Assembly: GCA_001770955.1 (NCBI GenBank)
Contig: MESL01000044.1
Location: 1 to 64,000 of the forward strand
DNA length: 64,000 bases
Source: Burkholderiales bacterium RIFCSPLOWO2_12_FULL_65_40
GTDB lineage: Bacteria > Pseudomonadota > Gammaproteobacteria > Burkholderiales > Burkholderiaceae_C
Reading direction: 5' to 3'
Position 1 is the stretch's first letter. Every line of letters begins with the position of its first letter. Position numbers and translations under genes: made by a program. This document shows positions 1-64,000 of this stretch, piece after piece. The notes beneath the pieces were generated by a model. That model was not told the DNA's origin and ran no database searches. It saw only the letters and a program-made list of their open reading frames with translations.

Positions 1-1
1 T

Positions 2-139
2 GCAGCAGGAATCACGGGTGGTCGGCCTGTCTTTGCCATCGCATTGCTTCTGTGCAGTTGGTACGATGAGATGATAATTTATTTCTTCTACACCCTCTTA
101 GGCCCCGCAATGCAGTTGCTCGCGATTGCAGGTTCATAG
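2..139 (+). CDS. C-terminal fragment of a membrane protein (cut by window edge)
   Basis: An open frame enters from the left edge and ends at TAG 137-139, giving about 45 residues. It is strongly hydrophobic, with aliphatic stretches (AIALLLCSW, MIIYFFYTLLGPAMQLLAIAG), so it looks like the last one or two membrane segments of an integral membrane protein. The next gene starts 10 nt downstream on the same strand, which suggests an operon. The family is not recognisable from this fragment. Base composition is less GC-rich than in the cobalamin genes that follow. An accidental open frame cannot be excluded, since the start lies outside the window. Confidence 0.4.
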   Translation, partial: AAGITGGRPVFAIALLLCSWYDEMIIYFFYTLLGPAMQLLAIAGS

Positions 140-149
140 GTAGAGCGCC

Positions 150-512
150 GTGCCCTCAGATGCAGCACAAAAGGTGAATGTACTAGTCGTCCTCGTTTCA
201 GGCGGTTTGACTACGGTTTCTGGCATCTGGGGCTACGACGCCATTACGTGCAACGGTATCCTCGCGGGCGCTGTCTCGGCCGTCATGCGAGCGGGCTTTC
301 TGGTGTTCGTCCATCCGCCGACACTCGCGGCGTGCCTTGGCTTGCTGGCACTATTCGTCGGAATCTCTTATTCGCTCGTAGCGTCCAGGCTATTTCGGGG
401 CCGGCAAGAATTGGTGGCGTTCGTCCTTCCCGCCCTCGGCCTCACAGGTGGCGTCGCCGTCGGCCAACTTGGCCACATCGGGCTAAGGTGCGCCTTGAGT
501 CCTTGGGCTTAG
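150..512 (+). CDS. small hypothetical membrane protein
   Basis: A 120-residue protein starting at GTG 150, with three or four hydrophobic segments (about residues 8-25, 38-54, 58-76 and 88-108), predicted to lie in the inner membrane. I recognise no family and no catalytic or binding motif. It begins 10 nt after the preceding membrane-protein frame, so the two may be one operon. Its codon use is milder than that of the adjacent cobalamin genes, and it lies outside the riboswitch-controlled block on the opposite strand, so it may be an unrelated or acquired neighbour. The 255 bases up to cobT hold nothing I can name. Confidence 0.45.
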   Translation: MPSDAAQKVNVLVVLVSGGLTTVSGIWGYDAITCNGILAGAVSAVMRAGFLVFVHPPTLAACLGLLALFVGISYSLVASRLFRGRQELVAFVLPALGLTGGVAVGQLGHIGLRCALSPWA

Positions 513-768
513 GTACTCGCGAGTCTTGTGCAGCGGGGCCTAAAAATTCATATATGGATTCCCCCACAACAACAAGAGCCTGACCGATTGGGGACCAAGG
601 GGTAAAAAACCTGCAGTCGTATATCCGGCATCTGTTGTGGACTCTGTGGTGGTCCGTGCCGACATGGAATCTGCGTCACCGCGTCGCCAGACGTTACAAG
701 CGGCAGGCAAGCTGCCGGAAGAGTTATCGGCGTAGTGCGGTGTGGGAGGAACCCGATTGGCACACACA

Positions 769-1830
769 TCACACCGCAGCGCTTTCCGAAACGCCCGCCG
801 CTTCAAAGCTGGCCATCTCGCGCAGGATGGCGCAGGCCGATTGCAGCAGCGGCCAGGCCAGCGCGGCGCCGGAGCCTTCGCCCAGGCGCAGGTCGAGTTG
901 AAGCAGCGGCTCGGCCTGCATTTGCGCAAGCATGAGCTGGTGGCCGCGCTCGCCCGAGCGGTGGGCGAACACGCAGCGTTGCAGCACATGGGGTTGCAGG
1001 CGGCTGGCGACGAGCACGGCGGCACTGGTGATGAAACCGTCCACCAGAATCACGCGGCGCTCTTGCGCTGCCTGCAGCACGGCGCCGACCATGGTGGCGA
1101 CTTCGTAGCCGCCCAGCGCGGCCAGGGCTTCGAGCGGCGTGGTGGCGCCGGCGTTGGCGTCCAGCGCCTGCTGCAGCACGGCGCGCTTGCGCGCTATGCC
1201 TGCGGCGTCCAGCCCGGTGCCCGCGCCCGTGCACTCGGCAATCGGCAGGCCGCACAGGCGCGCCAGCAGCAGCGAGGCCACCGAGGTGTTGCCGATGCCC
1301 ATTTCGCCCAGCAGCAGCACGTTGCCCGGCAGGTCACGCACCAGCGCCATGCCGTGGTGGATGGCCTGAGCGCACTGTTCGGCGCTCATGGCCGGGCCGG
1401 TGCTGGCGTCATTCGTGCCGGGTGCCACCTTGCGCAGCAGCAGGCGCGGCTGGCCGGGGGCGGCTTCGCGCGGGGCGATGTCGCGGGCCACGCCGCAGTC
1501 CACCACGGTGAGCGCCAGGCCGTGCTGGCGCGCCAGCACGCTGACGGCGGCACCGCCGGCGAGGAAGTTCTCCACCATCTGCCAGGTCACGTCGCTCGGG
1601 AAGGCCGAGACACCGCGCGCGGCCAGGCCGTGGTCACCCGCGAAGACGACCATCTGGGGCTGCTCCAGCCGGGGCGATTCGGTGCCCTGGATCTGCCCCA
1701 GCGTGAGCGCGAGGTTTTCCAGGCGCCCGAGCGAGCCCAGTGGCTTGGTTTTGTTGTTCAGCTTGTGCTGCAGGGCCTGGGTGAGCTGTGGGTCGGCGAG
1801 GTCGGCAATCAGGGGGAGGTGGGCGGTCAT
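769..1830 (-). CDS. cobT: nicotinate-nucleotide--dimethylbenzimidazole phosphoribosyltransferase CobT
   Basis: CobT transfers phosphoribose from nicotinate mononucleotide to 5,6-dimethylbenzimidazole, giving alpha-ribazole phosphate for the lower ligand of cobalamin; it is cytoplasmic. The protein (353 residues from ATG 1830; an upstream in-frame start at 1851 exists) has the family features: KPLGSLG near the N-terminus, FAGDHG, the MGIGNT segment and GEGSGAAL near residue 315, which carries the catalytic glutamate. Length is normal. It follows bluB, which makes its base substrate, and both lie behind a cobalamin riboswitch. The usual partners cobS and cobC phosphatase are not beside it. Confidence 0.95.
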   Translation of the reverse strand: MTAHLPLIADLADPQLTQALQHKLNNKTKPLGSLGRLENLALTLGQIQGTESPRLEQPQMVVFAGDHGLAARGVSAFPSDVTWQMVENFLAGGAAVSVLARQHGLALTVVDCGVARDIAPREAAPGQPRLLLRKVAPGTNDASTGPAMSAEQCAQAIHHGMALVRDLPGNVLLLGEMGIGNTSVASLLLARLCGLPIAECTGAGTGLDAAGIARKRAVLQQALDANAGATTPLEALAALGGYEVATMVGAVLQAAQERRVILVDGFITSAAVLVASRLQPHVLQRCVFAHRSGERGHQLMLAQMQAEPLLQLDLRLGEGSGAALAWPLLQSACAILREMASFEAAGVSESAAV

Positions 1831-1908
1831 GGCGTGTTCAACTTTCAGCAAGGATTCAGCGCGGCCCGCAGACGGGCCTGCGCGTGGGGTCGTGGTTTCG
1901 CGACGGGC

Positions 1909-2676
1909 TTATGCCGTGGCGAGGGTCTGGCGGGTGCGCTGCGCCGCCGCCTGGTCGCGCTGCAAATGCGCGATGAGCGGCTGCTGGTCGTCGCGCTGGC
2001 CCCATTGCTCGAAGTACACGAGGTCTTCCATGGGCAGGCGCGGCAGCCAACCGGCAGTTTCCAGCTCGGGCTTGTCGTGAAAGTGGCTGACATAGCCGAC
2101 GCACAGGTAGGCAATGGGGGTAATGCCCTTGGGAATGCCCAGCGCCTCCTGCAGGTCGGCCTGGTGGAAGATGCTGACCCAGCCCACGCCCAGCCCTTCG
2201 GCGCGCGCGGCCAGCCAAAGGTTCTGCACGGCGCAGACGCTGCTGTACAGGTCCATGGTTTTCATGTGGGTGCGCCCCACCACCACCGGGCCGGTGCGCT
2301 CGCGGTCGCAGGTGATGCAGATGCCGATGGGCGCCTCGACGATGCCTTCGAGCTTGAGCTTTTGGTACACCGCGCGCTTGTCACCCTCAAACATGTCGGC
2401 AGCTTCGGCATGGGCCTTGGCGAAGGCGTCGTGCACGCGGCGCTTGGTCTCCTGCGACTGCACCACGAGGAAGTTCCAGGGCTGCATGAAGCCCACCGAG
2501 GGTGCGTAGTGCGCGGCCGTCAGGATGCGACTCAGCACCTCGTCGGGCACCGGCGTGGGCAAAAACTGCCCGCGCACGTCGCGGCGTGAAAAGATGGCGT
2601 GGTAGATGGCGTCGCGCGCTTCTTGCGTGAAGGCGTGCGCGCCGGGCGTGGCTTGCGCCACTGCGCTGGTATTCAT
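1909..2676 (-). CDS. bluB: 5,6-dimethylbenzimidazole synthase BluB
   Basis: BluB is an oxygen-dependent flavin-destructase that converts reduced FMN into 5,6-dimethylbenzimidazole, the aerobic lower-ligand base. The 255-residue protein has the nitroreductase-like fold signature: FSRRDVRGQF near the N-terminus, APSVGFMQPWNF, and the GLGVGWVSIF segment typical of BluB. The tail is somewhat longer than in the rhizobial enzyme. Start ATG 2676 is preceded by an AGGGGA ribosome-binding site. It is the first gene after a cobalamin riboswitch and precedes cobT by about 80 nt, so base synthesis and activation should be repressed together when cobalamin is plentiful. Confidence 0.95.
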   Translation of the reverse strand: MNTSAVAQATPGAHAFTQEARDAIYHAIFSRRDVRGQFLPTPVPDEVLSRILTAAHYAPSVGFMQPWNFLVVQSQETKRRVHDAFAKAHAEAADMFEGDKRAVYQKLKLEGIVEAPIGICITCDRERTGPVVVGRTHMKTMDLYSSVCAVQNLWLAARAEGLGVGWVSIFHQADLQEALGIPKGITPIAYLCVGYVSHFHDKPELETAGWLPRLPMEDLVYFEQWGQRDDQQPLIAHLQRDQAAAQRTRQTLATA

Positions 2677-2737
2677 GGCAGTCCCCTGTGCGTGAATAGT
2701 GGCAGCGCTGCCCGGCCTTGCAGCGCCAAAAATGGCT

Positions 2738-2905
2738 CAGGCCGGTCTTCTGGCTTGGAGTCGTCTGCCTTGGCACACCTTCCCGGCTGGGCAGCCAGTG
2801 GCATTTGTGCGCGGCATCATCCTTACAGCGTTGGGCACGCGGCGGATTTGCACCGCCTTCCCGATTCTCCCGTTGCCATCATGGCATTGGGCACCTGAGG
2901 GCGGG
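2738..2905 (-). promoter_or_regulatory. cobalamin riboswitch upstream of bluB-cobT
   Basis: Read on the minus strand, the leader shows the AdoCbl aptamer landmarks in order: CAGGTGCC, GGGAAGGCGGTGCAAATCC, GCTGTAAGGATG, the B12-box GCCACTGG (complement at 2794-2802), and GGGAAGG followed by CCAAGCCAGAAGACC. It lies between cobQ and bluB and points at bluB. No strong U-tract hairpin follows, so control is probably at translation initiation of bluB. Confidence 0.9.
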
Positions 2906-2934
2906 GATGATAGCAGCCGTGGGCAGCGTGTTTC

Positions 2935-4404
2935 TTACGCGATGAGCGCGTCCAGCACGCCCGGGGCAAAGTGCCGGGCCACGCCGTCGGCCAGGCCGTC
3001 AAACACGGCATCCAGCGTGGGCGCCTGGGCGCCAAACAGGGCGTGCAGCACGGCGGTGTCCTCGAACAGACCGTGCAGGTACACGCCCAGCACGTTGCCC
3101 GCCGGGTTCTGCCAGGCGATGCCCGGCATGACCTCGCGCGCCACGTCGCCCTTGGCGGCCATGGCCGGGTGCTGGGCGGTCTGGCCGTGGTGGATCTCGT
3201 AGCCGCAGGCAGCCACGCCCGAGAGCGGCGCCCAGGCGCCCGCGAGCGGCCCGAAGGCCGCGCTGGTGCGCTGCACGGTCTTGGCGGGCTCGAACACGGT
3301 GACCAGCGGCAGCAGGCCCAGGCCGGGGCCGTTGCCGTCGATGCCCTCGGGGTCGATCAGTGCCTCGCCTAGCATCTGCAGACCGCCGCACACGCCCAGC
3401 ACGGTTCCACCCCGGCCCGCGTGCGCGGCGATGGACTGGTCCAGGCCCTGCGCGCGCAGCCAGGCCAGGTCGGCGGCGGTGGCTTTCGACCCCGGCAGCA
3501 CGATCCAGTCGCTAGGCCGCAGGCCCGCCACGTCGGCCGGGCTGCGCACCCATTGCAGGCGCAGGCCGGGCACGTTCTTGAGCGGCTGGAATTCGTCGAG
3601 GTTGCTGATGCGCGGGTAGGCCACCACGGCCACGGTGGTGTGCACGGCGCCGGGGGTGGTGCTGCGGTCGTCAAACACGCCATCCTCTTCGGGCAGGCCG
3701 TGGTGCCACTGCATGGGAATGGTGGCCACGGTGGGCACGCCGGTGCGCTCCTGCAGGTCCTGGGGCGCGGGCGCGAGCAGGCTAGCGTCGCCCCGGAACT
3801 TGTTGAGCACGAAACCGTGGATCAGCGCACGCTCGTCCTCGGGCAGCAGCGCCCAGGTTCCGTAGAGGTGGGCAAAAGCGCCGCCCCGGTCGATGTCGGT
3901 GACGAGCAGGCAGCGCGCATGGGCATGGCGCGCCACGCGCATGTTCACGATGTCGCTGGCGTGCAGGTTGGTCTCGGCGGGCGAACCCGCACCTTCGATG
4001 ACCACCACGTCGTTCTCGGCACGCAATTGGTCGAGCGCGGCGGCGATCTGCGGCCACACCACGGCGCTGCGGCCGCGCCAGGGCAGCGCCGTGAGCGGCT
4101 CGCTCACCTGCCCCAGCAGCACCACCTGGCTGTGCGTGTCGGCCTCGGGCTTGAGCAAGAGCGGGTTCATGCGCACCCCGGGCACAGCGCGCGCGGCCAG
4201 GGCCTGGAAGTACTGCGCCGATCCGATCTCGCCCCAGGCGCCATCGATGCCTTCGACCACGCGCGCGTTGTTGCTCATGTTCTGCGCCTTGAACGGCGCC
4301 ACCTTCAGGCCCTGGTTGCTGTAGTAGCGGCACAGCGCGGTGGTGAGCCAGCTCTTGCCGGCGCCGCTGGTGGTGCCCAGCACCATGACGCATGCGGCCG
4401 CCAT
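2935..4404 (-). CDS. cobQ: cobyric acid synthase CobQ
   Basis: CobQ amidates the b, d, e and g carboxylates of adenosylcobyrinate a,c-diamide, using glutamine and ATP, to give adenosylcobyrate. It has an N-terminal dethiobiotin-synthetase-like domain with P-loop GTTSGAGKS (residues 10-18) and a C-terminal class I-type glutamine amidotransferase domain with GVCGG (Cys near 337) and the YLHGLFED histidine near 444. ATG 4404 is preferred over 4428 because it follows GGAGGTGG at good spacing and overlaps the queD stop by one base (TGATG). It is the last gene of the long cobalamin operon; length (about 489 residues) is normal. Confidence 0.95.
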   Translation of the reverse strand: MAAACVMVLGTTSGAGKSWLTTALCRYYSNQGLKVAPFKAQNMSNNARVVEGIDGAWGEIGSAQYFQALAARAVPGVRMNPLLLKPEADTHSQVVLLGQVSEPLTALPWRGRSAVVWPQIAAALDQLRAENDVVVIEGAGSPAETNLHASDIVNMRVARHAHARCLLVTDIDRGGAFAHLYGTWALLPEDERALIHGFVLNKFRGDASLLAPAPQDLQERTGVPTVATIPMQWHHGLPEEDGVFDDRSTTPGAVHTTVAVVAYPRISNLDEFQPLKNVPGLRLQWVRSPADVAGLRPSDWIVLPGSKATAADLAWLRAQGLDQSIAAHAGRGGTVLGVCGGLQMLGEALIDPEGIDGNGPGLGLLPLVTVFEPAKTVQRTSAAFGPLAGAWAPLSGVAACGYEIHHGQTAQHPAMAAKGDVAREVMPGIAWQNPAGNVLGVYLHGLFEDTAVLHALFGAQAPTLDAVFDGLADGVARHFAPGVLDALIA

Positions 4405-4847
4405 CAGCCGTCCACCTCCGCCCAGCAATTGGGCGTTTCGTACAGCGTCACCTTGGCCAGCGACAGGTGGCGGCCGAAGCGGTCGTGGTACACATTCTTC
4501 AGGATGTCAAAGGCGGCCTGGGCCAGGTTTTCCACCGTGGGAACACGGTCGATGACCACCGTCTTGTGGCCCGGCATGCTGTCCAGGAAGGCGCGCACGG
4601 CGGTGTCTTTTTCATAGACGATGAAAGCGTGGTCCCACAGGTCCACCAGGTGCGCCTTGGCCAGCGCCTTGATGTCGCCGAAGTCCATGATCATGCCGTT
4701 GTCGGATTCGCCGTCTTTCTGCACCACGTCGCCCGTGAGGGTGATGAGCAGCGTGTAGCGGTGGCCGTGCAGGTTGCGGCACTGGCTGTTGTGGTCGGGA
4801 ATGCGATGCCCGGCATCGAACTCCATTTTTCGGGTAATGGTCAGCAT
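4404..4847 (-). CDS. queD: 6-carboxy-5,6,7,8-tetrahydropterin synthase QueD
   Basis: QueD converts 7,8-dihydroneopterin triphosphate to 6-carboxytetrahydropterin, the first committed step of queuosine precursor synthesis. The protein (147 residues from ATG 4847) starts MLTITRKMEF and has the zinc-binding histidines in DAGHRIP and NLHGHRY, then WDHAF and the PTVEN segment of the 6-pyruvoyltetrahydropterin synthase family. The open frame extends upstream to 4931, but 4847 leaves a clean 20-nt gap after queE and matches family starts. Its stop overlaps the cobQ start, so it sits inside the cobalamin operon, which is not where a queuosine gene is expected. Confidence 0.92.
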   Translation of the reverse strand: MLTITRKMEFDAGHRIPDHNSQCRNLHGHRYTLLITLTGDVVQKDGESDNGMIMDFGDIKALAKAHLVDLWDHAFIVYEKDTAVRAFLDSMPGHKTVVIDRVPTVENLAQAAFDILKNVYHDRFGRHLSLAKVTLYETPNCWAEVDG

Positions 4848-4867
4848 GGGTGGGTCCGTTGTTGCCT

Positions 4868-5503
4868 TCAGGGAATCTGCAGCAGCTTGTGGGTCTGCAC
4901 CGACAGGTTCCACAGGGGATGGGCTTTGCAATAGTCAATGGCCAGGCGCAGATTGGTGGCCTGCAACGGCCCGTCCATGGCCTGTACAAAATGGTGTTCA
5001 AAATCCAGCGCAGCGTATTCGTCCAGGGGCTGCCCGGGCTGCGGAATGACGACCTTGATCTCGTTGCCCTGGCGCACCACCAGATCCGAGCCCATCTTGG
5101 GGCTGACGCAGACCCAGTCCACGCCACGCGGAACCGGCAGCGTGCCATTGGTTTCAATCGCCACCGTGAAACCGGCGGCGTGCAGGGCGTCGATCAGCGG
5201 GGCGTCGAGCTGCAGCAGCGGTTCTCCGCCGGTGCACACCACGTATTTTTGCGCGGGGTAGCCGACAGGCCACAGCGCATGGATGCGCGCGGCCAGGCTG
5301 GCAGCGTCGGCAAACTTGCCACCGCCTTCGCCGTCGGTGCCGACAAAATCGGTGTCGCAGAACTGGCACACCGCACTGGCTCGGCCCTCTTCCACCCCGC
5401 TCCAGAGGTTGCACCCGGCAAACCGGCAAAACACGGCCGGGCGCCCGGCATGGTGGCCTTCGCCTTGCAGGGTATAAAAAATTTCCTTGACGCTATAGGT
5501 CAT
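4868..5503 (-). CDS. queE: 7-carboxy-7-deazaguanine synthase QueE (radical SAM)
   Basis: QueE rearranges 6-carboxytetrahydropterin to 7-carboxy-7-deazaguanine by radical SAM chemistry. The 211-residue protein starts at ATG 5503 (MTYSVKEIFYTLQGEG). Its cluster cysteines are spaced C-X14-C-X2-C (residues about 31, 46 and 49) instead of C-X3-C-X2-C; this expanded loop is the one known from the Burkholderia multivorans enzyme, so the protein is a standard betaproteobacterial QueE. TGGEPLLQ is the SAM-contact glycine motif. It lies between the threonine-phosphate decarboxylase gene and queD with short gaps (35 and 20 nt), within the B12 operon. Confidence 0.95.
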   Translation of the reverse strand: MTYSVKEIFYTLQGEGHHAGRPAVFCRFAGCNLWSGVEEGRASAVCQFCDTDFVGTDGEGGGKFADAASLAARIHALWPVGYPAQKYVVCTGGEPLLQLDAPLIDALHAAGFTVAIETNGTLPVPRGVDWVCVSPKMGSDLVVRQGNEIKVVIPQPGQPLDEYAALDFEHHFVQAMDGPLQATNLRLAIDYCKAHPLWNLSVQTHKLLQIP

Positions 5504-5538
5504 GGGGGGCCTCGCACATCGACACAGGGGGCGTATTG

Positions 5539-6546
5539 TCACCGCCCGGGGCCATGCACCGCCGCCCGCAAGGCCTCTTGCGCCTCGGGCGCCAGCACGC
5601 CCAGGCGCACCACGCCGGGAAGGCCGAACGAGGCGCAGTCGCGCAGTTTGATGCCCTGCGCCCGCAGGCGGTGCAGCAGCGCAGACAGGTCGGCCACCGG
5701 GGGCCGCGCGCAGAAGTAGTTGGCCTGGCTGCCGGGCAGCACCTCCCAGCCCAGCGCGGCGCACAGCGCCAGCTGGCGCGCCTTCCAGTCGCGCAGCACA
5801 CCCAGGCATTCGGCCAGCCAGTGCTGCACGCGGGGCTGCACCCAGGCCTGCAACAGCGCCACGCCGTGCGCGCCCACGGGCCAGGACGGCGCCAGCGCAA
5901 CAAGGGCTGCCGCATCGGCCTCGCAGCCCTGCGGCGCGATGGCGTAGGCGGCGCGCACGCCCGTCAGGCCCAGGGCCTTGTTGGGGGTCCACAGTTGCCA
6001 GACGCTTCCCAGGCGCCCCGGCGGCGACGCATGGCCTTCGAGGCGCAAGGGGTGGTAGGCGCAGTCGAGCACGCGCAGGGCGTCCTGCCCACTGCCGTCC
6101 AGCAGCCAGGCGGCCAGCGCCGTGTCGCTCCGGCCCAGCGGACTGGAGGGCTCGCAGGCCCATTGCAGCGCGGCACCGGTACCGGGTGCGTGACAGAAGG
6201 CCAGGCCCCAGGCGCGGGCGGCCTGGGCATAGTCGCCATAGCCGTGCGCAGGCACCGCCACGGCGCCTGCACCGCGCCGCACGGCCAGCGCCGTGATGCG
6301 GTGGATGAACTCGCTGGCGCTGCCTGCCAGCACGATGCGTGCGGGCGCCACGCCATGAAACACGGCCAGCTGCGCGCGCAAGGCGGTGTAGGCCGGGTCG
6401 GGATAGCGCGTGGCGTCGGCCTGCTGCACGGCAGCCAGGGCCATGGGGCACGGGCCGCAGGCGTTGCTGTTGGTCGAGAAGTCATGCGGCGCCGCGCCGA
6501 GGCCGTCGGTGCCGCCGTGGCAGGGCATGGCTGCGGCATCAGGCAT
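5539..6546 (-). CDS. cobC: L-threonine-O-3-phosphate decarboxylase (CobC/CobD type)
   Basis: A PLP-dependent class I/II aminotransferase-fold protein of 335 residues. By position and sequence it is the cobalamin-pathway enzyme that decarboxylates threonine phosphate to (R)-1-amino-2-propanol phosphate, the substrate of CbiB (called CobC in Pseudomonas, CobD in Salmonella). Visible features are GTDGLGAAPHDFSTNSN at the N-terminus, the TRYPDPAY substrate segment and the PLP lysine in TPNKALGLTGVR near residue 190. It overlaps the end of cbiB by 8 nt. No threonine kinase (PduX-like) gene is present in the window. The naming ambiguity between systems is the main uncertainty. Confidence 0.88.
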   Translation of the reverse strand: MPDAAAMPCHGGTDGLGAAPHDFSTNSNACGPCPMALAAVQQADATRYPDPAYTALRAQLAVFHGVAPARIVLAGSASEFIHRITALAVRRGAGAVAVPAHGYGDYAQAARAWGLAFCHAPGTGAALQWACEPSSPLGRSDTALAAWLLDGSGQDALRVLDCAYHPLRLEGHASPPGRLGSVWQLWTPNKALGLTGVRAAYAIAPQGCEADAAALVALAPSWPVGAHGVALLQAWVQPRVQHWLAECLGVLRDWKARQLALCAALGWEVLPGSQANYFCARPPVADLSALLHRLRAQGIKLRDCASFGLPGVVRLGVLAPEAQEALRAAVHGPGR

Positions 6547-7624
6547 TCCAGGCCCCTTGAATAGCTACGATAAAAATAGCTGACACCGCAATACCAGAAA
6601 GGGTCCAAGCCACTTTTGAAGCAAATTTTTGCGCCCACCCCACATCCCGTGGCGTGGGCGCCCGCCCCTGCGCATGCAACTGGTACACGCCCGGTTTGGT
6701 GAGCCGCACACCCAGCGCCAGCGCCATGGACGCCATGGGCCAGCCGCTGTTGGGCGACGGGGTCTGGCGTGCCTCGCGCGCCAGGGTGCGCAGCGGCACG
6801 CCGCCGCCCGCCAACGCCAGCAGCAGTGCGGTGATGCGCGCGGGCAGCCACGAGAGCACGTCGTCCGCCCGGGCGGCCCACTTACCTGCCCACTCCCAGT
6901 AGCGGCCTTCGCGCATGCCACGGTAGCCCCACATGGCGTCGGCGGTGTTGGCCAGGCGGTAGAGCGCGGCGCCCGGCAGGCCCGCCACGGCAAACCAGAA
7001 CAGCGGCGCCACCACCGAGTCGTTGAGGTTTTCGGCCAGCGATTCGATGGCGCTCTGGCGCACCTCGTCGGCACTGAGCTGCGCGACGTCGCGGCTCACC
7101 AGCCAGGCCAGGCGCGCACGCCCTTCGTCGAGCGAGCAGGCCAGTGCATCTTCCACCGCGCGCACCTCGCGCAGTAGCAACCGGAATGCAAACAGCGGCT
7201 TGAGCAGCAGGCCCAGCAGCAACGCCGCCAGCACCAGGCGCAGCACACCCACCACGGAAGATGCGCCCTCCAGGCCCATGCCCGGCACATCGACGACCAC
7301 CTCGCACACCTCGGTGGGCGCGCCCCACACATACAACACTGCCGCCTGGAGCAGCGCAGCCACTACCAAAACAATAGCTGCCAGTGCACACCAGCAAAGC
7401 GCTCCAAGCCAAAATAGCTTCAAATCCCGACCGGTGGGCGCTTGCGGCGCGACCCGGCGGCCGCAGGCGCCCAGCGCCCTGCCCATCCACACCACCGGAT
7501 GCCAGCGCGCGGGCGGCTCGCCCCACAGGCGGTCCACCACCAGCGCCACCAGCGCCGCCAGAGCGAGGAAGGCAGCACCCTCGCCGGGGCGGGCGACGAG
7601 CGGGTGCAGCCAGTGCCAATGCAT
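6539..7624 (-). CDS. cbiB: adenosylcobinamide-phosphate synthase CbiB (CobD in Pseudomonas)
   Basis: An integral inner-membrane enzyme that attaches aminopropanol phosphate to adenosylcobyrate. The 361-residue protein has the family segments VDRLWGEPPARWHPVVWMGR, SRDVAQLSADEVRQSAIESLAENLND and ANTADAMWGYR, and four to five hydrophobic helices. Its start codon directly abuts the cobO stop (TGAATG). Two stretches of the coding region (about 7362-7425 and 6555-6625) carry copies of the genome's dispersed AAGCGCTNGCAGCTAT-type repeat, so residues around 68-90 and the C-terminal 25 residues are partly repeat-derived; the reading frame remains open through both. Confidence 0.94.
   Translation of the reverse strand: MHWHWLHPLVARPGEGAAFLALAALVALVVDRLWGEPPARWHPVVWMGRALGACGRRVAPQAPTGRDLKLFWLGALCWCALAAIVLVVAALLQAAVLYVWGAPTEVCEVVVDVPGMGLEGASSVVGVLRLVLAALLLGLLLKPLFAFRLLLREVRAVEDALACSLDEGRARLAWLVSRDVAQLSADEVRQSAIESLAENLNDSVVAPLFWFAVAGLPGAALYRLANTADAMWGYRGMREGRYWEWAGKWAARADDVLSWLPARITALLLALAGGGVPLRTLAREARQTPSPNSGWPMASMALALGVRLTKPGVYQLHAQGRAPTPRDVGWAQKFASKVAWTLSGIAVSAIFIVAIQGAWNA
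7362..7425. repeat. dispersed palindromic repeat inside cbiB
   Basis: The segment holds AATAGCTGCCAGTG and AAAGCGCTCCAAGCC followed by AAAATAGCTTC, matching the two arms of the repeat seen elsewhere in the window (AAGCGCTNGCAGCTAT and its complement). It is translated in frame as a hydrophobic stretch of CbiB. Confidence 0.6.
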
Positions 7625-8194
7625 TCAGTCCTCAATGCCGCGCTGCGCAGGAATGCCCGCTTGGAAAGCGTGCTTGACGAGCTTCATCTCGGTCACCGTA
7701 TCGGCAATGGCGATGATTTCCTCGGGGCAGCGCCGGCCCGTGAGGCACACATGCACGTCCTTGGGGCGCGCGGCCAGGGTGTCGAGCACGTCCTGCAGCG
7801 GCAGCCAGCCGTAGATCAGCGGGTAAGTGATTTCGTCGAGCACCACCAGGAAGCGCTCGCCCCCCAGGATGTCGGCACGCGCTTTCTGCCAGCCGTCGCG
7901 CGCCAGTTGCGCGGAATGCTCCAGGTCTTTGCTCTTCCAGCTGAAGCCGTCGCCCAGGCCCTCGATGGGCAGGCCGATCTGCTCGAACAGGCGGTGCTCG
8001 CCAAAGCGCGCGCTGGGCACCTTCATGAACTGGTAGATCTTCACGGCCTTGCCCCGGCCGTGCGCGCGCAGCGCCAGGCCGAAGGCGGCCGTGCTCTTGC
8101 CCTTGCCGTCGCCGGTGTTCACGATGACGAGGCCCCGGCGTTCGCCCTCGGCCTTCTCGTAGCGTTTTTCGGTGGGAGGGGTTTCGATCTGCAT
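7625..8194 (-). CDS. cobO: cob(I)yrinic acid a,c-diamide adenosyltransferase CobO
   Basis: CobO (CobA/BtuR family) transfers adenosyl from ATP to reduced corrinoid, forming the Co-C bond; it acts in the cytoplasm on both newly made and imported corrinoids. The 189-residue protein has the family P-loop GDGKGKST (residues 28-35), YQFMK, and the LDEITYPLIYGWL segment after the DEx motif; the C-terminus (FQAGIPAQRGIED) is the usual CobO ending. It begins 27 nt after cobN and abuts cbiB. With BtuBCDF in the same operon it gives a complete uptake-and-adenosylation route. Confidence 0.96.
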   Translation of the reverse strand: MQIETPPTEKRYEKAEGERRGLVIVNTGDGKGKSTAAFGLALRAHGRGKAVKIYQFMKVPSARFGEHRLFEQIGLPIEGLGDGFSWKSKDLEHSAQLARDGWQKARADILGGERFLVVLDEITYPLIYGWLPLQDVLDTLAARPKDVHVCLTGRRCPEEIIAIADTVTEMKLVKHAFQAGIPAQRGIED

Positions 8195-8221
8195 GGTGTG
8201 TTCTCTCGAATGGGTGGGGTA

Positions 8222-11200
8222 TCACAGCCCGGCAAGGCCGGGCTGCGCGGACAGGGAAGAAGGCCGGCGCACCTGCCAGGCAGCCCCGGCCAGCGCCACC
8301 AGGGCCATGGCCAGCAGGGCCACGATGTCGGCCATGCGCTGCACGGGCGTGGGCGGGGTGGCGGCGGGGTCGGGCTGGCGTTCCAGCAGCACGCCCAGCG
8401 TGGGCGCGGCGGGTGCGGCGGGCTGCACGGCGGCCTGGGGGGGCGGCGCGGGCAGCCCCGCCGGTGGCGATTGCGGCGTGGCCACGGCCAGGCCGGTGGA
8501 CGCGGGCGCGGCGCCCTGCGCGGCCTGCTCCACCCAGCGGCGCACGCTGGGCAGTTCGGCCGCCAGCGGGGCGGCGCGCGTGAGTTCCTGGTACAGCTGT
8601 GCGAGCTGCTTTTGCGTGTCGGCATCGGTCTGCCAGTAGCCCTGGTGCTGGGCCTGCACCAGGCGCTCCAGCGACTGCGCATAGGCCTGCGGGTGTTCCT
8701 TGAGCCATTCGGGCAGGCCCAGCTGGTGCTTGTCGCGCACCAGCACGTCGTAGAAGCTTTGCCAGTGGTCGCTGCGCACCGTGTCGGGCGCCACGGCCTG
8801 CCAGCCCCAGGCGAACTGCACGGCCTTGAGCACCTGCAGCGTGCCCGAATAGCCCTCGGCCTTCTGCGCCTGCAGCCAGCCCGGGTGCAGGTAGCGCGAC
8901 TGCATCTCCAGCGCAATGGCGCGCTGCGCGGTCTCGGTGGTGGGCTCGCCCGCGTCCTGCAACTGGGCCACATGAAGCTCCAGCCCCTGCGCTCGCCCGG
9001 CCACGCGGGCGGCCGCCGACAGGCCGCCCAGGTACTGGAACGGGTCGTCCGAGCTGACCATGGCATACAGGTGAGAGCTGCGCGACAGGATGGCGGCGTC
9101 GGTGCGGCGCAAATGAGCCGCCAATGCCATGGCGCCCAGCGCCTTCGCCGCCGTTCCGCCCGCCACGCCCGTCACGGGCTCGCCCTCCAGATACGGCTGG
9201 CTCATGCGCTGCAGGAACATCTGGCCCAGGCGCGCATCGTTGGTTTGCAGGCCATCGCTCTGCACCGCGTCCGACAGGCCGGTGCCGTAGTCGCCCACCG
9301 CATTGCCGAACGAGCGCACGCGCGCCAGCTGCTCGGCCTGTGCGCGGGGCACGCCTTGTTTGCGCAGTTCCTGGCCGATCTGCTCGGTGTTGCGCGCAAT
9401 CACGTTGCCGGGCTCGGCCGTGGCGGCCTGGGCCACCGCGCGGTCGAGCAGCGCCATCAGCGCGGGGAACTGGTCGCGGTACGAGCCGGTGATGCTCATG
9501 AGCACATCGACGCGCGGACGTTTCAGCTCGTCAGCGGCGATGGTCTCCACACGCACCGGGCGGCCCGAGTCGTCCCACACCGGGCGCATGCCCAGCGCCA
9601 CGAGGGCCTGGGCTTCCATGATGCCCTGGTGGCGCAGCGTTTCGCCCGCCCACAGCGACAGCGCCATGCGCTGCGGTGCCTGGCCGCCGTGGCGCGCCTG
9701 GTAGTCCTTGAACCAGTCGTTGAACAGCGTCTGCGCCACGGCATAGGCCTGGCGCGTGGGCAGGCGGCTCGGGTCCAGCCCCGTGAGGTTGCGGCCCGTG
9801 GGCAGGCTGTCGGGGTTGCGGATGGGGTCGCCGCCGTAGGCCGCGGGCAGGTAGCGGCCCTCCAACCCCGCCAGCAGGCCGGGCATCTCGCCCTCGGTGG
9901 CCAGCAAGCGCTCCAGCGCCTGCGCGCGCAGTGCCAATTGCAGCAGCGCGGGCGTGGCTATGGGTTGGCGCGCGGCGCGGTTGGGCACATGGTCTTCGGC
10001 GCGCACCACGTCGGATGCCGCCTGCGCGGGCAGCGCGGGGCGCAGGTCCAGCACGCTTGCGGCCTCGGCGTCCACCAGCGCCAGCTCCAGCCAGCGCGCG
10101 GGGCGTGCGGTCCGCACGGTGTCGTGCCGAATGAGAAAGGCTTCGTCGATGTCTTCGCCCAGCGCCTCGATCAGCGACTTGCGCAGCGCCTGCAGGATGG
10201 TCTCGCGTCGCTGCTCGGGCGCGGGTACGCGGCCAAACACGGCCAGGCCCTTGGGCTGCGAGCTTTGCGCGAGCTGGTCCAGGTAGGGGTGCAGGAGTTC
10301 CAGGAAACCCGTGAAGTCGGCAGCGATGCGCGCGGCGCTCCAGCCCAGGTCGCGGTGCAGCTGGTACTCCACGAACTGCGCCACCAGCTGCTTTTCGAGC
10401 GCGCGGCGCGTGGGGCCTTCGTCCACCGTCTCCCACTCGTGCATCACCTCGTGCATGTGGGCCATGCGCGCCTCGAAGCCCGCCGGGGCGAACACGGGCG
10501 TGCGGTGGCTCACCAGCACGGCGCGGCCCCGGCGCTTGGCCGTGAGGGCCTCGCCCAGGTTGTCCACGATGTAGGGGTAGACCACGGGCAGGTCGCCCAG
10601 GGGCAGCAAGGCATCGTCGTACACATCGAGCGCACGCGCCTTGCCGCCCGCCCATTCCTGCGTGCCGTGGGTGCCGAAGTGGATGAGCGCATCGGCCTCC
10701 AGCTGCGCCCACAGGTACACCGCCAGGTAATGGTGCGACAGCGGCGCCTTGGATTTGTGCATGAACGGGTTCTGGCCCAGGCGCAGTGTTTCTTCGCGCG
10801 GGGGCTGGGGCAATACCGAGAGCTTGCCCACCTGCAGGCGCGGGATGGCGAACACTTTTTCGCCCTGCCAATTGACCACGTAGCGGCTCTTTTCGGGCGG
10901 GCCCCAGTGCGCGTTCATGCGCTCGCGCACGGCTTTGGGCAAGGTGGCCAGGTGCTGCTCGTAGCGCGCCAGCGGCAGCGCGGCGGCCTGGCCGTTTTGC
11001 AGCAATGCACGCACATCGGCGCCGGGGTAGTAGGCGGCGAGCAGCGGCTTGAGGCCGTCGATCCAGCCCTGCTCGGGCACCTGCTGCGTGCGGTAACCCG
11101 CCTGGGCCAGGCCGTGCGACACCTGCTCCAGGCTGCGCGGCACGTTGAGGAAGGAGGCGCCGAAGTTGGTGCCGCCCGGCGGGTAGTTGTAGACCATGGC

Positions 11201-12355
11201 CACCAGGCGCTTGTCGGCGGCGGGCTTTGTCTGCAGCGCGATCAGGCGCCGCGCCTTCGCGGCCACGGCCTGGGCCTGGCGGTCGATGAGCCGAAAGTCC
11301 TTGCCCTCGGCGCCGTGGGCGGCGACCAGGATCGGGTCGATGGCGCCGGACGCCTCGGGCTGGGCCAGGTAGAACGGCACGTCGGACAGCGAGAGCCCCG
11401 TGTCGCTCGCCTCCCACGCGGCGGCATCGCCCGCGCGGTAGGGCTGCGTGCCCAGCAGCGGCACGCCCCAGCGCGCCAGCAGCGGCTGCAGCGCGGCGGC
11501 CTGGGGCACGAGCTGGTGCAGCACCAGGGCCGACGCATGCAGGCGGCCCGGGCCGGTGCCACTGGCGGGGGGCAACTCCAGCACCTCGGCCAGCGTCTGC
11601 GCCGTGACCTGCTGGCCAAAGGCGGCGTAGGCGAACAGGCCCTGCTGCTGGAAGACGCGCAGCCAGTCATCGAGCCAGGCCGTGCTGCCGTCGACGAAAT
11701 GGTGGCGGTGCACCAGCACGGCCACGGCGGGCAGGCCGCGCAAGGCGCCCTGCCCTGCGCGCCACCGCTCAAGCGCCATGGCGTTCGGTAGCAGGCCGGG
11801 AGCTTCGGGATGGTAGAGGCCGCGCACGGGCAGGATCTCGGGCGCAGGCAAGGCCGGCAGGGGCGCGCCGGCCACGGTGGCGTGCGCCAGGGCCATGGCG
11901 TGCCGCAGGTTGCGCCGCCCGCCCGCCTGCAGGTAGGCCACCATGCGCGCCGAGGCATCAAGCGCCGCCAGATCGGCCGCCGGGGCGCCGGCCGGCACCC
12001 AGACCACGCGACCGGGCGTGCGCGCGGCGCGCGCATCAAGCTGCGGCCCCGCCATGCGGCGCAGGCGGGCCTCGACGCTGGCGTGCGGCGCATCCACCCA
12101 CACCAGCGCGGCGCTGGCCAGGGCCTGCTGAAGCCTCTGGGCCTGCGTCGCATCGAGCATTGCCGGGCCGCCCAGCGGGTAGTCGATGTGCTCGAAGCCC
12201 AGGCCGGCATCCGCCGCGAGGCGCTGCACCATGGCGGTACGCGGCGCGGTGGTGATGTCCGAGGTGAGCCACAGCAGCCCCGGCGCGGCCTGTGCCCATG
12301 GGGCGGCCAGCACCAGCAGGCACCCCAGTGCCAGGGCCCGGACGATTCGGGTCAT
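8222..12355 (-). CDS. cobN: CobN/HmuS-family chelatase subunit, predicted periplasmic and membrane-anchored
   Basis: A 1377-residue protein of the CobN/BchH family (large subunit of cobalto-/magnesium chelatases). Unlike classical cytoplasmic CobN it starts with a clear Sec signal peptide: a basic MTRIVR, a hydrophobic core and an AQA cleavage site near residue 24. After the chelatase domain comes a Pro/Ala-rich linker (about 1270-1325), one hydrophobic helix (about 1333-1353) and a basic tail (VRRPSS). The chelatase body should thus face the periplasm, anchored at the C-terminus. It overlaps the DUF2149 gene by 4 nt (ATGA) and follows an ExbB-like gene; CobS/CobT AAA+ and vWA partners are absent here. 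From family knowledge, CobN-like HmuS of Bacteroidetes heme loci has similar neighbours. The exact reaction (metal insertion, removal or corrinoid handling) is unknown. Confidence 0.85.
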   Translation of the reverse strand: MTRIVRALALGCLLVLAAPWAQAAPGLLWLTSDITTAPRTAMVQRLAADAGLGFEHIDYPLGGPAMLDATQAQRLQQALASAALVWVDAPHASVEARLRRMAGPQLDARAARTPGRVVWVPAGAPAADLAALDASARMVAYLQAGGRRNLRHAMALAHATVAGAPLPALPAPEILPVRGLYHPEAPGLLPNAMALERWRAGQGALRGLPAVAVLVHRHHFVDGSTAWLDDWLRVFQQQGLFAYAAFGQQVTAQTLAEVLELPPASGTGPGRLHASALVLHQLVPQAAALQPLLARWGVPLLGTQPYRAGDAAAWEASDTGLSLSDVPFYLAQPEASGAIDPILVAAHGAEGKDFRLIDRQAQAVAAKARRLIALQTKPAADKRLVAMVYNYPPGGTNFGASFLNVPRSLEQVSHGLAQAGYRTQQVPEQGWIDGLKPLLAAYYPGADVRALLQNGQAAALPLARYEQHLATLPKAVRERMNAHWGPPEKSRYVVNWQGEKVFAIPRLQVGKLSVLPQPPREETLRLGQNPFMHKSKAPLSHHYLAVYLWAQLEADALIHFGTHGTQEWAGGKARALDVYDDALLPLGDLPVVYPYIVDNLGEALTAKRRGRAVLVSHRTPVFAPAGFEARMAHMHEVMHEWETVDEGPTRRALEKQLVAQFVEYQLHRDLGWSAARIAADFTGFLELLHPYLDQLAQSSQPKGLAVFGRVPAPEQRRETILQALRKSLIEALGEDIDEAFLIRHDTVRTARPARWLELALVDAEAASVLDLRPALPAQAASDVVRAEDHVPNRAARQPIATPALLQLALRAQALERLLATEGEMPGLLAGLEGRYLPAAYGGDPIRNPDSLPTGRNLTGLDPSRLPTRQAYAVAQTLFNDWFKDYQARHGGQAPQRMALSLWAGETLRHQGIMEAQALVALGMRPVWDDSGRPVRVETIAADELKRPRVDVLMSITGSYRDQFPALMALLDRAVAQAATAEPGNVIARNTEQIGQELRKQGVPRAQAEQLARVRSFGNAVGDYGTGLSDAVQSDGLQTNDARLGQMFLQRMSQPYLEGEPVTGVAGGTAAKALGAMALAAHLRRTDAAILSRSSHLYAMVSSDDPFQYLGGLSAAARVAGRAQGLELHVAQLQDAGEPTTETAQRAIALEMQSRYLHPGWLQAQKAEGYSGTLQVLKAVQFAWGWQAVAPDTVRSDHWQSFYDVLVRDKHQLGLPEWLKEHPQAYAQSLERLVQAQHQGYWQTDADTQKQLAQLYQELTRAAPLAAELPSVRRWVEQAAQGAAPASTGLAVATPQSPPAGLPAPPPQAAVQPAAPAAPTLGVLLERQPDPAATPPTPVQRMADIVALLAMALVALAGAAWQVRRPSSLSAQPGLAGL

Positions 12356-12726
12356 GGCGTGGGTTCGGCGGGGCCGCCGGCGCCGCTGCGCACCGCGCCC
12401 GGCACGCCCCCCCCTTCGGGGATGTAGACGATGTTGCCGTCTTCGAGCCGGTAGGCCACGCCCGCGCGCACGCCCTGCCCCTGGGCGGCGCTACCGGCGC
12501 CCTTGAAGCGCACCTCGCGCCCCTGCTCGCGCACGACGACTTCCATGTCGGGCTGGCCCGCGTTGCGGATGATGGTGACGCTGTCGTTGCCGCTGGCCTG
12601 CGTCTGCACCACCACGGCGGTCAGCAGGGCGACGACGAGCACGAGGAACACGTCCACCAGGTTGATAGCCGAGAGCATGGGATCGTCGTCATCCTCGGCC
12701 AGGATGCTCAGGTGGCGCAAACTCAT
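12352..12726 (-). CDS. DUF2149 protein, ExbD/TolR-like single-pass membrane protein
   Basis: A 124-residue protein starting at ATG 12726. After an acidic N-terminus (EDDDD, residues 11-15) it has one hydrophobic helix, residues 21-41, beginning INLVDVFLVLVVALLTA; the remainder is a soluble, probably periplasmic domain ending in a Gly/Pro-rich tail. The helix closely resembles that of ExbD in this same window (TPLVDVMLVLLIIFIIT), including the aspartate (Asp25 here) that forms the proton path in ExbD/TolR. It overlaps the ExbB-like gene upstream and cobN downstream by 4 nt each. I infer it is the ExbD-like half of a stator serving the periplasmic CobN. Confidence 0.8.
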   Translation of the reverse strand: MSLRHLSILAEDDDDPMLSAINLVDVFLVLVVALLTAVVVQTQASGNDSVTIIRNAGQPDMEVVVREQGREVRFKGAGSAAQGQGVRAGVAYRLEDGNIVYIPEGGGVPGAVRSGAGGPAEPTP

Positions 12727-13196
12727 TGCGCCACCCCACGCTCCTTGCGCACGGCGAGCAGTTCGGCCAGCAGCCAGCGGCGGCGCACCGAGTACACCAC
12801 CAGCCCCACCGATGCAGCCGCCAGCGCCAGCACCACACCCGCGAAGGCGCCGCTGAACACCGCCAGCGCTTGCTGGCCATTGCCGGCCGCCACGTTCTGC
12901 AGCGCCGGGCCGAGCGGAATCATGGTGGCGATCAGCCCCAGCATGGGCGACAGGCGGCTGAGCAGGCGCACCGGCTCCACCTGGCGCACCAATTGCAGCT
13001 CCAGCTCCTCGATCGAGAGCCCGGGCGCCACGCGCAGCGAACGATAGCGCGGGCTGCGCCAGCGCTGCCAGGCCTCCATCAGCGTCGCGCCGCCGGCCCA
13101 GAGTGCGTACACAAAAGCCAGCCCCACGAGCACCAGCACGGGCAGCAGCAGCAATTGCGCAACCTGCGAAAAACCTGTTTCCAGAACCATGTTCAT
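12723..13196 (-). CDS. MotA/TolQ/ExbB-like proton channel protein
   Basis: A 157-residue inner-membrane protein from ATG 13196 (13190 is a second possible start). Three hydrophobic segments are visible: about residues 10-32, 84-102 (SPMLGLIATMIPLGPAL) and 117-140 (GAFAGVVLALAAASVGLVVY). This is the compact TolQ/ExbB layout, with the conserved proline and small-residue helices that line the proton channel. It overlaps btuD by 4 nt (ATGA) and the DUF2149 gene by 4 nt. It is distinct from the classical exbB at 33767, which pairs with tonB. It probably forms a dedicated stator with the DUF2149 protein. Confidence 0.82.
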   Translation of the reverse strand: MNMVLETGFSQVAQLLLLPVLVLVGLAFVYALWAGGATLMEAWQRWRSPRYRSLRVAPGLSIEELELQLVRQVEPVRLLSRLSPMLGLIATMIPLGPALQNVAAGNGQQALAVFSGAFAGVVLALAAASVGLVVYSVRRRWLLAELLAVRKERGVAQ

Positions 13197-13999
13197 TCCT
13201 TTTCTTCGATGGCGTGCGGCACCAGCCGGGGCAGCGCCAGCCACTGGCCCGCCACGCCGTGGATGGCGATGCGCTGGTCGAACACCTGCTCCAGCGCGCG
13301 GTGCGTGGCCACATCCCGGGCCGCGCCGTGGTGGCGCAGGCACCCCTGGGCGACGATGGCCACGTCGTCGGCCTGCAGCGCCATCGACAGCTCATGCAGC
13401 ACGCTGACCACGGTGCGGCCGTGCGCCACGAGCTCGCGCACCAGCAGCAGCCAGTCGGCCTGGTGCGGCGGGTCGAGGTTGGCCAGGGGCTCGTCCATCA
13501 GCAGCACGCCCGCCTGCACGGCCAGCGCGCGTGCCAGCAACACGCGCTGGCGCTCGCCGCCCGAGAGCTGGCCGAGCGCGCGCGCGCGCCACTCCCAGGC
13601 CTGGGTGGCGCGCAGCGCCTGCTCGACGGCGGCGTGGTCCTGCGGGCTGGCGGGCTGCATCCAGCCCTGGTGCGGCAGGCGGCCGAGCATGGCCACGTCG
13701 TACACGGTCAGGTCGTCGGCGGCGGCCTCGTTCTGCCCGAGCCAGGACAGTTGCAAGGCACGCTCGCGCCGGGGCCAGGCGTGCAGCGCGCGCCCATGCA
13801 GCAGCACCTGCCCGCTGCTGGCCGGCATAAGGCCCGCCAGCACCTTGAGCAGCGTGGACTTGCCTGCGCCGTTGGGGCCGACGATGCTGGTCCAGCGGCC
13901 CGCCGCGAGCGGCAGGGTCACACTGTGCAGTATGGGGTGTTTTCCGATTCCAGCGCTTATGAAACAAGCGCTGACAGCTATGTTTTCAGGAGCAGTCAC
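13193..13999 (-). CDS. btuD: cobalamin ABC transporter ATP-binding protein BtuD
   Basis: The ATPase of the B12 importer (FecCD/BtuCD type). The 268-residue protein shows Walker A GPNGAGKST (residues 41-49), the LSGGERQR signature, Walker B VLLMDEP with ANLD, and the H-loop LHELS. I place the start at GTG 13999, because it overlaps the btuC stop as GTGA, the pattern used throughout this operon, with a G-rich ribosome-binding site just upstream; an ATG at 14038 is possible. Residues about 5-20 are encoded by a dispersed-repeat copy (13946-13985). BtuC, BtuF and BtuB are encoded upstream in the same operon. Confidence 0.92.
   Translation of the reverse strand: MTAPENIAVSACFISAGIGKHPILHSVTLPLAAGRWTSIVGPNGAGKSTLLKVLAGLMPASSGQVLLHGRALHAWPRRERALQLSWLGQNEAAADDLTVYDVAMLGRLPHQGWMQPASPQDHAAVEQALRATQAWEWRARALGQLSGGERQRVLLARALAVQAGVLLMDEPLANLDPPHQADWLLLVRELVAHGRTVVSVLHELSMALQADDVAIVAQGCLRHHGAARDVATHRALEQVFDQRIAIHGVAGQWLALPRLVPHAIEEKE
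13946..13985. repeat. dispersed palindromic repeat at the btuD 5' end
   Basis: The plus strand contains CCAGCGCTTATGAAACAAGCGCTGACAGC (in two arms: CCAGCGCTTA and AAGCGCTGACAGCTATG). It matches the repeat family at 33008, 37545 and 52442 and is translated as the N-terminus of BtuD. Confidence 0.65.
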
Positions 14000-15093
14000 A
14001 ACAGCCCCCCGGGCGCCGTTCGCCGGTGCATCAGCCACAGCAGGTAGCCGCCGCCAAGCACAGCGGTGAGCACGCCCACGGGCAGCTCCTGCGGCGCCAT
14101 GAGGCCGCGCGCCAGCAGGTCGGCGCCGGCCAGCAGGGCCGCGCCCATGAAGCTGGCCAGCAGCATCAGGCGGCCGTGGCGCACGCTGACGATGGCGCGC
14201 ACCAGGTGCGGCGCGGCCAGGCCGACAAAAGCGATAAGCCCGGTCTGCGCCACGGCGGTGCCGGTGGCCAGCGCCAACACCACCACCAGCGCGGCGCGCA
14301 GCGGCGCGAGCCGCAGGCCCAGGCTCAGCGCCGTGGATTCACCCAGCGCCAGCCCGTCGAGCACGCGCGCCAGCAGCCAGGCCGCCGCCAGGCACAGCAG
14401 CCACACGGCCAGCATGAGCAGGCAGGCCGTCCAGCCCACGAAGCCCGTGGAGCCGAGCAGAAAGGCCTGCATGGCCTGCAGCGAGTCGGGCGACATCAGC
14501 AAAATCAGCGAAGTGAATGCGCCCAGCACCACGCCCACCACCACGCCCGCCAGCAGCAGGCGCAGCGTGTGCTGCACGCCGCGCGCCAGTGCCAGCGTGA
14601 GCAGCACCGCCAGCACGGCGCCCACGAAAGCCGCACCCGTGAGCCCCAGGCGCACCAGCCAGTGGCTGGAATAGACCGACACGGCCATGGCCGCGCTGGC
14701 CCCGCCCACCATGCCCGCGCCGCCGCCCATGAGCGCCAGCACGGTGGCCACGCCCAGCGAGGCGCCCGAGGCGCTGCCCAGCAGGTACGGGTCGGCCAGC
14801 GGGTTGCGAAACAGCCCCTGGGCCACGGCGCCGGCCAGCCCCAGCAGCGCGCCGGCGGCCCAGGCACCGATGGTGCGCGGCAGGCGGATGTCCCACACAA
14901 TCTGCAGCGCCATGGCGTGCGCCGCAGGGTCGGCCTGCGCATCCATCAGCGCGGGCCAGAGGTTCTCCAGCCCCATGCTGCCCACGCCGGTGCCCAGCAA
15001 CACCAGCGCCACGCCCGCCAGCGCCAGGCCCACAGCCAGCCAGAGGCCGCAGGCCCCCTGCCGCACCGGTGGTGAAGACACGGCAGCCTTCAT
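13996..15093 (-). CDS. btuC: cobalamin ABC transporter permease BtuC
   Basis: An inner-membrane permease of the FecCD family that passes B12 from BtuF to the cytoplasm. The 365-residue protein from ATG 15093 has about ten hydrophobic helices and the family segments RLPRTIGAWAAGALLGLAGAVAQG, NPLADPYLLGSASGAS and GLIAFVGLAAPHLVR, the last being the cytoplasmic coupling loop that contacts BtuD. The start overlaps the btuF stop by 4 nt. The downstream btuD start overlaps the stop of this gene. Confidence 0.93.
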   Translation of the reverse strand: MKAAVSSPPVRQGACGLWLAVGLALAGVALVLLGTGVGSMGLENLWPALMDAQADPAAHAMALQIVWDIRLPRTIGAWAAGALLGLAGAVAQGLFRNPLADPYLLGSASGASLGVATVLALMGGGAGMVGGASAAMAVSVYSSHWLVRLGLTGAAFVGAVLAVLLTLALARGVQHTLRLLLAGVVVGVVLGAFTSLILLMSPDSLQAMQAFLLGSTGFVGWTACLLMLAVWLLCLAAAWLLARVLDGLALGESTALSLGLRLAPLRAALVVVLALATGTAVAQTGLIAFVGLAAPHLVRAIVSVRHGRLMLLASFMGAALLAGADLLARGLMAPQELPVGVLTAVLGGGYLLWLMHRRTAPGGLL

Positions 15094-15998
15094 GATCGCG
15101 CGCCCTGGCCGGCCGTCTTTTCGGCCAGGCAGGCCGCCATGAGGCGCGCGGCCTCGGCCATGCGCGGGCCGGGGCGGATCAGTACGTCGGACTGTTCGGG
15201 CGAGAAGACGCACAGGCGCTGCTCGCGCAGCGCGCGCATGCTCGCCCAGCCCGGGCGCGCGGCCAGGCCCTCGGCGCTGCGCGCGCCGACCATGATGAGG
15301 TCGGGGTTGGCGCGCACCACGAATTCGGGGTTGAGCTTGGGGAACGGCCCCAGCGTGGCGGGCAGGATGTTGCGGGCGCCCAGGCGCGCCAGCGTCTCGC
15401 CGATGAAGGAGCCCGGCCCGGCGCCATACGGCCCGGGGTTGACCTCGAAATACACGCGCGCACCGCGTGCGGCCGGGGGCAGCGACTGCGCAGCGGCCTG
15501 CACGCCCGCGTCGGTGGCGCGCCAGACGCGCTGCGCGTCCTGCACGCCCAGCAGCTGGCCCACCTTGCCGAGCACGCGTTGCATGTCGGCATGGGTCTTG
15601 GGCTCCAACGCCACCACGGCAATGCCCAGGGCTTCGAGCCGCGCCGCCGCGCGCGAGGAGGTGGCCATGAGCACCACGTCGGGCCGCAGCGCGACGACGG
15701 CTTCAATGTTCGGGTCCAGCCCACCGCCCACCTGGGGCAGTTTGCGCACGCTTTCGGGCCAGTTGGTGTAGCGGTCCACGCCGACGAGGCGCTGGCATTC
15801 ACCCAGCGCGCACACGGTTTCGGCCAGCGAGGGCAGCAGGCTGACGATGCGCTGCGGCGTGCGCGCCAACGCAACGGCGCGGCCCCGGTCGTCGGTAAGC
15901 TGCACGCCCTGCGCCTGCGCGGTGCCGAACATGAGCAACAGCAGCGCCAGCAGCACCGCCACCACGATCAGAATGCGCTTGATGGGGGTGGGTTTCAT
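15090..15998 (-). CDS. btuF: cobalamin ABC transporter substrate-binding protein BtuF
   Basis: The periplasmic corrinoid-binding protein that delivers B12 to BtuCD. The 302-residue protein from ATG 15998 begins with a signal peptide (basic KPTPIKR, a long leucine core, TAQAQ cleavage near residue 30). The BtuF/FecB fold follows: RTPQRIVSLLPSLAETVCALG, VGVDRYTNWPESV and LRPDVVLMATS. The start overlaps the cobU stop by 4 nt and its own stop overlaps btuC. The substrate is most likely cobalamin, given BtuB, the riboswitch and the cobalamin biosynthetic neighbours. Confidence 0.92.
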   Translation of the reverse strand: MKPTPIKRILIVVAVLLALLLLMFGTAQAQGVQLTDDRGRAVALARTPQRIVSLLPSLAETVCALGECQRLVGVDRYTNWPESVRKLPQVGGGLDPNIEAVVALRPDVVLMATSSRAAARLEALGIAVVALEPKTHADMQRVLGKVGQLLGVQDAQRVWRATDAGVQAAAQSLPPAARGARVYFEVNPGPYGAGPGSFIGETLARLGARNILPATLGPFPKLNPEFVVRANPDLIMVGARSAEGLAARPGWASMRALREQRLCVFSPEQSDVLIRPGPRMAEAARLMAACLAEKTAGQGARS

Positions 15999-16591
15999 CC
16001 AGTCTCTTTCAATGTGAGCGGCAACCCGGCCGCCATCAGCGTGACGCGCTCGCACGCCTGCGCTACCTGCTGGTTGAGCAGGCCCAGCGCATCGACAAAG
16101 GCGCGCACCTCGCGCCCCAGCGGAATCACTCCCAGGCCGATTTCGTTGCCCACCAGAACCACGGGGCCGGGGGCCTGCTCAAGTGCTATAAAAAAAAGAG
16201 CTGCTTGCGCTTGCCAGTTGTGCGCCAGAGCCTCTTTTTGTTCAAAATCCATGGCCTCCTGCCCGGCGGGCATGGTCCAGTTCGTGAGCCACAGCGTCAG
16301 GCAGTCCACCACCAGCAGGGTACCCGGCTGGCTGTGGCGGGTGATGGCACCGGCCAGGTCACGCGGTTCTTCCAGCGTGGCCAGGCCCGGCACGCGCTCG
16401 GCACGGTCGCGCTGGTGGCGGGCGATGCGCGCGCGCATTTCGTCGTCCCAGGGCTCGGCGGTGGCCATGAGCAGCGCGCGGTGCGAGGGCGAACGCGCCA
16501 GCCAGTCGCGCGCGAGCAGCTCGGCGCGGCGCGACTTGCCGCTTTTCTGCCCGCCCAGGATGAGTTCGCTGCGCGCAATGCGGGCGTTCAT
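15995..16591 (-). CDS. cobU: adenosylcobinamide kinase / adenosylcobinamide-phosphate guanylyltransferase CobU
   Basis: CobU (CobP) phosphorylates adenosylcobinamide and then transfers GMP to give adenosylcobinamide-GDP. The 198-residue protein from ATG 16591 has P-loop GGQKSGKS (13-20), IARHQRDR with the probable guanylylated histidine at 59, DCLTLWLTN, and VGNEIGLGVIPLGREVRAF near the C-terminus. Both ends use 4-nt overlaps (with cobB and btuF). A stretch of about 15-18 residues before VVLVGNE is encoded by a dispersed-repeat copy (16180-16232); this is the variable loop of the family, so function is probably kept. Confidence 0.94.
   Translation of the reverse strand: MNARIARSELILGGQKSGKSRRAELLARDWLARSPSHRALLMATAEPWDDEMRARIARHQRDRAERVPGLATLEEPRDLAGAITRHSQPGTLLVVDCLTLWLTNWTMPAGQEAMDFEQKEALAHNWQAQAALFFIALEQAPGPVVLVGNEIGLGVIPLGREVRAFVDALGLLNQQVAQACERVTLMAAGLPLTLKETG
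16180..16232. repeat. dispersed palindromic repeat inside cobU
   Basis: AAGTGCTATAAAAAAAAGAG and AGCTGCTTGCGCTTGCCAG are recognisable arms of the window's repeat family (complement GGCAAGCGCAAGCAGCTC). It is in frame within cobU. Confidence 0.6.
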
Positions 16592-17937
16592 GCGCCCTCC
16601 CCGCCCAGCAGGTGCGCCACGGCGCGGGGGCTGGAAGCGAACCATGCATGGAAGTAGCTGGCGTGCAGGCTGCCCTGCCGGTACAGCGACTCGCCCCCAT
16701 CGGGCGCGCTGGCTTCGCCAGGGCGGCTGCTGCGCGCGATGACCGGCGCACCGCTGACCAGCGTGGAGTAATGAAACGTGTGGCCGCGCAGCACCTCGCC
16801 CGCCACAGGCAACTGCTGCGGCCCCAGCGCGGCCAGGCGTTGGTGCAGCGTGGCCTGGCCGGGCAGCAGGCCCCACAAAGGCTGCACCGCCCCATCGCGC
16901 AATTGCACCGCTTCGCACAGCGCCACCATGCCGCCACACTCGGCCCACAGCGGCAGGCCGGCCTCCAGGTGGCGTTGCAGGTCAGCGCGCAGGCCGGTGT
17001 TGGCGGCAATCTGCGCGGCATGCAGCTCGGGGTAGCCGCCAGGCAGCCACACGGCATCGCAGGGCGGCAAGCGGTCGCCATCCAGCGGCGAGAAGAAGCT
17101 GACGCGCGCGCCGAGCTGCTCCAGCGTCTGCAGGTTGGCGGCGTAGATGAAGCTGAAGGCCGCATCGCGCGCCACGGCCACGCTGCGGCCGGCCAGCAGC
17201 GGCGGCACGGCCTCCGAAGCCTCCGGCGCGGCAAAGTCCACGGCCCAGCGTTGCAGGTCGGAAGCGCTCATCTGCCCCAGCGGTGTGGCGGCCAGCGCGT
17301 CAGCGGCGGCGTCCAGGCGCAGCAGGGCATCACCCAGTTCATGCGCGGCCACCAGGCCCAGGTGGCGCTCGGGCAGCAATGCAGCGCCGCCTTCGCCCAA
17401 TGACACGCGCGCCAGCGCACCCAGCCAGTCCTGCGGGTCGCGCAGGCCGGCCTGCAACATCCCGGCATGGCGTGGGCTGCCCACGCGGTTGGCCAGCACC
17501 CCGGCCCAGGGCAAGCCGGGCCGGTAGTCGCGCAGCCCATGGGCCAGCGCGCCAAAGGTGCCCGCCATGGCCGAGGCATCGACCACAGCCAGCACCGGAA
17601 CGCCGAAGCGCTGGGCCAGGTCGGCGGCGCTCGGGTCGCCGTCGAACAGGCCCATCACGCCCTCGATGAGGATCAGATCCGCCTCACACGCGGCGTCGTG
17701 CAGGCGCCGGGCGCAGTCGGGCGCGCCATTGATCCACAGGTCCAGCGAGTGCACCGGTGCGCCGCTGGCAAGCTGGTGCCAGTGGGGGTCGAGAAAGTCC
17801 GGCCCGCACTTGAACACGCGCACACGCCGGCCCTGACGGACATGCAGCCGCGCCAGCGCGGCCGTCACCGTGGTCTTGCCCTGGCCCGAGGCCGGGGCAG
17901 CCACCAGCAAGGCGGGGCAGGATGCGTGCGTGGACAT
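16588..17937 (-). CDS. cobB: cobyrinic acid a,c-diamide synthase CobB (CbiA)
   Basis: CobB amidates the a and c side chains of (hydrogeno)cobyrinate, using glutamine and ATP. It has an N-terminal P-loop domain (APASGQGKTT, residues 14-23; CGPDFLDPHWH) and a C-terminal glutamine amidotransferase domain with AECGGM (Cys near 334) and the GHTFHYS histidine region. ATG 17937 is preferred, giving 449 residues and an 8-nt gap after btuB; ATG 17961 would overlap btuB. It overlaps cobU by 4 nt. Its presence with CobQ suggests that corrin-ring genes exist elsewhere in the genome, because none lie in this window. Confidence 0.94.
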   Translation of the reverse strand: MSTHASCPALLVAAPASGQGKTTVTAALARLHVRQGRRVRVFKCGPDFLDPHWHQLASGAPVHSLDLWINGAPDCARRLHDAACEADLILIEGVMGLFDGDPSAADLAQRFGVPVLAVVDASAMAGTFGALAHGLRDYRPGLPWAGVLANRVGSPRHAGMLQAGLRDPQDWLGALARVSLGEGGAALLPERHLGLVAAHELGDALLRLDAAADALAATPLGQMSASDLQRWAVDFAAPEASEAVPPLLAGRSVAVARDAAFSFIYAANLQTLEQLGARVSFFSPLDGDRLPPCDAVWLPGGYPELHAAQIAANTGLRADLQRHLEAGLPLWAECGGMVALCEAVQLRDGAVQPLWGLLPGQATLHQRLAALGPQQLPVAGEVLRGHTFHYSTLVSGAPVIARSSRPGEASAPDGGESLYRQGSLHASYFHAWFASSPRAVAHLLGGEGA

Positions 17938-17945
17938 GGCGGGGC

Positions 17946-19859
17946 TTACTGAGGTGCCCATTTCAGGCCGACATACAGCGTTCGGCCTGGCGTGGCATAG
18001 GTGCGGGCCAGTTCGTAGGCCTTGTCACCCAGGTTGTCGATGCGTGCCAGCAGCGTGTAGTCGCGCGCCAGGCGGGTGCTGGCGTAGAGGTTGACGAGCG
18101 TGTAGCCGCCCAGCACCTGGGTGTTGGCATCGTTCTCGAAACGCCGGCCCGAGGCCTGCACCTCGGCGCCCAGCGTCCAGCCGGCGACCTGCGTGTCGGC
18201 GCCGAAGCTGGCGTGGTGCTTGGCGCGGCGCCGCAGTTGCTTGCCGGTGTCGAGGTTGCGCGGGTTCTGCAGGTCAATGGAGCCGTGCCACTGCAGGCCC
18301 GCCCAGTGGTGCGAGGCGGCGAACGTGACGCCCTCGTACTGCGCACGCGCCACGTTGGCGTAGCAGCCGAAGCTGGAGGCGCAGGTGCCCGCGGCACCGA
18401 ACTGGATCAGGTTGCTCAGGCGGTTGCGGTAGACCACGGCCGAGAAGCTGCTGCGGCCTTCGGCGTAGCGCAGGCCCAGTTCGGCGTTGTGGCTGGTTTC
18501 GGGCCGCAGGGTGGCCACGCCGTACTCGCTGAAGCGCTGGTACAGCGTGGGCGCGCGAAAGGCCGTGCCCACCGATGCCGTGGCGCGCCATTGCGACGTG
18601 ATGGCGTAGCCATAGGCCAGGCTGCCGGTGCCCTTGCCGCCGAATTCGCTGTCGTCGTCATGCCGCACATTGAGCTGCACCGTGTGGCCGCCCGCGTTGT
18701 AGCCGTAGCCCAGCGCCAGCGCGTCCTGCGAGCGGCTGCGGTCCAGCGTGGTGCTCCAGGCGTCCAGGGCGGGATTGTTCAGGTGGTCTTCGCGGCGCTC
18801 CAGCGCGGCGCTGAAGCGGTGCGCGCCCAGGCGGTATTCGTTCTGCCACAGGTAGCCGCGCAGGTCGGTTTCGGTGCGGTAGGGCGAGGGGTTGGTTTCA
18901 TAGCGGCTGGCCGAATCGGTGACGGACACACGGGTGCTGTAGGCGTCGGTCCATTGCGCGGCCCAGTGCAGCCCCGCAGTGCGCAGGCGCTGCAGGCTGC
19001 GGTCATCCACCAGGTTGGCGGGCTTGAAGCCCGAGTTGTCGTAGCCGGCATTGAGGCGGCTGGCCAGCAACGTGGCATCCAGCTTGTGGCGCGCGTTGAT
19101 CTGGTAGCCCAGGCGCGCATGGCCTGCGGTGTTGCGGTGGCCGTCGCGGTCGGGGTTGTGCGCGCCGCTGGTCTTGGCGTCAAAGCCGTCGCTGCGCTCG
19201 TGCGACAGGCCCAGCGAATAGTCCAGCGCCTTGTCGGCCCCTGCGGCGCCGCTGATGCCCGCCTCCAGCTTGCGCGTGCCCTGGCTGCCCAGGCCCACGC
19301 CGACGTAGGGCGCGGCGGCGCCTTCGCCCTTGCGCGTGAACAGCTGGACCACGCCGCCAATGGCGTCCGAGCCATACACCGCGGCAGCGGGGCCGCGCAG
19401 CACTTCGATGCGCTCGATCTGCGCCAGCGGAATCTGCTCCCACTGCGCGCCGCCAGTGGATTGCGAGTCCACGCGCACGCCGTCGATGTAAACGGCGGTG
19501 AAACGCGTCTCTGCGCCGCGCACAAACAGGCTGGTGGCATTGCCCACACCGCCGTTGCGCGAAATCTCCACGCCGGGCAGGCGCGCCAGCACATCGGCCA
19601 GGCCGGTGGCGCCGCTGGCCTCGATGGTTTCGCGGTCGACGATGGAGACGTCGGCCACCAGGTCGGCCAGGGGCTGCTCGGTGCGGGTGGCGGTCACCAC
19701 CATGTCCTGCAGCGACGGCATGCGGGCGTTCTGCGCCAGCAGCAAGGGTTGCATCGGCTCCTGCGAGCGGGCCGAAGCAGCGGCAAAAAGGGAAAGGGCT
19801 GCCAAAACGACAGGGCGCAGCGGCACGGCTCGGCGCGCACGAAGGGAACGGTTTTTCAT
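17946..19859 (-). CDS. btuB: TonB-dependent cobalamin receptor BtuB
   Basis: The outer-membrane vitamin B12 receptor. The 637-residue protein from ATG 19859 has a signal peptide (KNRSLRARR then a hydrophobic core), a TonB box DMVVTATR (residues 52-59) and a plug domain with VSIVDRETIEASGATGLADVLARLPG and IERIEVLRGPAAAVYGSDAIGGV. A 22-strand barrel with a BtuB-like FRAPTLYQRFSEYG segment follows. A TTG 18 nt upstream is a weaker start. It is the first gene after the second cobalamin riboswitch and heads the long cobalamin operon. Confidence 0.92.
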   Translation of the reverse strand: MKNRSLRARRAVPLRPVVLAALSLFAAASARSQEPMQPLLLAQNARMPSLQDMVVTATRTEQPLADLVADVSIVDRETIEASGATGLADVLARLPGVEISRNGGVGNATSLFVRGAETRFTAVYIDGVRVDSQSTGGAQWEQIPLAQIERIEVLRGPAAAVYGSDAIGGVVQLFTRKGEGAAAPYVGVGLGSQGTRKLEAGISGAAGADKALDYSLGLSHERSDGFDAKTSGAHNPDRDGHRNTAGHARLGYQINARHKLDATLLASRLNAGYDNSGFKPANLVDDRSLQRLRTAGLHWAAQWTDAYSTRVSVTDSASRYETNPSPYRTETDLRGYLWQNEYRLGAHRFSAALERREDHLNNPALDAWSTTLDRSRSQDALALGYGYNAGGHTVQLNVRHDDDSEFGGKGTGSLAYGYAITSQWRATASVGTAFRAPTLYQRFSEYGVATLRPETSHNAELGLRYAEGRSSFSAVVYRNRLSNLIQFGAAGTCASSFGCYANVARAQYEGVTFAASHHWAGLQWHGSIDLQNPRNLDTGKQLRRRAKHHASFGADTQVAGWTLGAEVQASGRRFENDANTQVLGGYTLVNLYASTRLARDYTLLARIDNLGDKAYELARTYATPGRTLYVGLKWAPQ

Positions 19860-19918
19860 GGAAATCAGTGTCAGCAAACAACCCGCGCCGGCTTCCCCGC
19901 CAGCAAATAGGTGATACG

Positions 19919-19948
19919 GCCGTGCCCGCCATCCAAGGCGCGCACGGC
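19919..19948 (-). promoter_or_regulatory. GC-rich hairpin between riboswitch and btuB
   Basis: Arms 19919-19930 and 19937-19948 form a 12-bp stem with one mismatch and a 6-nt loop (GCCGTGC...GCACGGC). No U-tract follows, so it is not a standard terminator. It lies between the aptamer and the btuB start and may be part of the expression platform. Confidence 0.5.
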
Positions 19949-19954
19949 CACCGT

Positions 19955-20130
19955 GTTGGCCGGTATCCGGGCTGGCGGAACGCCCTCCAACGCCTTCCCA
20001 GGCGCTTGTTCAAGGCGCCCAGTGGCTGAGTGTTGAAGAGAGAATCGGGTGATTCGTCCGCTGACCGTTGCGGGGGCAGCGCAGGCTCGGTGCCGTCATG
20101 GCTGACGGCGACCTCCCTGCTTCCCGTTGA
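19955..20130 (-). promoter_or_regulatory. cobalamin riboswitch upstream of btuB and the long cobalamin operon
   Basis: On the minus strand the AdoCbl aptamer elements appear in order: AACGGGAAGCAGGGAGGTCG, GCTGCCCCCGCAACGGT, the B12-box CAGCCACTGGGC (complement about 20018-20029), GCGCCTGGGAAGGCG, and CCAGCCCGGATACCGGCC as the 3' closing element. It directs btuB and, through tight coupling, probably all genes down to cobQ. High cobalamin should shut down uptake, the CobN/ExbB-like system and queDE together. Confidence 0.93.
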
Positions 20131-20216
20131 ACTGCGGCATGTGAACCACACCGCGAGCACCAACAACGAGGATTTTACGGCGCTTTGCAATGCAACTGCC
20201 TACAATCTGTGGCTCT

Positions 20217-20438
20217 ATGGCCTCTTTGTCTCCCCTCGACCAGATCGCCGAGCGCGTGGAGCGCCTGCTGGTGCGCCACGAGCAACTGCAGCGCACCAAC
20301 GAACTGATGGCCGAACAGGTCGCGGCGCTCACGCAGGAGCGCGACTCCCTGCGCTCGCGCCTGCAGGCCGCCCGCCACCGGATCGACGCCCTGATCGAGC
20401 GCCTGCCCGCCACGCCCGAACCGAAAGACGACGCATGA
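20217..20438 (+). CDS. small coiled-coil protein, ZapB-like (TIGR02449-type)
   Basis: A 73-residue protein from ATG 20217 that is almost entirely a heptad-rich coiled coil (LDQIAERVERLLVRHEQLQR and onward), ending in a Pro/acidic tail. It is the small protein usually found just upstream of zapA in beta- and gammaproteobacteria, likely acting with ZapA/FtsZ at the division site. Its stop overlaps the zapA start (ATGA). The open frame extends 27 nt upstream of the chosen ATG; TACAAT at 20201-20206 looks like a -10 element, which favours the downstream start. Confidence 0.75.
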   Translation: MASLSPLDQIAERVERLLVRHEQLQRTNELMAEQVAALTQERDSLRSRLQAARHRIDALIERLPATPEPKDDA

Positions 20439-20803
20439 AACAGCTCGAGGTGCAGATCATGCAGCAAAGCTATCTGCTGGGCTGCCCCGAAGGCCGCGAG
20501 GCGCGCCTGCTCGATGCGGTCGAACGGGTGGACACGGCCATGACGCGCATCCGCGACGCCGGCAAGGTGCGCGCCCGCGAACGCATCGCCGTGCTGGCCG
20601 CGCTGAACCTGGCGTTCGAACTGGCCGACCGCGAGGCCGCCGAGCTGGCTGCGGCCGCCCAGCCTGCGGTCCCGACACCGGCCAGCACGGAGTTCGGGCC
20701 AGATACCGATCACAGTGGCATCCTGACCGGTGAAGACGAGCGCCTGCAGGCCTTGGTGCGGCGTCTCGACGAAGCCCTGGGCAATGACGGCCGCCTGATC
20801 TGA
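20435..20803 (+). CDS. zapA: cell division protein ZapA
   Basis: ZapA binds FtsZ and promotes Z-ring bundling. The 122-residue protein from ATG 20435 starts KQLEVQIMQQSYLLGCPEG, the conserved ZapA beta-hairpin region, followed by a helix with RERIAVLAALNLAFEL and a C-terminal coiled coil (DERLQALVRRLDEAL). The start overlaps the preceding small coiled-coil gene by 4 nt. The 6S RNA gene follows about 40 nt downstream, the classical zapA-ssrS arrangement. Confidence 0.92.
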   Translation: MKQLEVQIMQQSYLLGCPEGREARLLDAVERVDTAMTRIRDAGKVRARERIAVLAALNLAFELADREAAELAAAAQPAVPTPASTEFGPDTDHSGILTGEDERLQALVRRLDEALGNDGRLI

Positions 20804-20841
20804 ACCACAGACGCAGGGGCCCATAAGGCCTACAATGGCAT

Positions 20842-21012
20842 TGTCTGCGGTGCTGCCGGATTTAATTTCCTTGAACCAATGCTCATTGAGCCCGGGCTTG
20901 GTACATCGCCCGGTGAGCGTGATCATCTCACGTCAGATGAACCCAACGCCTGGCTGCCCTCGCCCACCTGAACCCCCGGTTCAGGATGACGGTCCGGTGG
21001 CATTCGCAGACA
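20842..21012 (+). ncRNA. ssrS: 6S RNA (ssrS)
   Basis: 6S RNA mimics an open promoter and sequesters sigma-70 RNA polymerase. The ends pair as TGTCTGCG (20842-20849) with CGCAGACA (21005-21012), extended inward by GGTGCTGCCGG against CCGGTGGCATT. A large central bubble and a long imperfect hairpin lie between. A TACAAT -10 box at 20831-20836 sits just upstream and a T-run (21016-21021) just downstream. Position after zapA is conserved for ssrS. Length is about 170 nt. Confidence 0.88.
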
Positions 21013-21086
21013 CCCTTTTTTCGTGCGGGTGCCACGGCACCCCATAGCCTCCGCAAGGCACGCGCCTTGCCTCTGTGCCAAGCCCC

Positions 21087-21902
21087 ATGCTCGACCCACT
21101 CCTGATCACCGAACTGGCCCTGCTGGGCCTGTGCACCGGCTTTCTGGCCGGGTTGCTGGGCATTGGCGGAGGCATGGTGCTGGTGCCCTTCCTGACCTAC
21201 TTTCTCGGCCAGCAGCAGGTGGCACCGGGGCTGGCCGTCAAGATGGCCATTGCCACCTCGATGGCCACCATTGTCTTCACCTCGATCTCCAGCGTGCGCG
21301 CGCACCACCAGCGTGGCGCCGTGCGCTGGGACATCGCCCGGCGTCTGGCCCCCGGCATCGTGCTGGGCAGCATGGCCGCGAGCCTGGGCGTCTTTGCGCT
21401 GCTCAAGGGCTCGGTTCTGGCCTTCGTTTTTGCCATGTTTGTCAGCTTCTCGGCCTGGCAGATGCTGCGCAACAAAAAGCCGGCACCCTCACGCCAGTTG
21501 CCGGGCACGGCAGGGCAACTGGCCGCAGGCGGCACCATCGGCTTTCTCTCGGGGCTGGTGGGGGCTGGTGGTGGTTTCGTCAGCGTGCCCTTCATGGTGT
21601 GGTGCAACGTGCCCATCCACAACGCCGTGGCCACAAGCGCGGCACTGGGCTTTCCGATCGCCCTGGCCAACGCCGCAGGCTATGTGCTGAGCGGCCAGTC
21701 GGTCACCGGATTGCCTCCGGCGTCGCTGGGTTATGTGTGGCTGCCGGCGCTCGGGGTGATCGCCTTGTGCAGTGTCTTCACCGCTCCTTGGGGGGCACGC
21801 GCGGCGCACCAGTTGCCTGTGGCAAGGCTCAAGCAGGTGTTCGCCACGCTGCTGATGGCCCTGGCCGCCTACATGTTCTGGAAGAGCTTCACGGCGGGCT
21901 GA
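21087..21902 (+). CDS. TauE/SafE (TSUP) family permease
   Basis: An inner-membrane protein of the sulfite exporter TauE/SafE family (about 271 residues from ATG 21087; GTG 21075 is an alternative). Eight hydrophobic segments fall in two halves, each with the family glycine motif: GLLGIGGGMVLVPFL and GLVGAGGGFVSVPFM. Family members move sulfite, sulfoacetate, thiosulfate or other anions; nothing nearby identifies the substrate. It is a single gene between 6S RNA and the convergent c-di-GMP operon. A GC-rich hairpin without a T-run covers the convergent ends (about 21925-21945). Confidence 0.85.
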   Translation: MLDPLLITELALLGLCTGFLAGLLGIGGGMVLVPFLTYFLGQQQVAPGLAVKMAIATSMATIVFTSISSVRAHHQRGAVRWDIARRLAPGIVLGSMAASLGVFALLKGSVLAFVFAMFVSFSAWQMLRNKKPAPSRQLPGTAGQLAAGGTIGFLSGLVGAGGGFVSVPFMVWCNVPIHNAVATSAALGFPIALANAAGYVLSGQSVTGLPPASLGYVWLPALGVIALCSVFTAPWGARAAHQLPVARLKQVFATLLMALAAYMFWKSFTAG

Positions 21903-21909
21903 GAGTCTT

Positions 21910-24372
21910 TCAGCCTCTGAGGCCGGGGCCTTCGGCCCCCGTCAAGGGCGCCAGGGCGCCCTCCACCAGCAAGAGGGCAAAGTCCGCAGCAGGCAAGGCC
22001 GGCGCGCACAGGTAGCCCTGGTAGTGGTCGCACTGCATTTCCTGCAAGGCGGCGCGCTGTGCCGGCGTTTCCACCCCTTCGGCCACCACGCACAGGTGCA
22101 GTGCCCGCCCCAGATGCACGATGGCGCTGACAATGGCGCGGTCACCGTCGTGGTCCGGCAATCCGCGCACGAAGGACTGATCGATCTTGAGCTTGTGAAT
22201 GGGCAGATTCTTGAGGTACGCCAGGCTCGAATAGCCCGTGCCAAAGTCGTCAATTGCCAGCCCCACCCCCATTGCCGCCACCAGCCCCAACCGCTGGGCA
22301 GCCTCCTGGGCATCCTGCAGCAGGATGGATTCGGTCAGCTCCAGTTCGAGCAGTTCCGGAGGAAGGCTGTTTTCCTGCAACAACCGCGTCAGGCGCTCCA
22401 GAAAATCGGGCTGACGCATCTCCAGTGCCGAGACGTTCACCGACACCACGATCGGCGTGCCGGCCTGCATCCAGCGCGCAGCCTCCTGCACCGCCTGTTC
22501 CAGCACCCAGGCCCCCAGGGTGATGATGTAGCCGGTCTCCTCGGCCAGCGGGATGAAAACCGACGGAGCAATGGCCCCAAGCTCTGCGTCTTGCCAGCGC
22601 AGCAAGGCTTCGGCACCAATGATGCGGCCCGACGCCATGTCCACCTGCGGCTGGTAGTGCACACTCATCTGCTGGCGCCCCAGGGCCTGTCGCATGGCAT
22701 GTTCCAGCTGCATGCGCTCAAGCAGGTTGGCATTCATCTGCGGCTGATAAAAGCCGAAGTTGCCGCGCCCGCGCTCCTTGACCCGGTACATCGCCGTGTC
22801 GGCCTGCTTGATCAGCTCGTCCAGCGTACGGCCGTCCTGCGGATACAGTGCCACGCCAATGCTGCACTGGATGGAAAAGCCCACGCCATCGAGCGTGAAG
22901 GGGCGCCGCATCACATCGAGCATGCGACGCGCCACCTGCTCGGCCCCCATGGCGTCGCCCGCGTGCAGGTACATGGCAAATTCATCGCCTCCGATGCGGC
23001 ACAGCATGTCGGTCTGGCGCAGACAGGTCTGCAGGCGCGAAGCCACGAGCTGCAGAACGCGGTCGCCAAAGAGGTGGTCCAGCGAATCGTTAATGACCTT
23101 GAACCGGTCCAGATCGAGAAAGAGAATGGCAAAACCGGCACCTTCGGGGCTCGCCGACCGTATGGCTGATTCCACCTTTTGCGACAGCAAAAGGCGGTTG
23201 GGCAGACCGGTCAGCACATCGCTGTAGGCCAGTTCGTCAATGCGCTTTTGCGCCGCATGCTGTTGCGTGAGGTCCCTCACAAAGCCGATGCTTTGTTCAA
23301 TGCCCCCATCTTCTCCTCGCAAGGCCACCCAGGAGAGATGCACCGCACACCCGTTTTCCCCTTCGCGGGGAAGCCACAGTTCGCCATTCCAGAGTCCACT
23401 GTGCTGCCAGTCCGACCGCACAGAGTCCAGGAACGGCTGCGCCACGCCCATGCCGAAGAATGCGGTGACCTCCTGGCCCTGCAGACTCTGGCTGGTGCGC
23501 CCCGAGAGCTGCTCGCAGGCCGGATTCAGGCGTGCCAGCCGGTTCTGGCGGTCGGCAATGAAAATGGCGTATGGGCTGGAATCGAAGACCCGGGCCGCCA
23601 GTCGCAGCGCCGCCTGGGCCTGTACCTCCTGGGTGATATCGCGAAACGAATACACCCGTCCGGTGACGCTGGCATGGTTCCACAAAGGCACGCTGCGCCG
23701 TTCGATCACCTGGCCGTCATGCAGCTCGATCACGTCATGGCTGCTGCCCTGCACATCGGCCGCAATGGCGTCGAGCCGCGCCTTGTAGAGCCGGGGATCG
23801 CCCACGCGCGACACAAGGAAAGCATGCACCGATGCATCGTTGCGCTGCAGCAGCAGATCCTGGGGCAAGCCCCAGATCTGTACCAGACGCTGATTGAAGG
23901 CACGCACCGCGCCATCGAGCCCGCAGACCAGCATGCCATCGGCTGCCGAATCGAGCGTGGCCCGCAGCTCGGCCAGCAAGGTTTCCAACCCGCGTTCTGC
24001 GGCCTGTCGGGCACTGCAATCGATCATGGTCACCAACAGCGCCGCCCCGTTCGCTGCCAGCGAAAACGGTGCCACCCGGCGCTCCACCGGGACGAGCTGT
24101 CCGTCAGCGCGCAGCAGGCTGGTCATGGAATGGATACCCAGGGCCATCGCCTCTTCGCTGTCGGCCCAGAAGCACTGGTCCTGGGGCGTTGCCGCCAGAC
24201 GCTGGACGGGCAGGCCCGTCAGCTCCTCGCGCGCCATGCCGACCAGCGCGGCCGCACTCAGATTGGCGAACAGGATGGAGCGCGTGCGCGCATCCACAAG
24301 CCAGATGGCCTCCTGCAGCCCATCAAAGGTGGCTTGCCAGAGAACATCTTGCGAACGGACGTTGACGTTCAC
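21910..24372 (-). CDS. PAS-GGDEF-EAL c-di-GMP turnover protein
   Basis: An 820-residue cytoplasmic signalling protein. Three PAS-like segments (about residues 10-115, 130-250 and 255-370) precede a GGDEF domain with intact RIGGDEF near residue 461 and an EAL domain with AEALLRW near 587 and DDFGTGYSSLAYLKNLP. Both catalytic motifs look intact, so it could act as cyclase, phosphodiesterase or both. No membrane helix is evident; the PAS domains probably sense redox, gas or ligand. It starts with GTG at 24372, overlapping the HD-GYP stop as GTGA, so the two are translated together. Confidence 0.92.
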   Translation of the reverse strand: MNVNVRSQDVLWQATFDGLQEAIWLVDARTRSILFANLSAAALVGMAREELTGLPVQRLAATPQDQCFWADSEEAMALGIHSMTSLLRADGQLVPVERRVAPFSLAANGAALLVTMIDCSARQAAERGLETLLAELRATLDSAADGMLVCGLDGAVRAFNQRLVQIWGLPQDLLLQRNDASVHAFLVSRVGDPRLYKARLDAIAADVQGSSHDVIELHDGQVIERRSVPLWNHASVTGRVYSFRDITQEVQAQAALRLAARVFDSSPYAIFIADRQNRLARLNPACEQLSGRTSQSLQGQEVTAFFGMGVAQPFLDSVRSDWQHSGLWNGELWLPREGENGCAVHLSWVALRGEDGGIEQSIGFVRDLTQQHAAQKRIDELAYSDVLTGLPNRLLLSQKVESAIRSASPEGAGFAILFLDLDRFKVINDSLDHLFGDRVLQLVASRLQTCLRQTDMLCRIGGDEFAMYLHAGDAMGAEQVARRMLDVMRRPFTLDGVGFSIQCSIGVALYPQDGRTLDELIKQADTAMYRVKERGRGNFGFYQPQMNANLLERMQLEHAMRQALGRQQMSVHYQPQVDMASGRIIGAEALLRWQDAELGAIAPSVFIPLAEETGYIITLGAWVLEQAVQEAARWMQAGTPIVVSVNVSALEMRQPDFLERLTRLLQENSLPPELLELELTESILLQDAQEAAQRLGLVAAMGVGLAIDDFGTGYSSLAYLKNLPIHKLKIDQSFVRGLPDHDGDRAIVSAIVHLGRALHLCVVAEGVETPAQRAALQEMQCDHYQGYLCAPALPAADFALLLVEGALAPLTGAEGPGLRG

Positions 24373-25697
24373 AACCCCGCCTCGACTGCGGCCGGATTGA
24401 CGGCCCTTTCAAAAAAGTAACAGATTCGCTTGCGCGGAGACAGGTACTCCAGTGCCTCCCTGGGAAGCTGGGAAGGCCGCAGACTGCGCCGGATACCCAG
24501 CTCGGGGACGGTTTCCAGGTCCAGCACCAGCGCTTCGTCTTTGGGCACCCGTGGGTCATGCACGATCACCCGGGGACGCAAGGGGCGCGATGAATTGACC
24601 GACACGACCATGGCAAAGCGGTCGTTGACCAGTTGCACGACCGAACCCGGCGGATAAACCCCCATCATCCGGATGAAGATACCCAGTTCGACTGCGTCAA
24701 AACGGTTTTTCTGCTGAGCGAACATGACGGAAAGCGCCTCATGCGGCGTCATCGTCTGGGCGCTGCGCCCGGGATTGCACAGGCGCTCGTAATGGTTGAC
24801 CAGCGACAGAATGCGCCCGGCCAGACACAGCTCCTCGCCGCGGAGCTTGAGGGGAAATCCGCTGCCATCGGCCATTTCATGGTGCTGAGCCATGGCCAGC
24901 AGGACGCCTTTGGACAATCCCATGCTCTGCCCCAGGCGGACGGATTCGCCCACATGGCTTCGGTAGCGCGTCTCTTCTGCGGGGGTCATGCCCGGAAATG
25001 GGCTACTGAGGTCCGCAGGCAGGCGCAGCTTGCCAATGTCGTGCAGCAGCGCCGCCATGCCGAGGTCCTGCATGGCCATGGGCGACAGGCCTTGTGCCTT
25101 GCCCATGAGCAGACACAGCACCATGACATTGACGGGATGCAGCGCGTTGCGCTCGCCCACCCCGTCGGACAGGAGGCTGATCACGGATTCGGTGTTGCCC
25201 AGCAGCTCCTGCACACTGTCCGTGACGAGTGCCTCGCTTTCCACCCGGGCCATCGCCGGACTGCCCTCCGCGCTTTCGGCGAGCTTGCGGTACTGCCGCG
25301 TGATGGCCATGAAACGCTGGTCGCACGCGTCCAGGCGGCGCTGCTGCTCCAGCAGCTTGCGCTTGAGCTGCTGGGCGGCGCGCCGCGAATCACTCTCGGG
25401 GGCCACCGAAGGCTCCGACGCACCATGGCTAGCTGCTTGCGCTAGAGCCGCATCCTCTGCCGATTCATCGGAGGCAGCCGGGTCCAGCTGCGAGTCGGGC
25501 GGCGGCAGGTCGCTTTTGGAGGGGTGGTAGCGGATCTGGGTCAAACCCAGCTCACGCAAAATTTCAATCTGGGACTCTGAGGCAATACGAAAACTGCTGA
25601 CCGGGAAAGGGTGACTCATCCAGTTCAGGTCGAGCTGGATATACATGCCAATGCGCAACTGGCTTATATCGATCAATACGTCAGTGTTTTCATCCAT
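24369..25697 (-). CDS. HD-GYP domain c-di-GMP phosphodiesterase
   Basis: A 442-residue protein with an N-terminal DUF3391-like domain (DISQLRIGMYIQLD), a charged linker and a C-terminal HD-GYP domain. The metal site shows LLHDIGKLRLP near residue 217, and HHEMADGSGFP near 274, where GFP replaces the usual GYP. It likely linearises c-di-GMP. It is the first gene of a two-gene operon with the PAS-GGDEF-EAL protein, linked by a 4-nt overlap. A short dispersed-repeat remnant (25428-25449, CTAGCTGCTTGCGCTAGAG) lies in the linker-coding region. Confidence 0.9.
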   Translation of the reverse strand: MDENTDVLIDISQLRIGMYIQLDLNWMSHPFPVSSFRIASESQIEILRELGLTQIRYHPSKSDLPPPDSQLDPAASDESAEDAALAQAASHGASEPSVAPESDSRRAAQQLKRKLLEQQRRLDACDQRFMAITRQYRKLAESAEGSPAMARVESEALVTDSVQELLGNTESVISLLSDGVGERNALHPVNVMVLCLLMGKAQGLSPMAMQDLGMAALLHDIGKLRLPADLSSPFPGMTPAEETRYRSHVGESVRLGQSMGLSKGVLLAMAQHHEMADGSGFPLKLRGEELCLAGRILSLVNHYERLCNPGRSAQTMTPHEALSVMFAQQKNRFDAVELGIFIRMMGVYPPGSVVQLVNDRFAMVVSVNSSRPLRPRVIVHDPRVPKDEALVLDLETVPELGIRRSLRPSQLPREALEYLSPRKRICYFFERAVNPAAVEAGL

Positions 25698-25810
25698 CGC
25701 GGGAAGTCTCGCGGTATTTCATCCGCAGGCGGTTTCTCGGTGCATTATGTCGCCCATCGGGCACCGCTTTGGCCAACACCACCCCGATGGCGCTTTTGTG
25801 CAACAAATCG

Positions 25811-26518
25811 CTATTGGCAGATCAATGATGGTCGATAGACCAGATCCATCCACAACGCCCAGGCCGCGACACCACACAGCAGCAGACCCGCCAGGCGCGT
25901 CCCCCAACTGGCACGCAGGGCATTCACGCGATGGCGCAGATGCTGCCAGAGCCAGGGCCCCGCCAGCAACCAGACCCCACCGCCCACAGCAAACAGCGCC
26001 ATGGTGAGCGCCCCCTGCCAGATGCCGCCGCTCAGCGCAGCCACCAGCAAGGCGGAATACAGCAATCCGCAGGGCATCAATGCCCACAGGAAGCCTGTCG
26101 CGAAAACACCACCGGGCGCCTCGACCAGAGGGCGTACGCGGCCCCATACCGATCGTCCGGCGTTCTCGACCCATGCCGGCTGCCGGGCTTGCAGCACCAT
26201 CATGGCACCCCAGGCCAGCATGGCTACGTGAAAAAACGTCCAGAGGGGGCGCAGCGCAATGCTTTGCTGCGTCAGCCACGCCAGGCTCTGCATGGCCATG
26301 GCGGCCAGCGCGCCCACAGCGGCGTAGCCGAGCAGACGCCCCAGGTGATATGCCAAAAGCCGGCGCAACTGGCTGCCTCGGGGCAACCACTGCACGACGT
26401 GTTCCTGCGAGCGCCCCTGCCCTGTCACCACCGCGCAGGGCCCTGCGCACATGGCCAGGCAATGGGACCCGCCCGCGAGCCCCATGAGCAACGCGGTGGA
26501 GGCCATGGATACCAACAT
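25811..26518 (-). CDS. TauE/UreH_2-like membrane protein beside hemN
   Basis: A 235-residue inner-membrane protein with about six helices. Two motifs resemble the DsbD-transmembrane/UreH_2 group: GGSHCLAMCAGPC near the N-terminus and LWALMPCGLLYSALL in the middle, each with a Pro-Cys or paired cysteines in a helix. Such proteins occur next to cytochrome oxidase maturation genes and are proposed to move copper or reductant; the role is not settled. It starts 5 nt after hemN, so it is cotranscribed with it and probably FNR-controlled, in keeping with the cbb3 oxidase genes at the right end of the window. Confidence 0.8.
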   Translation of the reverse strand: MLVSMASTALLMGLAGGSHCLAMCAGPCAVVTGQGRSQEHVVQWLPRGSQLRRLLAYHLGRLLGYAAVGALAAMAMQSLAWLTQQSIALRPLWTFFHVAMLAWGAMMVLQARQPAWVENAGRSVWGRVRPLVEAPGGVFATGFLWALMPCGLLYSALLVAALSGGIWQGALTMALFAVGGGVWLLAGPWLWQHLRHRVNALRASWGTRLAGLLLCGVAAWALWMDLVYRPSLICQ

Positions 26519-26523
26519 GGAAG

Positions 26524-27906
26524 CTAGATGATGCGGGAAAACCGCGCGCGGTTCTTGTCGGCCTGCAAATACTTGTCAAACACCATGGCAATGCCGCGCA
26601 CGAAATACCATCCCATGGCCGTGACCTCGATCCCCTCAGCGCTGAGCTTCACCAAACCCTGCTGCTCCATTTCCTGCAACTGCTCCAGCTCCGGTGCGAA
26701 ATATTTGCGGAAATCGATCAGCCAAGAGGTCTCCAGGGGTTCAAACAACAGTTCGCCCTGGCACATCAGCGCCATGATGACTGCGCGCCGGACCAGGTCA
26801 TCGCGCGTCAGCGCCAGCCCACGGACCACCGGCAACCGCCCCTGATTGAGCCTGTCGTAATAGTCGTCGAGCGTCTTGGCATTCTGGCTGTAGGTGGCCC
26901 CCACCCGGCCAATGGCCGAGACCCCGAGACCAATCAGGTCGCAGTCGGGCTGCGTGCTGTAACCCTGGAAGTTGCGGTGCAGGCGCCCCTGGCGCTTGGC
27001 AATGGCCAGCGCGTCCTCGGGCAATGCGAAATGGTCCATGCCCACATACACATAGCCTGCGGAGCTGAAAGCCTCCAGCGACCGCGACAGCATCGCCACC
27101 TTGGATGACGCCATGGGCAGATCGGCCCAGATGATGCGCCGCTGGGGCTTGAAGCGGTCCGGCAGATGGGCGTAGGCATAGAGGGCAATGCGATCCGGGC
27201 GCAGTTGCGCAACCTGCGCCAGCGTGCGGTCGAACGAATCGGGGGTCTGCTTGGGCAGGCCGTAGATCAGATCCACGTTGATCGAATCAAATCCGATGGA
27301 ACGGGCCGACTCGACCAGCGCAAACACCTGCTCCGCAGGCTGGATGCGGTGCACGGCCTTCTGGACTTCGGGGTCGAAATCCTGCACACCGAAACTCAGC
27401 CGATTGAACCCCAGCTCATGCAACAGGGCCAGGCGGCTGGCGTCTACCGTGCGAGGATCCACCTCGATCGAGTACTCACCCCCCGGCACGAGCGTGAAGT
27501 TGCTGCGCAGCATGCCCATGAGCTCGCGCAGACCATCGTCGGACAGAAACGTCGGCGTTCCACCACCGAAGTGGATCTGGCTGACCGTCTGCCCGACACC
27601 ACAATGGGCCGTGTGCAGATCAATCTCGCGGCTCAGGTAGCGCAGATAGACATCGGCCCGATCATGGTGCTTGGTGATGATCTTGTTGCAGGCACAGTAG
27701 TAGCAGAGCGATTCGCAAAAAGGAATGTGAACATAAATCGACAGCGGCAGGGACTTGCCCACGGCACTTTGCCGACGCTGCTGCAGGGCCAGCACGTACT
27801 CATCCTCCCCAAAGGCATCCACAAAACGGTCTGCAGTAGGGTAGGACGTGTAGCGGGGGCCCGATACATCAAACCGGGTCAGCAATTCAGGGGTTACAAC
27901 TGTCAT
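26524..27906 (-). CDS. hemN: oxygen-independent coproporphyrinogen III oxidase HemN
   Basis: A radical SAM enzyme that decarboxylates coproporphyrinogen III to protoporphyrinogen IX without oxygen, for heme synthesis at low oxygen. The 460-residue protein has the HemN cluster motif CESLCYYCACNK (Cys 64, 68, 71 and 73), GGGTPTFLS, and a HemN C-terminal domain. Its N-terminal YTSYPTADRFV segment separates true HemN from HemW. It is divergent from fnr, and an FNR-like site lies between the two. Confidence 0.95.
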   Translation of the reverse strand: MTVVTPELLTRFDVSGPRYTSYPTADRFVDAFGEDEYVLALQQRRQSAVGKSLPLSIYVHIPFCESLCYYCACNKIITKHHDRADVYLRYLSREIDLHTAHCGVGQTVSQIHFGGGTPTFLSDDGLRELMGMLRSNFTLVPGGEYSIEVDPRTVDASRLALLHELGFNRLSFGVQDFDPEVQKAVHRIQPAEQVFALVESARSIGFDSINVDLIYGLPKQTPDSFDRTLAQVAQLRPDRIALYAYAHLPDRFKPQRRIIWADLPMASSKVAMLSRSLEAFSSAGYVYVGMDHFALPEDALAIAKRQGRLHRNFQGYSTQPDCDLIGLGVSAIGRVGATYSQNAKTLDDYYDRLNQGRLPVVRGLALTRDDLVRRAVIMALMCQGELLFEPLETSWLIDFRKYFAPELEQLQEMEQQGLVKLSAEGIEVTAMGWYFVRGIAMVFDKYLQADKNRARFSRII

Positions 27907-27956
27907 GTAGGCTCCTCACAAGCTTGGTAATGTGCCCGACTTTTCAGACCCATCTC

Positions 27957-27970
27957 TTGATTCCAGTCAA
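27957..27970. promoter_or_regulatory. FNR-type binding site between hemN and fnr
   Basis: TTGATTCCAGTCAA differs from the FNR consensus TTGAT-N4-ATCAA at one base. Its centre is about 57 nt from the hemN start codon and 67 nt from the fnr start. That would fit a -41.5 activating position for hemN with transcription starting near 27922; it could also give fnr autoregulation. Confidence 0.8.
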
Positions 27971-28030
27971 GCACCCCGCAGGAGAACAGGGCGTTAGAGC
28001 AAAGGGGAAGAATGAGTGATAATTTGACCC

Positions 28031-28843
28031 ATGTCAGCCCCACCTCGCATCCCCATCGTTCCGGCCCCTACCGAAAGCGCTTCGGATCTCCCGACCGAAG
28101 TCGGTCAGGTGCCTATACACATGACGCAGCAGACCATCAAGGTGGCATGTTCAAACTGCAACCTGCGTGAGCTGTGCATGCCCGTCGGACTGACGGACGA
28201 CCAGATCAAGCGCATCGACAACGTGGTGGCCATTCGCCGCAAAATCAAGCGCGGCAGCACGCTCTTTCGCAATGGCGAACAGTTCACGTCGCTGTTTGCC
28301 ATCCGCACGGGGTTTTTCAAGACCTGCGTGGCCACCGAGGATGGGCGCGACCAGGTCACGGGTTTTCAGATGGCGGGCGAGATCATCGGGCTCGACGGCA
28401 TCGTGAACGACCACCACACCTGTGATGCCGTGGCACTGGAAGACGCCGAGGTGTGCGTGATGCCCTTTGACCGCATCGAGGACATTTCCCGCGAAGTCAA
28501 TGCGCTGCAGCACCATGTGCACAAGATCATGAGCCGTGAGATCGTGCGTGAACACGGCGTCATGCTGCTGCTGGGCAGCATGCGTGCCGAAGAGCGTCTG
28601 GCGGCCTTCCTGCTGAACTTGGTGCAGCGCCTGCATGCGCGCGGTTTCTCGCAGTCTGAGCTGGTGCTGCGCATGACCCGCGAGGAAATCGGCAGTTATC
28701 TTGGCCTGAAACTCGAAACCGTGAGCCGTACGTTCTCGAAATTTGTGGACGACGGCATCGTCGAGGTCAAGCAGCGCCACGTGCGCATCCTCAGCCCTGA
28801 GGCGCTCAAGCGCATCGTCAACAACCAGCAAGCCTGCCACTGA
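28031..28843 (+). CDS. fnr: FNR-type oxygen-sensing transcription regulator
   Basis: A CRP/FNR-family regulator of 270 residues that senses oxygen through a [4Fe-4S] cluster. The cluster cysteines are present: Cys40, Cys43 and Cys49 (CSNCNLRELC) and Cys131 (HHTCDAV). The C-terminal helix-turn-helix EEIGSYLGLKLETVSRTFSKF has the E-x-x-S-R recognition residues of FNR, which read TTGAT half-sites. An N-terminal extension of about 30 residues precedes the conserved start, and Met31 could be an internal start. Expected targets include hemN across the intergenic region and the cbb3 oxidase genes, whose promoter is outside the window. Confidence 0.94.
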   Translation: MSAPPRIPIVPAPTESASDLPTEVGQVPIHMTQQTIKVACSNCNLRELCMPVGLTDDQIKRIDNVVAIRRKIKRGSTLFRNGEQFTSLFAIRTGFFKTCVATEDGRDQVTGFQMAGEIIGLDGIVNDHHTCDAVALEDAEVCVMPFDRIEDISREVNALQHHVHKIMSREIVREHGVMLLLGSMRAEERLAAFLLNLVQRLHARGFSQSELVLRMTREEIGSYLGLKLETVSRTFSKFVDDGIVEVKQRHVRILSPEALKRIVNNQQACH

Positions 28844-29038
28844 GAAAGGGCTCCTTGCAGCCGCCAGATGGTGCTGGCGCGCGTTTATGACGGATTCCAT
28901 GGCGCCGCTGCAACATGGAGACGCAAAAAAAGGCATTCGCAGCTTGGAAAGCCGTTTTTTTACCAGTAGCATCACCGTGCCAGTGGAGAAGCAGGTTTTC
29001 GCTGGTGAAATGACCACTCCCAAAAAGGAAAACCCAAC

Positions 29039-29356
29039 ATGGCAACTGCAAAAAAAGCTCCGGCAAAAACAGCCGCTGCTGCCAAGACCGCTGCCCCCGC
29101 CAAGAAGCGCACCCCGAATGCAGCTTTCATGAAGGCCCTGACACCCAGCCCCGCCCTTGCTGCCGTGGTTGGAGCAGCTCCCCTGCCCCGTACTGAAATC
29201 ATCAGCAAGCTGTGGGTCTACATCAAGGCCAACAACCTGCAAGACGCGGCGAACAAGCGCATGATCAATGCCGACGCCAAGCTCAAGGACGTCTTTGGCA
29301 AGCCCCAGGTCTCGATGTTCGAGATGGCCGGCCTGATCGGCAAGCACGTCAAATAA
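29039..29356 (+). CDS. SWIB/MDM2 domain protein
   Basis: A 105-residue protein with a Lys/Ala-rich, histone-H1-like N-terminus (residues 1-25, AKKAPAKTAAAAKTAAPAKK) and a SWIB domain (about 45-105) including LPRTEIISKLWVYIKANNLQD and KLKDVFGKPQVSMFEMAGLIGKHV. Such proteins are found in betaproteobacteria and chlamydiae; the basic tail suggests nucleoid association, but the function is not established. It stands alone and is followed by a terminator. The 195 bases between fnr and this gene hold no recognisable element. Confidence 0.88.
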   Translation: MATAKKAPAKTAAAAKTAAPAKKRTPNAAFMKALTPSPALAAVVGAAPLPRTEIISKLWVYIKANNLQDAANKRMINADAKLKDVFGKPQVSMFEMAGLIGKHVK

Positions 29357-29379
29357 GCGCGCTGCACGGCATCCCATCC

Positions 29380-29407
29380 AAGGTCGGCTCCGCCGGCCTT
29401 TTTTTTG
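29380..29407 (+). terminator. rho-independent terminator after the SWIB gene
   Basis: AAGGTCGGC, a short TCC loop and GCCGGCCTT form a stem with one G-U pair, followed directly by a run of T residues ending near 29407. Confidence 0.8.
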
Positions 29408-29449
29408 CCTGTTTTTCCATGATTGTTGCGAAATTACATCAATACGAAT

Positions 29450-29468
29450 AGGAATGACTATCATTTGA
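29450..29468 (+). promoter_or_regulatory. Fur-like box upstream of the siderophore receptor
   Basis: AGGAATGACTATCATTTGA matches about 11 of 19 positions of the Fur consensus GATAATGATAATCATTATC, and the ATCATT half-site is clean. It lies about 120 nt upstream of the receptor start in an AT-rich promoter region. Confidence 0.6.
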
Positions 29469-29585
29469 TTTAATATTGCCGTGCGAGACATTGCACAGCC
29501 ATGCCATTGCCAGCCACTGCCCCTCGCCTGACCGGGACGCCCTTGAACGGCATCCACTGCAACGAACCATCCGACGGAGGCCCGA

Positions 29586-31850
29586 TTGGCACATTCACGC
29601 GCTCAGCGCCGCAGCGGCACAGCCCTGCAGACCCCACCATCCGACAAACGACTCCTGCCGCTGGGCGCCTTGATGCTGGCAGCTTCTGTCGGCGTACAGG
29701 CCCAGACCGGCAGCACACCTGCGGACAAAACCCTGGCCACCGTCACGGTGAAGGAACAGGCCGAGGCCCCCGAGGGCAAGGACAGCGTGCGCGCGACCGA
29801 GACCACCATCGGCAAGGGCCGGCAGCAATTGCGCGATATCCCTCAATCGGTGACCGTGGTGACCGAGCGGCTCATCGATGACCGCAACCTCGACACCGTC
29901 AAGGAAGCCCTGAAGAACACCGCCGGCATCACCTTTCTGGCGGCCGAAGGCGGCGAGGAAGACATCCGCCTGCGCGGCTTTGCGCTGCAAAGCACGGGCG
30001 ACATGTTCATTGACGGGATGCGCGACCCAGCTTTCTACGACCGCGACACCTTCAACCTCGACCGCGTGGAGTTGCTGCGCGGCTCGGCGTCCATGCTGTT
30101 CGGGCGAGGCTCCACCGGCGGCGCGGTCAACCAGGTCAGCAAGGCGCCACGGCTCATCGACGCACACCAGGTGGACCTGACGCTGGGCAACCACCAGCAC
30201 CGGCGTATCACCGGCGACTTCAACATCCACACCGGTGAAAACGCGGCTCTGCGCATCAACGCCATGAGCACCACCGCCGACAACAACGGTGCCGGCAGCA
30301 GCATCGAGAAAAAAGGGATCGCCGGCAGCTACGCCTGGGGCATCGGCACGCGCGACGAGTTCGCGGTGAGCCTCTACCACCTGGACAACAACAACGGCAT
30401 GAACTACGGGCTGCCCTGGATCCGCCGTACCGCGACTTCGGCCGTCAGCGACACCACCATGCTGCCGCTCGACCCCACGGCCTACTACGGCGCCGCCAGC
30501 GACTACAACGCGGGCAGTGCCACCATGGCCACGCTGCAGCATGTGCACCGCTTCGATGGCGACAGCGAACTCAAGACCCAGTTGCGAGCCGGCAGCTTCG
30601 AACGCGACCAGCGTGCCGGAGCGGTGCGCTTGGCCGCTGCGGCCCAGCAACCCGGAGGCGTGGCGTCCAACCTGTCGAACTTCGGCCCCGGTACCCGCCT
30701 GACACGCGGAAACCACCTGAAGATGCAGGACATGGACACCGTGCACCTGCAAAGCGACTTCAGCAGCAAGTTTGAAGCCCTGGGCGTGCGCCACGAACTG
30801 CTCACGGGGGCCGATTTTTCCCACGAAAAGAAGCGCGTCTACGGGGCGCTCAGCGCCGCCCAGGGCGGTATCAACATCACCAAACCGACAACCACCGCGG
30901 GCACACCCAACGACGGCGCCAGCGTGGATGAGGCCGGACGTGTGCGACGCACCACCAGCGATTTCGACGCCAAGGGCTGGGGGGTGTACGCCCAGGACCT
31001 GGTGCAGGTGGCTCCGCACTGGAAAATTCTGGGCGGTCTGCGCTACGACAGCATGGACGGCAGCTACAACAGCTTCGCCATTCCCAACAACGCACCGGGT
31101 CCCGTCACCACCACCAGCTACCGCCAGAAGATCTCGGTGTGGAGCAAGCGCCTGGGCGCGCTGTACCAGCCGACGCCGCTGCAGTCGTACCATTTCTCCT
31201 ACGGCACCTCGTTCAACACGTCGGGTGACACGTATTCGTACAGCCCGCAGACGGTGAACACGCCCCCCGAGTCGAGCCGCAACATCGAGATCGGCGCCAA
31301 GATCGACTCCAGCGACAAGCGCTTCACCACGCGCCTGGCCGTGTTCCATTCGACCAAGCTGCATGAGCGCAACGTCGACCCCGATCTGAACATCGCCGTG
31401 CTCTCGGGCAAGCGCCATGCCGCTGGAGCGGAAATCGACATCACGGGGCGCCTCACACCGAAGTGGGAGGTCTATGGTTCCTATATGTGGATGCCCAGCG
31501 CCAGGATCGACATTGGCGCCGAGGGTGCGGAAGGTCAGGGCAGCCGTCCCTCGCTCACCCCGCGCCACAGCGGCACGATCTGGACAACCTACCAGCTCAC
31601 GCCGCAGTTGCGCGTGGGCGGTGGCCTGAACTTCCGCAGCGCACAGACACCCAACCGCAACCCCGGCTGGAAAGCGCCGGGTTACGTGACCGCCGACCTG
31701 ATGGCCGAATACAGCCTGAGCGACAACTTCACACTCAAGGCCAACCTGAGCAATGTCACCAACAAGCTCTATGCCGATGCGGTGTACAGCGGCCACTACG
31801 TGCCCGGCGCAGGCCGCATCTTCCAGATCACGGCCAGCATGAAGTTCTGA
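29586..31850 (+). CDS. TonB-dependent catecholate siderophore receptor (Fiu/FhuE-like)
   Basis: An outer-membrane ferric siderophore receptor of 754 residues. It starts at TTG 29586, preceded at 5 nt by GGAGG; no ATG is closer. A signal peptide (about residues 20-40, ending VQAQ) is followed by a TonB-box-like TLATVTVKE, a plug with [21 protein letters not shown] and [26 protein letters not shown], and a barrel ending in phenylalanine (ITASMKF). The plug matches the Fiu/FhuE siderophore class. With the downstream PiuC-like gene, the upstream Fur-like box and tonB-exbBD nearby it forms an iron-acquisition group. The ligand is inferred, not shown. Confidence 0.9.
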
Positions 31851-31877
31851 CCGGCAGCTCCCGTTCCTCCAAGGTTT

Positions 31878-31902
31878 GCCGCCCCGCCCGGGGCGGCTTT
31901 TT
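31878..31902 (+). terminator. hairpin terminator between receptor and hydroxylase genes
   Basis: GCCGCCCCG, CC loop and CGGGGCGGC form a perfect 9-bp stem followed by TTTTT. It ends only 10 nt before the PiuC-like start, so it would set a receptor-to-hydroxylase ratio rather than simply end an operon. Confidence 0.85.
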
Positions 31903-31912
31903 GCATTCCGCC

Positions 31913-32596
31913 ATGCTGCTCACACTGCCCCAGCTTCTCACACCCACCGACCTGCACACCGCTCGACAACTCCTGGCCAACGCCCCCTGGGCCGATGGAA
32001 GTGACAGCGCAGGGCCACAGGCCCGCCTGGCCAAGAACAACGAACAGCTGCCGCGCGACTGCGAGGCCGCGCAAGCCATCTCCGCCATGGTGATGGCAGC
32101 ACTGGAGCGCAGCGCGCTGTTCCTCACCGCCACCCTGCCCAAACGGGTGTTCCCGCCGCGCATCAACCGCTACGGCGGCGCTGCCAACCACTATGGTGAC
32201 CATGTCGATGCCGCCATCCGCCAGATGCCCGGGCGGCACGAACGCCTGCGCACCGACATCTCCTGCACTGTCTTCCTGTCCGAGCCCGAGGCATACGAGG
32301 GCGGCGAACTCTGCATCGCCGATACCTTCGGCGAGCAGCAGATCAAGCTGCCCGCCGGCCACGCCGTGATCTACCCCGGCACCAGCGTGCACCAGGTCCG
32401 CCCTGTCACACGCGGCCAGCGCATGGCCTGCTTTTTCTGGATCGAGAGCATGGTGCGCAGCGATGAGCAGCGCCGCCTGCTCTACGAGATGGATATGGCC
32501 CTGCTGCGCCTGCGCGAACAGCATGGCGACTCGCCCCAGACCGTGGCCCTCACCGGCACCTACCACAACCTCCTGCGCATGTGGGCCGATACCTGA
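31913..32596 (+). CDS. PKHD-type Fe(II)/2-oxoglutarate hydroxylase (PiuC/YbiX)
   Basis: A 227-residue cytoplasmic dioxygenase of the YbiX/PiuC family, whose genes normally pair with Fiu/PiuA receptors. The iron ligands appear as HYGDHVDAA (His-x-Asp type) and [11 protein letters not shown], the latter giving the distal His and the 2-oxoglutarate Arg. The physiological substrate in this family is unclear, though a role with siderophore-derived iron is assumed. It starts at ATG 31913, right after a terminator hairpin that separates it from the receptor. Confidence 0.9.
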
Positions 32597-32635
32597 GAAC
32601 CACAGCCGCCCGAAGAGCCCACAGCCATTGCAAAT

Positions 32636-32654
32636 AATATAGATTCTCATTTAC
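32636..32654 (+). promoter_or_regulatory. Fur-like box ahead of the tonB region
   Basis: AATATAGATTCTCATTTAC matches about 12 of 19 Fur consensus positions. It overlaps TTTACAAT, a likely -10 element, so binding would block a promoter firing near 32662. Confidence 0.6.
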
Positions 32655-32685
32655 AATGGGGTTTATCGGACTGCAGCAGCGCACC

Positions 32686-32901
32686 ATGGCATCGCACTTC
32701 CCTTTCATCCTCCAGAGCCAGCCCATTACCCCTGCCCCCTTTGCGGGCATGGCAACCGCTCCCGGCACCCTGTTGCCGCGCCACTGCGCCTTGCCTCCAG
32801 GGCTTTTGCGCCAGGTCCGGGATGTGATGAACGCTTTTGTGCTATGCCAAGCGTTTACCGCACTGCACAATACTGCCTGCTTGCAGGCCCATCCAGATTG
32901 A
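32686..32901 (+). CDS. possible small protein downstream of a Fur-like box
   Basis: An open frame of 71 codons from ATG 32686 (32656 upstream in frame is inside the presumed promoter). The product is neutral, Pro-rich in the first half and carries three cysteines near residues 33-65. No family is recognised and no ribosome-binding site stands out. It is listed because it is the first frame after a Fur-like promoter and precedes tonB; it may be only a transcribed leader. Confidence 0.3.
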   Translation: MASHFPFILQSQPITPAPFAGMATAPGTLLPRHCALPPGLLRQVRDVMNAFVLCQAFTALHNTACLQAHPD

Positions 32902-32915
32902 CTGGCAAACCCTCC

Positions 32916-32990
32916 ATGGCCTACGTCACGACACTGCTGGCAGGTCTGCTGATCGTGGCAGGTTCCGCTGGGTGGGTCCTGCGCCCATAG
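32916..32990 (+). CDS. possible 24-residue membrane peptide upstream of tonB
   Basis: ATG 32916 to TAG 32990 encodes 24 residues: a short polar start (MAYVTT), one hydrophobic run LLAGLLIVAGSAGWVL and a basic end (RP). This is the size and shape of small single-pass bacterial membrane peptides. It lies 14 nt after the preceding small frame, under the same Fur-like promoter, and 59 nt before tonB. No homologue is known to me. Confidence 0.3.
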   Translation: MAYVTTLLAGLLIVAGSAGWVLRP

Positions 32991-33007
32991 TTTTTTGAAC
33001 AAATACG

Positions 33008-33050
33008 GCTCTAGCGCAATACCATCAAGCGCTGGCAGCTATCATTTTTA
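33008..33050. repeat. dispersed palindromic repeat upstream of tonB
   Basis: GGCTCTAGCGCAATACC then AAGCGCTGGCAGCTATCATT is one of the cleanest copies of the repeat: two inward-facing arms around ACCATC. It ends at the tonB start codon. Confidence 0.75.
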
Positions 33051-33751
33051 TGTCAACCTACGACCGTTTCGCGCAACCCCGGGGACTGAGCCGCAACGCC
33101 CTAATTGCCATTGGCGTGGTGCTGCTGCATGTCGGGGCCTTGTGGGCGCTGCAAACGGGTTTGCTGCGCCGTGCCGTGGAAATCATCGTCCCCGCCACGC
33201 TCCTGACGGAATACGTCAGCCCGCCCGCCCCCGTGACCCAGGCCGCGCCGCCGCCCCCGGCACCGGCCCCCAAGCCCCAGCGCCCCACGCAGGTCAAGGC
33301 ACCTGCGCCCCGCCCCGCCCCCGAGCCGCTGCCCATCGCCGACACCACCCCGTCGCCCAATGCCCTCACGGTCAGCCCCGCCAAGGCTGACCCGGAGCCC
33401 CCCGCACCGATCACGGCTGCAGGCCCCGCGACGCCCACCGCAGCGCCACCGGCGCCGGCCGCGCCCAAGATCGAGCTGCCTTCGAGCAACGCCGCCTACC
33501 TGCAGAACCCGGCCCCGGCCTATCCGGCCATCAGCAAGCGCATGGGCGAGCAAGGCAAGGTGGTGCTGCGCGTGTTCATCAACACCGACGGGTTACCGCA
33601 AAAAATCGAAATCAACCAGTCCAGCGGGTTCGACCGCCTGGATCGCCAGGCACAGGACACGGTCCTGCGCTGGAAGTTCGTGCCCGGCAAGCGCAATGGC
33701 GTGCCCGAGGCCATGTGGTACCTGGTCCCCATCAATTTTGTTCTCGAATAA
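33050..33751 (+). CDS. tonB: energy transducer TonB
   Basis: TonB links the ExbB/ExbD stator to outer-membrane receptors. The 233-residue protein has an N-terminal cytoplasmic stretch, one membrane helix (about residues 15-37, including LHVGALWAL), a Pro/Ala-rich periplasmic spacer (about 57-140) and a C-terminal TonB domain (NPAPAYPAISKRMGEQGKVVLRVFI, YLVPINFVLE). It is the first gene of tonB-exbB-exbD, 15 nt upstream of exbB. It may serve BtuB and the siderophore receptor encoded in this window. Confidence 0.93.
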   Translation: MSTYDRFAQPRGLSRNALIAIGVVLLHVGALWALQTGLLRRAVEIIVPATLLTEYVSPPAPVTQAAPPPPAPAPKPQRPTQVKAPAPRPAPEPLPIADTTPSPNALTVSPAKADPEPPAPITAAGPATPTAAPPAPAAPKIELPSSNAAYLQNPAPAYPAISKRMGEQGKVVLRVFINTDGLPQKIEINQSSGFDRLDRQAQDTVLRWKFVPGKRNGVPEAMWYLVPINFVLE

Positions 33752-33766
33752 TCTTCAGGAGTTTTC

Positions 33767-34486
<720 letters not shown>

Positions 34487-34488
34487 CC

Positions 34489-34896
34489 ATGGCCTTCGGA
34501 ACCCAGGACGAAGCCGATGAGGTGATGAACGAGATCAACATGACGCCGCTGGTCGACGTCATGCTGGTGCTGCTCATCATCTTCATCATCACCGTGCCAG
34601 TGATGAAGCACTCGGTCAATGTCGATCTGCCCCGGGCCACCAACCAGCCCGAGCAGGTCAAGCCCGAAACCCTGCGCCTGAGCGTGGCCGCCGACGGCAG
34701 CTACTACTGGAACGGCCAGGCCATCGCCGACGCCGAACTGGCCACGCGCCTGCAGGCCGAGGCGATCAAGGAGCCGCAGCCCGACCTGCACATCCGCGGC
34801 GACAAGGAAGTGCGCTACGAGCGCGTGGCGCAGGTCATGGCGGCAGCCCAGCGCGCCGGGCTGCGCAAGATCGGTTTCGTCACCGACCCGCAGTAA
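34489..34896 (+). CDS. exbD: ExbD, TonB-system stator subunit
   Basis: A 135-residue single-pass protein. The membrane helix carries MTPLVDVMLVLLIIFIIT, with the proton-path aspartate at residue 23; the periplasmic domain (about 45-135) ends YERVAQVMAAAQRAGLRKIGFVTDP, the standard ExbD C-terminus. It starts 2 nt after exbB. Its helix is the in-window reference for the ExbD-like DUF2149 protein at 12352-12726. Confidence 0.95.
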   Translation: MAFGTQDEADEVMNEINMTPLVDVMLVLLIIFIITVPVMKHSVNVDLPRATNQPEQVKPETLRLSVAADGSYYWNGQAIADAELATRLQAEAIKEPQPDLHIRGDKEVRYERVAQVMAAAQRAGLRKIGFVTDPQ

Positions 34897-34927
34897 AAAA
34901 ACATCCCAAAAGACTGGATAAGTTATT

Positions 34928-34946
34928 GAGAATCGTTATCATTAAC
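34928..34946 (+). promoter_or_regulatory. Fur box upstream of hemP
   Basis: GAGAATCGTTATCATTAAC matches 14 of 19 Fur consensus positions, the best Fur site in the window. It lies 27 nt upstream of the hemP start. Confidence 0.8.
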
Positions 34947-34972
34947 GCATCGTACCGTTCGGGATCTTTTCC

Positions 34973-35176
34973 ATGCAAGCCACCCTGCACCTTTCCACGC
35001 TCTTGAGCACCGCCGGCGCCCAGCCCGCCGATGCGGCACAAGGCGCCCAGGACCGGCTGCCCTCCGTGGACAGCCATTCACTTTTGCAAGGCCAGAAGGC
35101 CGTCACCATCCACCACAACGGCGCCCTCTACCGCCTGCAGGCCACCCGGCTGGGCAAGCTGATCCTGACCAAATGA
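34973..35176 (+). CDS. hemP: hemin uptake protein HemP
   Basis: A 67-residue protein whose C-terminal half carries the HemP signature: SLLQGQKAVTIHHNGALYRLQATRLGKLILTK region, residues 36-67. HemP/HmuP-type proteins sit at the head of heme-uptake loci in betaproteobacteria and help activate the heme receptor gene. A strong Fur box precedes it. No heme receptor or ABC transporter follows, so it stands alone after tonB-exbBD. Confidence 0.85.
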   Translation: MQATLHLSTLLSTAGAQPADAAQGAQDRLPSVDSHSLLQGQKAVTIHHNGALYRLQATRLGKLILTK

Positions 35177-35283
35177 GTTCATCGTGGGGCGACTCCCGGA
35201 CGGGTTCCACCGTCCGCAAGGGTCGTTTTTTGCCAGCCAACGGGTTCCCCGCGTAGCCAGGCTTTTTTTCACGCACCGATAAA

Positions 35284-35310
35284 AAAACCGGCCCAGGGCC
35301 GGTTTTTTTT
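35284..35310. terminator. bidirectional terminator after hemP
   Basis: ACCGGCCC, AG, GGGCCGGT form a perfect stem flanked by an A-run on the left and a T-run on the right, so it can end transcription from both hemP and the convergent GlcG-type gene. Confidence 0.9.
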
Positions 35311-35321
35311 GATCAAAAGTG

Positions 35322-35372
35322 GCTCAGAGGCTTATACATAAAGCGTCAGCAGCTATCATTTCGAAAGCAAAT
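35322..35372. repeat. dispersed palindromic repeat downstream of the GlcG-type gene
   Basis: AAGTGGCTCAGAGGCTTATAC and AAAGCGTCAGCAGCTATCATT are diverged arms of the repeat family, located between the terminator and the 3' end of the GlcG-type gene. Confidence 0.6.
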
Positions 35373-35379
35373 GGGCCGC

Positions 35380-35787
35380 TTACAGGCCCAGCGCGGCGAT
35401 GCCGGCCTTCGCGATCTGCGCATCCTCGGTGGACTTCACGCCGCTCACGCCCACGGCGCCCAGGCACTGACCGCCCTGCAGGATGGGAACGCCGCCTTCA
35501 AGCAGGCCTTCGATCTCGGGCGCGCTCAGGAACGAGGTGCGGCCATTGTTGATGATGTCCTCGTAGACCTTGCTCTCGCGCCGGCCCAGCGCCGCCGTAC
35601 GGGCCTTGGCCGGGGCGATGTGTGCGGACACGGGTGCGGCGCCATCCAGGCGCTGCAGCCAGAGCAGGTGTCCGCCGGCATCCACAATGGCAATCGTCAC
35701 GGCCCACTGGTGTTTCAGGGCTTCGGCTTCGGCAGCGGCAGCGATCGTCTTGACATCGGCCAGTTCGAGTTCAGAGGTGGTTTTCAT
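35380..35787 (-). CDS. GlcG/HbpS family protein
   Basis: A 135-residue cytoplasmic protein of the GlcG/HbpS (DUF336) family, with AIVDAGGHLLWLQRLDGA, KARTAALG, GGVPILQGGQCLGAVGVSG and the C-terminal EDAQIAKAGIAALG. Start ATG 35787 is chosen because the conserved domain begins there; the upstream frame is low-complexity. Relatives include heme-binding HbpS and glycolate-locus GlcG. Its position beside hemP and tonB is suggestive of heme handling, but nothing in the sequence proves it. Confidence 0.85.
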   Translation of the reverse strand: MKTTSELELADVKTIAAAAEAEALKHQWAVTIAIVDAGGHLLWLQRLDGAAPVSAHIAPAKARTAALGRRESKVYEDIINNGRTSFLSAPEIEGLLEGGVPILQGGQCLGAVGVSGVKSTEDAQIAKAGIAALGL

Positions 35788-36006
35788 GGTGCATGCGGCC
35801 TGGTGGGCCGGAGATGGATCGGCCCAGGCGGCCGGGGAGGGGTAAGCTGGCAAGCATAGCGCCGCCACCGGTGCGCGTCACCCGCCTGCAAGGCAAAAGA
35901 ACCTTGCGCAAAAGCGGGGTATTGCGGCAAGGTATTGCAAGCACTGTATGCATCCCCATCTAGAATGCTCCCACCTGCGCTGTGCAGGTCACTCAGGAGA
36001 GCAACG

Positions 36007-36705
36007 ATGAACGACCGGGTCACCACCCTCCCCTCTGCGGACTATGGCTACGGCATTTCGCAGGAGCAGCGCCACAAGGTGCTGCGCAATACCTACTGGC
36101 TGCTGGCGCTGAGCCTGCTGCCCACCGTGCTGGGCGCCTGGATCGGCGTGGCCACGGGCATCACCCAGTCGCTGCGCGGCGGCGTGGGCCTGATCGTCTT
36201 CCTGGGCGGCGCCTTCGGCTTCATGTACGCGATCGAGAAGACCAAGCGCTCGGCCGCCGGTGTACCGGTGCTGCTCGCCTTCACCTTCTTCATGGGCCTG
36301 ATGCTCTCGCGCATGATCGGCATGGTGCTGGGCTTCAAGAACGGCTCCGAACTCATCATGACGGCCTTTGCCGGCACGGCAGGCGTGTTCTTCGTCATGG
36401 CCAGCCTGGCCAGCGTGATCAAGCGCGACCTCTCGGGCATGGGCAAATGGCTGTTCGTGGGCGCCATGGTGCTGATGGTCGGCGCCATCATCAATGTGTT
36501 CGTCGGCTCGTCGGTCGGCATGATGGCCATCTCGGTGGCCGCCATCGGCATCTTCAGCGCCTACATGCTGTACGACCTCAAGCAGATCCTTGACGGTGGC
36601 GAAACCAACTACATCAGTGCCACGCTGGCGCTGTACCTGGACATCTTCAACGTGTTCCAGAGCCTGCTGGCCCTGCTGGGCATCATGGGCGGCGAGCGCG
36701 ACTGA
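36007..36705 (+). CDS. Bax inhibitor-1/YccA family membrane protein
   Basis: A 232-residue inner-membrane protein with seven hydrophobic helices and the BI-1 signature near the end (SAYMLYDLKQILDGGETNYISATLALYLDIFNVFQSLL), including the conserved aspartates of the proposed pH sensor. AGGAGAG precedes ATG 36007. YccA relatives modulate the FtsH protease; others act as calcium leak channels. It is a single gene with its own terminator. Confidence 0.92.
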   Translation: MNDRVTTLPSADYGYGISQEQRHKVLRNTYWLLALSLLPTVLGAWIGVATGITQSLRGGVGLIVFLGGAFGFMYAIEKTKRSAAGVPVLLAFTFFMGLMLSRMIGMVLGFKNGSELIMTAFAGTAGVFFVMASLASVIKRDLSGMGKWLFVGAMVLMVGAIINVFVGSSVGMMAISVAAIGIFSAYMLYDLKQILDGGETNYISATLALYLDIFNVFQSLLALLGIMGGERD

Positions 36706-36724
36706 GCGGCGCTTCTCCACAGGC

Positions 36725-36751
36725 AAAAGGCTCCTTCGGGAGCCTTTTTGT
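36725..36751 (+). terminator. terminator after the BI-1/YccA gene
   Basis: AAAAGGCTCC, TTCG, GGAGCCTTTTT is a compact stem-loop with a UUCG tetraloop and a T-run, 20 nt after the stop codon. Confidence 0.92.
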
Positions 36752-36830
36752 TGCACATTTCGTCCGGTAGCGCTCAATCGGGTCGGCAGCGTGCCGATAA
36801 TGAAAGAAGATGTTTCCGAAAGAACCCGCC

Positions 36831-37184
36831 ATGCCACGCCGCATCCTCCTTGCCGTTGCCCTGGTCTCGCTGCTGGCGGGCTGTGACAAGATTTCCGCGA
36901 TTCCGGGCCTGGGCCCCGACCCCCGGATTGCCCAGCGCGAGGAAGAGGCCAAGGCCATCGGCGGCGCCTGCCGCCATGCCCTGCGCGGCCTGGAGGACTG
37001 CTACATGCTCAACCCCAAGGCCAACAAGGCGGCCGTGTTCACGGGCTGGAAGGACATGGACCAGTACATGCGCGACAACAAGATCGAAGGCACGCCCTCG
37101 GTCATCAGCGCACCGGCCAAGCCTGCGGCCTCCGACAACATCGAGACCGAATCCCGCAGCACGCCCGCGAGCAAGAAGTCCTGA
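36831..37184 (+). CDS. hypothetical lipoprotein
   Basis: A 117-residue protein from ATG 36831 (36810 is a second in-frame ATG). It has a lipoprotein signal peptide: RR, a hydrophobic core and lipobox LLAGC with the acylated cysteine near residue 18; the next residue is Asp, which in enterobacteria would mean inner-membrane retention. The mature part is polar, with conserved-looking cysteine pairs (ACRHALRGLEDC), and ends in a Ser/Lys tail. No known domain is recognised. Confidence 0.75.
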   Translation: MPRRILLAVALVSLLAGCDKISAIPGLGPDPRIAQREEEAKAIGGACRHALRGLEDCYMLNPKANKAAVFTGWKDMDQYMRDNKIEGTPSVISAPAKPAASDNIETESRSTPASKKS

Positions 37185-37212
37185 TTCTCGGGGCGCTGCG
37201 GCCCCGTTCCCT

Positions 37213-38673
37213 TCAGTCCCGCTCGAACACCGCCATGCTCTCCACATGCGCGGTGTGCGGGAACATGTTGACCATGCCCGCCGCCGTGCAGCGGTAGCCC
37301 GCCAGATGCACCAGCAGCCCCGCGTCGCGCGCCAGCGTGGCCGGGTTGCAGCTCACGTAGACGATGCGCTTGGGCGGTGTCCAGCCTTCTGCGCCGGCAG
37401 GCAGGGGCAAGGCCCCTTCCGCGCCGAGCCGTGCCTGTTCAATGTCGGCCAGCGCCTTGGCCAGCGCAAAGGCCCCCTCGCGCGGCGGATCGACCAGCCA
37501 TTTGTCGGCAACGCCATCCTGCACCAGCATCTCTGGGGTCATCTCAAAAAGATTTCGCGCTACAAATTGCGTAGCTGCCAGCGCTTGTCCATCCTGCCTG
37601 GAGGCCTGATTGAATGCGTAATTCTGACGGGAACGCGCCACCAGCGCCTCGCTGCCCTCGATGCCCAGCACCTCGCGCGCCTGCGTGGCCAGCGGCAGTG
37701 TGAAGTTGCCCAGGCCGCAAAACCAGTCGATCACGCGCTCATCGCCCTGCACGTCGAGCAGGCGCAGCGCGCGCGAGACCAGCACGCGGTTGATGTGCGG
37801 GTTGACCTGGGTGAAATCGGTCGGTTTGAACGGCATGGTGATGCCGAAATCGGGCAGCGCATAGGCCAGCGGCTCACCGCCTTCGTCGAGCAGGTGCACG
37901 GTATCCGGCCCCTTGGGCTGCAGCCACCACTGCACACCCTGCTCGGCAGCAAAGGCGCGCAGCAAGCCCACGTCGCCCGCACTGAGGGGTTCGAGGTGGC
38001 GCAGCACCAGCGCGGTGACGGTGTCGCCGCAGGCCAGTTCGATCTGCGGGCAGGTGTCACGGGCCTCCATCGAGGCGATCAGCGCGCGGAGCTGCATGAG
38101 CATGGCGCTGACATGCGGCGGCAGCACGGGGCAGACTTCCATGTCGGCCACGTAGCGGCTCTTGCGCTCATGAAAGCCCACCAGCACCGTACCCTTCTTG
38201 ATGACATGGCGCACCGAGAGGCGCGCGCGGTAGCGGTAGCCCCAGGAAGGGCCTTCGATGGGACGCAGCAGCATCTCGGCCTTGACCTTGCCCAGGTGCC
38301 AAAGGTTGTCCTCCAGCACGCGCTGCTTCACGGCCACCTGGGCCCCCACATGCAGGTGCTGCATCTTGCAGCCTCCGCACGCACCTGCGTGCAGGCCGAA
38401 ATGCGGACAACCCGGGCGCACGCGCTGCGACGATTCGCGGTGGATGGCCACCAGACTGGCCTGCTCCCAGTTGTTCTTTTTGCGGTGGGTGTTGGCAGTC
38501 ACCACCTCGGACGGCAGGGCGCCGTCGATGAAAACCACCTTGCCATCGGGCTTGCGCGCCACGCCCTGGGCATCGAGGTCGAGGGACTGCACCAGCAACT
38601 GCCCCTCGGGCAAGGCGTCCTGGGATTGTTCAGAGGGCTCAAAGGAGGGGGAAAGTTCGGTCGGTTCGCTCAT
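37213..38673 (-). CDS. rlmD: 23S rRNA (uracil-1939-C5)-methyltransferase RlmD
   Basis: A 486-residue SAM-dependent methyltransferase of the TrmA/RlmD class. An N-terminal TRAM domain is followed by iron-sulfur cysteines ([14 protein letters not shown]), the SAM motif [14 protein letters not shown], and the catalytic region DPPREGAF with [14 protein letters not shown] dispersed-repeat copy (37545-37592) is embedded in frame, adding a stretch around the segment NFEM/ARNLFEM; this is a variable region between conserved motifs. The gene is convergent with the lipoprotein gene; a GC hairpin lies between the stops. Confidence 0.92.
37545..37592. repeat. dispersed palindromic repeat inside rlmD
   Basis: TTCGCGCTACAAATTGCGTAG and TAGCTGCCAGCGCTTGTCC; the second arm is the exact complement of the AAGCGCTGGCAGCTA core found upstream of tonB. 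The rlmD frame stays open through it. Confidence 0.75.
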
Positions 38674-38728
38674 CCCCCGATTGTCTCAGGCCCGCCCGCC
38701 CCCCGAGCCCGCTGCCCGAAAAGACAGG

Positions 38729-39025
38729 TCAGCCCGGGTTGCGCACGCCCTGCGCGGGGCGCTGCGGGGCACGGGCCTGGGGCTGCTGGGGCAACTTGTT
38801 GATCTCCAGCTCACACCCCTGGGAATCAAGCGAAAAAACCAGCTTGCCGCCCGGTGCCACGCGCGGCAGGGTTTCGTGCAGCGGGCGCGAAAGATCCACG
38901 GGTGGCTCCACCGAGCGGTAGATGACCTCCTGATCGGGGCCATAGACGACATAGCAGGCGGCCAGGGCCGGCTGGCTGAAAAGGCACGCCAGCACGGTGG
39001 CAGTGGCGTAACGAAGTGCGCGCAT
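38729..39025 (-). CDS. hypothetical exported protein
   Basis: A 98-residue protein from ATG 39025 with a signal peptide (RALRYATATVLACLFSQPALA, cleaved near residue 22 before ACY). The mature domain (CYVVYGPDQEVIYRSVEPPVDLS onward) contains two cysteines that could form a disulfide and ends in a Pro/Gln-rich tail. An upstream extension to 39082 is basic and probably untranslated. No family name can be given. It lies between rlmD and the Lrp regulator on the same strand. Confidence 0.7.
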   Translation of the reverse strand: MRALRYATATVLACLFSQPALAACYVVYGPDQEVIYRSVEPPVDLSRPLHETLPRVAPGGKLVFSLDSQGCELEINKLPQQPQARAPQRPAQGVRNPG

Positions 39026-39086
39026 GGTTCTTCTCCTTCGCTGGATGGATGGTTTGCGACCCATTATGCCGACGCGGCGCACGACT

Positions 39087-39560
39087 TCACAGCGGCAATC
39101 GCGTGGTGTGTTTCACCTCTTCCATCACGGCGTAGGTGCGGGTCTCGCGCACACCGGGCAATTGCCACAGCACGGCACCGGCAAACTCTCGGTAGGCATT
39201 CATGTCGGCGGTGCGGGTTTTGAGCAGGTAGTCGAAGCCACCCGCCACCATGTGGCATTCCATGATCTCGGGGCGCACCTGCACCGCCGCCTTGAACTGG
39301 TCAAACACGTTGGGCGTGGTGCGGTCGAGCAGCACCTCGACAAACACCAGCATGCCCGCACCCAGCTTCAGGGGGTTCAGACGCGCCTCATAGCCCAGGA
39401 TATAGCCCTCGCGCGTGAGCCGCTGCACACGGGCCAGCACGGCCGTGGGCGAGAGGGCCACGCTCTCGGCGAGCTTGAGGTTGGCGATGCGCCCATCGTC
39501 CTGCAGGATCGCCAGAATCTTGCGGTCGATGCGGTCCAGATCAGTTCCGAATACAGTCAT
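39087..39560 (-). CDS. Lrp/AsnC family regulator, probable PutR
   Basis: A 157-residue leucine-responsive-type regulator: N-terminal winged helix-turn-helix (LDRIDRKILAILQDDGRIANLKLAESVALSPTAVLARVQRL) and a C-terminal RAM/ligand domain (GGFDYLLKTRTADMNAYREF). It is divergent from putA, sharing a 128-bp AT-rich intergenic region with a dyad. Lrp-type activators (PutR/BkdR-like) adjacent to putA usually respond to proline, so this one probably controls proline catabolism. This putA lacks an N-terminal DNA-binding domain, which fits the need for a separate regulator. Confidence 0.9.
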   Translation of the reverse strand: MTVFGTDLDRIDRKILAILQDDGRIANLKLAESVALSPTAVLARVQRLTREGYILGYEARLNPLKLGAGMLVFVEVLLDRTTPNVFDQFKAAVQVRPEIMECHMVAGGFDYLLKTRTADMNAYREFAGAVLWQLPGVRETRTYAVMEEVKHTTRLPL

Positions 39561-39566
39561 AGATAG

Positions 39567-39608
39567 CGAATTATTCTACTTTACTGCCAATTTTCAGATA
39601 TTAATTCG
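39567..39608. promoter_or_regulatory. dyad in the lrp-putA divergent promoter region
   Basis: CGAATTA (39567-39573) is repeated inverted as TAATTCG (39602-39608), with centres 35 bp apart in an AT-rich stretch between the regulator and putA. The position and AT-rich character fit an Lrp-type operator; assignment is inference. Confidence 0.5.
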
Positions 39609-39688
39609 TCATTCTTGCACGCATGATCTCGCCATTGCGGGGCACCCCACTGAAACCGTGCCCCCTTCCACCCACCGAGAGCCTTGCC

Positions 39689-42600
39689 ATGAATTCCACC
39701 GCCTCTGCTGCCCAGCCCTTCGCCGGTTTCGCCCCGCGCCCGACCCTCGACAGCCCGCTGCGCAAGGCCATCACCGCCGCCTGCCGCGTGCCCGAACCCG
39801 AGGCCCTGGCGCCGCTGCTGGAGCAGGCGCGCCTGCCGCAGCCGATGGAGGACGCCGCCCAGGCCCTGGCCCTGCGCATCGCCGGCACGCTGCGCCAGCG
39901 CAAGGCCTCAGCGGGCCGCGCCGGCATCGTGCAGGGGCTGCTGCAGGAATTCGCGCTGTCATCGCAGGAGGGTGTGGCGCTGATGTGCCTGGCCGAAGCG
40001 CTTTTGCGCATTCCCGACGCGGCCACGCGCGACGCGCTGATCCGCGACAAGATCAGCAGCGGCCAGTGGGAGCCACACCTGGGCAAGAGCCCCTCGCTGT
40101 TCGTCAACGCCGCCACCTGGGGCCTGCTGCTGACGGGCAAGCTCGTCACCACGCACAACGAAGGCAGCCTCTCCGCTTCCCTGGGCCGCCTGATCGGCAA
40201 GGGCGGCGAGCCGCTGATCCGCAAGGGCGTGGACATGGCCATGCGCATGATGGGCGAGCAGTTCGTCACCGGCGAAACCATTGGCGAGGCCCTGGCCAAC
40301 GCGCGCAAGATGGAGGCCGAGGGCTTCCGCTACTCTTACGACATGCTCGGCGAGGCCGCGCTCACCAGCGAGGACGCGGCGCGCTACTACGCGTCCTACG
40401 AGCAGGCCATCCATGCCATCGGCAAGGCCTCGAACGGACGCGGCATCTACGAAGGCCCGGGCATCTCCATCAAGCTCTCGGCCCTGCACCCGCGCTACAG
40501 CCGCGCGCAATACGACCGCGTGACCCATGAACTGTTCCCGCAGGTGCTGCGCCTGACCGAGCTGGCGCGCCAGTACGACATCGGCCTGAACATCGACGCC
40601 GAGGAAACCGAACGCCTCGAAATCTCCCTCGACCTGCTCGAACGCCTGTGCCAGGCGCCCAGCCTGCAGGGCTGGAACGGCATCGGCTTCGTGATCCAGG
40701 CCTACCAGAAGCGCTGTCCCTACGTGATCGACTTCGTCATCGACCTGGCCCGTCGGACGCGCCGCCGCCTCATGGTGCGCCTGGTCAAGGGCGCCTACTG
40801 GGACAGCGAAATCAAGCGCGCCCAGGTCGATGGCCTGGCCGACTACCCGGTCTACACGCGCAAGGCGCACACCGATGTTTCCTACCTTGCCTGCGCGCGC
40901 AAGCTGCTGGGCGCGCCCGAAGCCATCTACCCGCAGTTCGCCACGCACAACGCGCAGACGCTGGCCGCCATCTACCACCTGGCCGGTAACAACTACTACG
41001 CCGGCCAGTATGAATTCCAATGCCTGCACGGCATGGGGGAGCCGCTGTACGAACAGGTGGTGGGTGCCGTCACGGCCGGCAAGCTGGGCCGGCCCTGCCG
41101 CATCTACGCCCCGGTGGGCACGCACGAGACGCTGCTGGCCTACCTGGTGCGCCGCCTGCTGGAGAACGGTGCCAACACCTCGTTCGTGAACCGCATCGCC
41201 GACGGCTCCATCGCGCTGGAGGAACTCGTGTGCAACCCCGTGGCCACGGTGCAAAAGGCGGCCGAGGCCGAGGGCCGTGCCGGTCAGCCCCACCTGCGCA
41301 TCCCGCTGCCCGGCCAGCTCTACGGTGACGAACGAGCCAACTCGCGCGGGCTGGACCTGGCCAGCGAGCAGGTGCTCACCGACCTGGCCACCGCCCTGCA
41401 GGCCAGCGCGCGCCAGCCGTGGCACGCTGCCCCGCTGCTGGCGCAGGACGCCGCCGCCGGGGCCACCGTGCCCGTGCACAACCCCGCCGACCACCGCGAC
41501 GTGGTGGGCCAGGTACAGGAAGCCACAGAGGCCGATGTGGACAACGCACTGACCTGGGCCCACCAGGCCGCGCCGCAATGGGCCGCAACGGCGCCCGTCG
41601 AGCGCGCCGCCGCCCTGCTGCGCGCCGCCGACCTGCTGGAAGAGCAGATGCCCCAGCTCCTGGGTCTGCTGATGCGCGAGGCGGGCAAGACCGCCGCCAA
41701 TGCCATCGCCGAAGTGCGCGAGGCCGTGGATTTCCTGCGCTACTACGCCGCACAGGCCCAAGCCAGCTTCACCAACGCCACCCATGTGCCCCTGGGCCCT
41801 GTGGTCTGCATCAGCCCCTGGAACTTCCCGCTGGCCATCTTCATGGGCCAGGTAGCCGCGGCGCTGGCCGCCGGCAACACCGTGCTGGCCAAACCGGCCG
41901 AACAAACGCCGCTGATCGCGGCCCAGGCCGTGCGCACCCTATGGCAGGCCGGCGTGCCACGCGCCGCCGTGCAGCTGCTGCCCGGCCAGGGCGAAACCGT
42001 AGGCGCCCGACTGGTGGCCGACGAACGCACCATGGGCGTGGTGTTCACCGGCTCGACCGAGGTGGCGCGCATTCTGCAGCGTTCCATTGCGGGTCGGCTT
42101 GACACACATGGCAACCCCGTGGCGCTGATCGCCGAGACCGGTGGTCAGAACGCCATGATCGTGGACTCCTCGGCCCTGGTGGAACAGGTGGTGGGCGATG
42201 CCGTGGCCTCGGCCTTCGACAGCGCGGGCCAACGCTGCTCGGCGTTGCGCGTGCTGTGCGTGCAGGAAGACGCCGCCGACCGCGTGGTGGCCATGCTGCA
42301 AGGCGCCATGGGCGAGTTGCGCATGGGCAACCCCGATGCCTTGCGCGTGGACGTGGGGCCCGTCATCGACGCCGAGGCACGTGCCGGCATCCTGGCCCAC
42401 ATCGATGCCCTGCGCGCCAAGGGCCACCGCGTGTTCCAGCCCATGGCCAGCAACGCCCCGGACCTGGCACAGGGCACCTACGTCCCTCCCACGCTGATCG
42501 AGATCGGCAGCATTGCCGAGCTGGAGCGCGAAGTCTTCGGCCCCGTGCTGCACTTCGTGCGCTACGCCCGCAAGGACCTGCCGCGCCTGCTGCAGCAGAT

Positions 42601-43441
42601 CAACGCCACTGGTTACGGCCTGACGCTGGGCGTGCACACGCGCATCGACGAGACCATCGCCCAGGTGGTGGACCAGGCGCACGCTGGCAACATCTACGTC
42701 AACCGCAACATGGTGGGCGCCGTGGTGGGTGTGCAGCCGTTCGGCGGCGAAGGCCTCTCGGGCACCGGCCCCAAGGCGGGCGGGCCGATGTATCTGCTGC
42801 GCATGCTGTCACGCTATCCCGCAAGCGCGCTGGCCAGCACGCTGGCACCCGCCGATGCGCTGCGCCCCTGCGACGACACGCAGCGCCGTGCCCTGCAGGC
42901 CACGCTGAAGGTGCTGCAGGACTGGGCCCGCAGCCAACAGAACAAGACACTTGAGCAGACCTGCCAGCGCCTGGCCGCCACCACGCCCAGCGGGGTGCTG
43001 CGCTCCCTGCCCGGCCCCACGGGCGAGAACAACAGCTACCAGATCCTCCCGCGCGAGCGCGTGCTGTGCCTGGCCACGCAAGATGCCGATCTGCTGACCC
43101 AGCTGGCCTGCGTGCTGGCCACGGGCGGCCAGGCCCTGTGGCCTGTGCAGCACCAGGCCCTGCATGCGCGCCTGCCCGCCGCGCTGCAGGAGCGCGTGGC
43201 GCTGGTGGCGCAATGGCAGGCCGACGGCGTGTGGCTCGACGCCGTGCTGCACCATGGCGACAGTGACGCACTACGCACCGCCTGCCGCGCCATTGCCACC
43301 CGCTCCGGCCCCATCGTTACCGTGACCGGCCTGCCCTCGGGCAGCACGGAGGTGCCGCTCGAGCGCCTGGTGCTGGAACGCTCGCTCAGCGTGAACACGG
43401 CAGCGGCCGGCGGCAATGCCAGCCTGATGACCATCGGCTGA
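39689..43441 (+). CDS. putA: bifunctional proline dehydrogenase / glutamate-gamma-semialdehyde dehydrogenase PutA
   Basis: PutA oxidises proline to glutamate in two steps, passing electrons to quinone from FAD and to NAD+. The protein (1250 residues from ATG 39689; 39623 is an upstream in-frame ATG) has a proline dehydrogenase barrel (about 200-500, with IYEGPGISIKLSALHPRY and RLVKGAYWDSEIKRAQ) and an aldehyde dehydrogenase domain (about 590-1060, with AETGGQNAMIVD and catalytic Cys in SAGQRCSALRVL). A C-terminal extra domain follows. No ribbon-helix-helix DNA-binding domain is present at the N-terminus, so this is a long, non-regulatory (type B) PutA. The Lrp gene is divergent. Confidence 0.95.
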   Translation: MNSTASAAQPFAGFAPRPTLDSPLRKAITAACRVPEPEALAPLLEQARLPQPMEDAAQALALRIAGTLRQRKASAGRAGIVQGLLQEFALSSQEGVALMCLAEALLRIPDAATRDALIRDKISSGQWEPHLGKSPSLFVNAATWGLLLTGKLVTTHNEGSLSASLGRLIGKGGEPLIRKGVDMAMRMMGEQFVTGETIGEALANARKMEAEGFRYSYDMLGEAALTSEDAARYYASYEQAIHAIGKASNGRGIYEGPGISIKLSALHPRYSRAQYDRVTHELFPQVLRLTELARQYDIGLNIDAEETERLEISLDLLERLCQAPSLQGWNGIGFVIQAYQKRCPYVIDFVIDLARRTRRRLMVRLVKGAYWDSEIKRAQVDGLADYPVYTRKAHTDVSYLACARKLLGAPEAIYPQFATHNAQTLAAIYHLAGNNYYAGQYEFQCLHGMGEPLYEQVVGAVTAGKLGRPCRIYAPVGTHETLLAYLVRRLLENGANTSFVNRIADGSIALEELVCNPVATVQKAAEAEGRAGQPHLRIPLPGQLYGDERANSRGLDLASEQVLTDLATALQASARQPWHAAPLLAQDAAAGATVPVHNPADHRDVVGQVQEATEADVDNALTWAHQAAPQWAATAPVERAAALLRAADLLEEQMPQLLGLLMREAGKTAANAIAEVREAVDFLRYYAAQAQASFTNATHVPLGPVVCISPWNFPLAIFMGQVAAALAAGNTVLAKPAEQTPLIAAQAVRTLWQAGVPRAAVQLLPGQGETVGARLVADERTMGVVFTGSTEVARILQRSIAGRLDTHGNPVALIAETGGQNAMIVDSSALVEQVVGDAVASAFDSAGQRCSALRVLCVQEDAADRVVAMLQGAMGELRMGNPDALRVDVGPVIDAEARAGILAHIDALRAKGHRVFQPMASNAPDLAQGTYVPPTLIEIGSIAELEREVFGPVLHFVRYARKDLPRLLQQINATGYGLTLGVHTRIDETIAQVVDQAHAGNIYVNRNMVGAVVGVQPFGGEGLSGTGPKAGGPMYLLRMLSRYPASALASTLAPADALRPCDDTQRRALQATLKVLQDWARSQQNKTLEQTCQRLAATTPSGVLRSLPGPTGENNSYQILPRERVLCLATQDADLLTQLACVLATGGQALWPVQHQALHARLPAALQERVALVAQWQADGVWLDAVLHHGDSDALRTACRAIATRSGPIVTVTGLPSGSTEVPLERLVLERSLSVNTAAAGGNASLMTIG

Positions 43442-43496
43442 TCCCCCGCCCAACAGACAAAACAGTCCGGGTGGTCGCATGCAGAAAAAAATAGTG

Positions 43497-43523
43497 GGAA
43501 CAACTCCAGTGGCCGACCGTTGA
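43497..43523 (+). promoter_or_regulatory. ECF-type promoter C upstream of the small exported protein
   Basis: GGAAC at 43497 and CGTTGA at 43518 with a 16-nt spacer. The element repeats, with identical geometry, at 43985 and 45569. It lies 56 nt upstream of ATG 43579. Confidence 0.75.
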
Positions 43524-43578
43524 ATCAGACAAGGGCCGGCCTACGTCGGTCCCCATCCTTCAACTCTTGGAAATTACC

Positions 43579-43908
43579 ATGCGATCTCCCCGCTTCCTTA
43601 TCTGGACCCTCGCCATCGCGGCACCAATGGTTTCGTTTGCCGCCCCCCCGCACAGCCCGGATGCCATGGACCGGCACTCGGCCGCGTCACAGGGTGACCT
43701 CTACGGCCTGGATTTCGAAGCACGCTTCACGCCCTATCGCGACAGGGTCGCAGTACGGGCCGAAGCCCGGATGGCAGCACCCCATTTCAAGAACGAATCC
43801 GCCCCGCCAAGCATGGATACCCCTTCCCGGACCAATCGCGAGGTGGTTCGGACCGAGGCAGCCGCTGCCCAGCGCGCCCGCCAGATTCTTGTTGGTAACC
43901 TGGGCTAG
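43579..43908 (+). CDS. small exported protein in the ECF sigma locus
   Basis: A 109-residue protein from ATG 43579 with a signal peptide (RSPRFLIWTLAIAAPMVSFA, cleaved near residue 21 before APP). The mature part is polar, with a short LYGLDFEARFTPYRDRVAVRAEARM segment and an Ala-rich end (AAAAQRARQIL). No family is recognised. An ECF-type promoter identical in layout to those of the sigma gene and the 45655 gene precedes it, so it is probably part of the same envelope-stress or metal regulon. Confidence 0.65.
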   Translation: MRSPRFLIWTLAIAAPMVSFAAPPHSPDAMDRHSAASQGDLYGLDFEARFTPYRDRVAVRAEARMAAPHFKNESAPPSMDTPSRTNREVVRTEAAAAQRARQILVGNLG

Positions 43909-43984
43909 ACCCACACGGCCGGGACACATGGGCGAGGCGGCCTGTACACAGTAGTCTCATGACCCCTGCTGCGCGCAAAAATAT

Positions 43985-44011
43985 GGAACTTTTGCGCGTC
44001 CCGTTCGTTGA
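43985..44011 (+). promoter_or_regulatory. ECF-type promoter A, autoregulatory, upstream of the sigma gene
   Basis: GGAAC at 43985 and CGTTGA at 44006, 16-nt spacer, within GGAACTTTTGCG...GTTCGTTGA. Predicted transcription start near 44018 is only about 8 nt before ATG 44026. Confidence 0.82.
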
Positions 44012-44025
44012 CACTGGCAAGCACC

Positions 44026-44580
44026 ATGAGATCCTTTCGCCATCTCGATGACGACGACTGCATCGCCCACGCACAGCGGGGCGATCGCGCAGCGTTCTCG
44101 GAGCTGGTGGGGCGCTACCAGGACCGCATCTACCGGTTCCTGGTGCGGCTCACGCGCTCCCAGGACGACGCCCTGGAGCTGACCCAGGAAACTTTCCTCC
44201 ACGCCTATGAGGCGCTGGAACGCTGGCGCCCCGAGGCACGTTTCACGACCTGGCTGTTCCACATCGCACGCAACCAGGCCTTTGACTGGCTGCGGCGCGG
44301 CAAGCGGGTTGAATTCGTGGCGCTGGAGGAGGACGACGAGGCCACCCTGCCCGACCCGGCCCCCGCGCCCGATGCGGCCCTGGAAACCCGGCAGCGCTTT
44401 CACTGCCTGGAGCGGGCGCTGGCGCGCCTGCCCACCGAGCACCGGGAGATCCTGCTGCTGCGGGAGATCGAGGAAATGTCCTATGAGGATATCGCGGCCG
44501 TGCTGGAGATCAGCCTGGGCACCGTGAAATCACGCATCGCCCGGGCACGCACCGGACTGCTGGAAAAAATGCCGCGCTGA
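44026..44580 (+). CDS. ECF RNA polymerase sigma factor (RpoE-like)
   Basis: A 184-residue extracytoplasmic-function sigma factor from ATG 44026 (TTG 44008 lies inside the -10 element, so it is rejected). Region 2 is visible as LVGRYQDRIYRFLVRLTRSQDDALELTQETFLHAYEAL and TWLFHIARNQAFDWLR; region 4 as LPTEHREILLLREIEEMSYEDIAAVLEISLGTVKSRIARAR. The spacing to the zinc-finger anti-sigma gene is 14 nt. The -35/-10 pair just upstream repeats at two other genes of the locus, which supports autoregulation. Confidence 0.92.
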   Translation: MRSFRHLDDDDCIAHAQRGDRAAFSELVGRYQDRIYRFLVRLTRSQDDALELTQETFLHAYEALERWRPEARFTTWLFHIARNQAFDWLRRGKRVEFVALEEDDEATLPDPAPAPDAALETRQRFHCLERALARLPTEHREILLLREIEEMSYEDIAAVLEISLGTVKSRIARARTGLLEKMPR

Positions 44581-44594
44581 CAGGAGGAAATGCC

Positions 44595-45041
44595 ATGACT
44601 TGCCCCGGAACCGAAGAACTTTCCGCCTACGCCGACCACATGCTCACACCGCGCGATCACGCACGGCTCCAGCAGCACCTGCAGGGCTGCCCTGCGTGCC
44701 AGCACCGGCTTGGCGAACTGGCCTCCCTGCAACACGCCCTGCGCGCTCTGCCGTCGCCCACGCTGGGCTTTGACCTCGCCTCCCGCCTGGAAGGCCGCCT
44801 GCGGCCCCGGCCGCAGCGCCCACCGACCCGACGCTGGCTGGGCGACTGGTCTGGCTGGGTACCGGCGGGCCTCGCAGCCAGCATGGCGCTGGCATCGGGT
44901 GTCTGGCTCGGCGGTCTGTTGCTCGGCGGCGCTGGCGCGGCCACCCAGCCGGCAGCCATGGTGCGCGTATTCGACCCGGTGCCACCGGGCGGGCTGTGCG
45001 CCGCCGCCGAACTGTGCCGCCTGACGAAAGGAATGCCATGA
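44595..45041 (+). CDS. zinc-finger anti-sigma factor, membrane-anchored
   Basis: A 148-residue protein with an N-terminal zinc-binding anti-sigma domain: His-x3-Cys-x2-Cys in HLQGCPAC (about residues 28-35), after the EELSAYADHMLTPRDHARL helix. One membrane helix (about 88-112, AGLAASMALASGVWLGGLLLGG) and a short periplasmic tail with two cysteines follow. AGGAGG precedes ATG 44595. It should hold the sigma factor at the membrane until a signal is received. Its stop overlaps the next gene by 4 nt. Confidence 0.88.
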   Translation: MTCPGTEELSAYADHMLTPRDHARLQQHLQGCPACQHRLGELASLQHALRALPSPTLGFDLASRLEGRLRPRPQRPPTRRWLGDWSGWVPAGLAASMALASGVWLGGLLLGGAGAATQPAAMVRVFDPVPPGGLCAAAELCRLTKGMP

Positions 45042-45511
45042 ACCGCCGCCATTGGACCCGCTACCTGCTGATCGTCTCTCTGTCGCTCAATCTGGGGATT
45101 GTCGGCGCCCTGCTCTGGCCACCGTCGAAGCCCCAGCCGGCGGGAAACCCGGCGAGCCCGGCACCCCTGAACCTGCAGGACCACCTCGAACTGAACACCG
45201 AGCAGCGCACACGCTGGCAGGCGCTGGAGCCAGCATTCCTCCAGGAACTGGCGGCCAACTGGCAGGCCATCCGCCAGCACCGGGAAGCCCTGGTCCGGCA
45301 CATCTTCGCCACCACACCCGACCGTGCCGCCATCGACGCGGAGCAGGCCGCGATCGCGCGCCTGCAGGGGGCGCAGCAGCAACGCGTGATCACGCAGCTG
45401 CTGGCAGAGCGTGCCCTGCTGGACGAACGCCAGCGCACGCGCCTGATGGAATTGCTGCTGAACCGCTATGCCCAGGAAACCACGGAGGAAGAACAGTTGC
45501 ACCGCGACTGA
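45038..45511 (+). CDS. periplasmic Spy/CpxP-like metal-resistance domain protein
   Basis: A 157-residue protein with an N-terminal membrane anchor or signal segment (YLLIVSLSLNLGIVGALLW, residues 9-27) and an all-helical periplasmic domain. The pattern LNTEQRTRWQALEPAFLQEL and ERALLDERQRTRLMELLLNR resembles the Metal_resist/Spy-CpxP group (periplasmic heavy-metal sensor or chaperone). The ATG overlaps the anti-sigma stop by 4 nt, so sigma, anti-sigma and this protein are coexpressed; it is the likely sensor or chaperone arm of the system. Confidence 0.82.
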   Translation: MNRRHWTRYLLIVSLSLNLGIVGALLWPPSKPQPAGNPASPAPLNLQDHLELNTEQRTRWQALEPAFLQELAANWQAIRQHREALVRHIFATTPDRAAIDAEQAAIARLQGAQQQRVITQLLAERALLDERQRTRLMELLLNRYAQETTEEEQLHRD

Positions 45512-45568
45512 GGGGGCAATCCTGCAAGCCGCTGCAGGCATGGCGCCCGAGAAAGATGCAATAAAGAT

Positions 45569-45595
45569 GGAACATTTGCGGGGGCGGTTCGTTGA
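45569..45595 (+). promoter_or_regulatory. ECF-type promoter B upstream of the His-rich exported protein
   Basis: GGAAC at 45569 and CGTTGA at 45590, 16-nt spacer, within GGAACATTTGCG...GTTCGTTGA, nearly identical to the sigma gene's own promoter. Leader to ATG 45655 is about 53 nt and carries AAGGAG. Confidence 0.85.
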
Positions 45596-45654
45596 AACCT
45601 ACAAGGCCCCGCAGCAGCGGTGCCCCTGTTTCCATCCACCCTCAAGGAGTTTCC

Positions 45655-46134
45655 ATGAAATCACCCATCGCCCTGATGCTCGCCCTTGCCCTGTCGTCCC
45701 CCCTGGCCGTGCTGGCCGCCAGCGACGCCCACGACCACGGCAAGTCCGCCCCGCACAAGCTCGAACTCAACGCCGGCAAGAAGTGGGGCACCGACGATGC
45801 GCTGCGCAAGGCCATGTCGGGCATCCAGACGTCGGTGACGCAGACCCTGCCCGCCGCCCATGCCGGCAAGGCCTCGGCCGCCGACTACGATGCCTTCGGC
45901 AAGGACGTGACGGCGCAGGTCACCTACATGGTGGAGAACTGCAAGCTCGACCCCCAGGCTGACGCCCAGCTCCACATCATCGTGGCCGACCTCATGGCCG
46001 GCGTCGAAGCGGCCCAGGGCAAGCACGGCGAGAAGAAACGCGCCTCGGGCGTCGTCAAGGTGGCCCAGGCCGCCAACGCCTACGGAAAGCATTTCGACCA
46101 CGCTGGCTGGAAAGCCATCCAGATGCCCCACTGA
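45655..46134 (+). CDS. small exported protein under the ECF promoter (DnrO-like)
   Basis: A 159-residue protein from ATG 45655 (ribosome-binding site AAGGAG) with a signal peptide (KSPIALMLALALSSPLAVLA, cleaved near residue 21). The mature N-terminus is rich in His/Asp (SDAHDHGKSAPHK), which could bind metal; the rest is helical with YMVENCKLDPQADAQLHIIVADLM. I recall similar proteins annotated as DnrO, without a known function. Its own ECF-type promoter makes it the main target of the adjacent sigma factor, besides the sigma operon itself. Confidence 0.75.
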   Translation: MKSPIALMLALALSSPLAVLAASDAHDHGKSAPHKLELNAGKKWGTDDALRKAMSGIQTSVTQTLPAAHAGKASAADYDAFGKDVTAQVTYMVENCKLDPQADAQLHIIVADLMAGVEAAQGKHGEKKRASGVVKVAQAANAYGKHFDHAGWKAIQMPH

Positions 46135-46164
46135 ACGCCAGCAAGGCGGTGTCGTGCACGCTTT

Positions 46165-48855
46165 TTACAGCGTGTGCGACACCATCTTGAACTCGGGGTC
46201 GTCGGCAAAAGGCTTGATCGAGAACCCCAGATTGCGCATCAGCTTGAGCATGTCGGGGTTGTTCGCCAGCACCAGCCCTTCGATGTCGGAGAGGCCCTTC
46301 TCGCGGGCGACATCCATGATGCTCAGCATCAACCGGGAGCCCAGGCCCTTGCCGGCGAAATCGTCGGCCACCACCAGCGCAAACTCGCAACTTGTGTGGT
46401 CTGGGTTGGTGATGTAGCGCGACACACCGACGATGCGCTCGGTTTCGGTGATCTCCCCATCGGGCCCCGCCTTGCGCTCCTTGAAGACGGCCACGAGCGC
46501 CATTTCGCGGTCGTAGTCGATCAGCGTGAAACGCGCCAGCATCATCGGAGGCAGCTGTGCCATCGACGAAATGAAGCGGAAATAACGGCTTTCCGGAGAC
46601 AGGCTCTGCACCAGGGCCTGCAACATCTGCGCATCGTCCGGCCGGATCGGGCGCACGGTGTATTCGCCACCTCCGCGCAAGGGCCAGACCTGCTCGAATC
46701 GAGCGGGGTACGGCAGGATGGCCAGGTGGCCATAGTGGTTGGCGCTGCCGCTGGTGGCCTGGGGGGCATGGTCGATGACGATGCGCGCATCGACGGCCAC
46801 AGCCCCCGACGCATCGACGATCAGGGGGTTGATGTCCATTTCGCGCAGCTGGGGCAGCTCGCAGACCATTTCCGACACGCGCAGCAGCACCTGCTCCAGG
46901 GCCTCCATGTTCACGGCGCTGGCGCCGCGCCATTCACCCAATGTTTCGGCCACCCGCGAACGCTCGATGAGGCGCCGTGCCAGAAACTGGTTCAGCGGCG
47001 GCAGTTCCATCGCACGGTCGTTGATCAGCTCGATCATCGTGCCGCCAGCGCCGAAGGCAATCACCGGGCCGAACGGATCGTCGGTCACCAGCCCGATGCA
47101 GACCTCGCGGCCGCGCCGGGCGCCGGCCATGTTCTGCACGGTTACACCGTTGATGCGGGCACCCGGCTGCAGGCGCGCCACGCGCTCGACCATGTTGGTG
47201 TAGGTGTCGCGCGCACTGGCGCCGTCCATGATGTTCAACGCCACGCCCTGCACATCCGACTTGTGGCTGATGTCCGGCGAGTCGATCTTGAGCGCCACCG
47301 GAAAGCCCAGTTGTGTGGCAATCATCATGGCCTCATGGGCACTGCGCGCGAGGATGGTCTTGGTGACGGGAATGTGGAAGGCCGCGAGCAGGGTCTTGGA
47401 CTCCATCTCGGTCAGCACCTTGCGGCGCTCGGCGAGCACGCTCTCGATGACCAGGCGCGCACCTTCAATATCAGGCTTGGCCAGCGCCGACAGGGGCGGC
47501 GGCGTCTGCTGAAGGAGCTGCTGGTTCTGGTGGAACGAGGCGATGTTGCCGAAGGCGCCGACGGCTGCCTCGGGCGTGCGAAAGCTCGGAATCTGCGCTT
47601 CCAGCAGAATGCCGCGCGCCGGAACCACCGTGGCGTCGCCCATCCAGCACGCCAGCAGCGGCTTGGTCATCTGGCGCTTGACCTCGGCCAGCGCGCGCGC
47701 CACCTCCGCGGTATCCACGCCCGACTTGGGTGAATGGATGGCCAGAACGCCATCAATCTGGCGGTCCTTGGAGGCGGCCTCGACGGCCAGCCGGTAATGC
47801 TCGGGAGACGCGTCCTCTGACAAATCGATCAGGTCCGCCAGCGACGCCAATGGCGGCAGCTGCGGCTTGAGGGCTTTGACCGACTCCTGCGAGAGCTTGC
47901 CGAGATCCAGGAAAATTTCATTGACCCAGTCCGCCGCCAGCACGCCCGGCCCCCCGCCATTGGTCACGATGGCCAGCCTGCGGCCCACCGGGCGGTAGCG
48001 GGATGCCAGGCACTTGGCGGCCGAGAACAAGGCCACAAAGGAGCGCACGCGCACCGCGCCCGCGCGCCGCAGGGCGGCGTCGAACACATCGTCGCTGCCG
48101 ACGATGGTGCCGCTGTGCGTTTGAGCCGCCTCGTTGCCTGCAGGCTTGCGCCCTGCCTTGAGCACGACCACCGGCTTGGCGTTGGCGGCCGAGCGCAGCG
48201 CGCTCATGAAAGTGCGCGCACTCGAAATGCCTTCCAGGTACACCACGATGCTGTGGGTCTGCGGGTCGTTGGCGAGGAAATCCAGCACCTGCGCAATGTC
48301 CACCGCTGTATTGGGCCCGAGCGACACCACGGAGGAAAAACCCACGGCATTGTTGCGTGCCCAGTCCAGAATGGACGCCGTGAGCGCCCCCGACTGCGAG
48401 ACCAGTGCCAGCGAGCCCGGTCGGGCCAGCGGACCTGCGGCACTCGCATTGAGCTGCAGCGCCGGGCGCTGGATGCCCAGGCAGTTGGGGCCAAGCAGAT
48501 GAACCCCTTCGCGCTGAGCGATCTTCTTCAGATCGGCGGCCAGTTCCGGTCCGATCCCGCTTGAAATCACCAGCACGGCACGGCAGGCCATGCGCCCGGC
48601 CACTTCCAGGGCAGACGCCACATCGTCGGGCGGCAATGCAATGACCGCCAGATCGGCGCGCGTCTGTGCCAGGTCGGCCAGGGTGCCGGTGGTATGGATA
48701 TCGAGAAAAACCAGACGGCCGGTGTAGCGCTGCGCCCGCAGGGCTTCATGGACGGCTCTGGCGTGGGGCGTCAGGCTGGCTTCGTCTTCCTGGCGACCGG
48801 CAAAGACGACGATGGTCTCGGGGGCGAAAAGGGGGGTGAGGTAATGCTTATCCAT
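46165..48855 (-). CDS. Pat/YfiQ-type protein lysine acetyltransferase (ADP-forming acyl-CoA synthetase-like plus GNAT)
   Basis: An 896-residue two-domain protein from ATG 48855. The N-terminal two-thirds is an NDP-forming acyl-CoA synthetase-like region: CoA-binding segment, SQSGALTASILDWA, and an ATP-grasp-like part (GFPVALKIDSPDISHKSDVQGV). The C-terminal part (about 730-890) is a GNAT acetyltransferase with RPIRPDDAQMLQALVQ and DDFAGKGLGSRLM. This layout matches Pat/YfiQ, which acetylates acetyl-CoA synthetase and other lysines. The lone gene lies between the ECF locus and tRNA-Pro. Confidence 0.9.
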   Translation of the reverse strand: MDKHYLTPLFAPETIVVFAGRQEDEASLTPHARAVHEALRAQRYTGRLVFLDIHTTGTLADLAQTRADLAVIALPPDDVASALEVAGRMACRAVLVISSGIGPELAADLKKIAQREGVHLLGPNCLGIQRPALQLNASAAGPLARPGSLALVSQSGALTASILDWARNNAVGFSSVVSLGPNTAVDIAQVLDFLANDPQTHSIVVYLEGISSARTFMSALRSAANAKPVVVLKAGRKPAGNEAAQTHSGTIVGSDDVFDAALRRAGAVRVRSFVALFSAAKCLASRYRPVGRRLAIVTNGGGPGVLAADWVNEIFLDLGKLSQESVKALKPQLPPLASLADLIDLSEDASPEHYRLAVEAASKDRQIDGVLAIHSPKSGVDTAEVARALAEVKRQMTKPLLACWMGDATVVPARGILLEAQIPSFRTPEAAVGAFGNIASFHQNQQLLQQTPPPLSALAKPDIEGARLVIESVLAERRKVLTEMESKTLLAAFHIPVTKTILARSAHEAMMIATQLGFPVALKIDSPDISHKSDVQGVALNIMDGASARDTYTNMVERVARLQPGARINGVTVQNMAGARRGREVCIGLVTDDPFGPVIAFGAGGTMIELINDRAMELPPLNQFLARRLIERSRVAETLGEWRGASAVNMEALEQVLLRVSEMVCELPQLREMDINPLIVDASGAVAVDARIVIDHAPQATSGSANHYGHLAILPYPARFEQVWPLRGGGEYTVRPIRPDDAQMLQALVQSLSPESRYFRFISSMAQLPPMMLARFTLIDYDREMALVAVFKERKAGPDGEITETERIVGVSRYITNPDHTSCEFALVVADDFAGKGLGSRLMLSIMDVAREKGLSDIEGLVLANNPDMLKLMRNLGFSIKPFADDPEFKMVSHTL

Positions 48856-48985
48856 GGTCAGCTCCAACAAAACCTTGCACCACCGGCAGGGCCCAGGCCG
48901 AGTGGATTGGCCCCATGCAGCAGGGGCTCAAAAATGAAAACGGGTTACAGCATCGCTACTGTAACCCGTGGACATGTCGAAAAAA

Positions 48986-49062
48986 TGGTCGGTGTGAAAG
49001 GATTCGAACCTTCGACCCCTTGCACCCCATGCAAGTGCGCTACCAGGCTGCGCCACACACCG
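48986..49062 (-). tRNA. tRNA-Pro (anticodon GGG)
   Basis: The minus strand folds as a cloverleaf: acceptor CGGTGTG/CACACCG, D-arm GCGCAGCCTGGTAGCGC, anticodon stem CTTGC/GCAAG with loop ATGGGGT giving anticodon GGG, and T-arm GAAGG-TTCGAAT-CCTTT (one mismatch). The 3' CCA is encoded. It lies next to the merR-ihfA-pheT cluster. Confidence 0.95.
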
Positions 49063-49088
49063 ACAAGACCGCAATTATATACTGAATC

Positions 49089-49505
49089 TCAGGCATCCAA
49101 AGAGAGCAACGCACGAATTTCCAACAATTCCTGCTTCACGGTGCCCAGGCTGTGCACCGGCGTCTGCGGCAGCTCGCCTGCCACGGCGTCGGTGTCACTG
49201 ATGGAGAGTGATGGGGAGGCATCGGCATCCCCCGCTTCGCGCACGCCATGCAGGATTTCCTGCAGCTTGTTGCGCGCACCGCTGATCGTGAAACCCTGGT
49301 CGTACAGCAGATCGCGGATGCGGCGGATCATGAGCACTTCATGGTGCTGGTAATAGCGCCGGTTGCCGCGCCGCTTCATGGGGCGCAACTGGGTGAACTC
49401 TTGCTCCCAATAGCGCAGCACATGGGGCTTGACGCCGCACAGCTCGGCGACCTCACCAATTGTGAAATAGCGCTTGGCCGGGATGGAGGGAAGCAGCGTA
49501 CCCAT
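49089..49505 (-). CDS. MerR family transcriptional regulator next to ihfA
   Basis: A 138-residue regulator with the MerR winged helix near the N-terminus (RYFTIGEVAELCGVKPHVLRYWEQEF, then RRGNRRYYQHHEVLMIRRI). A short helix (GFTISGARNKLQEIL) and an acidic, low-complexity C-terminus follow; no metal-binding cysteines are seen. This MerR-like protein downstream of ihfA is conserved in proteobacteria, without a known effector. It is separated from ihfA by about 120 nt with no clear terminator. Confidence 0.9.
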   Translation of the reverse strand: MGTLLPSIPAKRYFTIGEVAELCGVKPHVLRYWEQEFTQLRPMKRRGNRRYYQHHEVLMIRRIRDLLYDQGFTISGARNKLQEILHGVREAGDADASPSLSISDTDAVAGELPQTPVHSLGTVKQELLEIRALLSLDA

Positions 49506-49624
49506 GGGTTATGGCAGGAACAATGCAGCGGAAAACCTGTGAGGGTACCGCAGGCGCGAACGCAGCGCCAGCCGCATGCGGCAATTGAGCCACACCGGCC
49601 CGGACGCCAGGCGAGCGGTCGCTC

Positions 49625-49981
49625 TCAGGACCCCGTGCCGTTCTGGATCTGCTCCTTGAGCTTGCTGCTGGCGTGGAACGTCACCACGCGGCGCGCGCCG
49701 ATCGGAATCGCCTCACCCGTGCGCGGGTTGCGACCGGGGCGCGGCGCCTTGGTGCGGATCTGGAAATTTCCAAAACCCGAGAGCTTGACGTCTTCGCCAT
49801 CGACCAGGCTTTTCGCGATCAGGTCGAAAAATGCATCGATCATGTCCTTGGACTCTCGCTTGTTCAGGCCGATGTGCTCGAACAGCAGATCCGCCAGCTG
49901 CGCCTTGGTCAGGGCCGGGGTTTCCAGGCTCTCTACGGCAAATTCGATCACGTCATTGCTCCGATCCTGCATGGCAGTCAT
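49625..49981 (-). CDS. ihfA: integration host factor subunit alpha
   Basis: IHF-alpha, the sequence-specific DNA-bending protein partner of IHF-beta. The 118-residue protein carries LTKAQLADLLFEHIGLNKRESKDMIDAFFDLI, VKLSGFGNFQIRTKAPRPGRNPRTGEAIPI (the DNA-intercalating proline arm) and ARRVVTFHASSKLK. An N-terminal extension of about 20 residues precedes the usual start. ATG 49981 overlaps the pheT stop by 4 nt, keeping the standard pheT-ihfA order. Confidence 0.95.
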   Translation of the reverse strand: MTAMQDRSNDVIEFAVESLETPALTKAQLADLLFEHIGLNKRESKDMIDAFFDLIAKSLVDGEDVKLSGFGNFQIRTKAPRPGRNPRTGEAIPIGARRVVTFHASSKLKEQIQNGTGS

Positions 49982-52416
49982 ACGCGCAGCTTCGCGCCCG
50001 TTTGCTCCGCCAGCCGTGCCAGCACGGACTGCACGGCAGCGTCGATTTCGGCGTCGGTCAGCGTGGCCTCGCCGCCCAGGGTCAGGCGCACGGCCAGGCT
50101 CTTCTCGCCCAGGGCCAGGCCACCGGTGACGCTGCCGTCCTTGGCCACCTTGGGCCGGTACACGTCGAACAGCACGGCACCGCGCAGCAGCGTGGCCGGC
50201 AGAGCCGCGTGGATGGCGTCCATGATGTCCGCGTGCGTGACCTTCTCGGCCACCACCACGGCCAGGTCGCGCTCGACGGCCTGGTGCTTGTGCACGGGCG
50301 CGAAACGCGGCACCGCGCGGCGCAGCACGGCGTCGAGCTCCAGCTCGAACAGCACGGGCACCTGGGGCAGCTCCCACGACTGGCGCCACTGCGGGTGCAG
50401 TTCCCCCACAAAACCAATGGCGCGGCCGTCCAGCAGCACGCGCGCGCAGCGGCCCGGGTGCATGGCCGGGTGGCTGGCGGGCTCGAAGCTGGGCTGCAGC
50501 GGCGCCAGCAGCGCCTCGACATCGCCCTTGACGTCGTAGAAGTCGATGGCCTGTTCCTTGCGGCCCCACTGGAGCATGTCGGTGCTGCCACAGGCCAGGC
50601 CCGCCACACGCATGGGCTGGTGGAAGCCTTCGACAGTGGTGTCGGTATTCTGCACGGAGGCGTCGCGCAAGAACACGCGGCCCACTTCGAACAGGCGCAC
50701 GCGCTCGGCGCGGCGGTCCAGGTTGAACTTCAGCACCTGCAGCAGCGAACCGAGCAGCGACGAGCGCATCACGCTCATCTGGCTGGCAATCGGGTTGAGC
50801 AGCTTGATCGGGTGGGCGTTGCCAGCCAGCTCACGCTCCCACTGCTCTTCGACAAAGCTGAAGTTGATGGTTTCCTGGTAGCCCAGGCCCGCGAGCTGGC
50901 GGCGCACCGCGAACGGGCTGCGCTGGTTTTCCAGCGGCAGCTTGGGCGTGATGGGCGCCAGCGGCGGCGTGGTGGGCAGGTTGTTGTAACCCACCATGCG
51001 CGCCACTTCCTCGATCAGGTCTTCCTCGATGGCGAGGTCGAAGCGGTACGAGGGCGGCGCCACGGTGACCGTGCCCTCGCCCAGCGTGACCGGCAGGCCC
51101 AGGCCCTGCAAGGCATCGGCACATTGCGCCTGCGTCAGCGGCATGCCGATGACCTTGACCGCACGCGCCACGCGCAGCGTGACGCTCTGGGGCTGGGGCA
51201 TGGCCACCTGCTGGTCCACCACCGGACCGCAGGCGGTCTCGGGCGTGCCGCAGATCTCGATGATGAGCCGGGTGATGCGCTCGATGTGCTCCACGGTGAG
51301 CTGCGGGTCCACACCGCGCTCGAAGCGGTGGCCGGCATCGGTGGAGAAGTTGTAGCGGCGCGAGCGGCCGGCAATGGCCTTGGGCCACCAGAACGCGGCC
51401 TCGACGTAGATGTGGCGCGTGCCATCGGACACGGCGGTCGCGTCGCCGCCCATGATGCCGGCGAGCGACTCGACCTGCTGGTCGTCGGCGATCACGCCGA
51501 CCTTCTCGTCCACTTCGACGGTGTTGCCGTTGAGCAGCTTGAGCTGTTCACCCGCCTTGCCCCAGCGGACATCCAGGCCGCCGTGGATCTTGTCGAGGTC
51601 GAAGATGTGCGAGGGGCGGCCCAGCTCGAACATCACGTAATTGGAGATGTCCACCAGCGGCGCCACGCTGCGCTGGCCGCAGCGCGCCAGGCGGTCGACC
51701 ATCCACTGCGGGGTCTTGGCCTGCGTGTTGACGTTGCGCACGATGCGGCCGGAAAAGCGCCCGCACAGGTCGGGGGCGCTGACCTTGACGGGCAGCTTGT
51801 CGCCCAGCGCCACGGGCACGGCGGGGAACGCGGGCGTCTTCAGGGGCGCGCCGGTCAGGGCCGCCACCTCGCGCGCCACACCATAGACGCTCAGGCAGTG
51901 CGCCAGGTTGGGCGTGAGCTTGAGCGTGAACAGGGTGTCGTCCAGATTCAGGTACTGGCGGATGTCCTGGCCCAGCGGCGCGTCCAGTGGCAGCTCCAGC
52001 AGGCCGCCGTGGTCTTCGGAAAGCTTGAGTTCGCGCGCCGAGCACAGCATGCCCTGGCTCTCCACGCCGCGCAGTTTGCCGACCTTGATGAGGAAGGGCT
52101 TGCCGTCCTCGCCGGGCGGCAGCTCGGCGCCCACCATGGCGCAGGGAACGCGGATGCCCACGCGCGCATTCGGCGCGCCGCAGACGATGTTCAGCAGCTC
52201 GCCCTGGCCCACGTCCACCTGGCACACGCGCAGGCGGTCGGCGTTGGGGTGTTGCTGCGCGTCCTTGATCTCGCCCACGACAATTTTCGTGAACGGCGGC
52301 GCCACAGGCTGCAGCTCTTCAACCTCCAGCCCTGCCATGGTCAGGGTATCGGCCAGTTCTTGTGTGGAAAGCGGCGGGTTGCAGAACTCGCGCAACCAGG
52401 ATTCAGGAAATTGCAT
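49978..52416 (-). CDS. pheT: phenylalanyl-tRNA synthetase beta subunit
   Basis: PheT pairs with PheS (alpha2-beta2) to charge tRNA-Phe; the beta subunit holds the tRNA-binding and editing domains. The 812-residue protein begins MQFPESWLREF, has the N-terminal tRNA-binding (EMAP-like) domain with VGEIKDAQQHPNADRLRVCQVDVG, a B3/B4 editing module and B5 region, and a C-terminal ferredoxin-fold anticodon-binding domain (FAPVHKHQAVERDLAVVV). Length is normal. pheS lies 121 nt upstream, with a repeat copy between, and ihfA overlaps downstream. Confidence 0.96.
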   Translation of the reverse strand: MQFPESWLREFCNPPLSTQELADTLTMAGLEVEELQPVAPPFTKIVVGEIKDAQQHPNADRLRVCQVDVGQGELLNIVCGAPNARVGIRVPCAMVGAELPPGEDGKPFLIKVGKLRGVESQGMLCSARELKLSEDHGGLLELPLDAPLGQDIRQYLNLDDTLFTLKLTPNLAHCLSVYGVAREVAALTGAPLKTPAFPAVPVALGDKLPVKVSAPDLCGRFSGRIVRNVNTQAKTPQWMVDRLARCGQRSVAPLVDISNYVMFELGRPSHIFDLDKIHGGLDVRWGKAGEQLKLLNGNTVEVDEKVGVIADDQQVESLAGIMGGDATAVSDGTRHIYVEAAFWWPKAIAGRSRRYNFSTDAGHRFERGVDPQLTVEHIERITRLIIEICGTPETACGPVVDQQVAMPQPQSVTLRVARAVKVIGMPLTQAQCADALQGLGLPVTLGEGTVTVAPPSYRFDLAIEEDLIEEVARMVGYNNLPTTPPLAPITPKLPLENQRSPFAVRRQLAGLGYQETINFSFVEEQWERELAGNAHPIKLLNPIASQMSVMRSSLLGSLLQVLKFNLDRRAERVRLFEVGRVFLRDASVQNTDTTVEGFHQPMRVAGLACGSTDMLQWGRKEQAIDFYDVKGDVEALLAPLQPSFEPASHPAMHPGRCARVLLDGRAIGFVGELHPQWRQSWELPQVPVLFELELDAVLRRAVPRFAPVHKHQAVERDLAVVVAEKVTHADIMDAIHAALPATLLRGAVLFDVYRPKVAKDGSVTGGLALGEKSLAVRLTLGGEATLTDAEIDAAVQSVLARLAEQTGAKLRV

Positions 52417-52441
52417 AGTCAGACTTCTTTGGCGTGCTCTT

Positions 52442-52530
52442 GAAAAGAGAGCTGCTGGCGCTTGTCATTAGGGTGTTTCAGAATGAAAACTGCTTGAAAA
52501 CCAAGCCTATAAAGCGCTGGCAGCTCACCT
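52442..52530. repeat. dispersed palindromic repeat between pheS and pheT
   Basis: AGAGCTGCTGGCGCTTGTCATT on the left and AAAGCGCTGGCAGCTCACC on the right form inverted arms around an AT-rich centre; the core AAGCGCTGGCAGCT matches the copies at 33008 and 37545. Confidence 0.75.
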
Positions 52531-52537
52531 TTTTGCA

Positions 52538-53590
52538 TTACTGGAACTGCGACAGGAAACGGATGTCGCCGTCGAAGAACAGGCGCAGGTCGTTCACGCC
52601 GTAGCGCAGCATGGTCAGGCGGTCGGGGCCCATGCCGAAGGCAAAGCCGATGTAGCGCTCGGGGTCCAGGCCCATGTTGCGCACCACGTTGGGGTGCACC
52701 TGGCCGGAGCCGGCCACTTCGAGCCAGCGACCGGCCAGGGGCCCGTCCTGGAACTGGATGTCGATCTCGGCGCTGGGCTCGGTGAACGGGAAGAAGCTGG
52801 GGCGGAAGCGCAGCACCAGGTCGTCGCTCTCGAAGAAGGTGCGGCAAAAGTCCGTGAAGACGACCTTCAGGTCCTTGAAGCTGACGTTCTCGCCGATCCA
52901 CAGGCCTTCGCACTGGTGGAACATGGGCGAGTGCGTGGCATCGCTGTCCACGCGGTAGGTGCGGCCCGGTGCGATGACGCGGATCTCGGGCATGGGCTGG
53001 CCGGCGTCGAGCAGCGCGCGGTGGCGCTTGACATGCTGCACCGCGTGGCGGATCTGCATCGGGCTGGTGTGCGTGCGCAGCAGGTTGGGCGCCTCGGGCG
53101 TGCCGCCCTCGACGTAGAAGGTGTCGTGCATGGAACGCGCAGGGTGGTCCTCGGGCGTGTTCAATGCGGTGAAGTTGAACCAGTCGGTCTCGATCTCGGG
53201 GCCCTGGGCCACGTCAAAGCCCATGGAGCCGAAAATGCCCTCAATACGCTCCAGCGTCAGCGACACCGGGTGCAATCCGCCCTGCCCGCGCTGGCGCCCT
53301 GGCAGGCTCACGTCCAGCGCCTCGGCCTTGAGCTGCTCCTGCAACTCGGCGTCCTGCAGCGCCTGGCGGCGCGCCGTGAGCGCGGCCTCGATGGCCTGCT
53401 TGGCCACGTTGATGGCTGCGCCGCGCGACTTCTTCTCGTCCACGGACAGCTGGGCCATGCCCTTCATGAGTTCGGTCACGCGACCGGACTTGCCCAGGAA
53501 CTGGGCCTTGGCGTTTTCCAGATCGGCCGGCGTGGCGCTTTGCGCGAACAGCTGCTGTGCGCTTTCGACCAGAGAGTCCAACTCGTTCAT
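52538..53590 (-). CDS. pheS: phenylalanyl-tRNA synthetase alpha subunit
   Basis: The catalytic alpha subunit, a class II synthetase. The 350-residue protein from ATG 53590 (53596 is an in-frame ATG too close to its ribosome-binding site) has an N-terminal coiled coil, then the class II core: [45 protein letters not shown] (motif 2 region) and [21 protein letters not shown] (motif 3). It follows rplT by about 100 nt holding a hairpin and a repeat copy. Confidence 0.96.
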
Positions 53591-53609
53591 ATGCATTCTT
53601 CAAAAGAAA

Positions 53610-53643
53610 CAAGGGCTAGTGCCCTTTCAAGCCCTAGCCCTTG
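53610..53643. promoter_or_regulatory. 10-bp inverted repeat upstream of pheS
   Basis: CAAGGGCTAG (53610-53619) and CTAGCCCTTG (53634-53643) are perfect arms around a 14-nt loop. On the minus strand a T-rich stretch follows and then pheS. The location matches the pheST attenuator position of enterobacteria, but no Phe-rich leader peptide is visible. Confidence 0.5.
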
Positions 53644-53644
53644 T

Positions 53645-53683
53645 TGTTTAAGCGCTTGCAGCTATCAAAAAGATAGTTGCTCG
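53645..53683. repeat. dispersed palindromic repeat between rplT and pheS
   Basis: TTTAAGCGCTTGCAGCTATC followed by AAAAAGATAGTTGC; one arm of the window's repeat family is intact, the other shortened. Confidence 0.6.
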
Positions 53684-53691
53684 CCGTGAAC

Positions 53692-54051
53692 TCAGGCAGC
53701 CAGCTTGGCCTTGACCTGTTCCACGATGCTGCCGAAGGCAGCCTTGTCGTGCACCGCGAGGTCGGCCAGCATCTTGCGGTCGATCTCGATGGATGCCTTC
53801 TTCAGGCCGTTGGCGAACTGGCTGTAGGTCAGACCCAGTTCACGCGCACCGGCGTTGATACGGGCAATCCAGAGGCGGCGGAACACGCGCTTCTTGGCAC
53901 GGCGGTCACGGTAGGCATATTGCCCCGCCTTCATTACCGCCTGTTTGGCGATACGGAAGACGTTACCGCGGCGACCGCGAAAGCCCTTTGCAAGGGCCAG
54001 AACCTTCTTGTGACGGGCATGAGCCGTTACACCACGTTTGACGCGAGGCAT
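53692..54051 (-). CDS. rplT: 50S ribosomal protein L20
   Basis: A 119-residue, strongly basic ribosomal protein: [18 protein letters not shown] start, [31 protein letters not shown], and [23 protein letters not shown] precedes the ATG. L20 is needed early in 50S assembly and commonly represses its own operon by binding the infC-rpmI leader. It lies 24 nt after rpmI in the conserved order. Confidence 0.97.
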
Positions 54052-54075
54052 GTGAGTACTCCTTGTTCGTCGTTA

Positions 54076-54279
54076 TTAAAGGCCGGCACCGGGCAGCATT
54101 TGTGCAATAGAGCCCATATTGGTCTCATGCACAGCCACTGCACCACGCAGGTGGCGCTTGTTCTTGGTGGTCTTCTTGGTCAAAATGTGACGCTTGAAGG
54201 CCTGACCGCGCTTGACGGTACCACCTGGACGAACGCGGAAGCGCTTTTTAGCGCTGCTCTTGGTCTTCATTTTGGGCAT
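54076..54279 (-). CDS. rpmI: 50S ribosomal protein L35
   Basis: A 67-residue basic protein from ATG 54279 ([38 protein letters not shown]), normal length. AGAGGAG precedes the start, which fixes it over the longer upstream frame. It lies between infC and rplT. Confidence 0.97.
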
Positions 54280-54450
54280 GTGAATGCTCCTCTTTTTTGT
54301 GCTCGTGAGGCGTTTGCAAACCGGCTTGCAAACTTGTTGGCCCCGAGCCACTTTTACCGGCAAGCCTTACGCCCGCCGAGAAAGGGTGCAAGCACCCTTC
54401 CCATGCCAGACAGCGCCTTGGCAGGCGCCGCCCGTCAATCCTTGTCTATG

Positions 54451-55053
54451 TCAGTCCGCCGAATCTGCGCCCGCCGCAGCGTCTGCTGTCGGCTTGGCCG
54501 CAGCCACCTTCTTGCGCGCCGGGGCGATCATCATGATCATCTGGCGCCCTTCCAGCCGCGGGAACTGCTCGACCAGAATGGTATCGGCCAAGTCATCGCG
54601 AATGCGGTTGAGCAATGCCAGACCCAGCTCCTGGTGCGTGATCTCGCGGCCACGGAAGCGCAGCGTGATCTTGCACTTGTCGCCCTCCGCCAGAAAACGA
54701 CGGATGTTGCGCAACTTGATGTTGTAGTCGCCATCGTCGGTCCCGGGACGGAACTTGACTTCCTTGATCTCGATGACCGTCTGCTTGGCCTTGGCTTCTG
54801 CGGCACGTTTCTGTTCAATGTATTTGAACTTGCCGTAGTCCATCAGGCGGCACACGGGCGGATTGGCCGTGGCGGCAATTTCCACCAGATCCACATCCAG
54901 CTCGCCCGCCATGCGCAGCGCCTCCATGAGGCTGACCACACCCAAGGGCTCGTTGTCCGGACCGGAAAGACGGACTTCCGGTGCCATGATTTCACGGTTC
55001 AGGCGGTGCTTGCGCTCTTCACGGTGGCGACGATCACGAAATTCAGTAGCTAT
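54451..55053 (-). CDS. infC: translation initiation factor IF-3 with ATA start codon
   Basis: IF-3 binds the 30S subunit, blocks premature 50S joining and proofreads start codons. The product is about 200 residues: [21 protein letters not shown], then [36 protein letters not shown] and the C-terminal domain with [11 protein letters not shown], ending in an Ala-rich tail. The start is most likely ATA 55053: an AAGG ribosome-binding site (55063-55066) is 9 nt away, whereas the in-frame GTG 55062 directly abuts it. Rare start codons at infC are the known basis of IF-3 autoregulation (AUU in E. coli). It follows thrS by 86 nt. Confidence 0.93.
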
Positions 55054-55103
55054 GGCTCTCACCCTTAAATCAAAACGCTACAAAAAGCGTAGCTGCTTAG
55101 GCA
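55044..55103. repeat. diverged dispersed repeat at the infC 5' end
   Basis: TAGCTATGGCTCTCACC and AAAACGCTACAAAAAGCGTAGCTGC are diverged arms of the family. The ATAGCTAC word that supplies the infC start codon is part of it. Confidence 0.45.
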
Positions 55104-55139
55104 CGTCCTGCTTACGCAGGAGCGTATTTTCATCAAAAG

Positions 55140-57059
55140 TCAGGCTTTGGATGCAATGGCCTTGACGACAAGTTCAATGAACTCATCCACAGGCATCACG
55201 CCGAGGTCTTTGTTGCCACGGGCGCGCACTGCGACAGCACCGGATGCCCGCTCCTTGTCGCCAGCGACGAGGATGAAGGGCAGCTTTTGCATGGAATGCT
55301 CCCGTATTTTATACGTAATCTTCTCGTTACGCAGATCCAGCGCCACCCGCAAGGGGTGCTGGGGCAGTGCTTTTTCGAGTTTTTCGGCAATTTCGCGACA
55401 GTAGTCGGCCTGTGCGTCAGTGATGTTGAGCACCGCCACCTGCACCGGCGCCAGCCAGGCGGGCAGTGCCCCGGCGTGCTGCTCGATCAGGATGCCGATG
55501 AAGCGCTCGAGGCTGCCCACGATGGCCCGGTGCAGCATCACGGGCCTGTGGCGCGCACCATCCTCGCCCACATACTCGGCGTCCAGCCGCTCGGGCATGG
55601 AGAAATCGACCTGCATGGTGCCGCACTGCCACTGGCGGCCGATCGCGTCCTTGAGCGTGTACTCGATCTTGGGGCCGTAGAAGGCGCCGTCGCCCGGGGC
55701 GATCTCGAACTCGCAGCCCGATGCCCGCAGGCTTTCCATCAGCGCGTGCTCGGCCTTGTCCCAGCTTTCGTCGGAACCGATGCGCGCCTCGGGGCGCGTG
55801 GCCACCTTGTAGATGATGTTCTCGAAGCCGAAGTCCTTGTACACCTTCTGCAGCAGGGCCGTGTACGCCGTGCACTCGGGCAGGATATGTTCTTCGGTGC
55901 AGAAAATGTGGCCATCGTCCTGCGTGAAGCCGCGCACGCGCATGATGCCGTGCAGGCCGCCCGTGGGTTCGTTGCGGTGGCACTGACCGAACTCGCCGTA
56001 GCGCAGGGGCAGGTCGCGGTAGCTCTTGATGCCCTGCTTGAAGATCAGGATGTGACCCGGGCAGTTCATCGGCTTGAGCGCGTAGTCGCGCTTCTCGCTC
56101 TCCGTCGTGAACATGTTGTCGCGGTACTTGTCCCAGTGGCCCGTCTTTTCCCAGAGCGTCTTGTCCAGAATCTGCGGGCCCTTGACCTCCTGGTAGCCGT
56201 TGTCGCGGTACACGCGGCGCATGTATTGCTCCACCTCCTGCCACAGCGTCCAGCCCTTGGGGTGCCAGAACACCGTGCCGGGCGAGTGCTCGTCGATGTG
56301 GAACAGGTCGAGTTCGCGCCCCAGCTTGCGGTGGTCGCGCTTTTCGGCCTCTTCCAGCATCGTGAGGTATTGCTGGAGCTCGTCCTTCGTGGTCCAGGCG
56401 GTGCCATAGACACGCTGCAGCATCTCGTTGCGGTGGTCGCCACGCCAGTAAGCACCCGCCACCTTCATGAGCTTGAAGAACTTGAGCTTGCCCGTGCTCG
56501 GCACGTGCGGGCCACGGCACAGATCCTCGAATGCGCCTTCGCGGTACAGGCTCACGTCCTCGTTGCTTGGAATGCTGGCGATGATCTCGGCCTTGTAGTG
56601 CTCGCCCAGGCCCTTGAAATACTGCACGGCCTCGTCGCGCGGCAGCACGCGGCGCACGATGGGCTCGTCCTTGGCAGCCAGTTCGGTCATGCGCTTCTCG
56701 ATCGCCACCAGGTCCTCCGGCGTGAAGGGGCGCTTGTAGGCAAAGTCGTAATAGAAGCCGTTTTCGATCACCGGACCGATGGTGACCTGCGCGTCCGGGA
56801 ACAGCTCTTTCACCGCATAGGCCAGCAAGTGGGCCGTGGAGTGGCGAATCACGTCCAGACCATCAGCATCCTTGGCCGTGACGATGGATAGCGGGCTGTC
56901 CTGGGTGATCTGGTGGCTGGTGTCCACCACCTTGTCGCCGATCTTGCCGGCCAGCGCGGCCTTGGCCAGGCCAGCGCCAATCGAAGCGGCCACCTCGGCC
57001 ACCGTGACCGGGCCGGGAAATTCGCGCTGGGAACCATCGGGGAGCGTGATGTGAATCAT
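55140..57059 (-). CDS. thrS: threonyl-tRNA synthetase
   Basis: ThrS charges tRNA-Thr and edits Ser-tRNA-Thr. The 639-residue protein from ATG 57059 (ribosome-binding site AAGGA; an upstream TTG at 57074 is weaker) has a TGS domain ([15 protein letters not shown]), the editing domain with [10 protein letters not shown], and the class II core with [12 protein letters not shown] (zinc-ligand Cys) and [14 protein letters not shown]. The anticodon-binding domain lies near the C-terminus ([16 protein letters not shown]). It is the first gene of thrS-infC-rpmI-rplT, and its 5' leader holds a probable attenuator. Confidence 0.96.
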
Positions 57060-57111
57060 GGGAATCCTTGTCAATTCTTTTCAGGTGGGGTGTGCGCTTG
57101 CCGGGGCCCAA

Positions 57112-57147
57112 AAGCAAAAAAGCGCGGTACGGGTCCGCGCTTTTCAA
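57112..57147 (-). terminator. terminator hairpin in the thrS leader (probable attenuator)
   Basis: On the minus strand AAAAGCGCGG, a loop ACCCGTA and CCGCGCTTTTTT form a strong stem plus U-run, about 55 nt upstream of the thrS start. An upstream segment (TTCGCGC, near 57175) can pair with AGCGCGG-side bases and prevent it. Confidence 0.75.
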
Positions 57148-57189
57148 GGGTGAGAGAGTGAAATCTCGTGCAGGCGCGAACGGCCAGCC

Positions 57190-57240
57190 TCAACGGCCGG
57201 TGAACATCTCCGATGTAGTTCGCGGTGTCATAACCAGCAT
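57190..57240 (-). CDS. putative thrS leader peptide, threonine-rich
   Basis: ATG 57240 to TGA 57190 encodes MLVMTPRTTSEMFTGR, 16 residues of which four are threonine (codons ACA, ACT, ACA and ACC at positions 5, 8, 9 and 14). AAGGGCGAG precedes it. A hairpin (CGGCC...GGCCG) overlaps its end, then the thrS terminator stem follows. This is the arrangement of ribosome-mediated transcription attenuation. It is inferred from layout; no homologue is known to me. Confidence 0.55.
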   Translation of the reverse strand: MLVMTPRTTSEMFTGR

Positions 57241-57290
57241 GCCTTTCTCGCCCTTGTGCATTGATCGATGCGCGCATTTTACCCTGCGCC

Positions 57291-57326
57291 AGCAAAAAAG
57301 CCCGAAGCGGCTGCTTCGGGCTTTTG
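57291..57326 (-). terminator. terminator after aceA
   Basis: GCCCGAAGC, AGCC, GCTTCGGGC followed by TTTTTT on the minus strand, 18 nt after the aceA stop. It separates aceA from the thrS promoter. Confidence 0.92.
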
Positions 57327-57343
57327 CGCAGTAGCGCGGCAGA

Positions 57344-58675
57344 TCAGTGGAACTGCTCTTCTTCGGTAGAACCGGTCAGTGCCTTCACGCTGGAAGAACC
57401 GCCCTGGATCACGGTGGTCACGTCGTCGAAGTAGCCTGCGCCCACTTCCTGCTGGTGCGACACGAAGGTGTAACCCTTTTCGCGGGCTGCGAATTCGGGC
57501 TCCTGCACCATGTTCACGTAGTGCTTCATGCCTTCGCCGCGGGCATAGGCGTGGGCGAACTGGAAGGTGTTGAACCAGTTGATGTGGATGCCAGCCAGTG
57601 TGATGAACTGGTACTTGTAGCCCAGGGCCGACAGTTCTTCCTGGAAGGAGGCGATCTGCGAGTCGTTGAGGTTCTTCTTCCAGTTGAAGGAAGGCGAGCA
57701 GTTGTACGACAGCAGCTTGCCGGGGTTGGCGGCCAGCACGGCCTGCGCGAACTCACGGGCAAAGCCGATGTCGGGCACGCCGGTTTCGCACCACACCAGG
57801 TCAGCGTAGGGTGCGTAGGCGACACCACGGCTGATGGCCTGCTCCAGGCCGTTCTTGACGCGGTAGAAGCCTTCTTGCGTGCGCTCGCCGGTCAGGAAGG
57901 GCTTGTCGTTGGCGTCGTGGTCGGACGTGATCAGGTTGGCGGCTTCAGCGTCGGTACGGGCCAGGATGATGGTGGGCACGCCCATCACGTCGGCAGCAAA
58001 ACGGGCCGAAATCAGCTTCTCGCAGGCTTCCTGCGTGGGCACCAGCACCTTGCCGCCCATGTGGCCGCACTTCTTCACTGCCGCCAGCTGGTCTTCGAAG
58101 TGCACGCCGGCTGCGCCAGCGGCAATCATGTTCTTCATCAGTTCGAAGGCGTTCAGGACACCACCGAAACCGGCTTCTGCATCGGCCACGATGGGCAGGA
58201 AGTAGTCGATGAATTCCTTGTCGCCGGGGTTGATGCCGCGGCCCCACTGGATTTCATCAGCGCGCTTGAAGGTGTTGTTGATGCGGCGCACCATAGTGGG
58301 CACCGAGTCGTAGGCGTACAGCGACTGGTCGGGGTACATGGTTTCCGACGTGTTGCCGTCAGCGGCGACTTGCCAGCCCGACAGGTACACGGCTTCCAGG
58401 CCAGCCTTCGCCTGCTGCATGGCCTGACCGGCGGAGATCGCGCCGAAGGCATTCACGTAGCCCTTCTTGGCACCGCCGTTGACCTTTTCCCAGAGCTTTT
58501 CAGCACCGCGACGGGCCAGCGTGTGCTCAATGGGCAGCGAGCCGCGCAGGCGCACCACGTCAGCAGCGGTGTAACCGCGCTTGACACCCTTCCAGCGGGG
58601 GTTTTGGGCCCAGTCTTTTTCCAGGGCGGCAATTTGCTGTTCGCGGCTCAGTTGTTGGGTCAGGGATTGGGGCAT
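57344..58675 (-). CDS. aceA: isocitrate lyase
   Basis: AceA splits isocitrate to glyoxylate and succinate, the first step of the glyoxylate bypass for growth on acetate or fatty acids. The 443-residue protein from ATG 58675 has the catalytic [16 protein letters not shown] loop (KKCGH with active-site Cys), NWKKNLND and CSPSFNW of the family. Upstream frame extension to 58789 is not conserved in type and is AT-rich. No malate synthase is adjacent. Two perfect palindromes lie about 75-105 nt upstream of the start. Confidence 0.96.
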
Positions 58676-58741
58676 GTGATGACTCCGTCGGTTGATTGAA
58701 AAATCTCGAACAACAAAGCTGCTGTCCATGGGGTGTACTTT

Positions 58742-58759
58742 AAGTCTTCTATAAGACTT
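58742..58759. promoter_or_regulatory. palindromic operator 1 upstream of aceA
   Basis: AAGTCTT, CTAT, AAGACTT: perfect 7-bp arms with a 4-nt centre. Its 14-bp core GTCTTCTATAAGAC is the exact reverse complement of the core in operator 2. Confidence 0.75.
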
Positions 58760-58769
58760 GTGCAATATC

Positions 58770-58791
58770 TTATGTCTTATAGAAGACATAA
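58770..58791. promoter_or_regulatory. palindromic operator 2 upstream of aceA
   Basis: TTATGTCTT, ATAG, AAGACATAA: perfect 9-bp arms with a 4-nt centre. The centre is 30 bp from that of operator 1, about three helical turns, so two dimers of one regulator could bind the same face of the DNA. Confidence 0.78.
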
Positions 58792-59240
58792 ATTTTCTTC
58801 TTGAAAATCAATGACTTACAAAGTTACTTTCTCCATGTGAAATTTATTTTCTTGCATTGAGAAAATTAGGCGCTTCGCAACATCTCAACATTCCACATTG
58901 CAAAACAATCATTCCACCATGTAGAAAAACTTATCGCCATTGGGTGCCATCAAGGGTCTCGTCAATGGGAAATCCGGCGTTCAGGACGCCGCTGTCAGCA
59001 GCCGATCGCTGCGTATCAGGTGACCGACGTCCGCTGGGGCCGCTCAGCCCCGGCATGTGGAAGTTTCAGCGGCCCGCATTGCCGCGAAAAAGGGGAACAA
59101 CGGAGCTGGCAGCTGCTACGCTGTCAAGCATTTTTGCTATCAAAAAAATAGCTTTCAGCGCTTTATGAGAAAGCGCCAAAGGGCCAAAACAACCGAAATC
59201 TTTTCGATCCACTGCCCTGCCCGGTGCCCACCGGGGACGA
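58792..59240. other. non-coding interval between aceA operators and rraA
   Basis: About 450 bases without a supported gene. The left part is AT-rich (aceA promoter side); a dispersed repeat copy is at 59105-59180. Nothing else was recognised; open frames here lack coding character. Confidence 0.5.
59105..59180. repeat. dispersed palindromic repeat downstream of rraA
   Basis: GAGCTGGCAGCTGCTACGCT, AAGCATTTTTGCTATC and AAATAGCTTTCAGCGCTTTATGAG carry two recognisable arms of the repeat family; it lies between rraA and the aceA promoter region. Confidence 0.6.
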
Positions 59241-59750
59241 TCAGTGCAACGCGCTCGAATGGACGACGATGCCGTCGGCATCGGCATACAGCCAGTCGCC
59301 GGGGCGCACTGTCACCCCCTGGATTTGCACCACCACATTGCTCTGGCCTTCATTGCGCTTCTCGGTCGGCAAGGGCATCAAAGCCAGCGCCCGGATGCCC
59401 ACCGCAGTGGCATTGAGTTCGGCCACATCCCGCACGCAACCATCGACGACAATGCCGGCCCAGCCATTGCGAGCCGCAGCCGCCGCCAGATTGCCGCCCA
59501 CCAGCGCACGGCGCAACGATCCCCCGCCGTCAACGACCAGTACATGACCCTCTCCCGGAGAGTCCACCGCCGCCTTGACGAGGGTGTTGTCTTCGTGGCA
59601 TTTCACCGTTCGCACCGGGCCGGCAAACGCCGACACAGCACCAAACGGCACGAAAACCGGCGGCAAGACACGGAAAGAACCGGTGTCGTCACCCTTGTGC
59701 GCATCACAAAAATCGCAGGTGCTGAAGGAGATGGGGGCAGAAGCAGACAT
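59241..59750 (-). CDS. RraA/HMG-aldolase family protein
   Basis: A 169-residue protein of the RraA-like fold, which includes the regulator of RNase E activity A and class II 4-hydroxy-4-methyl-2-oxoglutarate/oxaloacetate aldolases. Seen are FGAVSAFAGPVRTVKCHEDN, GGGSLRRALVGGNLAAAAARNGWAGIVVDGCVRD (ligand and metal site, with Arg and Asp at VRD) and GDWLYADADGIVV at the C-terminus. The GG-L...GCVRD pattern fits both roles; without a trimer study the function stays open. It is a single gene between the cbb3 group and aceA. Confidence 0.88.
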   Translation of the reverse strand: MSASAPISFSTCDFCDAHKGDDTGSFRVLPPVFVPFGAVSAFAGPVRTVKCHEDNTLVKAAVDSPGEGHVLVVDGGGSLRRALVGGNLAAAAARNGWAGIVVDGCVRDVAELNATAVGIRALALMPLPTEKRNEGQSNVVVQIQGVTVRPGDWLYADADGIVVHSSALH

Positions 59751-59809
59751 GGCAGGCTCTCGCTCGGGCGGCCCGAGAGCACAAAGCCCTCTGCAGCGCG
59801 CGAATCAGT

Positions 59810-60103
59810 TCAATGACAAGGGTTGGATTTGCGGCAGTCGTCCGGGCGCTCACCCGCCGGAACAGGGCACCGGTTGACCTCGAAAGGAGACATGGAAAGC
59901 AGCGTGGTGAGCGCACTGGATGCCATGGCAATGGCCCAGAAAACAAAAAATGCGGCAGTGTATACCCCCTGGCGCGACAACGCCAGGGGCTGACCGAACC
60001 AGTGAAGGTCTTGCGGGTCCACCATGGCAAACACCAGCATCTCCAACACGCCAGCCATCAGAAAGGCGGGCCAGGCAATCCACATCAAACGTTGGCTCCA
60101 CAT
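59810..60103 (-). CDS. small membrane protein in the cbb3 cluster
   Basis: A 97-residue protein with two hydrophobic helices (about residues 6-28, MWIAWPAFLMAGVLEMLVFAM, and 45-68, GVYTAAFFVFWAIAMASSALTTLL) and a polar tail with three cysteines (NRCPVPAGERPDDCRKSNPC). It comes 62 nt after the FixH-like gene and probably belongs to the same operon. I recognise it only as a small protein typical of this position in Comamonadaceae. The cysteine-rich tail could bind copper or heme, which is speculation. Confidence 0.7.
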   Translation of the reverse strand: MWSQRLMWIAWPAFLMAGVLEMLVFAMVDPQDLHWFGQPLALSRQGVYTAAFFVFWAIAMASSALTTLLSMSPFEVNRCPVPAGERPDDCRKSNPCH

Positions 60104-60165
60104 TGAAATCGTCTCCTTTGTTGTTGTGTGACGGTAACCGTGGCTTCTCGGGCGTGCAATCGCCC

Positions 60166-60441
60166 TTACTGCGCAGGCTTGTCCTGGGCCGGCGTGGCCG
60201 CGTGATTGCGCCCCTTGAGCGCCGGCACGAGGCTGGCATCCGGATTTTCCAGTGTTTTGTTGATTTCAACGCCACGCCGGTAGTAGTCGTTTGCCACCAC
60301 GGGATCGGGGGTTCGGATCGCCAGCCAGAGTGTGACGAAACCCGCCACCACGACGATGGCCGGGCCGCCCACCACCAGCCACATATAGCCAAACTTCCAC
60401 CAGGGCGGACTGACCGGTTTTGCTTCAGGATTCGTTGACAT
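60166..60441 (-). CDS. short FixH/CcoH-like cbb3 assembly protein
   Basis: A 91-residue protein from ATG 60441 with one membrane helix (about 17-44, FGYMWLVVGGPAIVVVAGFVTLW) and the FixH-like NDYYRRGVEINKTLEN segment after it. Classical FixH (about 150-170 residues) carries a longer periplasmic beta-domain that is absent here; the C-terminus is a short Lys/Ala-rich tail. It follows ccoG closely, in the fixGH order, and probably takes part in cbb3 oxidase assembly or copper supply. Confidence 0.8.
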   Translation of the reverse strand: MSTNPEAKPVSPPWWKFGYMWLVVGGPAIVVVAGFVTLWLAIRTPDPVVANDYYRRGVEINKTLENPDASLVPALKGRNHAATPAQDKPAQ

Positions 60442-60491
60442 GCATGTGCCTTCCAAGGGGGGCCAGCAGCGGCATCCGCTGCTGGCCAGGG

Positions 60492-61928
60492 TTACTGTCG
60501 TGGAACCAGAAACACCGATTTCTCGCTGACCATGGCCCCCGTGCCCAGCGACTGGATATCGAAGTGAACCGCATGCGAACCTGCGGGAGCCGACCCGTAG
60601 GGGATGTGCAAGCGCACAACCACCCAGCGCGACTGTGCCGCATCGATCTCGAATTCGGCCTCCGACGCCAGCTCCAAACCTTGCAGGCCCTTGGCCGCAA
60701 TCCGGTACCGTTGAGGCGCTTCGGTGGCGTTCATGATCTGCAAGCGGTAAATGTTTTCCAGCTTGCCTCCTGCCACGATGCGCGACAGTGCCGCCCGGTC
60801 ACGCACGACATCCACCTTCAACGGTGAGCGCACTACCAAGCTTGCCAGCATGCCTACGCACAGCGCCACCAGAATCGCTGTGTAGATGAGCACACGGGGC
60901 CGCAGTACGCGGCGCAGGATTTCGGCCTTGCCCCAACCCTTGGCCACACCGTTCTGGGTGGAGAAACGGATGAGGCCGCGGGGGTAGTGCATCTTGTCCA
61001 TGACGGTGTTGCACGCATCCACGCACAGACCGCAGCCAATGCACTCGTACTGCAATCCATCGCGAATGTCGATGCCTGCAGGGCAGACCTGCACACACAG
61101 TGTGCAGTCGATGCAATCACCCAGGCCCTTGGACTTGTAGTCGGCAGTCTTCACCCGGGGGCCACGCTGCTCACCCCGTGCCTCGTCGTAAGTGACGATG
61201 AGGGTATCCGGGTCGAACATGGCGCTTTGAAAGCGCGCATAGGGGCACATGTATTTGCAAACCTGCTCGCGCAGGAAGCCGGCATTGCCATACGTGGCAA
61301 AACCGTAGAACACCACCCAGAAAATTTGCCAGGTGCCCTGCAGGGCCATCAGTTCGGCGCCAAGCTCACGGATCGGGACGAAATAGCCCACGAATGTGAA
61401 ACCCGTCCAGACCGACACGGCAATCCAGGAGAACTGCGTGAGGGACTTCTTCCAGATCTTCTCGAACGTCCAGGGGCTGGCGTCCAGGCGCAGGCGGGCA
61501 CTGCGATCACCCTCGATCTTGTGCTCAAGCCACATGAAGATCTCGGTGTAGACCGTTTGGGGACAGGCGAACCCGCACCACAACCGCCCCGCCACCGCCG
61601 TGAACAAGAACAGCGACAGCGCCGAAATGATCAGCAAACCGGTGAGGTAGATGAAATCCTGAGGATAAAGAACCAGGCCAAAAATGTAGAAGCGCCGCGC
61701 TCCCAGATCGAACAGCACCATCTGGCGCTGCCCCCATTCAAGCCACGGCAGACCGTAAAAAACGAGCTGGGTGAAAAACACCAACGCCCAGCGCCAGCGG
61801 GCAAAAAAGCCGCTGATGGACCGGGGGTAGATTTTTTTCTGTGTTTCGTACAGCGAGACGGCGGCGCCATCAGGCGCGGCGGGTGCGATGGGAATGACCT
61901 TGCGGGGTTTACCGCTGGGGGTATTCAT
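60492..61928 (-). CDS. ccoG: cbb3 oxidase accessory ferredoxin CcoG (FixG/RdxA)
   Basis: A membrane iron-sulfur protein required for cbb3 oxidase maturation, thought to reduce copper for CcoN. The 478-residue protein has several membrane helices and a cytoplasmic polyferredoxin domain with two [4Fe-4S] motifs (CIDCTLCVQVCP and CIGCGLCVDACN). FACPQTVYTEIFMWLE marks the FixG membrane region. The C-terminal periplasmic FixG domain holds RYRIAAKGLQGL. It starts about 80 nt after ccoP. Confidence 0.95.
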   Translation of the reverse strand: MNTPSGKPRKVIPIAPAAPDGAAVSLYETQKKIYPRSISGFFARWRWALVFFTQLVFYGLPWLEWGQRQMVLFDLGARRFYIFGLVLYPQDFIYLTGLLIISALSLFLFTAVAGRLWCGFACPQTVYTEIFMWLEHKIEGDRSARLRLDASPWTFEKIWKKSLTQFSWIAVSVWTGFTFVGYFVPIRELGAELMALQGTWQIFWVVFYGFATYGNAGFLREQVCKYMCPYARFQSAMFDPDTLIVTYDEARGEQRGPRVKTADYKSKGLGDCIDCTLCVQVCPAGIDIRDGLQYECIGCGLCVDACNTVMDKMHYPRGLIRFSTQNGVAKGWGKAEILRRVLRPRVLIYTAILVALCVGMLASLVVRSPLKVDVVRDRAALSRIVAGGKLENIYRLQIMNATEAPQRYRIAAKGLQGLELASEAEFEIDAAQSRWVVVRLHIPYGSAPAGSHAVHFDIQSLGTGAMVSEKSVFLVPRQ

Positions 61929-62006
61929 GGCGGGCTTTTCTCGGAACAGACTGGCTTGAAAATGAAAAACGGTGGCGCCGTGGGCGCCACCGTTGCCAGC
62001 GCAGTC

Positions 62007-62924
62007 TTAGCGGGCAGCGGCACCCGACTTGTTGGAGAGACTCCAGACGTAAGAAGTCAGCACACCGAGTTGGGCCTCGGTCAACTTCTCTGCCTGGGCG
62101 GGCATCTGGTTGACCTTGCCTTTGTTGATCATAGCGGTGATGGCTTCCTCGCCCCAGCCATGCAGCCAGATGTCATCAGTCAGATTAGGGGCACCCAGAG
62201 CCTGATTGCCCTTGGCATCGGTACCGTGACAGGCCGCACAGGCACCAAACTTGGGCTTGCCCAGCGAGGCGCGCAGAGAGTCGTGCGGGCTGCCCGAAAG
62301 GCTCAGCACATAGTGCGACAGGTTGCGCACATCTTCCGCAGAACCCACCGCTTCAGCCATGGGAGGCATGTTGCCGATGCGGCCCTGGTGCAGGGTCTCG
62401 CTGATCTTTTCGGGCGTACCGCCATAGAGCCAGTCACCATCCGTCAGGTTGGGAAAGCTCTTGCTGCCACGCGCGTCAGAACCGTGGCACTGGGCGCAGT
62501 TGTTCATGAACAAGCGCTCGCCAATGGCCATGGCCTGGGTATCCGCAGCCATTTCTTCCGGCTTCATGGATGCGAAACGCGCATAGACAGGCTCGATTTC
62601 GGCGCGGCCCTTTTCCATTTCCTGCTGGTATTCGCTCTGCTGTGACCAGCCAAGCTTGCCCGCGAAGCTGCCCAGGCCGGGGTACAAGGCCAGGTAGGCG
62701 AACGCAAAAACAATGGTGATGACAAACATCCACATCCACCAGCGTGGCATGGGGTTGTTCATCTCGGTCAGGTCCTCGTCCCAGACGTGGCCTGTGGTGT
62801 TGTCACTGGAAGACACGACCTTCTTGCGCGCCGTGATCCAAAGGAGGAGCAGGCAGGCAATGATGCTAACGATGGTCAGCCCGGCCACATAAACCGACCA
62901 GAAATTGCTGGTGAAGTCACTCAT
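62007..62924 (-). CDS. ccoP: cytochrome c oxidase cbb3 subunit III CcoP
   Basis: A diheme c-type cytochrome subunit. The 305-residue protein has an N-terminal membrane helix (FWSVYVAGLTIVSIIACLLLLWI), a second helix near residue 60-80 (WWMWMFVITIVFAFAYLALY) with the conserved WW pair, and two periplasmic cytochrome c domains with CAQCH and CAACH. It accepts electrons from soluble cytochromes and passes them to CcoO/CcoN. It follows ccoQ by 24 nt. Confidence 0.96.
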   Translation of the reverse strand: MSDFTSNFWSVYVAGLTIVSIIACLLLLWITARKKVVSSSDNTTGHVWDEDLTEMNNPMPRWWMWMFVITIVFAFAYLALYPGLGSFAGKLGWSQQSEYQQEMEKGRAEIEPVYARFASMKPEEMAADTQAMAIGERLFMNNCAQCHGSDARGSKSFPNLTDGDWLYGGTPEKISETLHQGRIGNMPPMAEAVGSAEDVRNLSHYVLSLSGSPHDSLRASLGKPKFGACAACHGTDAKGNQALGAPNLTDDIWLHGWGEEAITAMINKGKVNQMPAQAEKLTEAQLGVLTSYVWSLSNKSGAAAR

Positions 62925-62948
62925 GGTGTGTTCTCGTTCTGGTGGTGA

Positions 62949-63086
62949 TCATTCTTGTTCAAAGGGGAGCTGCGCGGCCTCGTCAAACCGGCTCTGGTTG
63001 CGGCGCGAATACGCCCACACCCAGATGCCAATAAAGCAGGCAAACGACAGCAACGTAAATACGATGCGCATTGCGGTGATGTCCAT
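62949..63086 (-). CDS. ccoQ: cbb3 oxidase subunit CcoQ
   Basis: A 45-residue protein from ATG 63086 with one membrane helix (about residues 8-26, IVFTLLSFACFIGIWVWAY), a basic SRRN stretch at the cytoplasmic side, and a short acidic tail. Its size, shape and position between ccoO and ccoP identify CcoQ/FixQ, which stabilises the complex. It is too short to be found by length alone. Confidence 0.92.
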   Translation of the reverse strand: MDITAMRIVFTLLSFACFIGIWVWAYSRRNQSRFDEAAQLPFEQE

Positions 63087-63103
63087 GGCTGGAATCTCCC
63101 GGC

Positions 63104-63730
63104 TTACTTGAGCGCGCGGCCCATGACCTGCAGGTAGGCGACGAGTGCATCCATCTCCGTCTTGCCCTTGACTTCGTCAGCAGCCGCTGCAATCTGGGCA
63201 TCGGTATAAGGAACGCCCACCGTGCGCAAGGCCTTCATGCGAGGCGCCACATCGGCCGGATCGACGGCATTCTTTTCCAGCCAGGGATAGGCAGGCATAT
63301 TCGACTCGGGCACCACGTCACGCGGATTCACGAGGTGGATACGATGCCATTCGTCGCTGTACTTGCCGCCCACGCGGTGCAGGTCAGGACCCGTGCGCTT
63401 GCTGCCCCACTGGAAGGGATGGTCGTACACGAATTCGCCCGCCACGGAGTAGTGGCCGTAGCGCAGTGTCTCGGCACGGAAGGGACGGATCATCTGCGAG
63501 TGGCAGTTGTAGCAACCCTCACGCAGGTACACGTCGCGGCCCATCAGCTGCAGCGGAGCGTAGGGCTCCACACCCTTGACGGCTTCCGTCGTCGACTTCT
63601 GGAAAAACAGCGGAACAATTTCCACCAGACCACCGACAGCGATGACCAGGACGATCAGGACGATCATCAGGAAGTTGTTGGTTTCCACCTTCTCGTGGGT
63701 GAAACCTGTCGAAGTATTGTTTTGAGACAT
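63104..63730 (-). CDS. ccoO: cytochrome c oxidase cbb3 subunit II CcoO
   Basis: A monoheme cytochrome c subunit of 208 residues: N-terminal membrane helix (about 20-44), [14 protein letters not shown] with the heme-attachment [14 protein letters not shown], and [16 protein letters not shown]; the later NMPAYPWL supplies the heme methionine region. It lies 18 nt after ccoN. Confidence 0.97.
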
Positions 63731-63748
63731 GTAGGGTTACCTCGAGTT

Positions 63749-64000
63749 TCAGGCGTGGGCAGGCTTGATGGCGGGGATGGCCACAGCCACCGAGCGACCC
63801 GAAATCGCCGTCATCCAGACGTTCCAGGCCATGATCAGCATGCCGCCGAGGTACAGCAGACCACCGGCCACGCGGATCACGTAGAAGGGATAGGTGGCCT
63901 TGACGCTCTCCACAAAGGTGTAGGTCAGCGTGCCATCGGTGTTGACGGCGCGCCACATCAGACCCTGCATGACGCCGGCGATCCACATGGCGGCGATGTA
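63749..64000 (-). CDS. ccoN: cytochrome c oxidase cbb3 subunit I CcoN, C-terminal fragment
   Basis: The last 83 residues of the catalytic heme-copper subunit, entering from the right edge of the window. Visible are MWIAGVMQGLMWRAV, TYPFYVIRVAGGLLYLGGMLIMAWNVWMTAI (the last membrane helix) and a short cytoplasmic end. The N-terminal part, with heme and copper ligands, and the promoter lie outside the window. Confidence 0.95.
   Translation of the reverse strand, partial: YIAAMWIAGVMQGLMWRAVNTDGTLTYTFVESVKATYPFYVIRVAGGLLYLGGMLIMAWNVWMTAISGRSVAVAIPAIKPAHA

Follow-up and report, generated by a model that had tools for sequence, protein, structure and literature searches.

The class I chelatases CobNST and ChlHID/BchHID are cytoplasmic and ATP-driven, and work with AAA+ partners. 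A third type of CobN, the BtuS family, with BtuS1/2 of Bacteroides fragilis and a representative in Methanosarcina barkeri, is predicted to be exported and membrane-anchored (PMC6460266, PMC10846266). Rodionov proposed in 2003, as cited in PMC6460266, that this family acts in metalloporphyrin salvage; in the accessible portions of these sources, neither a proton-driven role nor a cobalamin function is part of the description. In the hmu operon of Bacteroidota, HmuS is encoded with HmuU and HmuV. HmuS removes iron from heme and is active in vitro with NADH, without requiring the pair; its tetrapyrrole site lies between head and neck, and His538 is essential (PMC12583661). HmuU and HmuV are described, in the available text, as TonB energisers (PMC10100974, PMC12583661). 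Bacteroides fragilis has an hmu-like operon with a cobalamin riboswitch, two copies of HmuR and no HmuY; it has a suggested function, and corrinoid finishing genes are not mentioned in the accessible part of the source (PMC10100974). In Pseudomonas aeruginosa, the Zur-regulated operon PA1922-PA1925 encodes a TonB receptor, a CobN-like protein, an ExbD-annotated protein and a hypothetical protein, and PA1924 has been described as a TonB energiser (PMC4542158).

The window, a stretch of 64,000 nucleotides from an Acidovorax-like host, contains a btuB-to-btuR operon that holds genes for a CobN-family protein, an ExbB/TolQ-like protein and a DUF2149 protein. Control by a B12 riboswitch, part of the original prediction, is borne out by an Rfam match before btuB. 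The features are as follows:

19941..20179, minus strand: cobalamin riboswitch upstream of btuB (Rfam RF00174, 82.4 bits)
17946..19877, minus strand: btuB-like outer-membrane B12 receptor (TIGR01779, 454 bits, below the equivalog cut-off of 599.7)
16588..17961, minus strand: cbiA/cobB a,c-diamide synthase (NF002204, 393 bits, above cut-off)
15995..16948, minus strand: cobU/cobP (NF004469, 153 bits, slightly below the cut-off of 161; true start probably internal to the ORF)
15090..16055, minus strand: btuF-like binding protein (PF01497)
13996..15213, minus strand: btuC-like permease (PF01032)
13193..14038, minus strand: btuD-like ATPase (PF00005), with a 4-nt overlap with the ExbB-like gene
12723..13196, minus strand: ExbB/TolQ-like protein of 157 aa with 3 helices and a Thr91 that all 38 homologues share
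12352..12726, minus strand: DUF2149 protein of ExbD/TolR-like layout, a single helix with invariant Asp25 and a small beta part after it
8222..12355, minus strand: CobN-family chelatase of 1377 aa (PF02514, NF004644)
12284..12355, minus strand: Sec-like signal of CobN, residues 1-24 (hydropathy)
10667..10669, minus strand: codon of CobN His563, which aligns with HmuS His538
8333..8584, minus strand: Pro/Ala-rich linker of CobN, about residues 1258-1341
8282..8335, minus strand: C-terminal membrane helix of CobN, about residues 1341-1358, followed by a basic tail
7625..8194, minus strand: btuR/cobA adenosyltransferase (TIGR00708, above cut-off)
6539..7624, minus strand: cbiB (TIGR00380, above cut-off)
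5539..6546, minus strand: CobC/CobD-like aminotransferase (name presumed from the sequence)
2935..4428, minus strand: cobQ cobyric acid synthase (NF001989, above cut-off)
2723-2913, minus strand: second cobalamin riboswitch (Rfam), which precedes bluB and cobT

The btuD, ExbB-like, DUF2149 and CobN genes form a chain with three joints, and the 4-nt overlaps reported earlier can all be read from the sequence as ATGA (13196-13193, 12726-12723 and 12355-12352). With the hmu operon, this locus has in common a periplasmic CobN-like protein, membrane helices, a TonB receptor and the ExbB-like and DUF2149 neighbours; whereas the hmu operon is an iron/heme regulon with HmuY, HmuR and HmuT, the window has a B12 riboswitch, BtuB, BtuFCD and late cob genes. 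Riboswitch control is also shared with the B. fragilis operon, going by the available description (PMC10100974). PA1922-PA1925 combines similar genes, but is under Zur and lacks B12 genes. The host genome itself carries a second, non-B12 machine at another locus (C34), with its own CobN-associated pair, and PA1922-PA1925 resembles this type, judged from gene order alone.

The window CobN matches PF02514 (857 bits) and NF004644 (1470 bits), both above cut-off. It begins with a Sec-like signal, which is followed by the chelatase body, a linker rich in Pro and Ala and, at the C-terminus, a membrane helix. Signal peptides were called from hydropathy alone; the N-terminal hydrophobic stretch ends in AQA-A. 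The C-terminal helix has a mean hydropathy of 2.26, and is missing in 30/30 controls (L135-L164, presumed to be of CobN and BchH types), where the maximum is 1.04; rows around L095-L101 were left out of this comparison. Hydropathy thus agrees with the signal, the basic-tailed helix and the envelope location first proposed for this protein, which is apparently exported and bound to the inner membrane, facing the periplasm. Among 51 window-type CobN sequences, the linker has a median length of 86 aa, and Pro makes up 19% of it, compared with 6.6% of the body; its Pro content falls to 9-11% in distant groups. A motif in the C-terminal helix was rejected as a general feature, being present in 41/51 window-type but just 8/21 non-B12-type sequences (here and below, non-B12-type counts include one copy twice, L108 and L125 being the same contig).

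The best named model for this protein, NF004644, is 'cobaltochelatase subunit CobN', which would suit a standard CobN that serves B12 synthesis by late cobalt insertion. Such an assignment is hardly credible, however, for a protein with an export signal and a membrane helix, on a branch separate from cytosolic CobN (tree, support 100). CobT, whose absence had been noted, gave no PF06213 match in the one host genome, which is 93.9% complete; Caulobacter, the positive control, matched. An AAA_5 search of the host genome gave 19 matches, and the two that were read (L011 and L012) are presumably MoxR-like. The host also has a cbi operon with CbiX and CbiD and inserts cobalt early, so its B12 synthesis can do without a CobN step. 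The argument that the host has no de novo pathway, and hence depends on salvage, was dropped once this operon was found.

That a dedicated ExbB-like/DUF2149 pair neighbors CobN is confirmed by the gene overlaps, by a PF09919 match in the DUF2149 protein (79.5 bits) and by PF01618 in homologues of its partner. Alone, the window ExbB-like protein scores below the Pfam cut-off (18.7 vs 22.9 bits); 38/38 aligned homologues match PF01618, with E-values up to 1 and 8e-14 at best. The first 43 Foldseek matches of its AlphaFold model (pLDDT 96.4) in the PDB are all ExbB/TolQ chains (probability 1.00, TM 0.56, but a weak E-value, 0.08 at best), which points to a three-helix stator fold with a Thr in the second helix. 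This Thr91 is present in 38/38 aligned proteins, and Asp25 in the DUF2149 helix in 43/43 aligned and 11 further distant sequences that were read; both are taken to be stator-type residues. The DUF2149 model, itself weak (pLDDT 71, pTM 0.33), has no ExbD match in Foldseek, and a PDB profile search with DUF2149 gave chance-like matches only.

A genetic link between CobN and the pair is also found across genomes. In 398 Pseudomonadota genomes, 19/19 DUF2149 rows lie within 5 kb of PF02514, as do 21/22 rows above cut-off in 300 Burkholderiales genomes, five rows being common to the two samples; this adjacency exceeds chance. Both pair members occur in 99 of 113 CobN loci scanned, while 10 loci end at a contig edge where the pair is expected and 4 lack it. 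The CobN locus of genome G195 ends at a contig edge. No adjacent pair was found at loci L062, L089 and L087, and the genomes of the first two have DUF2149 genes at other loci. Genome G058 has a pair (L130) and no PF02514 match was found in it. Another genome (G269) seemed pairless by PF09919, which is blind to distant DUF2149 pairs, and in fact has both partners. As judged from sequence, there is little doubt about the architecture or about the association of CobN with the pair.

It may be that the pair energises TonB and BtuB, with CobN a mere bystander; the same role is ascribed to HmuU/HmuV and PA1924, in the former case by the accessible text (PMC10100974, PMC12583661, PMC4542158). This is very improbable given that DUF2149 accompanies CobN almost always. 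The C34 locus of the host has, besides its pair, genes presumed to be ExbB-, ExbD- and TonB-like, and both families are matched in the archaeon Methanosarcina acetivorans, which has no outer membrane.

The kinship with HmuS proposed earlier holds for the neighbours, the membrane-bound CobN-like body and the catalytic His: by alignment, His563, kept in 69/69 window-type sequences, is equivalent to HmuS His538. The clefts differ, HmuS Ser1014 and His1209 being replaced by Ala903 and Asp1104, in an alignment that leaves out HmuS residues 1-283 and with them the heme ligands Met79 and His254. Ala903, which surfaced in a scan over all alignment columns, occurs in both main B12-linked clades (69/69 and 7/7) and is Ser in 31/31 of the non-B12 type; it was rejected as a B12 mark, as riboswitch-linked L115 carries Ser. 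Asp1104 was rejected as a corrin/porphyrin switch, being present in 69/69 window-type sequences, yet also in 25/31 of the non-B12 type. Asp971, common to B12-linked forms and cytosolic CobN (9/9), was discarded as a corrin/porphyrin marker because Synechocystis ChlH has the same residue.

Other B12 genes are present at 55/69 window-type loci, and a motif scan finds a riboswitch motif at 13 of the remaining 14. Rfam detects cobalamin riboswitches at 11/11 loci tested vs 0/21 non-B12-type loci. The motif scan overlooked a riboswitch at L186 that Rfam found, so its negatives are unsafe without Rfam. The view that B12-linked forms make up exactly two clades was abandoned, since L115 and L186, earlier labelled non-B12, have Rfam riboswitches; such forms turn up in more than one region of the CobN tree. 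Upstream of CobN and no more than 2.5 kb away, CbiA or BtuD occurs at 47/63 loci (CbiA in 20); at the same distance downstream, BtuR occurs at 40/62. In the late pathway, cobalt insertion falls between the steps of the CbiA and BtuR homologues. Both are cytoplasmic proteins, a mismatch with the predicted location of CobN.

In 11 loci, the window operon not among them, a ZrgA-family protein (PF10986) sits between the B12 riboswitch and CobN; a homologue, PA4063, binds Zn or Co, according to the available text (PMC11481552). This position could fit a role in cobalt acquisition, in which the machine would strip chelated metal in the periplasm, like HmuS, while ZrgA and importers supply B12 synthesis. 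In the host, the CbiM cobalt permease gene also lies behind a B12 riboswitch, and relatives serve metal supply, HmuS with iron from heme (PMC12583661) and PA1922-PA1925 under Zur (PMC4542158). Cobalt acquisition is nevertheless unlikely: window-type CobN stands among corrinoid uptake and finishing genes, and CbiD was not detected in 24/28 bearer genomes, which may need little free cobalt. Stripping cobalt off a corrin is, moreover, chemically very hard. Because CbiD is found in only 4/28 bearers, many of them probably salvage corrins; eight of nine CbiD-less bearers also searched for PF02514 seem to carry exported CobN only.

An energised hand-off, in which CobN, driven by the pair, would do no metal chemistry but only bind corrinoid and relay it from BtuB to BtuF, is consistent with the adjoining btuFCD genes, the TonB-like tether and the tetrapyrrole site of HmuS (PMC12583661). 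The invariance of His563 and the metal-binding ZrgA at sister loci make it distinctly unlikely. The E. coli BtuB and BtuFCD proteins also manage without such a CobN machine.

The best reading of this locus, a tentative one, is a stator-driven periplasmic class I chelatase that would carry out the cobalt step on scavenged corrinoids. The ExbB-like/DUF2149 pair would be a proton-driven stator that acts on CobN in the way ExbB-ExbD acts on TonB, by pulling at its helix and tether, and would take the place of the CobST/ChlID motor, whose ATP drive could not work outside the cytoplasm. The substrate, a corrinoid, would arrive via BtuB. If it is scavenged without metal, the reaction would be cobalt insertion; the alternative is metal correction. 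The cobalt donor would be a metal-binding protein of the periplasm, like the ZrgA-type protein that sister operons encode. BtuFCD would import the product, and CbiA, BtuR, CobQ, CbiB and CobU would complete it. The odds that the pair drives CobN with protons appear even; a role in cobalt insertion is possible but rather doubtful. The full version, in which a stator instead of an AAA+ motor drives periplasmic cobalt insertion into metal-free corrins via a TonB-like tether, is speculative and on present evidence improbable, and it is a similarly long guess that these corrins would be unfinished, taken from neighbours by corrin-ring auxotrophs and completed to B12. Several observations run against the best reading: the host inserts cobalt early; HmuS, the best-studied relative, removes metal, and does so in vitro without the pair; the window operon lacks ZrgA; CbiA and BtuR are cytoplasmic; a few CobN loci have no neighbouring pair, and G058 has a pair with no PF02514 match; the linker is poorer in Pro in distant groups; and the DUF2149 model finds no ExbD match. 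The operon itself suggests an alternative powering of extracytoplasmic metal handling in B12 scavenging.

If the best reading is true, stator pairs power an enzyme besides transport and motility, class I chelatases gain a second energy source, and B12 cross-feeding includes trade in unfinished cobalt-free corrins. It also offers a testable partner role for HmuU/HmuV and DUF2149, which the available texts describe as TonB energisers or without a role. To the original prediction, the analysis adds the stator residues, the Pro-rich tether, the ZrgA partner, the scattered B12-linked forms and the mostly CbiD-less bearers.

The claim that such a role had no precedent stands only in part. The BtuS proposal of 2003 and the riboswitch-preceded B. 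fragilis operon were known, as far as the accessible sources go; a literature search that covered few subscription journals did not turn up a periplasmic cobaltochelatase that is driven by protons or serves B12. A periplasmic CobN with such neighbours is already known; novelty would lie in a chelatase that runs on protons. CobNST and ChlHID/BchHID belong to the same chelatase family, but lack the export signal, tether and stator. ExbB-ExbD-TonB and TolQ-TolR-TolA share the stator pair with its helix Asp and Thr, and TonB, like the window CobN as predicted, is tethered through one helix and a Pro-rich linker. In the window, however, the effector would be an enzyme with a C-terminal helix, whereas the helix of TonB and TolA is N-terminal.

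The cobalamin operon of the window matches the gene set of the original prediction, whose genes are all present in the sequence as described. Two riboswitches lie on the minus strand:

20179-19941, minus strand: B12 riboswitch, preceding the btuB operon
2913-2723, minus strand: second riboswitch, followed by bluB and a DMB phosphoribosyltransferase gene

After the first of these, the minus-strand order is btuB, cbiA, cobU, btuF, btuC, btuD, ExbB-like, DUF2149, cobN, btuR, cbiB, aminotransferase and cobQ, with a 4-nt overlap at each junction from btuD through the ExbB-like and DUF2149 genes to cobN. Inside the cob operon, the genes at 4404-5300, between the aminotransferase and cobQ, are presumably QueD- and QueE-like. 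A TolQ-like gene is present elsewhere in the window (33767-34486; TIGR02796, 155 bits, below the cut-off of 221). The best 22 of the 80 named loci come from Acidovorax and its relatives, and the best-matching segment of their CobN shows 86-91% identity.

The CobN N-terminus is hydrophobic by hydropathy, with AQA-A at its end, and is followed by a class I chelatase body with an HFGTHG motif. Its His563 aligns with His538 of HmuS, the CobN-like heme dechelatase of Bacteroidota, and is invariant across the five sequence groups compared. The C-terminal part consists of a Pro/Ala-rich linker and then a helix with a basic tail, the latter absent from all 30 control sequences (L135-L164). In 51 sequences from B12-linked loci of the window's kind ("window-type"), median linker length is 86 residues and proline makes up 19% of the linker, versus 6.6% of the CobN body; linker proline is 17% in loci lacking B12 genes or riboswitch ("non-B12 type") and 9-11% in distant groups. 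The ExbB-like protein belongs to the ExbB family (PF01618 matched in 38/38 homologues), and its predicted fold also appears to be ExbB-type. The single helix of DUF2149 carries an Asp shared by 43/43 aligned sequences (43 of the 60 listed) and also found in 11 more distant ones; a structure search with the low-confidence predicted model gave no ExbD match for its periplasmic part.

The proposed co-occurrence of CobN with the ExbB-like/DUF2149 pair holds when tabulated. DUF2149 (PF09919) occurs in 22 of 300 Burkholderiales genomes, and 21 of its 22 over-cut-off rows lie within 5 kb of CobN (PF02514); the exception, G058, carries an ExbB-like/DUF2149 pair (L130), yet a PF02514 search of that genome found no CobN. 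In Pseudomonadota, 17/398 genomes have 19 such rows, all 19 near CobN (15 by coordinates, four by reading contexts). PF02514 itself, counted whatever its export signal or pair, is present in 68/300 and 134/398 genomes, respectively. Gene order varies between loci, and the genes remain clustered. Both partners are present in 99 of 113 CobN loci scanned, and ten are cut at a contig end. No pair was found within the 1.7 kb scanned at L109, or beside CobN in L062, L087 and L089 despite long scanned flanks. In L087 (9151-13935), a riboswitch motif, a ZrgA-like gene and CobN follow one another with no pair between them. The pairless B12 operons of L062 (9995-14143) and L089 (8964-13505), whose genomes contain other DUF2149 genes, are 82-97% identical in their other genes, 69-79% in cbiB and cobD and 68% in CobN, possibly reflecting gene replacement. 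From 9938-14749 on in L084, B12-type and non-B12-type machines adjoin on opposite strands. In L095, from a metagenome-assembled genome (MAG), CobN, CbiB and CobQ are each split into two matches, perhaps through broken frames or sequencing error.

A further machine is encoded in the window's own genome:

6951-15817 of L005 (contig C34): second exported CobN machine, with TonB receptor, ExbB-/ExbD-/TonB-like genes, CobN, ExbB-like protein and DUF2149

Rfam detects no riboswitch there. The machine's position beside a TonB receptor and ExbB-, ExbD- and TonB-looking genes speaks against the pair serving only to energise TonB.

The link to B12 extends across 69 window-type loci (67 from the set of 80 named ones, plus L131 and the window itself). 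Other B12 genes are present in 55; 13 of the remaining 14 have an upstream riboswitch motif, and L086 is cut at that place. Rfam confirmed the riboswitch in 11/11 window-type loci tested. Among non-B12-type loci, the motif is found in 0/26 and an Rfam riboswitch in 0/21 (17 of these within the motif-scanned 26). In a FastTree phylogeny of 76 sequences, exported CobN separates from cytosolic CobN (support 100), and B12-linked forms make up one clade of 30, to which the window belongs, and another, distant one of seven. Rfam riboswitches also occur near L115 and L186, outside both clades, where distant machines (5289-12956 and 4064-14095, respectively) follow a TonB receptor and cobalamin riboswitch without a btu/cob operon; these are further B12-linked lineages. 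With both relabelled, the B12 label, assigned by us from gene context and riboswitch, needs four changes over 39 rows versus a shuffled mean of 25.8. The B12 link is thus old or repeated, and not one operon's chance.

The window's genome has an early-insertion B12 set (riboswitch, CbiM, CobM, CbiX, CbiC, CbiD, CbiL, CbiG, CbiH and CobA), and by its gene content makes B12 by that route. Its CbiX (L010, 9245-10135) has a His-rich tail, in an operon beginning with riboswitch and CbiM. CbiD is found in only 4/28 machine-bearing genomes (several are MAGs; completeness is known for ten). Of nine CbiD-less genomes searched for PF02514, eight appear to hold exported CobN only (in G572, G578, G625 and G648 judged among the matches listed), and G659 has a cytosolic type besides. 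CbiD-less bearers would be candidate salvagers, nevertheless with the cbiA and btuR steps.

A clue to the metal may come from 11 loci with a ZrgA-family protein between riboswitch and machine, directly before CobN in L087. Hosts are Azonexus, Parazoarcus, Azoarcus, Thauera, Caldimonas, and Rhodocyclaceae and betaproteobacterial MAGs. Six proteins were scanned (PF10986, 90-106 bits), and the rest match a profile built on these; the riboswitch is supported by Rfam in L064, L066, L083, L084 and L091 and by motif in the others. PMC9817125 describes ZrgA in Vibrio zinc uptake, and PMC11481552 reports Zn or Co binding by its homologue PA4063.

The machine is most likely a periplasmic chelatase that acts on scavenged corrinoids and, we infer, would be stator-driven. 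CbiA and BtuR catalyze the steps flanking late cobalt insertion. CobN is in most loci preceded by CbiA or BtuD and followed by BtuR, an arrangement favoring cobalt insertion as the most likely direction of the putative reaction. One cleft position, Ala903, chosen from a scan of all alignment columns, is Ala in both main B12-linked clades and Ser in HmuS and 31/31 non-B12 forms. As a B12 mark it is broken by riboswitch-linked L115; with L115 and L186 relabelled, the B12 link becomes broader and the case for Ala903 weaker.

None of the papers listed by our literature searches described such a system from beta-proteobacteria. HmuS is reported as a heme dechelatase that is bound to the membrane and depends on NADH (PMC12583661), BtuS proteins are described (PMC6460266), hmu-like operons with a cobalamin riboswitch are reported in B. 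fragilis (PMC10100974), and a Cupriavidus operon is assigned to conversion of cobyrinic acid to adenosylcobalamin (PMC2864759). A passage in PMC13227078 places CobN genes in operons without Hmu homologues, a statement that, as worded there, the present loci do not fit. By our own comparison, the CobN layout of tether and helix would resemble that of TonB reversed.
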